Shown: piece by piece, positions 1 to 64,000 of the stretch
Layout of the letters: each line of letters begins with the position of its first letter
Position numbering within the stretch: position 1 is the first letter of the stretch
From: Magnolia sinica
Lineage: Eukaryota; Streptophyta; Magnoliopsida; Magnoliales; Magnoliaceae
Direction of reading: 5' to 3'
Assembly (NCBI RefSeq): GCF_029962835.1
Contig: NC_080584.1
Location: 82,550,862 to 82,614,861, forward strand
Length of the DNA: 64,000 nucleotides
Program-made: the position numbers and the translations under genes
Notes under the pieces: generated by a model
Databases searched by the model: none
The model's input: only the letters and a program-made list of their open reading frames with translations
Told to the model about the DNA's origin: nothing

Positions 1-345
1 AGACGGATGCAAATCTCAGGTGGACCACACCACAGGGAACAATGATGATTGAATGACAACCATTGAGACATTCTTAGGCCCATCAAAATTTTGGATCAAG
101 CTGAATTTTTTTTCCCTTTCATGCTAGTGGGAATAACCTTATAAATGAGTTGGATGGTATACCAACATCACATGTCGCCAGGAAGGTTTCAACGGTGGGA
201 AGTTACATCCCCTTTGTTTCTTGTGGTGTGGGGTTACTTTAGTTTTGGACGTTTCTTTTTTGTGGGGTCATGCCCTACTATGATCTGAAAAAACTGATAG
301 ACCGAGTGGATGACACAAACATCCCGATCATCCACCACAGAGCTT
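1..345. mobile_element. MITE copy, left end outside the window
   Basis: This is the right part of the abundant MITE family. It reads through the internal words 'gtggaccacacc' and 'ttttggatcaagctgaa', then the mirrored half with 'gtggggtcatgccctacta' and 'ggatgacaca'. It shares derived wording with the copy at 2940-3385, so the two belong to one subfamily. No coding capacity is visible. Confidence 0.75.
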
Positions 346-899
346 ATTTTTGCAGTAAAGGGTTGCATGAAACTAGCGTACAGAGGAGAGAAACCATATT
401 CGTAAAACTGGGCGTGGCTTCAGTGGATCCCCGGATTCACCGAGGTTGGTGGATGCCTTACTACTGTGGGGCCACCTTGATTTATGTTCCTTACATCCAT
501 GCTGTCCATCTGATTTTTTTCATCTTATTTTAGCGCATAATCCAAAAATGAAACAGATCTAATTCTTATGTAAGGAAACAGTGGTGATTAAATATCTACC
601 ATTAAAAACTATTAGGGCTACTTGTGTTTATTTTCCAATTGTCCGAGGGCTTTTTAGCCATCGGAGAAGGTCATGGCCGATGGTTTTTAGCCATCAGTGT
701 TGCTTTTTTTTTAGTGATAGGTTTTTCTTAGAGTCTAGGTTTGAGACCAGGTGTAAAGTTTCATTGATTACTTTGACTGGATTAACTGAGTTTTAGGGTT
801 TTTAGGGTACGGATTAGGATTTGGCTCAAGGTAAGGGCATCGATTGGAGTTTCTATTCATGCAAGCTTTATCGGCACGAAGTGGGAGTGTCTACACTGT
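346..899. other. No gene seen
   Basis: Only short open frames without splice signals or familiar protein motifs are seen. A short repeated phrase ('tttttagccatc') occurs around 650-700. I see nothing else that can be supported. Confidence 0.5.
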
Positions 900-1265
900 T
901 ACCTGGGTAATGCCTTATGGGGCCCACCTTAATGTAATTGTTGTATATCCACTTCATCCATTTAATTTTTCATTTCATTTTAGGACGCTATCCAAAACCT
1001 TAAGAACTTAAAATTTTCAGGTGGACCACACCATTAGTAACAGTGATGAAGGACCATTAAAATATCTTACCAAGTCACAAAGGTTGTGGATCAAGCTAAT
1101 TCATCCAGGTTTTCTTGGCATTATCAACAGGTTGTAAACATTACCATTTGGATATTTTAATGGTGAGGCACTCAATCACCACTGTTTCCTATGATGTGGT
1201 CCACCAACGTGGATACACAACACATCATTAAGGTGGGCCCCACGCTAAGGACACCACTAAGGTAT
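900..1265. mobile_element. MITE copy
   Basis: Both halves are present: the left half has 'ggggcccaccttaatg' and 'ggtggaccacacc', and the right half has 'caccactgtttcctatg' and 'aaggtgggccccacg'. The halves are inverted relative to each other, as expected of this family with long inverted repeats. A TSD is not clear. Confidence 0.75.
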
Positions 1266-1398
1266 TAGCTGGGTACACCTAATCGGCTCCCATTCTGTAC
1301 GTTGCAGTGGACTTTTCTCAGGGAAGCAAATTGCGTAGTGTGCCACGCTCCACCGACCTCCAGGGTGTGTTGGCGTCACCAAGTTCGTAGGATTCCTC

Positions 1399-1594
1399 GA
1401 TGATGTACTTTGTGTTTTTTTTTTTTTTTTTTTTTTTTTCGAGAGTTAGCTTGTTAGTGCACACCAATGTTAGTACACACACTCCATGTTAGCCACCCCC
1501 ACTATGGATCGATACCAAGACCTCAGGTGTTGAAACGAGGTATCTCCACTCAGTTTACCATTTGAGCCATGGATAGGGGTGTTGGATGATGTAC
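1399..1594 (-). mobile_element. tRNA-derived SINE with 10-bp TSD
   Basis: The element is about 1409-1584, read on the minus strand. From its 5' end it has a pol III A box ('tggctcaaatggtaaac'), a B-box-like stretch ('ggtatcgatcc'), a body, and a tail of more than 20 A (poly-T on the plus strand at 1415-1439). The direct repeat 'gatgatgtac' lies at 1399-1408 and again at 1585-1594, a perfect 10-bp TSD. It is the same family as the SINE at 1654-1791. The long pure tail suggests a fairly recent insertion. Confidence 0.9.
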
Positions 1595-1636
1595 CTATTA
1601 TATCCACGTGATTCATCCATCTTGAGAGATCATTTT

Positions 1637-1808
1637 AAGACAACACAAGACAACACCCAGGTCCATGGCCCAAGTGGTAGACTGAGTGAAAGAAATCTCG
1701 TTTCATCACTGAGGTCTTGGCATCGATTCCCTGTGGAGGTGGCTAACAGTGAAGTGTGATCTGCCAGTAGGTGTACTAACAAGTTAACAAAAAGACAACA
1801 CGAGACAA
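1637..1808 (+). mobile_element. tRNA-derived SINE with 17-bp TSD
   Basis: The element is about 1654-1791. The A box is 'tggcccaagtggtaga', the B box is near 'ggcatcgattccctg', and the end is A-rich ('aagttaacaaaaa'). The flanking repeat 'aagacaacacaagacaa' at 1637-1653 recurs with one mismatch at 1792-1808. It aligns along its length with the minus-strand SINE at 1409-1584, sharing 'ggaggtggctaaca' and 'gtactaac'. Confidence 0.88.
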
Positions 1809-2160
1809 ATCCAAAGCTTCAATGGACCACACACTACGGAAAGCAGTGGGATGATGATGCCTACCGTTGAAACCTTTTCATGACCTAGCATGATGTTATT
1901 TGACATCTAATCTGTTCGTAAGGTAGCACAAAACTGGATGAAGGGAAAAAAAAATAAAATATCAGCTTAATTTAAAACTTCCTTGACCTCCAAGAAGTTT
2001 TGGATGATGGGTGTTCAATCCCCACCGCTATTTATGGTGTGGTCCATTAAACTTTTGGATCTGCCTTATTTTTTGGTTTATGACCTATAATGATCTCTTC
2101 AAATAGATGGACGGTTTGGATATAGCACATACATCATATTGGGACCCACAGAACTTGGTG
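1809..2160. mobile_element. MITE copy
   Basis: The usual order is visible: 'tggaccacaca', 'taccgttgaaacctt', 'ggatgaagggaaa', 'gggtgttcaatcccca', 'gtgtggtccatt' and 'gatggacggtttggatat'. The outer left part is missing or replaced by the SINE region. Confidence 0.75.
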
Positions 2161-2297
2161 ACGTCAACACACCGTCTGCTTGCTCTTCTCAGGGCCAAAA
2201 CATCGGAAGTGTTATAACGATTATAACTGCTGTTATAACTCTTTTCTTGAGGCGTCATCACATATGCTTGGTTTCCTTCACTCTTTGAATAGCAGTC

Positions 2298-2765
2298 CAT
2301 TAAATGGTGCGGCCACTGCCTAACACAACACTGTACGTCTCTGAGCGTGGGTCACACATTAATCTATCTACGGTATATCCATGCCGTCCATCCGTTTTTC
2401 TACATCATTTTAGGGCATTATACGAAAATATAAGCGGATCCAAATCTCATGTAGATCATGCCTTAGAAAAAAGTGGTAACTGATGTAAACCATAAAAGCT
2501 TTTTTTAATCCAATATTTGGTTTTTCCATAGTAAAAGTCTTCCTTACCTTAACAACAGGTTGGATGGAAAATAAACATTACGGTGGGCCCTAAAAATTAT
2601 TCAATGGTAAACGTTCAATCATCACCATTTTGCTATTGTGTAGTCCATCTGAGATGTATCTACTTAAATTTTGGATACATGCCATAAATTAATATGAAAA
2701 AATAGATGAACGAAGTGGATATAAAATAAATAGAACAACGTGGGCCCTACGGTCAGAGCCGCACC
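2298..2765. mobile_element. MITE copy, near full length
   Basis: The inverted ends are recognisable: 'gcctaacacaacactgt' near 2318, and on the other side 'gcaccgtgttgtgtaag' near 2762, which is its reverse complement in outline. Between them lie the family's internal words. The copy is diverged. Confidence 0.75.
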
Positions 2766-2939
2766 GTGTTGTGTAAGACCGGAGCCGCACCTGATCGGCT
2801 CCTTCCTGTAACCTTCCCATGGTACGGAATTCTACTATTTTGCTTTACTTACTCCCGAAGTTTTGGCACACTTACTCGCGTTACTTACTCTCGATAGCAT
2901 CTTGTCGGTAGAGCCCCTTATGGTAAGAGATATCGTCAT

Positions 2940-3385
2940 CTCGGCACCGGTCGGTGCTGTGGGCCCACCTTGATGTATGTTTTTTAATTCATTACGTCCA
3001 TCCGTTTTAAAAGATCATTTTAATATGTAAGCCGAAAAATTAGACAGATCCAAATTTCAGGTGGACCACACCAGAGGAAAGAGTTGTGATTGAATGCCAA
3101 CCATTGAGATGTTTTTAGTGTCATCAAAATTTTGGATTAATATGAATTTATTTTTTCCTTCCATGCTAATGGAAATAACATTATAAATGGGTTGGATGGC
3201 ATACGAGCATTACAGAAGTCGCCAGGAAGGTTTCAATGGTTGGAGACTAAATCCCCTTTGTTTTTTATGGTGTGGGGTTATTTTAGTTTTGAACGTTCCT
3301 GATTCATAGGGTCAAGTCCTACTACGAGCTGAAAAAACTGATGGACGGATTGGATTTCACACAGACATCCTACAGAGCTTATTTT
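2940..3385. mobile_element. MITE copy, near full length
   Basis: It begins with 'ggtgctgtgggcccacc', continues with 'ggtggaccacaccaga' and ends with 'gatggacggattggatt' and 'acatcctacagagctta'. It is closest to the copy at the window start. Confidence 0.78.
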
Positions 3386-3897
3386 TTCTGGGAAGTGTTG
3401 TAGGAAACTAGCGTCCGATTAGATATGGTTCAAGGAATTATATAATACTCTGGCTGGGTAGGACGCTTGATACACGGGTATGCGAAATGGTACATGCATA
3501 ATGTCTCAACTACAATTAAACTGATTAAATTTCGGAAAACACTGTTTTTGAGTTAGATTCTGAATATCAGATCGTTTGAATAATCCTATCCTTGTGGAAA
3601 CTTGTTTTCTGGTAAGGCCATTAGGTGTTTTCATTTTAACCGTCCAATAAATGTCCGCAATCTAATAATTAAATAATTAAATAAAAGTAATTTCTGGTTG
3701 ATAATACATATAATATGGTACCCATTGTTTGGACGGTCTACTTTTAATTACATGCAAGCTACGTATTTAATTTCAAAGTAATTTCTAATTGCGTGCGTAT
3801 CATCCATCATACTCTCTCCGAGTATCAAAGCATTTCTCGTTCAACCGTATCATTTCCTCGTACTGGTGGGCCAGGTCACTTGTTAGCCGCGAGTGGT

Positions 3898-4137
3898 GTA
3901 AACTGCACTCGCTCCCCACTACCCTTTATCAGGCCTCCCTTGCGGAACGATTCTCAGAGACGGAGAGAGAGAGAGAGAGAGAGAGATTCCCAGAGAGAAG
4001 AGAGCCAGTGAAGAGAGAGAGAGAGAGAGAGAGAGAGCGATTCCCAGAGAGAAGAGAGAGAGCGATTCCCAGAGAGTAAACTGCACTCGCTCCCCACTAC
4101 CCTTTATCAGGCCTCCCTTGCGGAACGATTCTCAGAG

Positions 4138-4176
<39 letters not shown>

Positions 4177-4197
4177 CACAGAGAGAAGAGAGCCAGT

Positions 4198-4253
<56 letters not shown>
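3898..4253 (+). repeat. 178-bp tandem duplication in a GA-rich leader
   Basis: The string 'aaactgcactcgctcccc' starts at 3900 and again at 4078. The sequence that follows both copies ('ttgcggaacgattctcag', then a GA run, then 'agagccagtgaagagag') is also the same. The unit is therefore 178 bp, repeated twice head to tail. Much of each unit is (GA)n, and the second copy ends at the ATG of the gene at 4252. It is likely the 5' leader or promoter-proximal DNA of that gene. Open frames across it are GA-repeat artefacts. Confidence 0.9.
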
Positions 4254-4255
<2 letters not shown>

Positions 4256-7200
4256 GATTTTTCAAAGTCTTGTATTCAACCGTTAGAAACGCCTGTCGGA
4301 GATTGTACAATCTGGGCTGTGCTGCCGTTAGGAAGATCTGGCCTGCCGGAGCTTCGGAATCCTTGCACTTGACGGCCGTTAAACTCACAAATACGGTTAC
4401 CAACACCTGCAAGAGTTCGTACGACCTGTGCTGTGCTGCCGTTATGAAGGTCGATAACGCCGTTAGAGTGGCCGGAGAGCAGATCGTGCCCGATTCTCAA
4501 GTCAGGGAGAAGATCGGAGGGATTCTACTGGCGGTTTTGAATTGCGGGGTCGATATTACCATCAGGAAGCGGCTCAAAGGCTACACATGTAAGTTTCCCT
4601 TGTTGACCAAAATATCCTTGGGAAGGGACTCGGACTCGATAGAGACCTCACCATGGTGTATGTGTTTTATCCACTCCGTCCAACCATATTACAAGATCAT
4701 TTTATGGAATGTGCCTAAAAATGATGTAGATCTAAACTTCAGGTGGACCACACCACAGGAAAAAGTGGTGATTGAACGCCTACCATTAAAATCTTCCTAG
4801 GTCCCTGTAATGTTTGTTTTCCCTCCAACCTGTTGATTAGCACACATACCTGGATGAAGGGAAAACACAAATATCATCTTGATCCAAAACTTCTGTGGCC
4901 CCAACACGTTTTTAATGGTGGGAGTTCAATCACCACTGTTTCGTGTGGTGTGGTTCATCTGAGATTTGGATCTATCTCATTTTTGGGGTCATGCCCTTCA
5001 ATGAACTGAGAAAATGGATGGATGGCATGGATAAAACACACATATGGTGGGACCCAAAGAGCTTTTCCAGCAAGGAGGGGTCACTACCGAATCCCACTCC
5101 ATAGCTTATTGTCTGGATACACTTTAGAGTAGAGCTCTGACATCTTTAAATTTCCATTTCTCATTACTAAAATGCTATAGCAAATTAATATTTAAAGTCC
5201 ATCTATTTCTGAGACGGTCCATTTTCTTGACGAATATTACTAAGTGGTTATATTGAGTATTATCAATCTGTATTTTGTGGATCCACTAACCAAATAAATC
5301 CTAAAGAGAAGTAGATTGTATTTTGTGGACATCCTAGTCTGGCAAGCTCCAGATGTTTCCATGCGTACCAACCCTTGAAATGATGTGATCACCCTATGGG
5401 TAGCAATGGTGGGCTGGCCCTGGTTGTGGCCGAACCATGTAGGGGAACTTGGCTTTGAGGATCAGGTTCAAGCTAGAAACCTAGGCCCCATGTCTAGGTT
5501 GATGGGCTAGAGCCAATGATGAATGGCCTGGCCTGGTTGGCTTGGTCCAACATACAAGAAGTCAAGGATGGATGATTTGAAGACACCCTTGCCAATCCCA
5601 TACAACTTTCATATTTATTTTAAAAGCTCCAATCATCTAAACCATTGATATGATGGGACTAGGAGAAGATACATGAAATCTTTCTTAGATTTATAATATT
5701 TTAAACCTTTGATCATGTCATTGTTTTCCTTACAAGGCCGGTCCTTGAGGGCCAAATCCCTTTTAGCATGATTAGATTTCACAACATGAAATATTTGAAA
5801 TGATAGAATGGTATTTCACAAATATGTGCTGTCAAAAAAAGATTAAAAAAAAAAAGGGAATAGAAAAAAGATTACTTCCTTCATTAAAGTAAATGGTAAA
5901 GAACAATCTATGAGCTATATATTACTCTATTGAATTTTGAAAAGTAAGTGTTTCTCTCTCAATCATGTTTTACTTCCTAATATCTTTTGGTGAAAATTTT
6001 GGAAATAATCGTCTCTTTTTATTAGGCATCTTTCATTTTACCTTTTCAAAAATTTCCCATTACTTTGTGCACTTAAGCTTCAATCTTGTCTACTTTTGGG
6101 TAATACAAGAGTATAAATACATCCTATATTTTCTAGCTAGGTCTGGCAAGAGATGTATCTACCAAACATGGTAAGCATAAATTTTAAGAATTTTTACTGC
6201 AAAACTTCTCAAAAATTTGCATTTTATTTAAGCATGGTGAAATTGTGAATTGTACATCCAACCCGTCCAACATATGCAAACCATGAAAAAAATTTGGCCA
6301 ATTGAATCATCAGATTGGCCATAACTTGAATTTGGAGTTTCTAAGTAGTGGACATTATATTTATTGTTTTGACATACCTTATGATTGGATCAACCATATT
6401 TTTCACTTGTTTGATGATATTAGTGGGGCGTATTTATTGGACAGTTGGGATGTCACACACACACCATGCACGCCCACAATTCTCTATTCTTTACTTTTAA
6501 AAGAAAAATTAAACATCAGCATTTAAGTAATTTCTCCCCTTAAAAAGTTCCATGAGGGGATTTTAATTCTTTGTGGTACTATTTGGGAAAATCCAAACTG
6601 CTAAGGAATTTTCTGGTAAAAATTCCTAAATTTTAATTAGAGGGTTGCAGGTCCAACAGATTGGACCATAATTGATGGTCCGCCCAATGAATAACTTCTT
6701 ACTCATCATTTGATTCTACATCCAACCCTTCTAATAGGTTAGTCCCACTGCAAGGATCATCTGGTGCAAAAGTCAACCCCCATACACTCATCATATGGGC
6801 CACACCATAGAAAACAATGTCTAGCCATTACTGAATAATAAAATACAAATGTGGTCCATTGATGGTTGTATGTGGCTGATATTTCACATAAGGTGATCTT
6901 TGTGATGAGATTAACCTATTGGACCGGTGGGATGTTACACGCACATCAGTGGTTGGAAGATAGTTGCACATAAGTAGTTGGAAGGTATTAGATGGGTGGA
7001 CGGTTTGTTATCGTCCAACCAGTTGTACTTGAGGCCTTCTAAGAATGTAATTCCCTTTTTATTTGGATCCATTTCTCTTTTATTCTTATTCTTTTTTATT
7101 TTTCTGACTGGAGTTTAATTACACAGTTTATTTACAACTCTATAATATTGTTGGAGTTGGACTCAAGTCTCGGCGTCCATCGGATCATGGGAACAAGAAA

Positions 7201-7443
7201 CCCAAATGTTCCGAGGATGAGGAAAAGATGGAAGAGCTACGAAAGGAGAAGGATAAAATGAAGGAAGAAATGAATATCATCAATTACCATCTCAAGATAT
7301 TACTCGAGCAGATTCAGATATTAGTGCAGTGGATTAAGCCGTTTGAGTTTCCTAATGAAAAGCTCCTCTTGGAATCAGTACAAAAGCTTGAAGATGTCAC
7401 AAGCCCTTGTGAGATGGAGGAGGAAGTCAAGGTTGGTGATTAA
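4252..7443 (+). CDS. Two-exon gene, function unknown
   Basis: Exon 1 is 4252-4588 and ends at a consensus donor (GTAAGT at 4589). Exon 2 is best placed at 7127-7443, after 'aattacacag' with a branch-like 'ctgac' upstream. An AG at 7156 would keep the same frame. The join preserves the reading frame and predicts 217 aa. Residues about 12-30 and 51-69 form an internal repeat built on 'CxxxYxLxCAAVxK', also visible in the DNA. The middle is hydrophobic and amphipathic (IGGILLAVLNCGVDI). Exon 2 is charged and then coiled-coil-like (EEKMEELRKEKDKMKEEM). I see no signal peptide and no domain I can name. The start is the first ATG after the GA leader. The intron of about 2.5 kb holds a MITE. I do not recognise the family; extra small exons cannot be excluded. 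Confidence 0.65.
4617..5100. mobile_element. Full-length MITE inside the intron
   Basis: The ends are inverted copies: 'gggactcggactcg' at the left, and the reverse complement of the right end reads 'ggagtgggattcgg'. Inside are 'aggtggaccacaccacagg', 'cctggatgaagggaaaac', 'caccactgtttcgtgtgg' and 'gatggcatggataaaacac'. It is among the closest copies here to the family consensus. I could not fix a TSD by eye. Confidence 0.85.
5101..7126. other. Rest of the intron: AT-rich, with fragments of other repeats
   Basis: A stretch at about 5396-5560, rich in 'ggcctgg' and 'gggctgg', resembles the ends of hAT-type MITEs. Two related sequences at about 6240-6490 and 6655-6965 share words such as 'ccaaccc', 'gtccaac' and 'gggatgtcacac/gggatgttacac', and look like copies of a second short repeat family. 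No exon with both splice sites and coding character was found. Confidence 0.45.
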
Positions 7444-8194
7444 TTGATGTTGCCTCTAGCAACTGAAAACTTGATTATGAAAGAATGGATTAGTGTTAGG
7501 TTTGGTTTGGTTTGGTTTGGTTTGTGATGAGGTCTGGTGTTTTTTGGAAGTATAATTTACTTTAATTTGGTTTAGGATTTTATGTACTTCTCTGTGTATT
7601 ACAGTAGACTGAGTTACTTTTGAAGTTTTTATAAGCATGAGAAATATTTGCTTTTAGAGCACTATTTATAGTATATGTAATGAGAGCAGCTTTTGGAGAT
7701 TTTGTCTCCGCAATTAGTTTTTTTCAGGGTGGAGACCTTTGGCTATTCAAAGGAAATGAAAAGACATTTTAAATGAAGTTTTTTTTTTTTTTTGAAATTC
7801 TAAAAACTAAAAATTGTGGTTGTTATCAGTCACATAGTTTCATATTGCATCTGTAAAAATGTGTAAAATGACTTAAATTTTAACTGGTGAAAGCAGTTGA
7901 TTATTTAAATGCTTTTAGCCTCTTCTACTCTTTTCTGCATGTAGCCAACTACAACAATGTTACTTAAGAGCCATGTAATAAATTTTGGGTAGGGCTTTCA
8001 TATGATTTTTTACTTTTGATATATGGCATCACCTTATGCTAAGATGTTAGCTTAAAAATGAAGCGGTTCTAAAACTTGAGTGGACCACAACATTAGAGAG
8101 AGTGATTATGAGCTACCCACTGTTGGATATTGTATAGCATGCAGCAACACCCTTTTACTTCATGCGTCTCTTTATCTCCCTCATTCTTTCTCCC
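7444..8194. other. 3' flank of the two-exon gene
   Basis: It holds a short (GGTTT)n run near 7500-7525 and an AT-rich probable 3' untranslated and intergenic region. A fragment of the common MITE ('gagtggaccacaaca') lies at about 8050-8130. No other gene is seen. Confidence 0.5.
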
Positions 8195-8397
8195 CTACAC
8201 ACTAGGGATGCACACGGGTCAGTTCGATCTGGATCTGGGGTGAAACCGGAATCGAACTATTCCTAACAGTTCTAAGATTTTCGGAACTAGAATCAGACCG
8301 TTAGCACCCTAGAACTGAATCGGAACTGGACCATTAAAACCAGATCGGTTCCACGATTCTGGGCTTTTTATAATCTAACCCATTCGGGACCAGCGAA

Positions 8398-8478
<81 letters not shown>

Positions 8479-8787
8479 CGGCAAGAGATAGGGCAACCGC
8501 AGTAAGGTCGGATCAGCGTGAATAGGGGTTAGGGACTTAGGGTATTAGGGTTTTGGTTTTAAATAGTTTGGTTCCAGGTTCGGTTCTTGGTCCGGTTCCA
8601 CCGTTCAGTTTCGCGATTCGGTTCGATTCTACATACCCCCAAACCGAGAACGGAGCCGATATAATCGGTTCTTTGATTTTTGGAAACGGAACCGATATAC
8701 TCTAGAACTAGACCAAACTGGACCGTTTGGTCGGCTCAAGTCAGGTTCCACGGTTCTACCGGTTCAATGTGCACTCCTACTACACAC
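8195..8787. mobile_element. hAT-type MITE with perfect 8-bp TSD
   Basis: The element is 8203-8779. The TSD 'ctacacac' lies at 8195-8202 and 8780-8787. The left end reads 'tagggatgcacacgggtc'; the reverse complement of the right end reads 'taggagtgcacattgaacc'. Ends of this kind plus an 8-bp TSD are typical of hAT non-autonomous elements in plants. The interior is dense in 'ggttc', 'cggttcc' and 'gaaccg' words and holds a GA microsatellite. No transposase is present. Confidence 0.92.
8399..8476 (+). repeat. (GA)n microsatellite
   Basis: This is an almost pure GA run of about 75 bases inside the hAT-type MITE. Confidence 0.97.
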
Positions 8788-8799
8788 ACCCACATAGGA

Positions 8800-10140
8800 A
8801 GCGGATTGGCTGGTGTACCACACACCACCAATATGATTGGTGTGTCTACTAGTTTTGTCAGCTCAATTTAGGGCGTGAGCTTAAAGATGAGTTATATCCA
8901 AAATCAAGTGGGCTAGACCGCAAGATACAATGGCTATTGAATGCCCACAGTCGAAATAGTTGGAGCCTACCATGATGTTTTTGAGAAATCCACCCTGTCC
9001 ACCAGTTTTTCTAGCTCATTTTTTTGGGGGTGGGCCCAAACTTGAGGCAGATTTAAAACTCAAGTGAGCCACATGCCTTGAAATGGTGGGGATCATTGAA
9101 ACACTCTTGGGTTTCCCATTGAAAAAGTTATGTGGCGCACCATAATGTTTTTAAGAAATCTATCATGTCCCATAGTTTTTGCTACATGATTTTAGGAGGT
9201 GGGTTCAAATATGAGGCAGATCCAATACTCAAATGGGCCACACAGCCTGAAATAATTGCTATTGAACACCCACCATTGAAATAGTTGGGGAGTCCACCGT
9301 GATGTTTTGAGAAATCCATCTTGTCCACCAGTTTCACTAGATGATTTTAGGGGGTGGGCCCAAAATTAGGTAGATGCAAAAATCAAGTGGGTCACATGAC
9401 TTAAAATAGTGCATGTTTAATGCACGCTATTGGAATAGTCTCTCTTTAATTTCCATTCATGGCCACTAAAAAAGTCGTGGGACCCACCATGATGTTTTTG
9501 AGAAATCCACCCTATCCATCAGTTTCACCAGACGATTTTAGAGACTAGGCCAAAAAATGAGGCAGATCCAAAACTCAAGTGGGCCACAAACCTTGAAGTA
9601 GTGGCTATTTAACACTGATAGTTGAAAGTCTCTCTCTAGTTTTCATTAATGGCCACTGAAAAGGTCATGTGGCCCACCTTGATGTTTTTGAAAAATACAC
9701 TCCGTCCATCAGTTTTGCCTTATGATTTTAGGATTAGGCCCAAATTTGAGACAAATCCAAAACTCAAGTGGGCGAGACGATTTGAAACAATGCCTATTTA
9801 ACACCCACCATTGAAATTGTTGTAAGGCCCACCATGATGTTTTTGAAAAATCCACCCCATCAACCAATTTTGTCAAATGACTTAAGGGGGTGGGTCAAAC
9901 AAGGGGGAAAATGCAAAACTCAATGGCTTGAAACAATACCTATTTAATGCCCATCGTTGAAACATCCTTGGGGCAATAATGGTCCCAGCAAATTTTTAGA
10001 CCAAGCTACTGTATTTCAGTATCCAGTTCAACCCAGTGGGAATGACCTTTTGACTGGTGGGCCCTAGAAAGGTTTCAACTGTGGTCATTCTATATCAATT
10101 GTTTCCTTTTATGTAGCCTACTCGAGTTTTGGATTTGCGG
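8800..10140. repeat. Head-to-tail array of half-MITE units
   Basis: The phrase 'accatgatgtttttgagaaa', with small changes, begins near 8969, 9139, 9295, 9485, 9674 and 9829. The spacing is about 155-170 or about 190 bases. Each unit also carries 'ggtgggcccaaa', 'gaggcagatccaaaactcaa' and 'cccaccattgaaatagtt' in the same order, which is one half of the common MITE. The longer units have an extra 'tctctctttaatttccatt'-like insert. The last part (about 10000-10140) is the opposite half of the MITE. Confidence 0.88.
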
Positions 10141-10860
10141 CTGATGTAGAAGGTTTTATAGATGCATTCTTAGCACAATTGGACCAAAAGAAGCCCAAAC
10201 AAAAATAGAAGTAGTCCATTAGATCCAAACCTAGTCCTACATAGGGCATGACATAAATGGTTCTCGAGTGCATTTGGCTTGAAGAAATTTATTTCAGATA
10301 AGGAGAAATTAGCATTCTAATTGTGGATTGTAAATCAGTTGTAGCTTTTGATATCGATATCACTATGAAATGAGCAACCTATCAATTTGTATGCATGTAA
10401 TAATGGTTCTTGGGTCAACCGACTGCCTAGTAGGTCATGCACCGCCGTTTCATAGAAAAACGCACGCTTTCGGTTCAAAATTGCAATTTGAGGCAAAATT
10501 ATTATTTTTAGTAATTTTAATTTTGTCATATCTTCGAACTTTTGATTTTTATTTTTTTTAGAAATGATTCTTGGTAAGGTTTATCCAGACTTTCTATTTT
10601 GACAAATTAAGCTTTAGAGAAGAGTTTTGCTATTTCAAGTAACTAAAAGTTTTGATATTTTGGATAATTTCAATTTTAGCCTTGAGTTTTCTTTATTAGT
10701 GGTATAATCATGAAATAGTACATACATTATTCAAAAACTACCTAAATTTTTTCTTTCATTTTCTTGTAAACTCAAGAATTCACCTTGTGGATCCAAGGCC
10801 CTAATTACTTGGGAAAAATGCTGATCTTCCTCTTACTGTTTCACACTCTTCCCTATGTGT
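10141..10860. other. AT-rich, no gene seen
   Basis: Open frames here are short and overlap on both strands. There are no splice-flanked coding stretches and no recognised motif. Confidence 0.5.
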
Positions 10861-10980
10861 CAACCTCTTTTTTGGGCTCATCCCTTAACATGAGCTGAAA
10901 ATACAGATGGACAAGGTAGATTTCTTAAAAACACCGAGGTGGGCCCTACCTCCACCACAGGGTCAAGCCGACAAAAGGAG
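10861..10980. mobile_element. MITE right-half fragment
   Basis: It contains 'gggctcatcccttaacatga', 'gatggacaaggtagattt' and 'gaggtgggccctacc', in the order of the right half of the common family. Confidence 0.6.
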
Positions 10981-11344
10981 GCGCCTTAAAGCAGCACAGT
11001 TGTTTTTGTCAATACAAAAATTTAAAAGGCGAACCACATTCGAGACTAGCAATAAGTGGCTGCTTAACTAATGGTGCAAAAGTTGAGCAGTTTTATAAAA
11101 ATAGTTTAAAAGTATAAGGATTCCTGTGCTAAGTTCAAAAGAAAGTGGTTATATGAAAAATTCCCTAAAAAAATTTTAAATAACCGGATGCCCACAATTT
11201 TAAAGCCACAATGACTTTGTCACCACATGAGCGCACTACTCCACAATCAAGCATATGCTTTCACAAAAGCAAAAGTGTCTTGCTTTAGCTTTTGCTTTTA
11301 GAAATTCTATGGTCAGGATGAATATTGTACGGACTGTACAAGTG

Positions 11345-11461
11345 AGGTCATGGATAAGTGCTCCAAACTGTTGAATGAATAACACTTGTCATGTACAGTA
11401 GAGAACTCATGGATAAGTGTTCTAAACTGCTGAATGAATAACACTTGTCCTGTACAGTAGA
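11345..11461 (+). repeat. 59-bp tandem duplication
   Basis: 'catggataagtg' begins at 11349 and 11408. Both are followed by 'aatgaataacacttgtc' and 'tgtacagta'. There are two copies differing at a few positions. Confidence 0.9.
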
Positions 11462-11488
11462 TTTTATAAAAATCTCCCAAGTTGGATG

Positions 11489-12199
11489 CTTTTAAGTAGG
11501 GCTGAAAGTTGGATGGGTGGGGTTGGGTTGGATTGGGTTGGTGCTCAACCCTAACCCAAACCAAGTTTCTTGTACCTCAACCCTAACCCAAACCAAGGTT
11601 CTTGTACCTCAACTCTAACCCAACCCAACCCAAGCAGGTTCTATCGGGTTAGTCGGGTTGATCGGGTGGATACATGCTAATATTTTAATGATTGCATTAG
11701 TTTATTATATTTCAATGCACGTCTTATTTTTTATATGTATGATTTTATTAATTATATATGTAGTTATTTATGGTAAAGAACTTCATTTATTATAAACAAA
11801 CAAGCTAAAATATAGGACAACTACTCATTTAAAAGCCATGTTGTTTAGCACACAATCTATTCGGGAGAGAGAAATCCAGCATATCTTGTTAGTTTGAGTT
11901 ATTGGAAATGATGTGGACCAATGAGACTTGACAACACTGGAATTTCCTGTCTTCAACACATACGATCTACACTCAATTATAATTTATAAGTAACTTATAT
12001 ATTGATCGGGTTCAGGTTCGGGTTGGGTTGGGCAACCCAAGAGCTCAACCCGAGCCCAACCCAAGTTTTATCAGGTTGGTGTTTGTATAGCCCAAGGCCA
12101 AGATCGGACTCGATACATCCTGCCCAAGCCCAATCCAATATCGGGTCGGTCACGGGTCGGTTGGGTTCAACCTTCCCAACTTTCAGCCCTACTTTTAAG
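11489..12199. mobile_element. hAT-type MITE with perfect 8-bp TSD
   Basis: The element is 11497-12191 (695 bp). The TSD 'cttttaag' lies at 11489-11496 and 12192-12199. The left end reads 'tagggctgaaagttggatg'; the reverse complement of the right end reads 'tagggctgaaagttgggaa'. The subterminal regions are filled with 'gggttgg', 'aacccaac' and 'cgggtcgg' words. No transposase is present. Open frames in it are readings of these repeats. Confidence 0.94.
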
Positions 12200-13429
12200 T
12201 ACCCATTCGTAAGGGGTCTACTAAATAAATAATCAGCAACAATATAGAAAAATAAGGCCGCATATTGGATGACTAAAATCATCAAATGTGAAATGTTTTA
12301 AGAGTATTAAAAAAAAAGTCTACAACTTATAAGGTGTATCCATCAATTTAACAACTTGCTTTAAGTGATTCATGATCACAATAATCATGCACCTGATCCT
12401 CGTATACTTCAATATGCTTTTTCTCTTTGCTTTTGCTAGATGTTAAAGCAAGTGTTCAATTGAGCAAAAAGGGGATGCTACTTGCTTATAACCTAGGTTT
12501 ACTGGAATCCCCCGTGTGACACTGTTTTGGAGGGATTTGTTATTATTTTGATACTAAGGATAATTTTCATAGACATTTATTAGGTAATGTTGAGTTACAC
12601 ATAAAGGGAAAAGTATTTCCTTTAAATAAATTTTTATTAATATGAGTTAAAATATATATTATAGATCATGGTCTAGCATAAGCCCATAATTACATTTTAG
12701 TTGAAATACTCTTGATTCTAAGGTAAAGACCAAGAGAAACCTGACTCATTTTATAGCATAAATAGAGTAAGTGTTGGAATTAAGTGTCTCTTGTACACAA
12801 TGGAGGATAGAAGAAAAAGATAACAAGATGATCAGATCTATCGGGTTCAAGGCTTGACTTGAATAGTCAATTTCTCAAGATAGATTTGCTGGCCTTTTTC
12901 TGGAAGTTCAACAAGTACAAATGAAGGAAATTTGCAAATTTTCTTCAGGATACAATGAACTCTTAATTCAAATTTCAATATGAAAATTTGCACATTTAAG
13001 TGTTGAACAGATCTCTAATTTTGACACTGATATACTTTTAAGACGTTCAGAAAAAAAACTTAGTAAGAGGTCAGATCGAGAGTAATTACACAGAAGATGA
13101 TATAATTTTCAAAATTAAGAGTGTTAACTTCTGAATTATAGTATCCAGGATTTATATCAATTGAAAGGTCATGGATTTCTTCCTGAAGAGATGCTAATGT
13201 GCCTCTTTAAGAAATTCATACACATTCACTGCAAACAATATCTTTTCATGAAAGGACATGACTCTTTGTCGTATGACAATTTTTTTTGTACCCATTCAGA
13301 CAGAAACTGTTATCCAATAGTAAAAACTATATCCACATAAGCGACACGTGGCATAGGTGCCACATGTACAATTGTGTCACAATTACTGTCAATCAATAAA
13401 AATGTAATAAAACATCAGGGTAGACCCTA
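12200..13429. other. AT-rich, no gene seen
   Basis: I found no repeat family, RNA gene or coding stretch that I could support here. Confidence 0.5.
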
Positions 13430-13635
13430 GTTCAATTCCAGTTGTACCATGGTCCAAAAAGTTTAAACCGTGTGCGCGAAGTGCTAAGTGCAGCTAATAA
13501 AGCGCCAAAAAGCGTCCAAGCAGCCCTACAGCCCACGCCGCACGTGCGCGGGCAGTGCTTCACACCATCCTCGAGGAGATTTGAACCTGGTTGTATAAAT
13601 GAAAACCCATTCTCTTACCAACTAGGTTATACATA
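13430..13635 (-). mobile_element. tRNA-derived SINE-like sequence
   Basis: Read on the minus strand from about 13635, it has an A-box-like 'tagttggtaagagaa' and a B-box-like 'ggttcaaatctcc' at tRNA-like spacing. A GC-rich body follows ('cgcacgtgcggcgtgggc'). Flanking direct repeats were not found. It differs from the SINEs at 1.4-1.8 kb. Confidence 0.55.
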
Positions 13636-14164
13636 CTATTCATAGAAAGTTTAAATAATTAATATATTTATTTACTTTCTAAAAATAACTTTTATTTTTG
13701 AAATTTACTTTTATTCTAAAAACACAACAATAAGGTCTACAATGCATGTGCCTTAACCAAGAATACTTCATATTCATAGTGGGGTGTGCATAACATGAGG
13801 GAATGACTAGCCTTAGTGGGGTTTTTTTTTAGCTAGATGAAAGGCATGCTTGTTGCCTTAGCAGTGAGCAATACGAGAGTTGGACTGTCATTTTTATAAG
13901 TAGCATGGTACACGCGGCTCCCCATTATGATTAACCAATATTAGATATTGAGTGTATGATTGAACTTATATAAGAATTAGGTCACATGGAGATGAGAGTC
14001 CATGTATGATACTAGTAGACTAGGGCTATGCTAGATACAAGAAAAGCAGGGAAGTATTGTGTGTAGGACAAGGAGCTTTGGGATGTGTCTAGGTAGGCAG
14101 GGAGTATTGGGCTGTGTCTTGTGTAAGCAAGGAGCACAAAGTAGCATATGGCTATGTTTATGTA
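13636..14164. other. No gene seen
   Basis: AT-rich at first. At 14040-14130 there are two or three imperfect repeats of a phrase such as 'gggatgtgtctaggtaggca'. Nothing else is supported. Confidence 0.4.
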
Positions 14165-14390
14165 ATGGACGCGGATTCCGTCCTACCCCCGCTCGGATGG
14201 TAATCCGTCCAGGCAGGGCTCTGTGGAGCCCACCATGATGTAAGTGTATTAGCCACGCTGTTCATCGCTTTTCTCAGATCATTTTAAGGAAAGCAGGTCC
14301 ACAAATCTAGTGGACCACACCGGAGGAAGCTACAGTGATAATAACACCCACCGTTGAAACCTTTCTAAGGGCCACCGTGATGTTTTTTGT
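14165..14390. mobile_element. MITE left half
   Basis: It starts with the family's outer end 'ggacgcggattccgtcc', then 'gtggagcccaccatgatg', 'agtggaccacaccggagg' and 'cacccaccgttgaaacc'. It stops at 'ccaccgtgatg', where a different repeat begins. Confidence 0.8.
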
Positions 14391-15625
14391 AACAGTAGCA
14401 TAGCGTTGCTATAGCACTATCGTAGTGTACCCTTATAGCGCAAATCACTTGTAGCCGTAGCACTACGCAGTGTACCCAAATAGCGCAAATTCCTTGTAGC
14501 ATCGTGGCATACGCTACAACTACGTAGCATGTGGCGTAGGTAGCATATGCTACGTTGCACGTTTTTTTTTTTTTTTTTTTTTAAGTTTTATATATGTAAA
14601 ATAGTTTAAAACTCATATTATAAGAAAATCTTATAATGTAAAATTGAATCCAAAATTACTTTATTGTTTTTAACTTAAATAGTTGTGATTTCTTCCTTAA
14701 AACATGTGTCGAACTCACAACATAAAGATAACTTAAAAACTTAACTAAAAAGAAAAGAGTTCAAAAGAGTGTTTTTGAAAATCCCTCTTTCAAACCCTAG
14801 CCTCCGATGCAACTGCTCATTCGCTTCTTCGAAATCAAGAAGGCCATTGAATGGGATTTGTTGGCCGATCCGTAGAGCCTACAAGATAGTCTATTTGCTG
14901 TATTTTGAAGAACATTGGAGCTGAAACGAAGGAGAAATCAGATTTCCCCCTTTATACATCCATACGGCTACGAAGTTACAAATTTCAGATTTTTGATTGA
15001 TTAAATCTCTTCTTCAACCTGCAAGAGATATATGCTTGCCCCTTAACGAGTTCATTTTCATTTAGAATGAATATTTATTAGTTATTTTCATTTTTTTCTT
15101 TTCAAAATGCCGGTTATCATGCGATATTTGTAGGATAAGGTTGGTATGCAATTTTTATTTTTATTTTTTCATTTTCTTTTTCTTTTTTGAGGTGGTGGTA
15201 GGCATTGTTTTCTTTGATGTAGCCCACCTGGGCCCCACTGTAGGTTATGTGTGGGTGTGGATATACATTGTTTTCTATGGTGTGGCACACTTGGGGCCCA
15301 CTGAGGTGTTCGTATGGGTGAGTGTGCATTGTTTTCTATGTTGTGGCCCAAGTGGTTTGCTTAGAAAGTTGTTGATGTGATAATTATTTGATTTGATTTA
15401 TATATATGGATTAGCCTTTGATAAATGATAATTAATAACTTGCTTGAACATGCTTGAAATTTTTTTAGGTCTTTTAATAGTTTTCCCATACAATTTATCA
15501 TTGTTTTTTCTATTTTAAATTAAAAAATAAAAGTATCATGTAGCTTACACTACACGCTACATATTTACGTTACACGCTATAGAAGGTTGAACGTTACGCC
15601 ACACGCTACCTCTATTTAAAACACT
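14391..15625. mobile_element. hAT-like non-autonomous element ('tagcg' family), degraded
   Basis: The left part (14397-14562) is packed with 'gtagca', 'tagcgc' and 'ctacgtagca'. The right end (about 15535-15625) has 'acactacacgctac' and finishes 'ctatttaaaacactg'; its reverse complement begins 'cagtgttttaaatag', a typical hAT-like terminus. The clean left terminus is missing. The interior is AT-rich with a poly-T run. Confidence 0.6.
15202..15360 (+). repeat. Tandem repeat, period 61-63 bp, about 2.5 copies
   Basis: 'cattgttttct' begins at 15203, 15266 and 15327. Each copy is followed by 'gtgg/gtagcccac', then 'gggccca' and 'gtgggtg'. It lies inside the 'tagcg' element. Confidence 0.88.
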
Positions 15626-15629
15626 GGGT

Positions 15630-16065
15630 AATACTCTAATACTACGATAACTACACAAATATTGTAAATAATATTAATACCCTACAAATGTGAGATATTT
15701 TGAAATTACATTCATGCTAATATATTGATCATTGATATTAGATAATTTGGAAATTAAATATAGAAGTTTTGCAGTCAATCCAAGATTGTTGGTTTCATAA
15801 ATTCATCAAACAGGCCGAAACAATATTCTCGCCTAAGAGTGAACCATTACACCATCATAAACACAGTCAACACCAAAAAGTTACATATTTGGAATCCCCT
15901 CAACATTTGGGATTTATCTCATATTTTTCTGGATTGTTTTGAAAAGAAAAGAAAAGAAAAAAGAGCTAAGGAGGCATAACAGTCGTAACAACCATTATGC
16001 ATAACGGTAACAGTGGCGACCATTACGACCACCGTTACTATTACATGACACCTTGCATCTGATTT
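15630..16065. mobile_element. Right-half copy of the 'taacgg' element
   Basis: It runs parallel to 17990-18290: 'ttagatatt/ttagataatt', 'attacaccaccataaaca/attacaccatcataaaca', 'catatttggaat' and 'catatttttttgg/catatttttctgg', then a terminal block of 'aacggtaac' words. Only the right half is present. Confidence 0.65.
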
Positions 16066-16617
16066 ACACCTAAGACAGTAATGTTAGTGGGTGCACATTT
16101 AGCCAATTCTTGAACTAAAAAATACATTTGGGAATCACATATTCCATCCCAGACAAAGTGACAACTTTAACCAACTTGTCTGCTTTTGCTATGTTTACAA
16201 TTTGTAGATTAACCTACCAAAACCTTTCTCTTGAAAACTATTTTTTAAAAGGTTCACAGACAAGAGGAAAGCATACCAAATGCTTCAGCGCATCATCAAC
16301 AACTTCTGCAGGTTGATCCATTCCCATGCTAGCTAAACAATCACCCTTGCAGCTCATGTACTTCTGCAGACTATTTAGAAACAGTACAAATTAATTTTCA
16401 CATTCCCTTTAGTCTTAATGGCAGAGATAATTCCACCCAAGATAAAATGGTATATATATCGGACGTGCTTACAAGAATTAAAAAATGACTATGTTGAGAA
16501 GGTAGTCAAAAGCAAAAAACAAATGCTAAAGCAAAAGTAAAAAAGACAAATCCATTGAATGAGCATTGAGTACTTTAACAAGAAAAATAGAGAAATAGAA
16601 CAATGTAAAAACAAAGA
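16066..16617. other. No gene seen
   Basis: AT-rich DNA with a short open frame (16128-16316). No splice support or motif. Nothing further can be supported. Confidence 0.4.
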
Positions 16618-16844
16618 CAGGGTATCCCAAATCGGTTACATATTGGCCGTCATGGCCGATACGTAACGGTAACGGTGGGGCACATAACGGTAATGGTGGG
16701 GCGCGTTACGCCATACGGGGACGTAACGGGCGATGGGCCGATATTGTAATCGTAATGGCCGTTACGGGCCATAACAGCCGTTACGGACCCGTAACGGCTA
16801 TTACGGGCCTTGAAAAAAAAAACTTACCTTTTTCCTTTCATCGT

Positions 16845-16936
16845 CTTCTTCTTCTTCTTCTTCTTCTTCTCGGACAGCTATGGCCCTACTGCAGCTGCAG
16901 CCTTCGTTTTCTTCTTCTTCTTCTTCTTCTTCTTCT

Positions 16937-16990
<54 letters not shown>
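16845..16990 (+). repeat. (TTC)n and (CT)n microsatellites
   Basis: A TTC run at about 16845-16870 and another at 16911-16940 pass into a CT run at 16940-16988. Serine/leucine-rich and arginine/glutamate-rich open frames here only read these repeats. Confidence 0.95.
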
Positions 16991-16991
<1 letters not shown>

Positions 16992-17149
16992 CTCTTCTTT
17001 CCCTCTTTTTTCTTTTCGATTTCCCTCTCTCTCCTTTTTTTTTTTGCAGGTGTACCACACACCAGCTTAGCTGCTATAGGTACGTGTCACACTAAGACGA
17101 GCGCTGACACTCTTCGAGCTCCAAGTTGTATGAACGGTTCAAAGGAGAT

Positions 17150-17605
17150 CAAAGTTATATGGACTCCACAATGATGTATTTATTATATCTACACCGTTCA
17201 TTTATTTTTAAATAGCATTTTAGAGCATTACCCAAAAAATGAATTGTATCCAAAGATCGTTTGGACCACACCAAAAATAGCAGCGGAGATGATGATTTTC
17301 ACCGTTAAACAATTCGTAGGCCTACCATAACATTTATTTTCCATCCAATTTGTTCATAAGGTCAAAAATACCTTAATGAAGAGGAAAAACAAATTTCATA
17401 TTGATCCAAAAGTTCTGTGATCCCAAAAAAGGTTTCAATGGTAGACGTTCAATCCCCTACTGTTTTTTGCAGTGTGGTCCACTTGATAATTAGATCTGTA
17501 TTATTTGTTGTGTCAAGCCTTAAGATGATCTCGTCAAATGAATGGACGGTTTAGATATAACACATTCATCACGGGTGGGGCCCAAAAAATTTTGACATGT
17601 GCTAC
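17150..17605. mobile_element. MITE nested in the 'taacgg' element
   Basis: 'gactccacaatgatgtattt' and 'ctacaccgttcattta' on the left mirror 'gaatggacggtttagatat' and 'ttcatcacgggtggggccc' on the right. Between them lie 'tttggaccacacca' and 'gtgtggtccacttga'. Confidence 0.82.
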
Positions 17606-18290
17606 ACTTCACAATCCAAGTCCCGCCTAATTCGAGCCCTTAAAAAATTGTACATGAGACATATATTAAGTTAAAATTTACCAATTAAATTATTAACTGC
17701 AATTGCTAACTCACAATGCCAAAATTAAATTATTTGAATAGTTTTAATTGTTATTTTGTGGACTTTTAGTTTTTAAAATAGGGCCTTTTGATTTTTTTCA
17801 TGATTCACTATTCAATAAATGCCCACCAATACATAAATGGGATAATGGCAATAAATTGCATGAATTTGAGGCTAATTTGGGGCATAGATTGGTCCTCTAA
17901 GTCAGCTTGAAATTGGCAATGCCATCTACCTGAATTTAATTTCATTTTTTTAAAGAACTATTGGGAGAAAGATATTAAATTGTTAACTATATAAATTAGA
18001 TATTTAGAAAATTAAATATATGAATTTTGTAGTCAAATTCAGGTTACCTGGTTCAAAAATTAATCAGACAGCCCAATACAACTTCTCACCAAAGAATAGA
18101 TATTACACCACCATAAACATGTTCCAATTTATAAATGAATGCATATTTGGAATGCTTAGAATATTTCAGATTTAATCCATATTTTTTTGGCTAAAAAAAA
18201 ATTGCACCGTTACGGGCAGTTACGCTCCCGTATCCGTATCGGTTTTGAAGGGCACCGTTACGCCAACTGATACCGATACGGGATATCTTG

Positions 18291-18729
18291 ATCATGACGA
18301 GGAAGCATATCCTTTGCAGTATGAAGGCCCAAAAGAAGGGTTCTTGGTATGGCTCTTATATTGTGGCCCTTATGCATGTTTATCTTATATGTGACCCCTA
18401 ATCATGTTCAAGTTTTCTATTATGCCTTCTCTAATTCCATAAGATCTAGTTATGCTTTATGGTCTCTTGGCAAGTTCGAGATTATGGTGAAATTGAAGCT
18501 GGGTAAAGTAAGGATGTGCCTCGGAGTGTTGCCTAATTGCTACATGCCTATGAAACAAAAAATTCTATAAGATCTAATTATGCTTTATGGTCTGTTGGCA
18601 AGTTTGAAAGCAATATGAGCAGAGATTAGTGTTACAAAGATGACACTGTTGAGATTGGCGCATGGGAAGATCATCCAGAGAAACCTAACTAGAAGTAGTC
18701 CCAATCAGACATTTTTCAGAGACCTGAAA
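18291..18729 (+). repeat. Spacer with a local 130-bp-spaced duplication
   Basis: 'ataagatcta(g/a)ttatgc' followed by 'tttatggtct' and 'ttggcaagtt' occurs at about 18438 and about 18568. The rest is unassigned. Confidence 0.6.
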
Positions 18730-19612
18730 TTTTATTACAACCAAAAAATGAAAGATGGAAATCAGTGGGGGCAATCATGAAGAATCATCTCTCCTGATGT
18801 AGCAAGAAATCAAGGTTCCATGAAGCATCAAAGTGCTCCAGAGAGAGGATTCGAAGCCCTTTAAAGACCTGGCCAAAGCAACGACACTTATAAACTAGCT
18901 CTTGAGAATGACTCAGCTGGGCAAATAGACACATTAGGAAAGTTCTGTCAAGAGGGACCGCCTCCACAAAATCATCCCTTTTGTACAACACCATCCCTCA
19001 TGCCAAGCCAATAGAAACAACTTAATTGAATGAAGCATAAACTAGAACATCATGAAAGATCAAAGATCCTTCCCAAACAGACATTGCAAAATCAAAATGC
19101 ATTAACCGAAGGCATAAAATGCAAACATTTGGTCAGATGTGTCTAACCAGATATGCTTGGTCAGGTGTCTCTTCCCCTGAATTGAGATACCAACGAGAGC
19201 CAAGCAAAACAACTTTACTGAGAAGCAACGCAACATTTTGATCTTCCACACCAAACTATGCCTTTCTTCCTTCGACAACTTCCCAGCATTGCAACAAGTG
19301 AGGACGCTCACCATCCCTTCAAATTCATCTTCTTCTTTTTAATGGCACATCTCTTTGATCTCATCTTCGCCTAGGTCTCTTTGAAAAGGAGGCAGCCGTA
19401 AAACTTGATTCCCCAAAATAGAATAACAATGTTATGGGAGCACCTTCGTATCCAGGGTGGCCATATGGGAAGGTCCTCAGAGGCCCGTCACCACACTAGG
19501 TGTCTTACAAAAAGTTAGGAACCATCACCTACACTATACATGATCTCCTTCTTGAATTGATATTCAATTTTGAAAAATGCTTTCCACACAATCTTAGCCT
19601 TTAGCTTTTTTA
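18730..19612 (-). mobile_element. L1-type LINE, C-terminal part and 3' end, minus strand
   Basis: Read on the minus strand from about 19612: a stretch like 'VWKAFFKIEYQF' and 'VGDGS', which in plant L1 ORF2 proteins follows the reverse transcriptase. Next come a region with 'LSKEERHSLVWKI' and 'HIW' near 19150-19310 that fits the zinc-binding domain (zf-RVT) after the RT, and an end with 'gtaataaaatttc' near 18745 that looks like a LINE 3' untranslated region. Frames are broken by several stops and shifts. The neighbouring plus-strand RT segment at 19625 fits just upstream of it in protein order. Confidence 0.7.
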
Positions 19613-19624
19613 TATTAAAAAACT

Positions 19625-21482
19625 GACGCTGTTGAAGGCTAAGATCTGTGCTTGGAAGCAGAGTCTTCAATCAAAGGAAGTAGGAGATGGACGCTATGCA
19701 CATGACATCCAAGAATTGGACATCGAGGATGAAAATGGATTACTTTCAGAAGTGGACATAATTCTTAAAGATAAGTTATCCTCTGACTATCACTTTAGGT
19801 TATTAGAGTAGATAAAAGGGTGTTAGCAGTCACGGGTTGTCTAGTTAAAGGAGGGGGATAGAAATACCAAATTCTTCCACGGGATAACCAGTACCCATGC
19901 TTAGGCCAATTATATCTCCTCTTTCATGGTTAACGGGGAAAAGTTGATAAAGTTTCCATATGCAACACTATTACTAAGTTTAACTCAATTTGCTTTCCGG
20001 TGAAGATCGGGAAAGACCTAATGTTGATAATTTGGATTTTGGATCTCTCCCCTTGGAGGATGCTACCAAACTTGAGATGCCCATCTGTCGTGAAGAGATT
20101 AAGGAGGCCATTAGGGAATTAGCAAGGGACAAAGTCCTGGGCCTAACGGCTTCCCTTTGGCTTTCTTCTAAACCTTTTGAGAGTTGATTAAAATGGACCA
20201 CCTTCCTTTTGTGGAGGATTTTTTTACCTTGGCCTTTCTCTCAAAAGAGTTGGGTTGCACTTTAATGACCCTCCTCCTAAGCTTGATGGTGGGGATTGCC
20301 TAAGGAACTTTAGGCCAATCAGTCTCCTTGGGAGCCCGTATAAAATTATTGCTTTTGAGTCAGAAATTAGGGTTGTTCTCCCCAAGGTCATTTCACCTTT
20401 TCAGAGTGCTTTTATCTCTAGCAAACAAATCATTAATAGTTCTCCAATTGCCCATGAATGTTTGGACTCGTGCCACCAGATGGATAATCAGGGAATGATC
20501 TGGAAATTAGATCTTGAGAAAGCATATGATCATGTTAATTGGTCTTTTTTGGATTATTTGTTGGGCCGGATGGGCTTTGGGAAGAAGTGGAGAAGCTAGA
20601 TTCGGTGTTGTGTGTCTTCAGCTACTTTCTTGGTTCTGATTGATGGGTCCCCATTTGGTTTTTTTTAAAGCCTCTCGGGGCCTTATGCAAGGGAACCCTC
20701 TTTCCCTTTCCTTTTTGTGATTGTAGCTGAAGCTCTTGGCAAGATGCTTTTTAGAGGGCAATCTGTGGAGCTTTTTAGGGGTTTTAAAGTTCAAAAGTTC
20801 CCTCAGTCGATTAGTCATCTTCAGTTTGCGGATGACACCAACCTATTTTGTGAGGCTGAGGAGTTGATGGCATCCAATCTGAGGATCTCAATTAGATGGC
20901 TTAAGGTTGTTTTGGGTATTAATATCAATCTATCTAAAAGCAAAATTCTTGGCATTCACGTCCTTGTGGAAGAGGTTTCTTGTCTTATTGAGATTTTTGG
21001 GTGCTGGGATGGGCCATTTCTTTCCTTCTATCTTTGCCTCCCTCTATCTAGGTAAACCTGCAGCTCACCTATGGGATAAGGTGGTGAAGAGAATGGAAAG
21101 AAAGCTTAGCCCCCGGTAGAGCAATTTACTCTCTATTGGGTGTAGGCTTACTCTAATAAAATCTTCTGTTTATAATCTCCCTCTCTACTTTGTCCTTATT
21201 CTTATGTCCCAAGGTGATTATTGGACGTACTGATAAGTTGAGAAGGCACTTCCTTTGACAAGGAGATATCTCTAAATGTAAGTTTCATTTACTGAACTGG
21301 AAAGAGGTTTGCCATCCTTGTGAGGAAGGGACTGCGAGGATCAGGTGTTTGGAGGTTGTTAACTTAGCTTTGTAGGGTAAGTGGGTCTAGCGTTTTAGGG
21401 TGGAGGTTTCTATTTTGTGGAGGAAAGTCGTAACAGCTAAGTATGGCTCTTCCTCCACTGGTTGGTGGATCAGAGACTTCCC
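19625..21482 (+). mobile_element. L1-type LINE, reverse-transcriptase part, plus strand
   Basis: Plant L1 ORF2 landmarks occur in order: 'LKEGDRNTKFFH' at about 19844-19886; 'EEIKEAI' and 'DKVLG' at 20090-20140; 'NFRPISLLGSPYKI' at about 20299-20350; 'KAYDHVNW' at about 20519-20542; the catalytic 'QFADDT' at about 20822-20840; and 'GWW' at the end near 21465. The 5' part (endonuclease) is absent. Several stop codons and frameshifts break the frame: for example, the frame at 20255-20599 stops before the one at 20717-21055. This is a dead copy. Confidence 0.88.
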
Positions 21483-22385
21483 TTTATTTTATTTTATTAT
21501 TATTTTTTAAAGGATATTATTAAGAAGGTGCTGAAAGATGCAAAGAATTACAACCTAAACAAGAAAGAAAGATTAAAATCTTGTACAGAGCTCATACAAG
21601 GAACCCACTTGGCTATGAAATTCGTGACCTTAGAAATAACAACTGCTTCCTTACAGGATTCATTCTGAAAACACATCCCATTCTGCTCCCACCAAATAGC
21701 CCGAAGAATAGCCATCAATACCATACACCACGCAGACTAGGCTTTTTTCTCAAGATGAACACCATGCCACATAAAAAAAGAGATCCTTCACGGTTTCAGC
21801 ATGACCCATGAAAAGCCAAAGCGACCGAGGACAAAGTTCCAAACCTGATTAACAAATGGGCAATGAATGAAGAGGTGGCTGATAGACTCATGGTCCTTCG
21901 TACATAAGATGCACACAATTGGAAGAACCATAACCCTTTTCTGCAGATTGTCAATAGTGAGGACTTTACCTCAGCCAACAAGCTAACCAAACGCAGCCAC
22001 TTTAGGAGGGACTTGATAATGCCAAACGAATGACATGTGATTGAAAGGAGGGTTGCCTTCATAGCACGTTAACAACTTATAAAAGGACCGTACCGAGAAC
22101 CTCCCTGATTTGTCTATCCTCCAAACCATGGAATCTCTTTCGTCTTTATGCACTTTCTTTTGCAGGCACTCAAGTAGATCAGCAAACTCGTCTACCTCAC
22201 CATCAAGCATATGAAAACGACAAGGAGGATTCCACACTTGTGATCCAACAAAATCATAACAACCAGCCACCATGATATTCCTTTTCATGTATAAATGAGC
22301 CACCAATGGAAATGAATCTTGGATAGAACCCTCCCCGATCCAAATATCTTCCCAAATCTGACCCTTTCACCATCGTCAATTGACA
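21483..22385 (-). mobile_element. Second L1-type LINE, 5'-truncated, minus strand
   Basis: The minus strand from about 22385 reads 'GEGSIQDSF', then 'DSMVWRIDKSGRFSVRSFY' (about 22080-22130) and 'WHYQVPPKVAAFGW'. This is the classic zf-RVT region of plant L1 ORF2. 'LFIHC'-like and 'QVWN' residues follow near 21850-21900. An A-rich stretch on the minus strand at 21483-21512 could be the 3' tail. It covers the same protein region as the fragment at 18730-19612, so it is a separate insertion. Frames are open at 21983-22306 and broken elsewhere. Confidence 0.82.
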
Positions 22386-22402
22386 AGCTTACTCCTTCAG
22401 AG

Positions 22403-22620
22403 CAGTGTTCGAAATATCGGTATTGTGCTATGTATCGCACCCTTGGGATACAGATACATATTAGTTATCACATCGTTTGTACTGCATAATTTATCGCACT
22501 TTTTGAGAAACATTAGGAAAATGGTTGAATTTTTCAATGAAATTTCAGGAATTGTTAAAAAATACCTTAATACACACTTTAACATCTTAAAAAAGAAGTG
22601 CACATAATAGATTTTCTTTG
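22403..22620. mobile_element. hAT-like MITE end
   Basis: It begins 'cagtgttcgaaatatcgg', followed by 'tatgtatcgcaccc' and 'ataatttatcgcac'. This is a common plant hAT-like terminus style. No right end was recognised. Confidence 0.5.
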
Positions 22621-23745
22621 TAAAGGGTCCTAAGCTCTATGCGGACTGATTGAACTAATGCAACTATATTCAAATTCAATGCATAACATTTATAAATGTA
22701 TTAAGACATGTATGAAAATACAATTAATTCTTTCAAAGCAAAAAAGAAGTAGAAATTGTAAAATATGGCCAATGTTGTGACTAAACCATGCCCCATCCAT
22801 GTTATGACGCATTGGTTGAATTGTCCCATTTCACCAAGATGGGTTCATTGTGCATCTAACTGGAAAGAAATAAAGGTTTCCTAGTTGTTTAAGCACACGT
22901 GGGAAATCCCATCTATTAATATGAATGATCCATTTGATCCAGAGGATTGGTCACAATCCCGTTTACAATCATGGATTGAGTGATCAGGATCATTTGATCA
23001 AAGTTTTCATTCAAACAATAATAAGTAAATTATGGGCCCTACCTACCATATCATTACTTGTTGGCCCATGAAATGTTTGCTACAGCTAAGTGGATTGTCC
23101 AGATCGATTGATAAACTTCAGACAGCTCCCATTCTCTTTCAATTATGTTGCCTCTTTTGCAAATCATGCTTATTTCTTTTACATTGAGGACAATGTAGAT
23201 TTTAGGTTGGGGATGAGAGATTAGGTAAATTAATCAGTGTTTTCTTAGTTTTGAGCAAAATTTACAAAATTGTTGAAATTTTGAAAAAAATTCAATGTTT
23301 ATCTATTTGGAAAGTTATAAGTTGTGTGTTTAAGATTATTTTGAGTATGAAGATAAGATAGAAATCGAATTTTGAAATTGTTGGAGTTGGAGCAACTAAG
23401 TAGCCTATCACTTATGGTTCTTACATTCAATTGATTAAGAGGAAGTTCGAATATTATGACATATTCAAATTGTTTTTTATGAATAGTACTAGATTTTTTT
23501 ATTGTTAGTATGATGATCATAGAAAGATATTGAGAACCGAGTCTGAATTTTATCCACCTTAAAAGAAGAAAAGAACCATGAATTAATGTTGATGTTGATT
23601 GTCAAGGACAAAATATGATTTTGCAATATGATACTAATAGTATCTAGAGGTTTATATCTTAGTAATGTGATATTAGCATATGAGATATTTAATTTATATT
23701 TTTTAACTAAAAATTTAATAAATTAATATATGATGATACAAACAA
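22621..23745. other. AT-rich, no gene seen
   Basis: At 22900-23000 there are several 'tgatccatttgatc' and 'gatcatttgatc' words, possibly a worn inverted repeat. No coding or RNA feature is supported. Confidence 0.45.
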
Positions 23746-23938
23746 GCTCCAGCTAAACTTGAGGTAAACTCGACTCGACTCGAACCACTAATTTGACTCG
23801 AACTCAACTCGATAGCTTTGGCAAATAAGTCAAGCTTCAATGTTGAGCTCGAGGCCGAGCTCAAACTCGAGTATAACATGGACAAGCCGAGTTAAGCTTG
23901 GCCCACCACGTCTCGGCTCGGCTGGATGCCCATCTCTA
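23746..23938. mobile_element. hAT-like MITE fragment
   Basis: It is dense in 'actcgactcga', 'gagctcgag' and 'gccgag'. The right end 'ggatgcccatctcta' reads 'tagagatgggcatcc' in reverse complement, a typical hAT MITE terminus. The left terminus was not found. Confidence 0.6.
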
Positions 23939-24054
23939 GCTGTAAAGCACTCTAGGCTCTATGAGGCCACAGGTTGTATGGGTAAAAACCATTCTGTTAA
24001 TCAGGTTTTATCGTTGAGACCATAGGGATGGGATACCAACCATAGGTTTTTACG

Positions 24055-24653
24055 TGGTTGGAGACTTTTTTTATTTTTATTTTTAAATCTGGCTGATCTT
24101 CTGCACATACGGTTCTAACAGGGTTTCCCACATGATGGACGGAGTGGATTTACACATACAGTACAGTGGGCCGGATAGAGCTCGGGTATCTCTAACTGCT
24201 GCGAAAACAGGCGTCGTAGAATATCCATGTCCAGATCAAGGTTGTAGACTCATCAAATGACTCTGGACTGCCGTACTTCTTTGTCAGGAGCGGATTGCCT
24301 TTGCCACCACGTGGCCCAAGATCTGTGGGACTCGGCTTGATGTATTCGTTTTATCCACGCCGTCCATCCATTTTGCCAGCTCATTTAAGGTCTTGAGCCC
24401 AAAAATGTTGTAGATTCAAAGCTCAAGTGGACCACTAATAAAAGTTTTTTTAATGATTATTTTACCAATAAATAAGTATCCACCTATCAGAGTTTATGAT
24501 TATTTTACCGGTCTAATTTTTGGGTCAGAATTTAGTGACAGTAATTTTTACAATTTAGTTGGTTTACATTAAATTAATAAATGCAAATTATAACATCTCT
24601 AAGTGCCTGTGTATCAAGCATCACAGGCTGCCAGAGTATCAAATAACTCTCTT
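24055..24653. repeat. Tail of an older unit of the MADS-array duplication
   Basis: From about 24300 it aligns with the tails of the array units: 'gccgtccatccattttgcca', 'agctcaagtggaccac', 'atttagtgacagtaattttt', 'cagagtatcaaataactct' and 'catgtttccc'. It is clearly more diverged than units 1-7. The first part (24100-24170, 'cttctgcacatacggttcta') is shared with 55345-55400. Confidence 0.75.
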
Positions 24654-25208
24654 CATGTTTCCCGGGAACGGATTGGCTACTCCCCCAGCCACCAGCCCCG
24701 TGGCTGATGGTCGGTGCTCTGTGGACCCCACCATGATGTATGAGTTTTCTCCATTCCGTTCATCCAATTTTAAAGATCATTTTAGGGCTTGATCACAAAA
24801 ACGAGAGGAATATAAATCTCAGGTGGACCACACCACAGGAAAACAATATTGATTGGATATCCACCATTAAAATCCTCCTAAGGCCCACTGTACTGTTTAT
24901 TTGACATCCAATCTGTTGATTAGGTCATACAAACCCAGATGAAGGGTAAAAACAAATATCAGCTTGATCCAACACTTTTATGGCCCAAAACATTTTAATG
25001 GTCGAAATTCTTTCAACACTGTTTCCTGTAATGTGGTCCACTTGAGATTGGGATATAACTCATTTTTTGTCTAATATTATAAAATGATCTAGAAAACTAG
25101 GTGGACGGTATGGATGAAACACAAACATCATGGTGGGGCCCACAGAGCACCGAACATCAGCCATTGGCTGGTGGCAGGGGAAGTGGCCAATCCGTTTACA
25201 TGTTTCCC
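24654..25208. mobile_element. Complete MITE with 10-bp TSD and long TIRs (MULE-like)
   Basis: The element is 24664-25198 (535 bp). The TSD 'catgtttccc' lies at 24654-24663 and 25199-25208. The inverted repeats run for about 90 bases: the left has 'acggattggctactccc' and the right in reverse complement has 'acggattggccacttccc', then 'ggctgatg', 'tcggtgctctgtgg' and 'ccccaccatgatgt'. The array units carry the same flank uninterrupted ('catgtttcccata' near 28998, 31248, 37579 and 47873), so empty sites confirm the boundaries. A 9-11 bp TSD with long TIRs is typical of Mutator-like MITEs. Confidence 0.95.
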
Positions 25209-26924
25209 ATGCCAGGTCAGCATAGCCATGTTGAAGCCACTACGACTGCCTAACACGAGCGATTATCCAGAGTCATAAAAAGTCGACGGTGGATCCCAAC
25301 AAATAGATGGATCGTATCTTTTATTGTAAGGTAGATATCATGCACGTGCACATTGATTCACAACGTATATATTCCAAATCCATTGGAGATAAATTAAAGA
25401 AGTGATTTTCAAATTGAAATTTTCAAGAAGATTTTATTATATATTCATAATAATAATTAAATAAAATGAAGAAATAAAACAAAAAATAAACAAATAAAAT
25501 CCCCAACGTCAAAAATTCATCATCTCCTGTCCAAATGCTCTTCTCGGCACGTGAAATCCCTGCATCCTTTTCGGTACTTCGTCCAACGGCCTACTTATTG
25601 GGAACAAGAATTTTGATACTCAGTCATAGTGATGGATGATACACAGGCGCTTAAAATTTATACTTGGAATATCAAGTAATTAAGGTAAAACTGTACATAT
25701 CATGTTTACTAGCTTAGATGTATGGTTAACCAAATCAATCTTAAATCACGGTTCTAGACATCAATCACACTCCCTGTATTTTTTTAGACTGTCCATTTAA
25801 TGACTATCAGATGGGAAGACATTATTGGAAGGTCAAAAATGAAAATATCCATTGGTATTATTTCAATAAACAAGTGTCCATGAATCAGAGGGTAGAATTG
25901 TTCGATCAATCTGATTTTAGGGACAGAATTCAGCGGCAGTGCTTTTCACAGGTACTTAGAATTTCCAAGTACGTGTGTATGAAGCATTATACGCAGCCAG
26001 ACTATTAAATAACTGGAATCCGATTGCCTGGTGTACCACACACCACCGAACTGGTTGGTGTGTTCGTCACCAAATTCTGTGGGCCCCACCACGAGGAATG
26101 TGTTATATCCAAACCATTGAAACCCTTATGGTTGGTATCCAGACATTCATATAAACGGGTCCATAATGAATGGACGATGCATGGAAAATTTTACTAATTT
26201 GATGTTTAATAAACACCGACTCACCAAAACTAATATTTACCTTTAACAAAGATGGAAAAATCATATGAACGGTCTGGATCACCAGATATGGGCCTCAATT
26301 GTACCAAAAAATAATAATAATAATAAAATTGATGACGCATCAAGTGAGTATTTATGGTTGGATGCATCGGTACCATATAATGCCTAATATCCTCCATAAT
26401 TTCACTCCTTGTATTAGTTTACACCGTCCATTTAATGGACAAATACTCTATGAATCAAACAATCAATCGGTTGGATCTATTTTACCAATAGGTGGCGTTT
26501 GCTAGGGATTATAAAATGGACGGTTGGAATCAACTATAACATTCACCTTAGGCATCAAACGCACAAGAAATAGTGACCTGTTAGAGTGAATGTCAACGCA
26601 ACACGTGGTCATTACTTTTGCAAAACGAAGAGCAGACCTGCCAAAGGACGCGGATGCAAGGCTGTGATATTTGTGAGAAACCCACGCCATCCATCTATTT
26701 TGCGAGTTGATTTCAGGTCATTCCACAAAAAAATGGCCCCACCTTTGAATTTTTTGCTTTCTCTCACAAGGTAGATATCAAGCACAAGCATGAGAATCCA
26801 GTCCATCCATTTTACAAATTCATTAGATGGAAAAGGAGAACCGATTTGAACGGATCCTTACGCTTGCTCACGTGGTAGACTCTTAAGAGTTTCAACACCC
26901 GTCAGGGGTTTGAGTATCCATAGG
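25209..26924. repeat. Older, partly deleted unit of the MADS duplication
   Basis: 25380-25560 matches the 3' flank and last bases of the MADS gene (compare 56260-56410: 'attcctcatctcc/attcatcatctcc', 'aaatgct'). It then jumps to sequence that elsewhere lies upstream ('caacggcctactt', 'gatgatacacaggcgctta'; compare 58010-58080). The MADS body is therefore deleted. 26130-26660 matches 48780-49139 plus 54015-54150. A partial MITE is at about 26010-26110 and a SINE-like box pair at 26860-26925 ('ctcacgtggtagac', 'ggtttgagtatcc'). Confidence 0.65.
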
Positions 26925-27264
26925 TGGTGTTAAAATAATAAATTAAAGTAATGAAATTAAAAAAATGCACCTATAAATAATTTATTTTTTTTAAAAAGGA
27001 AAATTGTCATCGTGCGTTTTACACCAAAAAAATCTGTCTCCAATTGGAATGTTATTCCCAGACTTCTCTTCCAAACAAAGTTTACACCAAAACCCAACCT
27101 CCTCTTCCAAATGCATCCAGTCCGTCCATATAACAAATTCGTGGCTGAAAAAAGAATCGATTTAAACTTTCTATTCACAGTTATAATAAAACAATAAAAC
27201 AAAAATTATGAAATTAAATAATTCACTTGTAAATAAAAAAAATAAAAGAAGAAAATCGTCATTG

Positions 27265-27980
27265 GACGTTTTACACCAAAAAATCAGTCTCCGATCCAAA
27301 TGATTTTCTCGGCACCGGATCATCTTCGAGACGCTGCTTACTCCAAAACCCAACTTCCTCCTCCAAACACATCTTACCCGAAAACCCAACCTCCTCTTCT
27401 AATCCTTGCTGACATGAAGAAGACTTCGTGTAACGTAAAATACTTCCCAAAGTCCAACCTCCTTCTTCTCCAAACCTTCATCACGCGAAGCCTCCATCGC
27501 ACGTGAAGCAATAACCTCCCTGAATTTCTCCAATTCTGACAGAAACATCTCTAGCTAGCCCACATCATGACCCGATCAATATCCAAATCTCACCATCCAC
27601 GGCTAGGGTTTCCTCCTTTCAGTGGATAATTCTTGTCCACTGTTTCGCCGATCTGATTCTAAATGTCGAAAAGTCGCTGATTCAGATTGTCAAGATGGAT
27701 GACGGACTGGGACGATCAAACAGTTAAGGAGGAAGAAGGAGAGGGAATGTTGCTGTTGCTATCGCTGCATTGTCTGACGTACTGATCAATGACGGAATCA
27801 AAGGATGGATGGCCGAAGGAGAAAGGTTTACCAGTAGGAGAGAAAACGAGAATGCCGAAGTGAGCACCGGTGAGGAAGCAGAGGTTAGAAGCTTTCTTGA
27901 AAAGCCCTTGTCGTCGTTGGAAAAAGAAACTAAAAGCGACGATTTATTTACGATTTTTTCAATTGGAATTTTCCTTTTCC

Positions 27981-27984
<4 letters not shown>
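27265..27984 (-). pseudogene. Type I MADS-box pseudogene, unit 1
   Basis: The minus strand from 27984 aligns with the intact MADS gene at 56372-57238. The start codon is ATA instead of ATG. The reading frame shifts in the middle of the MADS domain, where the intact gene has [10 protein letters not shown]. The in-frame TGA shared by the whole array follows the serine-rich linker. Recognisable parts beyond the shift are '[20 protein letters not shown]' and 'IDQYVRQC'. The C-terminal region is also broken. A DNA-binding product is unlikely. Confidence 0.85.

Positions 27985-28027
<43 letters not shown>
27983..28027 (+). repeat. (CT)n microsatellite in the MADS leader
   Basis: A pure CT run next to the MADS start, so (GA)n on the coding strand. 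Equivalent runs lie at 30234-30280, 32464-32504, 38793-38824 and 46878-46901, with different lengths in each unit. Confidence 0.95.
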
Positions 28028-28031
<4 letters not shown>

Positions 28032-28138
28032 GTTTAAGGGTTTTCTGATTTCGTTGAAAGTAAGTGAAGAGAGGCAGAGGAGTGAAGAAGTTTCCATTTT
28101 ATCTTAGACGGCCCTGCTTAAACGCTTCGGTAATTATG

Positions 28139-28560
28139 TGGAACGCGGATTGCGTACTGTGTAAGTCACTACGCTCTAGTGTACTGAGTATACTCTGTGG
28201 GGTCCTCCGTGGTGTATGTGTCTTATCCATGCCATCCATCCATTTTCCTATATCATTTTATGGGATGATCTTAAATTTGAGCATATCCGAATCTCAAGTG
28301 GACCAAACCACAGGAAACCGTGAGAATTGAATGCCTACTGTTGAAAACTTCTCGGGGGTTAAGAAAGTTTTAGATCAAACTGGCATTTGTATTTTCATCC
28401 ATTTATGTTTGTGTGATCTTATGAACACGTTGGATGTTGGGTGACAAATAAATATTACTGTGGGGCCTAGCTAGGAAAACGGATGGACGGCGTGGATAAG
28501 ACACAATCAGTAGGCTATAGTGTACCGACTGAAGAACCGAAATGTATTGCGATCACGCGT
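28139..28560. mobile_element. MITE upstream of the MADS copy (unit 1); repeated in units 2, 3, 4 and 7
   Basis: It begins 'gaacgcggattgcgtac', has 'tgtggggtcctccgtgg', 'aagtggaccaaaccacagg' and 'gatggacggcgtggataag', and ends near 'gcgatcacgcg'. Matching copies start near 30392, 32621, 38940 and 47014. All sit at the same place, so the insertion predates the amplification. Confidence 0.8.
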
Positions 28561-29080
28561 ATGCACACGAGCCAGCTATCCTCGCTGTTCGTCAGGTGGC
28601 ACTCACCGTCTACTGAAAATGAAATGGCGGGGACCCTTGCAACCCCATTCTACGCAGGGCGTAAAACACTCAAGCTCTGTGGGGCTCACCTTAGTGTATG
28701 TATTTTATCCCACCGTCCATCCATTTTGCCAGCTCATTGTAAGTCATGCATATCCAAAGCTCAAGTGGACCACCAATTGGAGTTTATGTTTATGATTATT
28801 TCACCAATAAACAAGTATCCACCAATCAGAGTTTCTGATTAATTATTTCACTAATCTGATTTTTAGATTAGAATTTAATGACAATAATGTTTACAATTTA
28901 GATTGTTTACATTAAGTTAATATATGCAAATTATATTATGTCTAAGTTCTTGTGCATTAAGCATCATATGCCGTCAGAGTATCAAATAACTCTCCTCATG
29001 TTTCCCATACCATATCAGCATAGCCCTGGTTCAGCCCCATCATGAGAGGGTTATAATGCGAATATTTATTATTTTATTGA

Positions 29081-30229
29081 TATTCACATTAATAATAAAA
29101 CAATAAATCAAAGTAATGAAATTAAAAAATGCAAGGGGGGTGGGGAAATTTTTATTAGATATTCACATTAATAATAAAATAATAAATCAAAGTAATGAAA
29201 TTAAAAAATGCACCTTTAAATAATTTTACAAAAAAAAAAAAAAGAAAAGAAAATTATCGTTATGCGTTTTTCACCAAAAAAATCTATCCCCAATTCGAAT
29301 GCTATTCCCAGACTTCTCTTCCAAACAAAGCTTACACAAAAACCCAACCTCCTCTTCCAAATGCATCCAGTCCATCCATATAACAAATTTGTGGCTAAAA
29401 AGATAAACAATTTGAACTTTCTATTCACAGTTATAATAAAACAATAAAACAAAAATTAGGAAATTAAATAATTCACTTGTAAATAAAAAAAATAAAAGAA
29501 GAAAATCGTCATTGGATGTTTTATACAAAAAAATCTTCGTCTCCGATCCAAATGATTTTCTTCGCACCAGATCATCTTCAAGACGCTGCTTACCCCAAAA
29601 CCCAACTTCCTCCTCCAAACACATCTTACCCGAAAACCCAACCTCCTCTTCTAATCCTTGTTGACATGTAGAAGACTTCATGTAACGTAAAATACTTCCC
29701 AAAGTCCAACCTCCTTCTTCTCCAAACCTTCATCACGTGAAGCCTCCATCGCACATGATGCAAAAACCTCCCTGAATTTCTCCAATTCCAACAGATACAT
29801 CTCTAGCTGGCCCACATCATGACCCTCAATATCCAAATCCCACCATCCACGACTAGGGTTTCCTCCTTTCAGTGGATGATTCTTCTCCACTGTTTCGTCG
29901 ATCTGATTCTGGATGTCGAAAAGTCGCTAATTCAGATTGTCAAGATGGTTGACAGATTGGGACGATCAAATGGTTAAGGAGGAAGAAGGAGAGGGAATGT
30001 TACTGTTGTTACCGCTGTATTGTCCGACGTACTGATCAATGACGGAATCAAAGGACAGATGGCCGAAGGAGAAGGGTTTACCTGCAGGAGAGAACGAAAA
30101 TGCCGATGTGAGCGCCGGTGAGGGAGTAGAGGACAGAAGCTTTCTTGAAAAGCCTCTGTCGTCGTTTAGAGAAAGAAACTAAAAGTGACGATTTATTTAT
30201 GATTTTTTCAATTGGAATTTTCCTTTTCC

Positions 30230-30284
<55 letters not shown>

Positions 30285-31315
30285 GTTTAAGGGTTTTCTG
30301 ATTTCGTTAAAAGTAAGTGGAGAGAGGCAGAGGAGTGAAGAAGTTTCCATTTTATCTTAGACGACCCTGCTTAAATGCTTCGGTAATTATGTGGAACGCG
30401 GATTGTGTACTGTGAAGTCACTACGCTCTAGTGTACCAAGTATACTCTGTGGGGTCCTCCGTAGTGTATGTGTCTTATCCATGTCGTCCATCCATTCTCC
30501 TAGATCATTTTATGGGATGATCTTAAATTTGAGCATATCCGAATCTTAAGTAGACCAAACCACTGGAAACCTTGAGAATTGAATGCTTACTGTTGAAAAC
30601 TTCTCGGGGGTTAAGAAATTTTTAGATCAAACTAGCATTTGTATTTTCATTCGTTTATGTTTGTGTGATCTTATGAACACGTTTGATGTTGGGTGACAAG
30701 TAAATATTACTATGGAGCCTAGCTAGGAAAACGGATGGACGGCGTGGATAAGACACAATCAGTAAGCTATAGTGTACCGAAAGAACCGAAATGTACTGCG
30801 ATCACGCGTATGCACACGAGCCAGCTATCCTCGTTGTTCGTCAGGTGGCACTCACCATCTACTGAAAATGAAATGGCGGGGACCCTTGCAACCCCATTCT
30901 ACGCAGGGCGTAAAACACTCAAGCTCTGTGGGGCTCACCTTAGTGTATGTATTTTATCCCACCGTCCATCCATTTTGCTTGCTCATTGTAAGTCATGCAT
31001 ATCCAAAGCTCAAGTGGTCCGCCAATTGGAGTTTACGTTTATGATTATTTCACCAATAAACAAGTATCCACTAATCAGAGTTTCTGATTAATTATTTCAC
31101 TAATCTAATTTTTAGATTAGAATTTAATGACAACAATTTTTACAATTTAGATGGTTTACATTAAGTTAATATATGCAAATTATATTATCTCTAAGCTCTT
31201 GCGCATCAAGCATCATATGCCGTCAGAGTATCAAATAACTATCCTCATGTTTCCCATACAATATCAGCATAGCCCTGGTTCAGCCTCATCATCAGAGGGT
31301 TATAATGCGAATATT
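29081..31315. repeat. MADS array unit 2
   Basis: Same order as unit 1. It begins with two copies of a roughly 75-bp AT-rich block ('tattcacattaataataaaa') separated by a G-rich stretch near 29137. The conserved block and tail end near 31310. Confidence 0.88.
29520..30233 (-). pseudogene. Type I MADS-box pseudogene, unit 2
   Basis: ATG at 30233 opens 'MGKRKIPIEKI' and '[19 protein letters not shown]', so the first half of the MADS domain is well kept. One base is missing just after 'AHIGIFV', which ends the frame at 30078. The array-wide TGA would follow further on. Downstream blocks 'WWDLDIEGHDVGQLEMYLLE' and 'LEEEVGF' are still recognisable in other frames. It could at most make a short protein of about 50 aa with half a MADS domain. 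Confidence 0.87.
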
Positions 31316-32461
31316 TATTGTTTTATTAGATATTCACATTAATAATAAAACAATAAATCAAAGTAATGAAATTAAAAAATGCAGGGGAGAGGGGCATTTT
31401 TATTAGATATTCACATTAATAATAAAACAATAAATCAAAGTAATAAAATTAAAAAGTACACCTTTAAATAATTTATTTTTTAGAAAAAGGAAAATTATCA
31501 TCGTGGGTTTTACACCAAAAAAATCTATCTCCAATTCGAATGTTATTCCTAGACTTCTCTTCCAAACAAAGCTTACGCCAAAACCCAACCTCCTCTTCCA
31601 AATGCATCCAGTCCGTCCAAATAACAAATTCGTGGCTGAAAAGAGAATCAATTTAAACTTTCTATTCACAGTTATAATAAAATAATAAAACAAAAATTAG
31701 GAAATTAAATAATTCACTTGTAAGTAAAAAATAAAAGAAGAAAATCGTCGTTGGACGTTTTACACCAAAAAATTTTCGTCTCCGACCCGAATGGTTTTCT
31801 CGGCACCGGATCATCTTCGAGACACTGCTTACCCCAAAACCAAACTTCCTCCTTTAAACACATCTTACCTGAAAACCCAACCTCCTCTTCTAATCCTTGC
31901 TGACATGAAGAAGACTTCATGTAACGTGAAATACTTTCCAAAGTCCAACCTCATTCTTCTCTAAACCTTCATCACGCGAAGCCTCCATCGCACATGATGC
32001 AACAACCTTTTCCAATTTCGACAGATACATCTCTAGCTGGCCCACATCATGACCCTCAATATCCAAATCCCACCATCCACGGATAGGGCTTCCTCCTTTT
32101 AGTGGATGATTCTTCTCCACTGTTTCGTCGATCTGATTCTGGATGTCGAAAAGTCGCTGATTCAGATTGTCAAGATGGATCGCGAACTGGGACCATCAAA
32201 CGGTTGAGGAGGAAGAAGGAGAGGGAATGTCATTATTGCTACTACTACATTGTCCGACGTACTGATCAATGACGGAATCAAAGGATGGATGGCCAAAGGA
32301 GAAAGGTTTACCGGCAGGAGAGAAAACGAGAATGCCGATGTGAGCGTCGGTGAGGGAGCAGAGGTCAGAAACTTTCTTGAAAAGTCCCTATTGTCGTTTG
32401 GAGAAAGAAACTAAAAGCGACGATTTATTTACGATTTTTTCAATTGAAATTTTCCTTTTCC

Positions 32462-32506
<45 letters not shown>

Positions 32507-33190
32507 GTCTGTTTAAGGGTTTTCTGATTTCGTTGAAAGTAAGTGAAGAGAAGCAAACGAGTGAAGAAGTTTCTATTTTATCTTAGACGGTCATGCTTAA
32601 ACGCTTCGGTAATTATGTGGAATGCGGATTGTGTACTGTGTAAGTCACTACGCTCTAGTGTACTGAGTATACTCTGTGGGGTCCTCCGTGGTGTATGTGT
32701 CATATTCATGCCGTCCATCCATTTTCCTAGATCATTTTATGGGATGATCTTAAATTTGAGCATATCCGAATCTCAAGTGGACTAAACCACAAGAAACCGT
32801 GGGAATTGAATTCTTACCGTTAAAAACTTCTCGGGGGTTTAGAAAGTTTTAGATCAAACCGGCATTTGTATTTTCATCCATTTATGTTTGTGTGATCTTA
32901 TGAACACGTTGGATGTTGGGTGACAAATAAATATTACTGTGGGGCCTAGCTAGGAAAACGGATGGACGGCATGGATAAGACACAATCAGTAAGCTATAGT
33001 GTACCGAAAGAACTGAAATGTAGTGCGATCACGCGTACGCACACGGGCCAGCTATCCTCGTTGTTCGTCAGGTGGCACTCACCGTCTACTGAAAATGAAA
33101 TGGCGGGGACCCTTGCAACCCCATTCTACGCAGGGCGTAAAATACTCAAGCACTATGGGCTCACCTTAGTGTATGTATTTTATCCCACCG
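31316..33190. repeat. MADS array unit 3 (continues at 37291-37650)
   Basis: Same order as units 1 and 2. The tail is split by the long LTR insertion at 33191-37290 and resumes at 37291 with 'caccgtccatccattttgcc'. Without the insertion the unit would be about 2.2 kb. Confidence 0.88.
31755..32465 (-). pseudogene. Type I MADS-box pseudogene, unit 3
   Basis: ATG at 32465 opens '[20 protein letters not shown]'. Within the basic stretch the expected [10 protein letters not shown] reads SKRQ, stop, GLFKK, so the frame ends after about 25 codons. Beyond it the domain is otherwise well preserved ('[20 protein letters not shown]', '[11 protein letters not shown]'), followed by the shared array TGA. 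The C-terminal blocks are 'WWDLDIEGHDVGQLEMYLSK' and 'LEEEVGFSGKMCLKEEV'. Confidence 0.87.
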
Positions 33191-34259
33191 TGTAAGCCCC
33201 GTATCCTAGACCGTACCGTTCTATAGACTTCTGCGGTCTTCCCGGTCGAATTCTGACAACCTTCGACCCTTAACCGGTATTTGCGCGCGACCCTGATTCT
33301 CATGCCGTCAACCCGTGTCGACTCAACCCAGGACTTGTACCTTAGCGACCGCGTCGTCGTCGCAGTTCCAATGCTGCGACTTGCGCGTCGAGGCGATACC
33401 CTGGTCGGGAGATGTGGGCCAGCGTTCAATGCGAGGAAAACGTCGCGAGTTGTAAAATCTGAGAGAATCTCTACGACTTGTCACATCAATCAATCCCATC
33501 AATCCCATCATGTCAAGTACACATCACATTTCACCCTTTCCCAAGCAAGCCTCAAAAATCAAAAAGTTCTTACAAAACCCATACTTTTCTTACAACTTTT
33601 GCCACAAAAGTCAAAAAGGGCTCTTACACCCATCATTCACCACATCAACACATCTATCACCCATCCCTCTCTCTTTACAAGTCTCTCTCTCTCATTTTCA
33701 AAGTCATTCCTAAGCAACTAAGAGCCTCACGTCCAAGCCCTCCCATGGTGAGAAAAATGCATGTGTGAGGCCCACCTTTCCATCCCTAGATCTCCTATCC
33801 TAACCATCCATTTCTCATCTTCCTCCATCAAAGAGAAGCACAAGGAGCTAAGGAAGCCAAGAGAGCAAGAAGATCAAGCGATGGGTGCTTTGATAGGGTA
33901 GTTTTAATGTTTTTTTTAGTTGGGCCAAGTGAGGCCAACCAATTAATGGTTTGGATCTCACTTTGGACCCTAAGATGTGGCCGATGGCCCACTTGGATCA
34001 TCATGATCATTCCATGATAGGGTCATTCTCCATGGACCCCATCATGATGTTTATTTTCCTTGCATACTTAGGGTCATCTAGACCGTCTATTTTAGCGGAG
34101 AAGGGATCTCCACCGTTGGATTTCGATTTAATGGGCCCACATGTAATGGGACCCACTTGATTTATGTTGTAGATCATTGAAGGGAGGGCCCATAGTGCCG
34201 GGGTCCCTCCATCACGCGTGTCCCACTCTCTATCCCTCTCTCTCCCTCTCTATTTCACT

Positions 34260-35250
34260 TTCTTTTATGAGACCATGATGTGGTTGTGTGGCCCACTTGA
34301 ATGGACCCCACCATAAGGCATGTATTCTACCCAACCATCTACAAGTGGGACCTACTTTGGGTGTGTTGTATCCACACCATACTCCATGAGGTGGCCCACC
34401 TAAGCAGGGCCCACTTCAAATGCATATGTGAGGCTAAACCGTCCAGCGTCCCTGGACGCTGGACAAAAAGGGAAAACACAAATATCAGCTTGTTTCCAAG
34501 CTTATGGGTGGCCCACTCATGTAGGCCCCACCTTGATGCAGGTGTTCAATCCATGCCGTCTATCCTATATACCAACTCATTTTAGGCGTTGAGCCAAAAA
34601 ATGAGGTTGATCGGATCATCTGGTGGGTCATACCTTAGCAAACAGTGATCTCCACCGTTTAAAGTCCCCCAGATTTTTCCTTACACTGAAAAATGCCCAA
34701 TATTGGACTTGATGGATGTGTTATGGGCTGTAGAAATCAGTGGGCATGGTGGATTCTTCCTATGTGGGCCCCATGTACAAAAAACCTTGGAAAAATCAAG
34801 ATTTCAAAAAAAAACAAAAACAAAATACATGAGCAGCAGCTGCTGTCGTTGTCAGTAGCGCAGCATCGCCTGCTGCTGCGTCGACAGGCGGGCGGTCAGC
34901 AACCCACGGCTCTAGCCGTGGGCCCCACCTTGATGTTTATTTGTCATCCAACCCATTCATGAGGTGGGCCACTCTTAGCAGTGGGCCCCCTCCAAATCTC
35001 CGCTCCGTCCACAGCTCAGGTGGCCCACACTGCAGGAAATAGTGGGATTAAACGTCTGCCCCTTGAAATCCTTTTTGGGTCCACAGAAGTTTTGGATCAG
35101 GGTGAAATTTGTTTTTACTCTTTATCTAGGTCTACGTGACCTTATCAACGGGTTGGATGGCGTATCAACATTATGGTGGGCCCCACGTGGAGCCCACAGT
35201 GATATATGTGTTTTATTGCCACCGTCTAGGTGGATGGTAGAGCCCACTGT
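34260..35250. repeat. MITE-like segments within the long LTR
   Basis: Words of the common MITE occur here: 'aggccccaccttgatgcagg', 'tccatgccgtctatcc', 'ggtggcccacactgcagg', 'aagttttggatcagggtgaa' and 'tggtgggccccac'. Several incomplete pieces in both halves' wording suggest old MITE insertions captured in the LTR lineage. Confidence 0.6.
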
Positions 35251-35285
35251 GAATATGTGTTATATCCCCACCGTCCAGGGACGGT

Positions 35286-35412
35286 GGGTGTGTATGTGTG
35301 CGTGTGCGTGTGTGTGTGGGTGTGTGTGTGTGTATATAATATTATATTATATATATAATATTGTATATGATATATATAAAATATATATTATATTATGTAA
35401 AATATGTGATGG
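35286..35412 (+). repeat. (TG)n then (TA)n low-complexity tract
   Basis: A GT-rich run (35286-35332) passes into a TA-rich run (35333-35405) inside the long LTR. Confidence 0.92.
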
Positions 35413-35539
35413 TTGGCCTTCATGTGGACCCCCACCGTGAGGCAGGTGCTGTATCCAATCTGTCCATCCTTTTTTTTAAAAAAAAAAAGCTTATTTTATG
35501 GCATGGGCATAAAGAATGAGCCAGATCCATAGTCCAAGT

Positions 35540-35870
35540 GGACCCCACCTTGGCATGTTGTGAGGCCCATTTGATGTATTAGGGGCCCATGGTTTAAGGC
35601 CCATTAAGATGTATTGGGGCCTATGGGTTGAGGCCCATTTGATGTACATTTGGGGCCCTATTGGTGTGGCCCATTTGTTACTCATAAGACCCATGAGATC
35701 AGGCCCATTTAATGTATTCAAGACCCAAGGGGTTATGGCCCATTGCAATGTACAAAGGGCCCATTGATGTGGCCCACTTGATGAATATAAGGCCCATATG
35801 ATATGGTCCATTTGATGTATTTAAGGCCCAATGAGATGTACCTAAGGTCCATTGCATTGTGTGATCCCAA
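35540..35870 (+). repeat. Minisatellite-like tandem repeat
   Basis: About seven imperfect repeats of a 40-50 base phrase: 'ggcccatttgatgtat' and 'aaggcccat' with variants. It lies within the long LTR. Confidence 0.8.
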
Positions 35871-37290
35871 CATAATTTATGTAATGATGTTTATGACAGT
35901 CGTGCCTTGGGAGCAATCTTGGTTTGACGTCCACATTGCAAGTATAGTGTTGGTTAAATGTCCGCATTATGCCTTTCCCTAGGGCCCATTGTTAGGCTCG
36001 TATGTGTAATGTGTAGGCTGTCTAGGCCCATCTTTGTTATGAACATCATCCATCCCATATAACATGTTTAGTTCCATGATTCATGATCATATGCATCATA
36101 TGTATGCTTGATATGAGAAATGACTGATCATAGCATATGCCTTCGGGCAGATTGTTTAGGGGCTCCCGGATAGGGGGTGTTGCCCTACATGAGTGCACGA
36201 TACGCGCAGGATTGCTGTATGACTGGATAGTTTGATTCATGCATTCGCATTGTGTGATATAGTTACTATACGCCCTAGCGACATCAGGGCCGTAGCCTCC
36301 ACTGACGTATCGTGGTTGGCAGGATTGGATACCGGAAATATTGTTCTACATGGGGTGCTATAGATATCCCTGGGTGAAAGTTCCTAAACCCTTATAGTAC
36401 CAAGAGGTTGCTCCAACGTCTAGACCGAGTGGGTGCATGAGCGCCGAGTGCCGATTACCAGACGGTTGTACTTTCCACTGTATCGTGGTCGGTTGGAAGG
36501 GGGTGCGGCCTTACCCGCCCGAGAGTAGGGGGCAATGCTGGGCTGAGTCTGACCAGCTCGAGGAATGGATCCGTTATTGACGAGCTGAGCCCGATATTGG
36601 TAGGCGAATAGTGAGGTCTTTTTCACTCACCTTATTGCGCGGGATGGGGCGGCAATCTGGCTTGGAGTGTACTAGACCCCGGTAATATTCCAGATTTTGA
36701 GCTGTATCGATATGTGGACTTAGATGAGGATTTATATGCTTGAGTTGCATTTCGCATTACATGGTCTTGGTATGGCGGACATTATTCATGTTTTGCACCG
36801 CATGGCCTTGGTACGGCTAATGGTATTCTTGGCTTTTCATCAGCATGTTCCGCATTACTCTGATACTGCATAACTACATTACCACCTTGAGCACACACTT
36901 TCACCACCCTCTAAGCTTTCTATAAGCTTATGCACAACCGTTGTGTGCAGGTGACGTTGGATCGCAACAGCGCTGAGGCTTGGGCACGTGGCAGATCATT
37001 TTGGAGTATTTGGTCATCATTATTGTATTTTCCTTTATGCTCATTGTACTTGTAAAGTTTTTTATCATAGTGGAAATGTGATGGAGTTTTTGGTTGTTGT
37101 TGTGGGTTATGCCTTTGGTTATGCTTATTACGAATCAAACTGATGTTAAAAATCCTCCTCGTAGCATCCCAAGATCGGAACCTGGCGAATGGGCGCTGGG
37201 AGCCGAGAATGGGGTTCTACGGAGGCTGTCGGCATCGGATTCAGCGATTGAAAATTTTGTGAGCCCGGTTTCCGAGTTTGGAGCGTGACA

Positions 37291-37650
37291 CACCGTCCAT
37301 CCATTTTGCCAGCTCATTATAAGTCATGCATATCCAAAGCTCAAGTGGACCACCAATTGGAGTTTATATTTATGATTATTTCACCAATAAACAAGTATCC
37401 ACCAATCAGAGTTTCTGATTAATTATTTCACTAATCTAATTTTTAGATTAGAATTTCATGACAGCAATTTTTACAATTTAGATGGTTTACATTAAGTTAA
37501 TATATGCAAATTATATTATCTCTAAATTCTTGCGCATCAAGCATCATATGCTATCAGAGTATCAAATAACTATCCTCATGTTTCCCATACCATATCAGCA
37601 TAGCCCTGGTTCAGCCTCATCATCAGAGGGTTATAATGCGAATATTTATT
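37291..37650. repeat. Tail of MADS array unit 3, after the LTR
   Basis: It continues the unit tail: 'agctcaagtggaccacc', 'cagagtatcaaataact', 'catgtttcccatacc', then 'ggttataatgcgaatattta'. Confidence 0.88.
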
Positions 37651-38084
37651 ATTTTATTAGATATTCACATTAATAATAAAATAATAAATTAAAGTAATGA
37701 AATTAAAAAATGCAGGGGGGGCATTTTTATTAGATATTCACATTAATAATAAAACAATAAATCAAAGTAATGAAATTAAAAAATGCACCTTTAAATAATT
37801 TATTTTTTAAAAAAAGGAAAATTGTGATCGCGTGTTTTATATCAAAAAAATCTGTCTCCAATTCGAATGTTATTCCCAGACTTCTCTTCCAAACAAAGCT
37901 TACGCCAAAACCCAACCTCCTCTTCCAAATGCATCTAATCCATCCATATAACAAATTCGTAGCTGAAAAGAGAATCAATTTGAACTTTCTATTCACAATT
38001 ATAATAAAACAATAAAATAAAAATTAGGAAATTAAATAATTCACTTGTAAATAAGAAAATAAAAGAAGAAAATCGTCGTTGGAC

Positions 38085-38789
38085 GTTTTATACCAAAAAA
38101 TCTTCGTCTCTGATCCGAATGATTTTCTCGGCACCGGATCATCTTCGAGATGCTGCTTACCTCAAAACCCAACTTCCTCCTCCAAACACATCTTACCCGA
38201 AAACCCAACCTCTTCTTCTAATCCTTGCTGACATGAAGAAGACTTCATGTAACGTGAAATACTTCCCAAAGTCCAACCTCATTCTTCTCCAAACCTTCAT
38301 CACGCGAAGCCTCCATCGCACATGACGCAACAACCTTTTCCAATTCCGACAGATACATCTCTAGCTGGCCCACATCATGACCCTCAATATCCAAATCCCA
38401 CCATCCACGGATAGGGTTTCCTCCTTTTAGTGGATGATTCTTCTCCACTGTTTCGTCGATCTGATTCTAGATGTCGAAAAGTCACTGATTCAGATTGTCA
38501 AGATGGATCACGGACTGGGACCATCAAACGGTTGAGGAGGAAGAAGGAGAGGGAATGTCATTATTGCTGCCACTACATTGTCCGATGTACTGATCAATGA
38601 TGGAATCAAAGGACGGATGGCCGAAGGAGAAGGGTTTACCGGCAGGAGTGAAAACGAGAATGCCGATGTGAGTGTCGATGAGGGAGCAGAGGTCAGAAAC
38701 TTTCTTGAAAAGTCCCTGTCGTCGTTTGGAGAAAGAAACTAAAAGCAACGATTTATTTACAATTTTTTCAATTGAAATTTTCTTTTTCC

Positions 38790-38793
<4 letters not shown>
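38085..38793 (-). pseudogene. Truncated type I MADS-box gene, unit 4; MADS domain open
   Basis: ATG at 38793 opens 89 codons to the shared TGA at 38524: 'MGKKKISIEKI', then '[19 protein letters not shown]', '[20 protein letters not shown]', 'DSIIDQYIGQC' and a serine-rich linker. The whole MADS domain is open here, unlike units 1-3 and 7. The C-terminal part ('WWDLDIEGHDVGQLEMYLSE' at about 38380) lies past the stop and is not translated with it. Type I MADS genes usually lack introns, as here. If expressed it would be a domain-only protein of 89 aa, able in principle to bind DNA or dimerise, but this is inference. The start has a CT run just upstream. Confidence 0.8.
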
Positions 38794-38826
<33 letters not shown>

Positions 38827-39161
38827 GCGTCTATTTAAGGTTTTTCTGATTTTGTTGAAAGTAAGTGAAGAGAAGCAGATGAGTGAAGAAGTTTCTATTT
38901 TATCTTAAACGGCCCTGCTTAAACACTTCGGTAATTATGTGGAACGCGGATTGCGTACTATGTAAGTCACTACGCTCTAGTGTACTGAGTATACTCTGTG
39001 GGGTCCTCCGTGGTGTATGTGTCATATTCATGACATCCATCCATTTTCCTAGATCATTTTATGGGATGATCTTAAATTTGAACATATCCGAATCTCAAGT
39101 GGACCAAACCATAAGAAACCGTGGGAATTGAATGCTTACCATTGAAAACTTCTCGGGGGTT

Positions 39162-41502
39162 TGTTCACTCCCCAAGTATAGGGTTGTGATGTAGTAATAA
39201 ACTCGGTAAGACCGAGGTCGAATCCACAGGGACTGATACTTGTACGTTATCTGAAACCAAGTAGAACTAGAACTAGATTTAAGATGTGATCTAAACCAAG
39301 TAGAATTTAAGAAATAATTGTGGAACAATTATCTAAAACTTTAAGGAATTCAGAGGAAGAAACTAGGGATTCAGAGGATCCACTTGTAGAGATCAGGGAG
39401 AAATTATGCCTGCTTCAGAAATCATGGAATTTAACTAGACTTCCTTTGATATAGTTTTCAAGAGGTGAAAGGTGTATGAATTAGAATGGATTCAATCACC
39501 AAGCCATGCCCATGAGACAAAGTAAACAACAGAATTAAACTAATTACCAACCAACCAACAATGTATGAGGATCAGGAAGGGTACTGTCATCCTACCATGC
39601 CCATGGGACGATGATGAACAACAGGGGTTCCTGACTTCATAAACATAAAAAGGGAAAAGAAATACTCAAAGCCATTGCAAATCCATTGTAATTTCAGTCA
39701 CAACAGACCATAAAAGACTAAGAAAAAATATTCCTTTAATAATCAACTATATCAAATTCAGTTTAGAAATTTAAATTAAAGGCAGAAAGTAGGTTCTCCC
39801 ATCTCGCTACAGGTTTCACCTCTTAGCCCTAACTAAGAGGTTTAGCCACACATGATATGGGCTAAGTCTAAAAAAATAATAATAGAAATATAAAGGAAAA
39901 GAAGAAAAAAAAAAAAAAAACCAGAACCGAGCATCCCTTGCAATCGTCCAAGCCCTGCTTTTTTTCTCCCCACTTCCCGTTCTCCTTCTCCCCTTTATTC
40001 ATGAGAAGGTCGGCTGGGGGACTGTGCATACGCAGCAACCTGTTCCGCAGCTGGAACGCATAATAACACAAGCGGACTCATGTTTGGCCGAGTGTGAGCG
40101 ACTAGCCGCCAAGATTTCTCCAAACAAACTTCTTAGACAGGTTTATGGCTTCCCTGTGAACATTTTGAACGGTACTGATCATTAGTCTGGCCACGATTGA
40201 GATCGTACAGTGGGCCACGGGAGTCGGCAGCGTCCGTGTTCTCCTTGGATACTCTGTCTGCGCAAGACTTGCGCTGAGCTGCTGATGGGGGCCATGATCG
40301 GTTTTATCAACAAAATCCACGCCGTCCATTGGAATCCTCGTGGAAATTCAGTCAGGAACGAGTGGTTTTGGCAGGTTCTTGTGTGGCCCACTGGATATTC
40401 TATTCCGCCGTCCATCATGAGTTTCGGCGGTCGAAATCCGCTACACGTTGCTTCCTAGAAAAATTCCACCTAGGTCTGAGTGAGAGGAGCGATTTGAGTC
40501 TCATAAACGGTTCGGATCTGACCGTTGATGCACGATGTTGGCCCAAAGAGTTCCGCCGCAAGTCTCTGTTCAACTTCCGCAGCAGAGACCGAAACGGAAG
40601 GCTCTGTCGAGAGTCGGTGGGTTCCACGTACTTGGTATCTTCAAAATCCATCACGTCCATTAGTTTCTCCTCAGAAAACCGTTGTGATATGGTCGGTTTT
40701 GGATTGGTTTGAGTGTGGCCCATTGCATTTTTAAATCGGCCGTTCATCTTGTGTTTGAACGGTAATCTGCCTGTCCGTACGTTCATGGGTCGAAAAGGAC
40801 ACGTAGGTGACGATTACGTCTACCCAAGAGATTCAATAGACGGTCTGGATCATCCATTTGGATGATGACTGGGCCGTATTACTGAAAAACGGACGAACAG
40901 CGTCCGTGCACTGTTATTTTGTAAGAAGGAGACGTCCCTGCCATGCCATGCACTCTTAGTGCAAAAAGTGTACTATGTACACTGGATAATGATTATGAGA
41001 AATTCACACCATCCATCTTGTTCCCCATTTCATTTGAGCCGTGGAGGCCGAAGTTAAAGCGTATCTGGACAGCGGGTGGGCCCCAAATCAGGATTTTATG
41101 GACTGATCTGTTAGTTCAGCCACTTTCATAAGGATCCAATGACTGAAATTTGACGTGTACGGTTAGTTTTTGGTCCTCGAGCCATGTATAAAGTTTCGAG
41201 CCAAACAGATGATGGAAACCCAGTGATCTTGCATTCTGGCTGACTTTCAAGCCGCTTGAGCTTCAGTTTCTCAATTTTCGCGGATCCTTGGCGTGTAATT
41301 TCGTCGATTTTGGTCCCTTGGAGTCCGTCCCTTGCCTTGGTGCATTCTGAACGTTAAATCCGTGCTTTTAGCATCCTTTTTCAGTCCATGCTCGTAAATA
41401 CACCTTGCATCACAAACACGATTAAACTGGTGCATTAAATAGTATCATGTCCATAAATTCAGGTAATAATTGGGTCTGATATGCAATATTTGACCCTCAA
41501 CA
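39162..41502 (-). mobile_element. Probable solo LTR, 2.3 kb, probably Ty3/gypsy (Athila/Tat-like)
   Basis: TG...CA ends ('tgttcactccccaag' ... 'gaccctcaaca') are flanked by the 5-bp TSD 'gggtt' at 39157-39161 and 41503-41507. Sister units have the intact site. The stretch 'gtcgaatccacagggac' near 39219, read as 'gtccctgtggattcgac' on the minus strand, is a phrase I associate with the end of some plant gypsy LTRs; hence the strand and family, both inferred. No polyprotein sequence is seen. It is younger than the array. Confidence 0.75.
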
Positions 41503-41660
41503 GGGTTTAGAAAGTTTTAGATCAAACTGGCATTTGTATTTTCATCCATTTATGTTTATGTGATCTTATGAACACGTTGGATGTTGGGTGACAAATAAAT
41601 ATTACTGTGGCCTAGCTAGGAAAACGGATGGATGGCGTGGATAAGACACAATCAGAAGGC

Positions 41661-42352
41661 TATCGCACGTTTTACACCAAAAAATCTATCTCCAATTCGA
41701 ATGCTATTCTCAGACTTCTCTTCCAAACAAAGCTTACGCCAAAACCCGACCTCCTCTTCCAAATGGATCCAATCCGTCCATATAACAAATTCGTGGCTAA
41801 AAAGAGAATCGATTTGAACCTTCTATTCACGGTTATAATAAAAAAATAAAACAAAAATTAGGTAATTAAATAATTCACTTATAAATAAAAAAATAAAAGA
41901 AGAAAATCGTCGTTGGACGTTTTACACCAAAAAAATTTCGTCTATGATCCGAATGATTTTCTCGGTACCGGATCATCTTCGAGACGTTGCTTACATTAAA
42001 ACCCAACTTCCTTCTCCAAACACATCTTACCCAAAAACCCAACCTCCTGTTCTAATCCTTGTTGACATGAAGACTTCATGTAACGTGAAATACTTCCTAA
42101 AGTCCAACCTCCTTCTTCTCCAAACCTTCATCACGTGAAGCCTCCATTGCACGTGACGCAACAACCACGATGATGGTGAAGTGGCATGGGAGATGTCCAG
42201 CAGGGCGATGAAAAGGACCAATCATCCAACGGCTAGGTTTCATCTTAACTGTGTGGAAGTGGAGGCCTATGTTAGTTGGTTTCGCTGATTCAGATTGTCA
42301 AGATGGATGACAGACTGGGACCATCAAACGGTTGAGGAGGAAGAAGGAGAGG
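41661..42352 (-). pseudogene. MADS array unit 5 remnant: 3' part of the MADS copy only
   Basis: It contains the duplicated gene end (41665-41880), then the C-terminal half of the MADS copy as far as about 42160. A short poorly matching stretch (about 42165-42250) follows, then 'gctgattcagattgtcaaga' and the serine-rich linker DNA. It stops in a run of G at 42351-42360 and fuses to the next unit. The MADS domain is absent, so it is a dead fragment. Confidence 0.75.
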
Positions 42353-43315
42353 GGGGGGGGCATTTTTATTAGATATTCACATTAATAATAAAACAATAAA
42401 TCAAAGTAATGAAATTAAAAAATGCACCTTTAAATAATTTATTTTTTAAAAAAAGGTAAATTATAATCGCGCGTTCTACACCAAAAAAATATATCTCCAA
42501 TTCGAATGTTATTCCCAGACTTCTCTTCCAAACAAAGATTATGTAAAAACTCAACCTCCTCTTCCAAATGCATCCAGTCCGTCCAGATAACAAATTCGTG
42601 GCTGAAAAGAGAATCAATTTGAACTTTCTATTCACAGTTATAGTAAAACAATAAAACAAAAATTAGAAAATTAAATAATTCACTTGTTAAAAATAAAAAA
42701 TAAAAGAAGAAAATCGCCATTGGACGTTTTACACCAAAAAATCTTACTCTCCAATCCGAATGATTTTCTTGGCACCGGATCATCTTCGAGACGCTGCTTA
42801 CCCCAAAACCCAACTTCCTCCTCCAAACACATCTTACCTGAAAACCCAACCTCCTCTTCTAATCCTTGCTGACATGAAGAAGACTTCATGTTATGTGAAA
42901 TACTTCCCAAAGTCCAACCTCCTTCTTCTCCAAACCTTCATCACGCGAAGCCTCTATCGCACGTGACGCAACAACCTCCCTGAATTTCTCCAATTCCGAC
43001 AAATACATCTCTAGCTGGCACACATCATGACCCTCAATATCCAAATCCCACCATCGATGGCTAGGGTTTCCTCCTTTTAGTGGATGATTCTTCTCCACTG
43101 TTTCGTTGATCTGATCTTGATGTCGAAAAGTTGCTGATTCAGATTGTTAAGATGGTTAAAGGACTGGGAGGATCAAACGGTTGAGGAGGAAGAAGGAGAT
43201 GGAAAGTTTCTATTGCTGCCGCTGCATTGTCCGACGTACTAATCAATGACGGAATCAAAGGACGGATGGCCGAAGGAGAAGGGTTTACCAGTAGGAGAGA
43301 AAATGAGAATGCCGA
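42353..43315 (-). pseudogene. MADS array unit 6, truncated within the MADS domain
   Basis: It starts in a G run, carries the 3' flank with the duplicated gene end (42361-42715) and the MADS copy from its C-terminus. 'LEEEVGFSGKMCLEEEVGF' and 'WWDLDIEGHDVCQLEMYLSE' can be read on the minus strand. The shared TGA is present near 43170. The homology breaks off at about 43315, in the codons for '[11 protein letters not shown]', so the N-terminal half of the MADS domain is missing. The bases that follow look like a MITE end ('ggcagggggagtggccaatc'). Confidence 0.8.
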
Positions 43316-45727
43316 TTTGGCTAGTGGCAGGGGGAGTGGCCAATCCGTACCCGTTTACCATTGACGCACTTTGCATTGTGCTCGGCAGGACGTTATTCCT
43401 ACTTCCTAAGATTAAAAAGATCTATTCAACACTTGATCCTCTAATAGAGAAGAGGAAAGGCTTTGAATGGTAGATTGCAAGGAGAAGTCGGCATCAAAGC
43501 AGCGATTAGGTTCAACCGGTGATCTCTGTACGTGTTTGTCTTCTAGTTTATACCTATCTTTTGAGACATGTATATTCACAATGGACCCCACTATATGAAT
43601 GATTTGGCTTTTGTGGCAAGTGGGCCATGATGATCTTGTGGTAGGTGTTCAATCTTGTACTTTCTGTAGACTCAGTGATTTAGACAACAAATAGATGAGA
43701 CGCTAAAAAGGCCTTGCATACCAATGGCCACTTGTAAGAATTGAAAACTAGCCTATCCAACACAAAGCCCTAGTGCATTAATCGATTCACGAAGAGAAAA
43801 AGAAATCTCGGGTTTCAGTTGGGACGAGTGGGGCCATAGTTTGATAATCCGACTATTAGTCTATTTCCTATCACCTTGGATGGGCCACTCTCCAAAACTC
43901 TCCCAAAACTGAAATATCCAAATCACATTAATAATAGACTATTCTTTAGTTGACACATTATGGAATCTATGATTTATTTTCCATTAATTAATAGAAATGA
44001 TACTATCTCTAGTTCACAAACATCATGCCCAATCAATATTCCTCAAGATTCCCACCATACAAAGATTAGCGGCAAATCATCCAAGGTCCTTTCGAATGAT
44101 TCATTCTCATTGTTTCCATATAATCAAATTCAGTGGATTAAAAAGAATCAGCTTTGATTGATATTCAATTAATAATAAAATAATAAATTAAGAGAAATTA
44201 AAAATGCACCTTGTAAATATTTTTTAAAAAGAGGAAAATTGTTGCAGCTTTACACCAAAAATTGTCTCGAATTCGAATGATTTTCAATGACTGATCATTT
44301 CAAGGATGGCTTAGCCAAAACCCAACCTCCTCTCCAAAGCGATCGAAAATCCATATAATACTTGTGAGCTGAAAGAGACATGAACGTCAAAACTTTTAAA
44401 AGTCCAAACTTCATCGCAAATTTAATTCACTTGACCAGTCGAGCAGAAATAAGGAAGCGGTGCGTTAGTGGAATTTGTTCACAATGAAATTTTCCACCAC
44501 AGAAAATGGAATTTCATCTCTCCTTCTCTCTCTCTCACACATCTTCCCGATTAAAAGTCTTTCTGATTTCAATTGAAGAGATTCAGTGAGGAGGAAGAGG
44601 ATGAAGAAGTTTCCATTTTACCTTGACGATTGCCTACTCAAACGCTTCGGAATTACGTGGAACGCTCCGATGTGACGTGTAAGTCACACGCTCTAAAGTT
44701 TCTTGAATAGATACATCTTGTGGAATAGACCCAACTAAAACCACGATAACGATTATGTTCCTCTTTCATGTCTCTTCTCCATCTCTTCCTTGATCCTGTT
44801 ATGGGATGATCATTAAAGTTTGAGCGATACCGAATTTCAAGTGGACGGCAAACCACTAAACGGTTGAGAATTATGTGGAGAGCGGATTGTGATCTCAGGT
44901 TAAGCACGCATTAGTGTACTTATGATCAATACTCAAGGCATTCGGATGTATGTGTCATCCATTTATCCATTTATGAGATCATTATGAATGATGCTTGATG
45001 TTGGGTGAGCAAATCAAATCTTAAGTGGGCCTTAGCAAAGAAACTAAGAATGGACGATGTGGTTAAAAATTTTCATAGGATTATAGCGTTCTCTCTCAAA
45101 ACAAATTTGTATTTTCATCCTCTTATCTTTATGCTGATCATGAAGTAGTGGGATGCTGGGGTGAAAATTCATTACTGTGGGCCTACTAATGCTACGGAAA
45201 ATGAATGGCGATGTGGATAAGCCACCACATTATGGTGGGCCCCATAAGTTTTTGAACTTATGGGGCTCACCTTAGTGTATGTATTCTTATCCATCGTGTC
45301 CATCCATTTTGCCACTCATTGTAAGATCTAATTGGCATATCCAAGCTCTAAGTGGACCACCAATTAGAACTATGTATGATTATCTTCACCGTAAACAATT
45401 CCACGTCAATGAAAGTTTAATCAAACTTAATTTGATTTCACCAATTTGATTTTATGATTTTGTGATTTCATCATAGTAATAATATATGCATACATTACAT
45501 TAATTAATATCACAATTTATTATCTTAAGTTGTTCGCATCAAGCAATTATTGTCAAAAGTATTCACATAACTTCTCTTCATGTTCACATACCATTACTCA
45601 AAGATAAGCCCTTTCAACCCCATTCATCAGGGCTATAATGCCGTCAAGTTATCTACTTATTTTATTGTTTCCCAATACCTTGAATAAATATTTAATATTT
45701 GCTCAACATGATCATATATAGTTTCAA
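43316..45727. other. Anomalous block: poorly matching, scrambled copy of an array unit
   Basis: 43316-44160 has no clear counterpart in the sister units. 44160-45727 follows the unit order (3' flank, MADS end words, CT-rich spot at 44515, leader 'gaagaagtttccattttacc', MITE words, tail words such as 'agtggaccaccaatta'). It differs by short gaps, insertions and rearranged words every few bases, far more than units on either side differ. The MADS body is nearly all missing. It may be an old, decayed copy, or a stretch of poor consensus. Confidence 0.55.
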
Positions 45728-47955
45728 TTGGGAAATTTTTATTAGATATTCACATTAATAATAAAATAATAAATCAAAGTAATGAAATTAAAAAATGCAA
45801 GGGAGAGCATTTTTATTAGATATTCACATTAATAATAAAACAATAAATCAAAGTAATGAAATTAAAAAATATACCTTTAAATAATTTAATTTTTTAAAAA
45901 ATGAAAATTGTCATCATGCGTTTTACACCAAAAAAATCTATCTCCAATTCAAATGCTATTCCTAGACTTCTCTTCCAAACAAAGCTTACGCCAAAACCCA
46001 ATCTCCTCTTCCAAATGCATCCAGTCCGTCCATATAACAAATTCGTGGCTGAAAAGAGAATCAATTTGAACTTTCTATTCACAGTTATAATAAAACAATA
46101 AAACAAAAATTAAATAATTAAATAATTCACTTGTAAATAAAAAATAAAAGAAGAAAATCGTCGTTGGACATTTTACACCAAAAATCTTCGTCTTCGATTC
46201 GAATGATTTTCTCGGCATCGAATCATCTTCGAGACGCTGCTTACCCTAAAACCCAACTTCCTCCTCCAAACACATCTTACCCGAAAACCCAACCTCCTCT
46301 TCTAATCCTTACTGACATGAAGAAGACTTCATGTAATGTGAAATACTTTTCAAAGTCCAACCTCCTTCTTCTCCAAACCTTCATCACGCGAAGCCTCCAT
46401 CGCACATGACGCAACAACCTCCCTGAATTTCTCCAATTCCGACAGATACATCTCTAGCTGGCCCACATCATGACCCTCAATATCCAAATCCCACCATCCA
46501 CGGCTAGGGTTTCCTCCTTTCAGTGGATGATTCTTCTCCACTGTTTCGTCGATCTGATTCTGGATGTCGAAAAGTCGCTGATTCAGATTGTCAAGATGGA
46601 TGACGGACTAGGACGATCAAATGGTTGAGGAGGAAGAAGGAGAGGGAATGTTGTTGTTGCTGCCGCTGCATTGTCCGACGTACTGATCAATGACGGAATC
46701 AAAGGACGGATGGCCGAAGGAGAAGGGTTTACCAGCAGGAGAGAAAATGAGAATGCTGATGTGAGCGCCGGTGAGGGAGCAGAGGTCAGAAGCTTTCTTG
46801 AAAAGCCTCTGTCGTTGTTTGGAGAAAGAAACTAAAAGCGACGATTTATTTACGATTTTTTCAATTGGAATTTTCCTTCTCTCTCTCTCTCTCTCTCTCT
46901 CGTCTGTTTAAGGGTTTTCTGATTTCGTTGAAAGTAAGTGAAGAGAGGCAGAGGAGTGAAGAAGTTTCCATTTTATCTTAGGTGGCCCTGCTTAAGCGCT
47001 TCGGTAATTATGTGGAACGCAGATTGTGTACTGTGTAAGTCACTACGCTCTAGTGTACTGAGTATACTCTGTGGGGTCCTCCGTGGTGTATGTGTCTTAT
47101 CCATGCCGTCCATCCATTTTCCTAGATCATTTTATGGGATGATCTTAAATTTGAGCATATCCGAATCTCAAGTGGACCAAACCACAGGAAATCGTGAGAA
47201 TTGAATGCTTACCATTGAAAACTTCTCAGGGATTAAGAAAGTTTTAGATCAAACTGGCATTTGTATTTTCATCCATTTATGTTTGTGTGATCTTATGAAC
47301 ACATTGGATGTTGGATGATAAATAAATATTACTGTGGGGCATAACTAGGAAAACGGATGGACAGCATGGGTAAGACATAATCAGTAGGCTATAGTGTACT
47401 AACTGAAGAACCAAAATGTATTGCGATCATGCGTATGCACACGAGCCAGCTATCCTCGTTGTTCGTTAGGTGGCACTCACCGTCTACTGAAAATGAAATG
47501 GCGGGGACCCTTGCAACCCCATTCTACGCAGGGCGTAAAACACTCAAGCTCTGTGGGGCTCACCTTAGTGTATGTATTTTATCCCACCGTCCATCCATTT
47601 TGCCAGCTCATTGTAAGTCATGCATATCCAAAGCTCAAGTGGACCACCAATTGGAGTTTATGTTTATGATTATTTCACCAATAAACAAGTATCCACCAAT
47701 CAGAGTTTCTGATTAATTATTTCACTAATCTGATTTTTAGATTAGAATTTAATGACAGCAATTTTTACAATTTAGATGGTTTACATTAAGTTAATATATG
47801 CAAATTATATTATCTCTAAGTTCTTGCGCATCAAGCATCATATGCCGTCAGAGTATCAAATAACTCTCCTCATGTTTCCCATACCATATCAGCATAGCCC
47901 TGGTTCAGCCCCATCATCAAAGGATTATAATGCGAATATTTATTATTTTATTCAT
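45728..47955. repeat. MADS array unit 7, complete
   Basis: Full order as in units 1-3: two AT-rich blocks with a G-rich joint (45735-45870), duplicated gene end, MADS copy, short CT run, leader, MITE (about 47014-47420), conserved block and tail. High similarity to unit 1 resumes abruptly at about 45728. Confidence 0.88.
46165..46878 (-). pseudogene. Type I MADS-box pseudogene, unit 7
   Basis: The codons for M-G-K are lost: the GA run joins directly to the sequence for 'RKIPIEKI'. After that the MADS domain is open and well kept: 'SFSKQRQRLFKKASDLCSL' (one conserved arginine is glutamine), '[20 protein letters not shown]' and '[11 protein letters not shown]'. The array-wide TGA follows the linker. 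Past it come 'WWDLDIEGHDVGQLEMYLSE' and 'LEEEVGF' repeats. No start is available in frame before the domain except by use of a non-ATG codon. Confidence 0.85.
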
Positions 47956-48289
47956 TTTTATTGCACGTATATATGGTCCCAACAAGTAGATGGATCATAT
48001 CTTTTATTGGGTTTATTTATGTTTAAATAATGATCTTAACCGCCCATATTAAAGATCATTGATCAAATGGTTAATATTTGTCAGATGGTTATGATATTCA
48101 CATGATAACCCTCTGATTATGGGGTTAGACCAAGTGCATGCACCTACATTCGATAGATATGGTGCACATGCACACTGATTTAATGGGTATTGCCTCTAAA
48201 GTGGGCCCTGCTGTTTAAACACACAAACACAATCCCTTCTTTAGCTTCTCGTGCTTTCTTTGAAACCGTACATATTGTGCACTTATGTA
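47956..48289. repeat. Older unit sequence
   Basis: 'ggtcccaacaagtagatgga', 'cccatattaaagatcattga' and similar words match 55690-55790, and in part 25290-25340. No gene is seen. Confidence 0.6.
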
Positions 48290-48735
48290 TTACAATTCAT
48301 TTAGATGTAGAGGAAAATTTCTTATTCTCCTAGATCCTAACTTCCTCATCCAAACCGTCGTGACACGAAGATGCCTCTATGTCACGTGACATCACATTCC
48401 AAATCCCAACCTCCTTCACCTTCAAACTTTCCTCACGTGAACAAGCCTTCACTGCACATGACAGCACAACCTCCCTCAATTTCTCCAATTTGGACAGAAA
48501 TATCTCCAGCTGGCAAACATCAGTACCCTCAAATCTCAATATCCAAATCTCGCCATCAACAACTAGCTTTTCCTTCTTTTAGTAGACTATTCTTCTTCAC
48601 CTCTTCCTCGAGCAACTGCTAAACATCAGCAAGATACTGATTTAGATCATCGAGATGGACATCAGAATGGGATGATCCAACGGCTGAGGAAGAAGAAGGA
48701 GACTTCAGCTGCTGCATTTTCTCAAGTACCGATCG
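48290..48735 (-). pseudogene. Diverged MADS gene fragment, C-terminal part
   Basis: The minus strand carries 'SSSSAVGSSHSDVHLDDLNQ' (about 48645-48700), then 'TDVCQLEIFLSKLEKLREVV', equivalent to the middle and C-terminal part of the intact gene. Here the codon that is TGA in the array units is still GGA. The MADS domain is missing: homology ends near 48735, and the next bases match the upstream part of the older unit (26160-26220). The frame is also broken in the interior. Confidence 0.8.
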
Positions 48736-49139
48736 AGTGCCCATGTGGCAAGGGGGTGTATGGATGGATGGATGATGCGTAAAACATTTTACTGATTTGA
48801 CGATTAATAAACACGGACTCATGATGTTGGAATTGAACGGTGAGGAAAAGATCATACTACCAGTTCAAACTAACATTTACCTTTAACAAAGTTGAAAAAT
48901 CATATGAATGGTCTAGATCACCAGATATGGGCCTCAATTGTACAAAAATGGATGATGCATGAGTATTTATGGTCCAATGCATCCGGACCATATAATGCCT
49001 AATATCTTCCATAATTTCACTCCCTATATTAGTTTTCACCATCCATATAATAGACAAATACTCTCAGAATAAAACGATCGACTGGATTTTATTATTTATG
49101 TTTTCACCAATAGGTAGTGTTTACTAGGGATTACAAATT
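48736..49139. repeat. Older unit sequence, left of the Copia insertion
   Basis: 'tttgacgattaataaacac', 'catatgaatggtctagatca' and 'caataggtagtgtttactag' match 26160-26510. It continues on the other side of the Copia element at 54015. Confidence 0.8.
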
Positions 49140-49144
49140 TGACG

Positions 49145-52100
49145 TGTTGAGATGTGGAGTCACATCTGGACAAGGCTGCTCAACTGATCGAGTGGGCTGC
49201 TAGACCAGTTGAGTGGCCCACTCGACTAGTCGAGGATTCGTTCAACTCAAAGTCCAGCGAGCTATAGTTTTTTGGGTCCGAGGTGCTCGACTGGTCAAGG
49301 GTCCGCTCGAACAGTCGAGGTGCCTGCTTGACCAGTCGAGGTTACGCATATTCGTTTGCAGATTTGATGTGGACTGCGTAAATTTGATGCGGTTTTTGCA
49401 GAGGTGCGAAAGGGAAGTTGTCTAAATTATAAATAGGGGTCCCTAGGGCTATTCTAGGATAATGAGAGTTATTCTAAGGTGTATGCTAAAGGTTTTTTCT
49501 ATACATCCAAGGGGAAAAGGTTAGTATATTACTTGTAATCTCAATTTTCTTCAAAGTGGAAGTTTGCACCCGTGATTTTTTTACCCTTGTTAGGGTTTTT
49601 CCACGTATATTTTATCTTGTGGTTTGTTTTGTATGCTTTGATTCTATCTTTAGATTATATTTCTTCTTATTTATCGTTTGTGGGTGAGACCGGAGATTAG
49701 ATCTCGATTCATTGCGTTGTTGGCATGCTGCACAATAACTGGTATCAGAGCTATTGGTTTAGTTCAAGTGGGAGCGATGACGGAAGAAGGGAAGACTAGA
49801 ATTGAGAAGTTTGATGGTTCAAACTTTACCTTCTGGAAGATGCGGATGGAGGATTATCTGTATCAGAAGGACCTCAAGGAGGAAAAGAGAAGAAACCAAA
49901 GAAGATGACAGATGATTAATAGTCTTTATTAGATCGCAGGGCTTTAGGAACGATCTGACTCCCTTTGTCTAAGAGCGTCGCCTTCAATATATCCAAGATG
50001 AAGACCACAAAAGAATTAATGGAAGCCCTAGCTAGGATATACGAGAAACCCTCAACGTCCAATAAGGTTCATCTTATGAAACGATTATTCAACATGAAGA
50101 TGTCAGATGGTGGGAGCATGGCTGAACATCTAAACGAGTTCAATACAGTCACGAGCCAATTGGAATCTGTTGGCATTATTTTTGAAGACGAGGTAAAGGC
50201 GTTATTGATCTTGTCCAGTTTATCAAACAGTTGTGATGGTTTGGTGATTGTTGTAAGCAATTCTTCAGGGTCGACAAAGCTGAAATTCGATGATGTAGCT
50301 GGTCTAATTCTCAACGAAGAATCTAGAAGAAAGGCATCAGGAGTTTCAGGGGATTCGGGGAATGCTCTAAATGTTAAAGGAAGAGGAAGATCGTTGAACA
50401 AAGGAGGAAATAAACACGGACGTTCTAAGTCGAGCAAGAAGTCGAATGGACCGAAAGACAAAGATGGGTGTGGCATTACGGAAAGAAGGAGCACATGAAA
50501 CGAGATTATAGGGCGCTTAAGAAACAAGGAGGAAGCTCTTAAGGCGGGAAGGATTCAGTGAATCTATCTAAGGAAAGTGACACAGAGGCATTGATCTTAT
50601 CTCTTGATACAAGGAATGAGTCTTGAGTTATAGACTCAGGTGCCTCGTTTCACGTCACTTCGTGTAAGGAAGTTATACATGATTATGTGTCAGGTGACTT
50701 CGGGAGAGTCTACCTGAGTGATGATGAGCCGTGTAGTATTGTTAGAAAGGGAGATGTTCATATAAGTCAGAAAGACGGAACGACGTTGAAATTGAAGGAT
50801 GTCAGACATGTACCGAGTTTGAGATGAAATTTAATCTCAATGGGGCAGTTGGTCGATACAAATATGTGACGATATTCACCAGTGATTCCTGAAAGATCAC
50901 AAAAGGTGCCTTAGTGATATCTCGAGGAAAGAAGGAATGTACTTTGTACGTGACTTCAAGATTGTATAGTTCACTTGCAGTCACATCATGAAAACTAGAC
51001 ATGCTCTAAAGACACATTTGTTGGAGCTTGTACACACTGATGTGTGGGGACCGGCACAGGTATCATCTCTTGGTCGGTCATGTTATTTTATTTCTGTTAT
51101 TGATGATGCTAGTAGAAAACTGTAAGTCTAAGCATAAATCTAATGTATTTGATGTATTTAAGAAGTGGAAAGTAATAATATAAAACGAGACAGGTAAAAT
51201 AGTAAAATGTCTCAGATCAGATAATGAGAGAGAATATTGTGATAAGAGGTTTGAGGAGTATTATGTAACAAATGGAATCAAACATTAGAAAATGATTCTA
51301 AGGACACCGTAGCAGAACGGTGTGGCTAAGCGCATTAATAGGATATCATTAAGCACGCCAGGAGCATGAGGTTACATGTAGGGTTGTCTAAGACATTTTG
51401 GGTAGATGCTATGAATACTACCGTATATCTTATTAATAGAAGTCCCTCAGCACCATTAGATGGTGGGCTACCAGAAGAAACATGGATTGGGAAAGAAGTA
51501 AACCTTACACATCTCAAAGTGTTTGGTTGCACTTTATATGTTCACATTGATGCAGAGCACAAAAATAAGCTGGATGCAAAGTCCAAAAGGTGCACGTTTA
51601 TAAGCTACGAGCAACATGATTTTGGCTACCATTTTTGGGATACAGAAAAAAGGAAAATTATCAGAAGCAAAGACGTAGTCTTCAATGAAAAATAATGCAT
51701 AAGGACAGTGTGCAGCAAAATAAGGCTGATGAAAAAGAATTCGTAGAGTTGAAAGAGTTACCGGACACGGGTGTTACAGCGCACCAGGATGAACATGCAC
51801 AAGAGCATAGTGAGGCAGAGCCGTAGACACCGGTTGTGAAGAGGTCTACTCGGGAGAGAAGACCCACGATACAATACTCACCCTCCTTACATTATCTACT
51901 ACTGACAGATAATGGTGAACCAGAGTATTTTGAAGAGGCATTAGAGTCAGATACACAGGTTAAGTGGGAGTAGACCATGGATGATGAGATGGACTCTCTT
52001 GAGTCTAATCGTACATGGGAGGTAGTCACTCTACCTAAGGGTAAGAAATCTTTTCATAACAAGTGAGTTTACAGACTGAAGGAGGAGTACAATGGTTCGA

Positions 52101-54014
52101 AACGGTACAAGACTAAATTGGTTGTGAAAGGGTTCCAACAAAAGACAGGTATCGACTTCACTGAAATATTTTCACTAATGGTGAAAATGTCTACAATTTA
52201 CATAGTCTTGAGTATAGTGGCTACAGAGTACTTACATCCAGAACAGTTAGATGTTAAGACAGCCTTTTTTATGGGGACCTTGAAGAAGAGATATATATGC
52301 ATCAGCCGACAGGATATGTGGCACCAAGAAAGGAGAACAAGGTGTGTAGACTAAAGAAGAGTCTGTATGGCTTGAAGCAGGCCCCGAGGCAGTGGTACAA
52401 GAATTTTGATAGTTTCATGTCGAGAAACGGTTTTGGGAGATGTCATGCAGACCACTGTTACTATTTGAAGAAGTTTGATACGTCGTACATCATCCTTCTT
52501 CTGTACGTTGATGATATGCTTGTAGCTAGATCAAGCATGAAGGACATCTCAGATCTCAAAAGACAACTGTCCAGAGAATTTGCCATGAAGGATTTAGGAG
52601 CTGAAAAATAAATCTTAGGCATGAGGATAAAGCGTGACATGGAAACTAAGAAACTAGTTTTATCACAGGCAGAGTACATAGCCAAGGTACTTGATCGATT
52701 CAGTATGGGAGGTACTAAGCCGGTTAGCACTCCATTGGCCAACCATTTCAAGCTTTCTAAAGAGCAAGGTGCGAAGACGCGGGAGGAATGAAACTACATG
52801 GCTAAAGTCTTATATGCGTCAGCTATTGGGAGTCTCATGTATGCTATGGTGAGCATGAGACCAGACATTGCTCAAGCAGTGAGAGTTGTTAACAAGTTCA
52901 TGAACAACCCCGGGAAGGAACATTAGGAAGCTATAAAGTGGATCTTTAGATACCTGGTAGGTACTAAGGATGTAGGATTGTGTTATGGAGGATCGAAAAT
53001 CAAGTTATAAGGCTACAAGATTCAGATTTAGCAGGAGATATCAACAGTAGAAGAAACACTACAGGATATGTCTTTACTCTGGATAGTGCTGTAGTCAGTT
53101 AGGTCTCTCAGTTACAGAAGATAATATTTATCAATACAACGGAAGCAGAATATGTTTCAGCTATAGAAGCATGCAAGGAGATGGTGTGGATGCAAGGTTT
53201 CATGGAAGAGTTGGGAAAGAAGCAAGCAGATTGTAAGCTGTACAGTGACGGTCAGAGTGCAATACACTTAGCTAAGAATTCAGCCTTTCATTCAAGGACC
53301 AAGCATATTAACATCAGATATCACTTCATACGTTCGTTACTGGAAGATGAATCGATTTCTTTGGAGAAGGTTCATATAAGTGAGAATCCTGCGGTTATAC
53401 TGACCAAGGTGGTCACAAGAGAGAAGTTGAAGCTCTGTTCAGCTTTGATTGGTCTTTAGGCTTAAAGATGGAGAGGTAGTGCACTCCGGATGTAAAAGAC
53501 GAAGGATTATGGTGATATGTCTCCAAGTGGGAGATTGTTGAGGTGTGGAGCCACATCTGGACAGGGCCGTTTGACCAGTCGAGTGGGCAAGTCCAGCGAG
53601 CTGCAGTTTTTTGTGTCCGAGGTGCTCGACCAGTCAAGGGCCATGATTAGGGTGATATTTTGAGGCGATTTTCGTAGAAGTGTGAAAGGAAAGTTGCTTA
53701 AACTATAAATAGGGGTCCTTAGGGCTATTCTAAGGTAATGAGAGTTATTATAAGATGTATATTAAGGGTTTTTTCTATACATCCAAGGGGAAGAGGTTAG
53801 TATATTGTTTGTAATCTTATTTTTCTTCATAGTAGAAGTTTGCACCCGTGGTTTTTTTTACCCTTATTAGAGTTTTTCCACATATATTCTATCTTGTGGT
53901 TTGTTTGGTATGCTTTGATTTTATCTCTATATTATATTTTTTCTTGTTTATAGTTTGTGGGTAAGACCGGTGATTGAATCTCGGTTTACTGCGTTATTAG
54001 AGTACCATGCAACA
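49145..54014 (+). mobile_element. Fossil Copia LTR retrotransposon (Tork/Tnt1-like)
   Basis: LTRs are at 49145-49734 and 53536-54014, each TG...CA. The TSD 'tgacg' lies at 49140-49144 and 54015-54019. A primer-binding site 'tggtatcagagc' (initiator Met tRNA type) is at 49740-49751, and a purine-rich tract lies just before the right LTR. Parts in Copia order: gag (about 49776-50500), protease (about 50620-50820), integrase (about 51000-51700), reverse transcriptase (about 52060-52610, with 'YVDDM') and RNase H (about 52800-53460). The lineage is inferred from these. It is broken in many places (roughly ten or more breaks) and cannot move on its own. The LTRs differ by roughly one base in ten by eye plus a length difference, suggesting several million years or more. 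Confidence 0.93.
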
Positions 54015-54019
54015 TGACG

Positions 54020-54300
54020 GTGGGATCAACTATAACATTTCCTCACTCTCATCAGTCACATAAGACATTAACAGCCGTTGGAGTGTATATCAACGCAACC
54101 CATACTCATTACTTTTTCAAAGCGAGTCATGGGTTTGCCAAGGAGAGGAGCTGCTGGATACTCCAGCAGTTTGACATTTTGTACGCATGTGCGCTCAGAA
54201 ACTGTATGGGTCTCATGCATCCACCTTAATCCAACCGTCCAATTTTTACTGAATAAAAACCATAGTTTTTTTTGTAAGCTACAGCCCTCCAATTAATGTC
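54020..54300. repeat. Older unit sequence, right of the Copia insertion
   Basis: 'gggatcaactataacatt' and 'tatcaacgcaacccatac' continue the sequence of 49139 and match 26527-26640 ('tgtcaacgcaacacgtgg'). Confidence 0.75.
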
Positions 54301-54484
54301 CATAAATCTACCATTCAGTTGGTCAAATCAGCGTAATCATGTATGTAAAAACCAACTCCAGTATGTTTCACAAATTGGACGGTCCAAAATATCTTAATTA
54401 TAAGCCAAGCATACAAATATATAACGCCTACGAATCAATTATAGCACCCTGCTAGAGTTTAAAAGTTTTCTCGTACAACCATCT

Positions 54485-54985
54485 GTGAATCTTCCGGACG
54501 GGGTTTGGTTAATACCTGGCTGTCCCAAGCTCGGGACTGGCTGAGGCTCTGACGGCCACTGTGATGTATGTGTTTCATCTACACCGTCCATTCATTTTTT
54601 CAGATCATTTTAGGTTATAAGCCCAAAAATTAAGTAGATCCAACGCCCAAGTGGACCACCCGAAGGAAGCAAAGTGATAATGATTCCCACCGTGGAAACC
54701 TTCCTAGGCACCACCGTAATGTTCATTAGGTGAAAACACAAATTTCAATTTGATCCAAGACTTCCGTAGCCCCTACTATGTTTTTAATGGTTGGAGTTTA
54801 ATCCCCACTGTGTGGTCCACTTGAGTATTATATCTGACTCATCATTGGGATCATACCATAAAATGTACTGAAAAAAAATGGATGAACGGCAAGGATAAAA
54901 CCTTACATCACGGTGGGCCCCACGGATCCTCTTCCTGAATTTTGATTCTGTCCAGGCGGGGGCAAGAACGACTGGAACCCTGCAA
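54485..54985. mobile_element. MITE copy
   Basis: It contains 'gtgatgtatgtgtttcat', 'ctacaccgtccattca', 'agtggaccaccc', 'cccaccgtggaaacctt', 'gtgtggtccacttgag' and 'tcacggtgggccccacgg'. Both halves are present in inverted orientation. Confidence 0.8.
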
Positions 54986-56371
54986 CGCTGGTCAATGCAG
55001 GGCGTAAAACACTAGATGTCTGTGGGGCCTACATGTTGTATGTGTGAAATCCATTCCATTCATTAGGTTTTATCGTTGAGTCTGTGAACTGGGGCCAAAA
55101 ATCCGCTAGATTCACAGCTCGATCGATGTGGAATGATGGGGATGGGATGCCGACCGTAGATTTGTGCGTGGTGTCAGTATTGTGTTCGTTCGTGATCAAC
55201 TCAATGAATTAGGTGAAACTCGCTGCTGCCACGAAGTGAAGGTACAAAAAATCATCCTGGTTTTAAGGTTTTGGTAAAAACATTGTGTTGTACTCATTTG
55301 TATATCCCACTGGAAGTTTTTTATTTTATATTTTGGCTGATCTTCTGCACATACGGTTCTAACAGGGTTTCCTACCCGATGGACGGATTGGATTAATTTA
55401 ATTTACACGTACAGTATAGAGGGCGGAGAATCTTTGGTACTCATGCTTGGTGATAGATGATACGCAGGTACTTAAATATTGCATACGTGGCTATAAATAA
55501 TCCAGGTGAAACCCTATATATAAGGGGTAGTAGCTTAAATGTATGAATGGTCCTTTTAAGTACAAAACATATTTCGTCGGCTGCTACACAAATATCATCC
55601 TGATAAGATGATCCAATACATCCTTGATTTTTGCATTGTCTTTTTAAGGTTATTAATGGATGGGATGACTTTGATTTCTTGACAATTATTCATGGTGGGT
55701 CCTAACAAATCGATGGATCAAATTGTTGATTGGATTTATTTATGTAAATTATCTTATCCACCCATATTAAAGACCATCGATTAAAGGGTTTATATTCTTC
55801 AGATAAGTGTGATCTTTACTAAACCTAGTGATCAACGGTCTATATGAATGAATTTGTAATGCATGACAATTAACCAATTTCTCTAAAAGCTCGAATTGAT
55901 AGAGGATGACGAATTAATCATTTATCTCATACCTCAGGTGAGTTAAGTCATCTGCCAAATCCTCCTCATGGGTTTCACCCTCCCGTGGACTCCAAATTCA
56001 TGGATTCTACTTCAAACAAGTCATCCATCTCACACGGCCACAAATTTATAAATTATGCAGGCGGTCCACCTCGAGTGTGCCCCTGCAATCCACAGGCCAC
56101 CCCAAGTGTGCCCCTGCATTAATTTGACTCTCTAAGTATCCCAATTTAACACAAGTGGCCCTACGGGTAGATACAGTGCATGAACTCTCATTTAGACCCT
56201 ACACATGATAAATTCATTAGAGGAAAAGGTGAACTCATTTGAACTTTTGATGACATTTTATTGTATATTGACAGTAATAATAAAACAATAAAACAAGGTG
56301 ATGAAATAAAATAATCCACCTCCAAATAAAAAATATATAAAATAAAAGAAGAAAATCACCATGACACCCTT
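54986..56371. repeat. Older unit of the MADS duplication, tail and 3' flank
   Basis: 'ccctgcaacgctggtcaatg' and 'gcagggcgtaaaacacta' match the conserved block of units 1-7. 55345-55400 matches 24090-24160, and 56230-56370 is the 3' flank of the intact MADS gene with the 'aataataaaacaataaaaca' block seen in the units. No gene is seen. Confidence 0.65.
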
Positions 56372-57238
56372 TTAGAATAAAAATTCCTCATCTCCAATCA
56401 AAATGCTGTTTTTGGAACTCCCAAACCCAGCCTCCTCTTTCAGACTCTGTTTATCCCAAAACCCAACCTCCTCCTCCAAACACTGCTTACCCCAAAACCC
56501 TACCTCCTCTTCTAAATCCTTCTTGCTCGAAGAAGCCTTCATGTCACGTGAAACCATATCCCAAAACCCTACCGTCTCCTTCTCCAAACCCTCAGAAGCC
56601 TTCATGTCACGTCCAACTTTCTCCTTCTTCTCTAAACCCTCAGAAGCCTTCATGTCACGCGTAACTTTCTCCTTCTTCACCAAACCCTCAAAAGCCTTCA
56701 TCTCACGTGCAACTTTCTCCTTCTTCTCCAAACCCTCCTCAGAGATAGCCTCCACAACACGTGATGCCACAACTTCCCTGAATTTTTGCAATTCTGATAG
56801 AAACGTCTCCAGCTGGCCCACATCAAGATCCTCAACATCCAAATCCCACCATCCCCGTTTAGGGTTTCCTTCCTTTAGTCGACGATTCTTCTCCACATTT
56901 TCATCGAGCTGCCACTGGATGTCGAAAAGACGTTGATTTAAACCATCAAGATGGGCAACGGAATGAGACGATCCAAGGGCTGATGAGGAAGGAGAGGGAA
57001 AGTTGTCATTGCTGCCGCTGCATTGTTCGATGTACCGATCGATGACGGAATCGAAGGATGGATGACCGAAGGTGAAGGGATTACCGGCCGGAGAGAAAGC
57101 GAGAATGGCAATGTGGGAGCCTCCGAGAGAGCATAGGTCAAAAGCTTTCTTGAAAAGACCCTGTCTTCTTTTCGAGAAACAAACGAGAAGAGATGATTTC
57201 TTTTCGATTTTCGCCATTGGAATTTTTCTCTTCCCCAT
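56372..57238 (-). CDS. Type I (M-alpha) MADS-box transcription factor, AGL61/62-like
   Basis: A single uninterrupted 288-codon frame on the minus strand. Type I MADS genes usually lack introns. Residues 1-60 are the DNA-binding and dimerisation MADS domain: 'MGKRKIPMAKIEKKSSLLVC', '[18 protein letters not shown]', 'HIAILAFSPAGNPFTFGHPS'. M-alpha features follow: 'DSVIDRYIEQC', a serine-rich linker (about 75-95) and 'RGWWDLDVEDLDVGQLETFL'. From about residue 165 the C-terminus is built of tandem repeats: three 16-residue units 'EGLxKKEKVxRxMKAx', a modified fourth, then 12-residue 'LEEEVGFWxKQx' units. Homologues act in the nucleus, often in female gametophyte and endosperm; that role is by analogy. 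The ATG starts the family's usual MGKRKI. This is the only intact member in the window. A MITE lies 123 bp upstream. Confidence 0.9.
   Translation of the reverse strand: MGKRKIPMAKIEKKSSLLVCFSKRRQGLFKKAFDLCSLGGSHIAILAFSPAGNPFTFGHPSFDSVIDRYIEQCSGSNDNFPSPSSSALGSSHSVAHLDGLNQRLFDIQWQLDENVEKNRRLKEGNPKRGWWDLDVEDLDVGQLETFLSELQKFREVVASRVVEAISEEGLEKKEKVAREMKAFEGLVKKEKVTRDMKASEGLEKKEKVGRDMKASEGLEKETVGFWDMVSRDMKASSSKKDLEEEVGFWGKQCLEEEVGFWDKQSLKEEAGFGSSKNSILIGDEEFLF
56450..56745 (-). repeat. Coding minisatellites in the MADS C-terminus
   Basis: On the plus strand 'ctcagaagccttcatgtcac' and 'aactttctccttcttc' recur about every 48 bases between 56580 and 56735. A 36-base repeat containing 'cccaaaaccc' and 'acctcctc' lies at about 56450-56525. 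Both periods are multiples of three, so the frame is kept. Confidence 0.88.
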
Positions 57239-57360
57239 CTCTCTTTCAATCTTTCAATCTTCCTTTTTATGGTTTTCTTGGAAGGTAAGATGAAAAGAGA
57301 AGAGAAGAGAGGAAGAGCGTGTAGAAGTTTCAATTTTCGCATATACAGCCGTACTTATAC

Positions 57361-57899
57361 GGGACGCGGATTTCCTGCGAAAGCCTTTCGCGTGAAGTTC
57401 CTGCGCAAGGATGCTGGGTGGGGCCCACCACCATGTTTTTGGGAAATATACTCCGTTCATCCGTTTGGTGAGCTCATTTTGGGAAAATCGACCAAAATCG
57501 AGGTGGTTCCAAAACTAATGTGCGCCACACCAGAGGGAAATTTGGGGAAAGAAATACCTACCGTTGAAACCTTCCTGGGCTCCACCTTGATGTTTATATG
57601 CCATCCAAACCGTTTATAAGGTCATTATCACAGGGATGAAGTGAAAATACAAAAAATTTAGCCTGAAACAAAGCTTTTATGGTCATAAGAATGTTTCAAC
57701 GGTTCTCACTGAATCCCTACTGTTTCCTCTCGTGTGACCCAATTGAGTCTTGCATCCACTCATTTTCTGTTGCTTGTACTGAAATTAGCTTGCAAAACGG
57801 ATGAACGGAGTATATTTTCCAAAAACATGCTGGTGGGTCCCACCCAGCATCCTTGCGCAGGAACTTCCTGCGAAAGGCTTTCGCAGGAAATCCGCGTCG
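57361..57899. mobile_element. Complete MITE with near-perfect inverted repeats of about 120 bp
   Basis: The left end reads 'gacgcggatttcctgcgaaa', then 'gcctttcgcgtgaagttcct' and 'gcgcaaggatgctgggtggg'. The reverse complement of the right end matches almost base for base ('gcctttcgcaggaagttcct'). The similarity continues past 'atactccgttcatccgttt'. The middle carries 'gcgccacaccagaggg' and 'gtgtgacccaattgag'. It sits in the promoter region of the MADS gene. A TSD was not clear. Confidence 0.9.
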
Positions 57900-58959
57900 T
57901 CTCTGCATAAAACTGTCAGGTTCTGTCGGGCCCACATATTGGGCCCGACGAAGCCCACGGCCAGCTCATTAGTTAAATGTTTGGGATTTGGACCGCTATA
58001 CTACTTTCTCTAACGGCCTACTTTTGGAGGAAAAAAAAAAAACTTTGATACTCGGCACAATGATGAATGATACGCAGGCACTTAAGGCAGACCGCACAGA
58101 TTTTGATCACAAGCTTAGATGTATGGTTAACAAAACATTAATCTTAAGGAACAATTTTAGACATCAATCACAATCTCTATAATTCTTAGACCGTCTATTT
58201 AATGGACAAATTCCTTATGAATAGGTGAATCGATTAGATTTTATTTTTACCAAATACGTGATTTTTGTTAGGGATTACAAGATGGACGGTTTGGATCAAC
58301 CATACCACTCTTCTCTCGTCTTATTAATTGTTATTTTTCAGTACATCCGTTTATTAATGTTCCATAAATCGTCTATTCCTGTGATGAAATTGACGTAACA
58401 TCCTATGAAGAAAACATCTCAAGTATGTTCCACAATTTCAACAGTTCAATATATGTTTAATGTTTGCCATGTATATAAATTTCTAGTGCCCGTGTATGGA
58501 TTATAATACCAAGTCAGAGTATCAAAAAAAACATTTAAAAAATAATAATAATAAATAAATCTTTTAAAATTAGAAGAATTTCTGAGAAATCGCGACCTGC
58601 TAACGGGCAGTTGTCATTATTTCAAGGAGGATAATCTCATCATGCGGGAATAACGGGAATATACAGGCTGCTATCTTCTAAGGGTACACTTGCAATGAGA
58701 ATGTGTGTAAATCGTGACTGTTCATCTAAGTGGGTACTGCTATCGGATGACTATAACCGTTTAGAAAGTGTCCTTGAAAGATATTGTAGTCAAGGAAATA
58801 TATCAATTGTCAAAAATTAAGTTCGGATGAATGAATAAACTGACAGATATGATTGACTATTTAGTGTCATTTTTGAAGCATTGGCTACGATAATGAGGCC
58901 CACTAGATGGAGAGTTCTGATTGACATATCACAGTTCCATTTGTTATGTGAAGAGACTG
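57900..58959. repeat. Older unit sequence upstream of the MADS gene
   Basis: 'ctaacggcctacttttgg', 'gatgaatgatacgcaggcac', 'agcttagatgtatggttaac' and 'agacatcaatcacaat' match 25580-25790. 58265-58310 matches 26510-26545. No gene is seen in the AT-rich remainder. Confidence 0.65.
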
Positions 58960-59405
58960 ATGTATAATACTCTCAATCTCCCGGCTACTACACTAGTAGA
59001 CCATTTACCTGAGGTCTGTCACTTGGTGAGATAGTCATAAGGCTTGAGCTTAAAAATAAGACATTAAAAAATCAAAAGGACCACACTATAAACAGTAGTG
59101 GAGGATTGAAGGCCTGCCATTGAAAACCTTGGAGGGGTCACATATATTTTTGAATTAATATGATATTTGTTTTTTCTAGTCATCCATGTCTGTGTGACTT
59201 TATGAACAGGTTGGATGAAAATTAAACATTAATGTGAGCCCTACGAATATTTTAATGGTGAAAATCATTGTCTCACAACTATTTGTGGTGTGGTCCACTT
59301 GAGCCTTGGAAATTACTCATTTTTAGGACTAAAATCTAAAATGATCTCATCAAATGGATCAATAGTGTAGATATGATAAATACATCATTTTGAGGCTCCT
59401 GAAAC
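58960..59405. mobile_element. MITE copy, diverged
   Basis: It contains 'aaaaggaccacacta', 'ggcctgccattgaaaacc', 'gtggtgtggtccacttga' and 'aaatggatcaatagtgtag'. Both halves are recognisable; the outer ends are worn. Confidence 0.7.
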
Positions 59406-59424
59406 TTTGATTTCATTTAAATTA

Positions 59425-59640
59425 CACTAAAACTGCCGGTAAAGGCCCAGAAAACCGCAGCAAAGCCTTTGCCCGCGGTCAAGTAACAGCCGGTAAAGCC
59501 TGCGTTGGTAAAGGTTTTACCGGCAGTCAGCTTCCTTTACCAGCGGTTGTGCCGGCCGCCACTTCATGTGGGATTTACCGGCAGTTTATACACTTTTACT
59601 GGTGGTTGTGCTGGACGCCAGCTAATAGGCAAATTAACCA
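59425..59640. mobile_element. CACTA-type (En/Spm-like) terminal fragment
   Basis: It begins 'cactaaaactgccggtaaag'. Subterminal motifs in both orientations follow: 'ccggtaaag', 'ggtaaaggttttaccggc' and 'taccggcagt'. CACTA ends plus dense short subterminal repeats are typical of this superfamily. A matching 'tagtg' right end was not found, so it is incomplete. Confidence 0.6.
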
Positions 59641-60337
59641 TTTTCATTCTCAGCACGGTTAGGCTAGAATCATTTAATCCATGTGTATTTGAACCTGGCC
59701 ATCTATAATATTGGTAATCAGATGGACGGTCTAACTCTCTCCATGAAACATGGGCAATGTAGGTTGGGTCATTCATTGGTTGGTTAAGATGTAATATCAT
59801 GATGCACTTTCTAAAAGATGATGGCAGTCCACTAATCATGCATACATTATAAACTGCCAATATCTATATTATATACGACTAGCCCTTCAACTGGCAAAAG
59901 GGTCATTTGCCTTTTCAGATCTTTTTTGCAAGTAGCCTCTCTAACTTTCATTTTCGTTAGGTGCAGTCAATGGGAATACCCTTATTATTAAGAAAGCCAA
60001 AGAACAAAAGCTTAGTGAGGCAACACAATGACTAAATAACATTCACACCAGCTCATATTATGGTGAACGTCCCCGATCCACCTGATCTTCTATCACCAGT
60101 GTAGGCCCCAGTGCGGTAGTGATGAGAATACACAACACACTGGATTAGCTGCGTGTCGCCACTGGTCCCATATTAAAATAATATTTATAATAATAAATTG
60201 AATAGTTTCAAATACAAAAAAATAATAATAATAAATAAATAAATAAATAAAATCCATTTATCTAACTCCCATTCATCCCTGCCTAAAACTTGCAAAACAA
60301 AATAGCAAAAAGAATGTATTATGGAAAATAGCTTTAC
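59641..60337. other. No gene seen
   Basis: Contains a low-complexity 'aataataataaataaataa' tract at 60218-60252. Short open frames lack splice support. Confidence 0.45.
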
Positions 60338-60469
60338 CATGTGAGATCCATAATACAGTGAAAATATTGCATCTACCCATTTTATGGTATCCATTACAGA
60401 AGCACAATCATTGAAGGAGAGTTGACTGTATTCATGGTCTTGGAACATACATCTTTGGAACCCCATACA
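60338..60469 (-). other. Possible exon on the minus strand, identity unknown
   Basis: A 132-base stretch lies between an AG ('tagtttag') and a GT ('cacatggtaaag'). One frame is open throughout (44 codons, including 'QDHEYSQLSFNDCASVMDT' and 'KWVDAIFSLYYG') while the other two have stops. I do not recognise it, and it does not match the MLO exons to the right. Treat as a guess. Confidence 0.3.
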
Positions 60470-60754
60470 CTAAACTACAAGTGGCTACAAAAGAAAACAA
60501 ATGGAGAAATGCCCGAGCGGGCTATATGTACAGGAACCTTGCCTGTAGATAGCTACAGTCGGACACGAGGTATACATATGGGATGATGTGTTATGATTCT
60601 TCAACCCTATAGTCATTTTTAAGATGAGAAAAATGCAACCAAAGATGTAAGTAAGAGGTGTCTGAATAAATTACAAATCCATGCAGGAGACTTATTCCCA
60701 TTTGAATGTCTGAATAGGTCTTAATGCCAAGAACAGAAGATATTCGGTGTGTAC

Positions 60755-60756
<2 letters not shown>

Positions 60757-60787
<31 letters not shown>
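60757..60787 (+). repeat. (GA)n microsatellite
   Basis: About 15 GA repeats. Open frames over it are artefacts. Confidence 0.95.
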
Positions 60788-60790
<3 letters not shown>

Positions 60791-62293
60791 TACAAATGTA
60801 GATTTTTACAAGTAGAAATAAATTAGCACACATGGCCTTGAAATTGCAGCTAATAGATCAAGATACTAGAATTCAACAATCAAGAAATGATCAATTCTAG
60901 GATGTGTGATTAACTACCTTGTGACAGAACCCATAAATTGTCCCCAAAGACCTATGCATGAAAATTTTGGATTACTTTGTAGATAGGACATCACAGTTCT
61001 AAAAGATCATCTTTCTAACATATAGATAAACAAACATATCAAAAACTTGAGCACATGAAAATAGCACGAGATTAGGTGAAGTTGAGGCTGAAGAATTTGA
61101 TTTTTTTTATATAAACTAATGAGATGTTGATAAAGTGTCTACAGCTAGATATAGAGGTGACAAAGGGAAATAGAAGTGGATTCCAAAAATGGGAAAATAA
61201 GCCATGGGGTACATCAAAACAGAGGATTCAAATTAGCAAGATCCTCAATTTCCAACTCCTGCATTGATTGGTTTTCAAAAAACACAAGTCATTTCATCTA
61301 CTAAATCATCAATTTACGCCATAAGAATAAAAAATAAAAAATAACTATGTCAACTAAGAAAAATTAAAAGAGAGAGAATAAACTAATTATGGATACAAAT
61401 CCTATCAAGTTATCAAGCCAATTCCAGAAAAAAGGCTAGTTCTTGAATTCTTGGCCTAAGGGAAGCTTGCAAATCCCTAGGGAAATGTGAATATTTCTTT
61501 AATTTGTCATATAAGTGGACATTCCAAGGTAATGAATTCCAAGTTTCCAAGTACATTTCTAGAATCTGCCGAATTTTAATCCCAGTTTCCAGACCAACAA
61601 ATTCAATTTCTCGGAGAATTTGTTTCCTAGAAATAAATTCTTTAGTAATTTCTAAATTCTAGGTTGCCAAATGACCCCTAAAACATAGCTAGCACAATTT
61701 GTGATGTACATGAAAAGAAAGACTATATATAGAAGCTAGTACTTTATCTGTGTTCATAGGTGGTCCCCACCATGCAGTCTCTTTACCAAAATCAAGATGA
61801 TGTGTGTTGTGGCAACATTTGATTGAAAAATCAGAGCTCAGTGTTCGATCACGTTGTGGTTGGAGCAGATTGCTACAAGTCAATCTGCATCAACATCAAA
61901 AGGATTTTACTTGGACTATCATTGGAGACATGGGCGAGAGAGGGGCAGAAGAAGAAGAAAAAAGAAAGAAAGAAAGAAAGAAAGAAAGAAAAGCCATATT
62001 ACAAGAAAAAAGGAGCTTCGCTAAGCCTACACACGTCTGAATGGTCGCATAAAGGTACGGGATTGGACCATCCATCACAAGGGTCCCATTATGCTGACGT
62101 CCACAGTCAAAGAATCAGGTCAATCCAATAATTAAGAGAGCCACAGATTATGAAACAGATATATGGTTAAAAAAATCAATTGACAATATAAATAATCTAG
62201 AACATTCTATATTAGTAAAGACGATAGGGCAACTTACATCTCGCAAGACAAAAAACCAGCATAAGCAATCATGTCCTAAACAACATGCCTAAC
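60788..62293. other. Mostly plain AT-rich DNA; one MITE-like end
   Basis: At about 61430-61680 the sequence ends 'ggttgccaaatgacccctaa'; in reverse complement it begins 'taggggtcatttggcaacc', a hAT-like MITE terminus. An (AAAG)n run lies at 61960-61990. I searched here for the following exon of the MLO fragment and found none. Confidence 0.45.
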
Positions 62294-63476
62294 CGTTTAT
62301 GTTAAACAACATGAAAGCAACAACAAATCCCCAAAGTGGTGCACTGCAATGCATTCAACATGACAAGCATGTTAGCTGGGAACAGTATAAGAAAACCTCA
62401 TTGCATAATAAATACAGACAAGGAATGCGAAGTGCAATCTCTCACATGTGGTGGATGCCACATGTATGCGACACCCAGGCAATTAATCAGGTCAGAGGCA
62501 CAATGAGCATACGCTAAACAAAAAAAATCAGGCCAGTCCACATCATGTTGGCAGAATGTATGTTGAATATGGAACATTGGACATTTTTTCTGCCATCCAT
62601 TTTTCTCAGACCTGAGACTGACATGATCACTAGACCAGTCTTTTTTGCGGAAAGACATGCTCGCATTGTACCCTTAACTTTCCTAGATAGTCAATACAGA
62701 GATGTAGAAAGAGTTCTTTGCATGCTTCAATGAATGATACATGAGCAACTGACTAGAAGGTGCCTTGTATTGTTTTTTGGAGCTAGCTTTAATGACAACA
62801 TCGCTTCTTGGTGCCTTGTATTGTTTTTTGGAGCTTTAATGATTTTAGTCATTTTTCAAAAAGTACAAAAAGAAATCTTAAGACATTTGTAGCTCACCTC
62901 ACACCAACAATCATTTTGAACTCCTCTTCCATAGAGTGAATCATATAGCTGTGGAAATCATATTTTGGCGCAAGATTGTGGTTCTGTCATGAATAAACAA
63001 GAAATAGGAGCAAAAATAATTAGTTGAGGTAATGTACTCAAAACCTCCCAATGGAAGGACACAAACCATTGGAGCTATTTTTTGAAGGCATAGTTTACCA
63101 AAAAATAAAAGAAGCCACCCAGAAAATCAAAAACTAATTAAGTAGTAGAAGAAGTGAAGGATGCACAGGAAGAGAGTTCTTTAAGTTTTATCTGCAAAGA
63201 AAGTCATTCATGAAGAGGAAACAAGAGTGCAAAACATAAAGCTCTCTTCAAAACCATAAAACAGAGTCTTTTAAGTTTTATTTGCAAAGAAAGTCATTCA
63301 TAAAGAGGGAACAAGAGTGTGAAACATAAAGCTCTCTTCCAAACCATAAGGAACAAAACACAAACCAGCCAATATATAGTAAGTTTCAAGATATTGCATA
63401 CCATGATGAAACCCATACAGAGTGTAAGATCGTCAGCGCGCACCAACGAATGGCCAAATTGGCAGAAAAAACAAGT
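62294..63476 (-). CDS. MLO-family gene fragment, three exons
   Basis: The minus strand has three exons with good AG/GT borders and matching phases: 63402-63476 (75 nt), 62898-62983 (86 nt) and 62294-62343 (50 nt). They encode 'CFFCQFGHSLVRADDLTL', 'GFIMNHNLAPKYDFHSYMIH', 'SMEEEFKMIVGVS' and 'APLWGFVVAFMLFNIN'. In the MLO family of seven-span plant membrane proteins this is the end of the second cytoplasmic loop and the next membrane span; the wording is closest to what I recall of MLO4/MLO11-type members. Exons upstream would lie beyond 63476 and downstream below 62294, but I found neither. Two positions that are usually arginine ('FRQF', 'TLRxGF') are cysteine, each a C-to-T-type change. It may therefore be a decaying fragment, or a gene with long introns running out of view. 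Confidence 0.8.
62759..62860 (+). repeat. 51-bp tandem duplication in an MLO intron
   Basis: 'ggtgccttgtattgtttttt' begins at 62759 and again at 62810, both followed by 'ggagct' and 'tttaatga'. Confidence 0.92.
63174..63350 (+). repeat. 90-bp tandem duplication in an MLO intron
   Basis: 'aaagaaagtcattcat' and 'acataaagctctcttc' occur in both 63174-63260 and 63264-63350, with a few differences. Confidence 0.93.
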
Positions 63477-63865
63477 CTGCAAAAGAAGATTTAATAACAA
63501 AACCATAAATATCACTTGAACATTTTTGAGTAATGCTTGTAGACAAGAGTCACAAAAGAAACTTAATCCTCATTCTTGAGTGAGACACCTGAAATATTGA
63601 TGATGTTTTCTGAAGTTAAACAAAGGAAGACATTCAAGTGCAAAATCCAAGACAGCAAAAACTTGAAAAGAAATCCTAGCAGGTGAACCAGCAAAGACAA
63701 AGAAGCAATCTGAGAAGAATGCAGCAATGGCTGCATGGTCTTCTTTGAAACAATTGCCAAATTTGGGTTCTTTGTCTCAATCAAACAAAGATACTGAGTG
63801 CAAGGCTTTTCATACCTACATAAGCAACAGAAATTACACAAATTTTATGAAAGTTTGGGGCAATC

Positions 63866-63905
63866 GGAAATCTTGTGAGCCCGGTTTCCGAGTTTGGGGC
63901 ATGAC
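63866..63905 (+). mobile_element. 3' end of an LTR related to the one at 33191-37290
   Basis: 'tgtgagcccggtttccgagt' followed by 'ttggggcatgaca' matches the last bases of the long LTR (37253-37290) with very few differences. The body is missing or too diverged to see. Confidence 0.7.
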
Positions 63906-64000
63906 AGACCGCACCACACAAAATAGTGGGTCATGGTGCCCACTATTGAGACCTTCCTTTAGGACCACCTTGTAGCATGTTTTATATATCTACACCATCT
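63906..64000. mobile_element. MITE fragment cut by the window end
   Basis: 'gaccgcaccacacaaaatag', 'cactattgagaccttccttt' and 'tatctacaccatct' are internal words of the common family, beginning directly after the LTR end. Confidence 0.65.

Follow-up and report, generated by a model that had tools for sequence, protein, structure and literature searches.

The array of type I MADS copies described here from Magnolia sinica was produced, in all probability (roughly 0.85), when a gene that was already dead hitch-hiked on a local tandem amplification. Within the window (the whole stretch of DNA analysed, 64,000 nucleotides), all seven array copies that have codon 90, which follows the MADS box and a serine-rich linker, read TGA there, whereas GGA stands in the intact 57-kb gene and in a diverged fragment at 48.7 kb (Table 1). 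An earlier note had drawn this contrast, which is confirmed for all seven copies, and the bases it cited for unit 4 and the common orientation of the units hold too, every copy lying on the minus strand. Its statement that units 1-7 hold MADS copies has to be narrowed: seven copies do carry the TGA, but a nearly whole MADS box is present in only five of them, the 43.2-kb copy being without its first ~41 codons and the copy at 41.7-42.4 kb being reduced to the tail and a 72-bp stretch in which the TGA lies.

Table 1. Features of the MADS array and its neighbours, in window positions
Feature	Position	Strand	Details
Unit 1, 2244 bp	26931..29174	-	Pseudogene 27459-27990; TGA 27716-27718; ATG replaced by ATA; 1-bp deletion near 27.9 kb; stops at codons 109, 132, 143
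Unit 2	29175..31422	-	Pseudogene 29711-30233; TGA 29966-29968; 2-bp deletion near 30.1 kb; stop at codon 103
Unit 3, first part (32.2-kb copy)	31423..33190	-	Rest at 37291-37749; pseudogene 31950-32465; TGA 32196-32198; TAG at codon 26, within SKRRQ
Later multicopy insertion in unit 3	33191..37290	.	LTR-element-like: TG...CA ends, 5-bp target duplication CACCG
Unit 4, first part (38.5-kb copy)	37750..39161	-	Rest at 41503-41663; pseudogene 38278-38793; ATG and 89 open codons ahead of TGA 38524-38526; stops at codons 104, 109
Later multicopy insertion in unit 4	39162..41502	.	TG...CA ends, target duplication GGGTT
Unit 5 remnant	41662..42353	-	Tail 41662-42166 and 72-bp piece; TGA 42324-42326
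Unit 6, truncated	42389..43316	-	From codon ~42 onward; TGA 43173-43175; TAG at codon 68
Older diverged unit, ~70%	44115..45761	-	MADS body absent
Unit 7	45836..47958	-	Pseudogene 46362-46884; TGA 46617-46619; GA repeat in place of ATG; TAG at codon 93
Diverged fragment	48336..48702	-	Without MADS box; GGA 48676-48678
Intact MADS gene	56372..57238	-	288 codons; GGA 56972-56974

The TGA most likely arose once, after a segment had been duplicated between C3 and C12 and before the 2.24-kb tandem duplication, since a C3 counterpart lacks the stop, three tail deletions (3, 1 and 10 bp) are common to all seven array copies, and the joins compared between units (1/2, 2/3 and 3/4) are alike. The counterpart is a single, unamplified, syntenic unit (L021) on the C3 contig, which has GAA at the stop codon and none of the three deletions; the open sister gene, located at C3:84.265 Mb, has GGA at this codon, as do both genes of the 57-kb type. 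In a tree with six units, the array forms a clade with 94% bootstrap support, and array plus C3 unit are joined at 84%, in agreement with the earlier view of a single stop that preceded amplification. The change from GGA to TGA is a G-to-T transversion, and its presence in seven of seven copies together with three co-inherited deletions rules out an independent, recurrent origin; coincidence is excluded. An array unit bearing GGA, the case that the earlier note held to be decisive against a shared stop, was found nowhere among the 40 best of 9260 candidates from a whole-genome DNA search.

The C3/C12 pair is unlikely to stem from a whole-genome duplication: seven noncoding pairs are 90.8-94.4% identical, whereas the shared duplication has a Ks of ~0.75 (PMC10999834). 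Homology to C3 was found piecewise over window positions 23939-59344 in a comparison that left out C3:85437401-85450499; beyond this, none was detected at E 1e-20 in the sampled stretches 85407500-85417499 and 85456501-85464500. The right-hand end of the window is repetitive and uninformative on synteny.

Could the stop instead have been born in one unit after amplification and then been spread by gene conversion? This is kept in play by the weakly supported branching order within the array (22-45%, one pair excepted) and by conflict among the informative sites (51 such sites across five units, of which 21 support the 32/38-kb pair), but such conflicts are likewise expected from recurrent deamination and, examined for conversion, gave no clear result. 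Moreover, the stop and the three deletions occur in seven of seven units although the six that were compared differ by 6-10%, and even the truncated remnant at 41.7-42.4 kb carries the stop, so that spread by conversion appears very improbable.

The 2.24-kb unit takes in ~1.2 kb of DNA upstream of the gene, which marks a non-processed origin with flanking DNA repeated, and identity between units is 90.3-94.3% over the aligned unit in the six of seven compared. Two units were later interrupted by insertions, the one in unit 3 having, among the matches listed, seven near-full-length copies elsewhere at 84-95% identity, and the one in unit 4 six full-length copies at 97-98%. Disabling lesions are present in all seven array copies. 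Those besides the TGA had been described as differing from unit to unit, and ATA, loss of ATG, the 1-bp and 2-bp deletions and the TAG within SKRRQ were all located; in copies with a frameshift ahead of codon 90, the TGA is now out of the frame of the original start. The 48.7-kb fragment has a TGA at codon 130 in common with its C3 counterpart, and a TAG of its own at codon 109.

The coding part of the array has evolved neutrally since amplification, according to tests covering codons 1-174 of six units. Codon likelihood gives the array an omega of 0.70 before the stop and 0.67 after it, neither different from 1 (2dlnL 1.79 and 1.50), whereas live-gene branches with their connections give 0.30 and 0.33, both different from 1 (15.9 and 17.6); array and live branches differ from each other with nominal significance before the stop (2dlnL 4.78) and not significantly after it (3.02). 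In a context-aware neutral test, 31 of 43 changes before the stop were disruptive (expected fraction 0.688) and 26 of 37 after it (expected 0.654). The first 60 codons, for which the earlier note had proposed a selection check, likewise behave neutrally (21/29 disruptive, 0.698 expected), and purifying selection on them after amplification was found neither by codon likelihood nor by the neutral test.

These results bear on whether the truncation gave a useful protein of 89 residues with the MADS box only, e.g. a dimerising inhibitor, which was selected before amplification and lost afterwards. The stem preceding amplification has no clearly polarised replacement and three silent changes in the box, as opposed to six and four in the tail plus all three deletions, and the 38.5-kb unit retains its ATG and 89 open codons. 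However, the stem contrast is not significant (Fisher p 0.06 with the deletions, 0.19 without them, 0.25 when one ambiguous box change is counted), and the stem codon model, with an omega of 0.19 before the stop and ~20 (the model's upper bound) after it, differs from 1 in neither part and is uninformative. Single-branch values of this kind are noisy, because the broken C3 unit, expected to be free of constraint, itself gives 1.18 before the stop position and 0.17 after it. Given also the neutral first 60 codons and the loss of ATG or frame, or gain of a stop inside the box, in four of the five units with near-complete boxes, we rate a domain-only product a little lower again than conversion. 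Of the two alternatives offered originally, the dead hitch-hiker thus fits, and the once useful domain is unsupported after amplification and reduced to a non-significant hint before it.

Within codons 1-174, every one of the nine later, unit-specific stops arose by a transition (seven CAG-TAG, one CGA-TGA and one TGG-TGA), and CAG-to-TAG recurs, having hit codon 109 in four copies and codon 26 in two. The CHG-over-CHH transition odds ratio is 2.26 in three array pairs vs 1.17 in seven pairs of C3/C12 flanks (p 0.012, uncorrected for the two tests made), and the array's CG excess does not significantly exceed that of the flanks (p 0.22). Judged by the kinds of base change, the unit-specific stops would follow the pattern expected from decay of methylated cytosines. 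That the silent repeats serve as a source of small RNAs acting on the open C3:84.265 Mb gene, an idea compatible with a dead hitch-hiker, is the least probable of the alternatives: all seven units share exact 21-mers with that gene (between 3 and 52 per unit, with runs of up to 43 nt) and none with the 57-kb gene, the CHG-biased decay suggests silencing, and rice pseudogenes are reported to yield such small RNAs (PMC2708354), but closer kinship alone explains the shared 21-mers. The either-or proposal that an 89-residue regulator was once maintained while the tail decayed, or that the array now feeds small RNAs to the single open sister gene, strikes us as improbable.

If a dead gene was indeed carried along, a type I MADS copy on C12 would have gained the nonsense at codon 90 and the three tail deletions, and the 2.24-kb segment with the broken copy would then have duplicated head to tail, presumably by unequal crossing-over, into about seven units. 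These have since decayed neutrally, as repeats that are probably cytosine-methylated, silent and without product; C-to-T transitions in CAG and CGA codons account for most of the new stops, as such methylation and silencing would lead one to expect.

The 57-kb gene, a predicted single-exon gene, has one open frame of 288 codons that spans box and tail. Its SRF-type MADS domain (Pfam PF00319, residues 10-57, 64.6 bits vs a cut-off of 26) is the sole Pfam family at E <= 0.01, no K-box being found, and its PDB matches are MCM1, MEF2, SRF and SEP3; presumably it resembles the AGL62-like M-alpha proteins. Type I MADS genes undergo local duplication and leave many pseudogenes, with fast turnover next to intact copies, a birth-and-death evolution in plants that Nam and colleagues reportedly described in 2004. 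The magnolia array, with an intact copy beside it, is a neatly polarised case of this known process, with the difference that the duplicated copy was already dead, as the unamplified syntenic outgroup indicates. It resembles the duplicated rice pseudogenes of PMC2708354, some of them MADS-box, in being made of non-processed transcription factor pseudogenes, some of which are reported to be small-RNA sources in rice, and differs in comprising about seven units arranged head to tail, all of which share one founding nonsense codon. A literature search limited to a set of open-access papers, judged mostly by title and opening of the abstract, turned up no description of the array.

What, then, does amplification of an already broken gene signify? 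It means that copy number alone is uninformative on function, and that family counts trusting MADS-box matches would include dead units; of the 70 PF00319 matches in the genome, six lie within the window and five of these are array units. Furthermore, recurrent CAG-to-TAG change can imitate shared nonsense, and a shared stop therefore shows descent only when the type of mutation and the linked lesions are weighed with it.

The TGA that truncates the array copies at codon 90, behind the MADS box and the serine-rich linker, is present in all seven copies that hold this codon, whereas the intact 57-kb gene and the diverged 48.7-kb fragment both read GGA there, just as the earlier note had claimed. 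The further claim that this stop arose once, before the amplification, is most likely right, given the seven TGA copies, a GAA in the unamplified C3 unit, three co-shared deletions and like unit joins. When one unit was searched against the DNA of the whole genome (best 40 of 9260 first-look candidates scored; genome of 1.84 Gb, window at C12:82550862-82614861), the 89 matches listed included a nearly whole unit outside the window only on contig C3, where it is in two pieces. Parts of that C3 region are colinear with window 23939-59344 and carry a single unit in place of the array. This C3 unit is broken too: it no longer has its ATG, reads TAG at codons 26 and 109, and carries a deletion and small insertions. 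Its GAA lies one step from GGA, as does TGA, and two steps from TGA.

Three deletions in the tail alignment (3 bp, 1 bp and 10 bp) are common to all seven array copies, and none of them occurs in the C3 unit or in the open C3 gene of the same subclade. In a tree that took six array units and omitted a 72-bp remnant, support was 94% for the array clade, 84% once joined by the C3 unit and 98% with the open C3 gene added; the 57-kb gene and its C3 counterpart fall outside. Unit joins were compared at 1/2, 2/3 and 3/4; all three share identical sequence within an A+T-rich stretch, and therefore the array derives from one initial tandem duplication. Transversions per site, averaged by hand, come to ~0.019 between units (15 array pairs) versus 0.033 between units and the C3 unit (six pairs), which puts the age of the amplification at roughly 60% of that of the C3/C12 split.

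Could the stop nevertheless have recurred? Some later stops are found in more than one lineage, namely the codon 109 TAG (two non-sister units, the C3 unit and the 48.7-kb fragment) and the codon 26 TAG (one array unit and the C3 unit). However, all nine unit-specific nonsense codons within codons 1-174 of the array are transitions (seven CAG to TAG, one CGA to TGA, one TGG to TGA), whereas the founding TGA is a G-to-T transversion, so that its recurrence is even less probable. Transitions confined to one unit run at 0.34 per site at CG, 0.31 at CHG, 0.11 at CHH and 0.03 at A/T. Comparing one odds-ratio metric between three non-overlapping array pairs (from 15) and seven C3/C12 noncoding pairs, the 57-kb gene pair being left out, gave 2.26 versus 1.17 for CHG over CHH (p 0.012) and 2.20 versus 1.63 for CG (p 0.22; two tests, uncorrected). 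This pattern fits cytosine methylation of the array repeats, the methylation itself being inferred.

Selection since the amplification was assessed in two ways. A branch-class codon model was fitted to ten sequences in which stops, gaps and shifted codons had been masked; the set did not include the 72-bp remnant, nor the 48.7-kb fragment or its C3 counterpart. The array omega was 0.70 ahead of the stop and 0.67 behind it, in both cases indistinguishable from 1 (2dlnL 1.79 and 1.50), versus 0.30 and 0.33 on open-gene branches and their connections, both below 1 (2dlnL 15.9 and 17.6). The two classes differ before the stop (2dlnL 4.78) but not significantly after it (3.02). Omegas for the C3 unit (1.18 before, 0.17 after) and for the stem preceding amplification (0.19 before, about 20 after) are scattered, such single short branches being noisy. 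The 57-kb gene and its C3 counterpart differ over 287 codons by dN 0.056 and dS 0.161 (NG86) or 0.059 and 0.123 (YN00). The second approach was a neutral expectation with separate CG, CHG, CHH and A/T rates, drawn from upstream DNA, the tail past codon 174 and 3' DNA of the array units; counted were changes in one of six units or common to the 32-/38-kb pair, other shared patterns being dropped. The array matches its prediction before the stop (43 changes versus 39.0 expected; 31/43 disruptive, expected fraction 0.688), after it (37 versus 36.1; 26/37, 0.654) and over the first 60 codons (29 versus 25.9; 21/29, 0.698). Hence this context-aware test of six units shows no protection of a protein, short or long, since amplification.

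Whether a domain-only product was useful earlier depends on the stem. Clearly polarised changes there comprise no replacement and three silent ones in the box, four and two in codons 91-174, and two and two beyond codon 174, the last polarised by two C3 sequences alone in the ancestral frame; three changes with the array in the 57-kb state, an ambiguous box change (codon 12) and the stop were set aside. All three stem deletions lie in the tail (chance probability 0.25). For box against tail, Fisher's test gives p 0.19 on substitutions, 0.06 once the deletions are counted and 0.25 when the ambiguous change is added as well. On such thin data, a short-lived domain-only product before amplification is possible but unproven.

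Features of the array locus and its C3 relatives (plain coordinates count within the window)
Feature	Position	Strand	Extent	Codon at stop position
Segment colinear with C3	23939-59344
Array, 2.24-kb units head-to-tail	26931-47958	minus		TGA
Segment upstream of MADS copies	~28193-28470
Older unit without MADS body	44115-45761
48.7-kb fragment, no MADS box	48336-48702			GGA
Intact 57-kb MADS gene	56372-57238	minus	288 codons	GGA
Segment with inverted-repeat ends	57362-57899		~540 bp
C3 counterpart of 48.7-kb fragment	L021 7347-7829
C3 pieces with single unit	C3:85.419-85.455 Mb			GAA
C3 counterpart of 57-kb gene	C3:85.453 Mb (L022 2163-3059)		304-codon open frame	GGA
Open C3 gene, array subclade	C3:84.265 Mb		253-codon open frame	GGA

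The MADS box is nearly complete in five array copies; one further copy begins at about codon 42 and another is reduced to the 72-bp remnant plus tail. Units 3 and 4 are each split by a multicopy insertion that ends in TG...CA and has a 5-bp target duplication; both insertions are younger than the unit that they split. Between units 6 and 7 lies the older unit, ~70% identical, so that local duplication occurred here at more than one time. The segment upstream of the MADS copies (about 602-938 of the query), with equivalents in the other units, matches more than 20 other genome places at 74-78%, and these matches often adjoin an inverted partner; it is an old MITE-like element carried along within the array.

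A nonsense codon of their own (codon 130, GGA to TGA, likewise a G-to-T transversion) is common to the 48.7-kb fragment and the corresponding copy on C3, and thus this copy was probably already dead when the C3/C12 segment duplicated. Directly upstream of the 57-kb gene, the C3 counterpart has ~60 bp where the window has the segment with inverted-repeat ends, which therefore looks like a small transposon insertion close to the promoter. In the 57-kb gene product, the SRF-type MADS domain is the sole Pfam match at E 0.01. The product has 288 residues versus 299 in its C3 counterpart. The short K/E-rich repeats in the tails of these two intact genes, with their MKASEGLE-like motifs, vary in number and composition, so that this protein repeat is apparently changing.

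In rice, pseudogenes have been described as small-RNA sources (PMC2708354). Exact 21-mers of the open C3 gene recur in all seven units, at 3 to 52 per unit and with a longest run of 43 nt. The 57-kb gene has no 21-mer in common with any unit, and its C3 counterpart has at most two per unit. A regulatory reading, in which the array would act via small RNAs on the open C3 gene, is only a lead.

Type I MADS genes are known to undergo fast birth-and-death, as Nam et al. reportedly described in 2004. Among the cases of type I expansion reported in a magnoliid survey is Liriodendron chinense, with most of its type I genes expressed at a nearly undetectable level; the words 'pseudogene', 'tandem' and 'sinica' are all absent from the main text of the survey (PMC12526163). 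The process behind the array is thus one already known for type I MADS genes, of which the present case is a well-polarised example.
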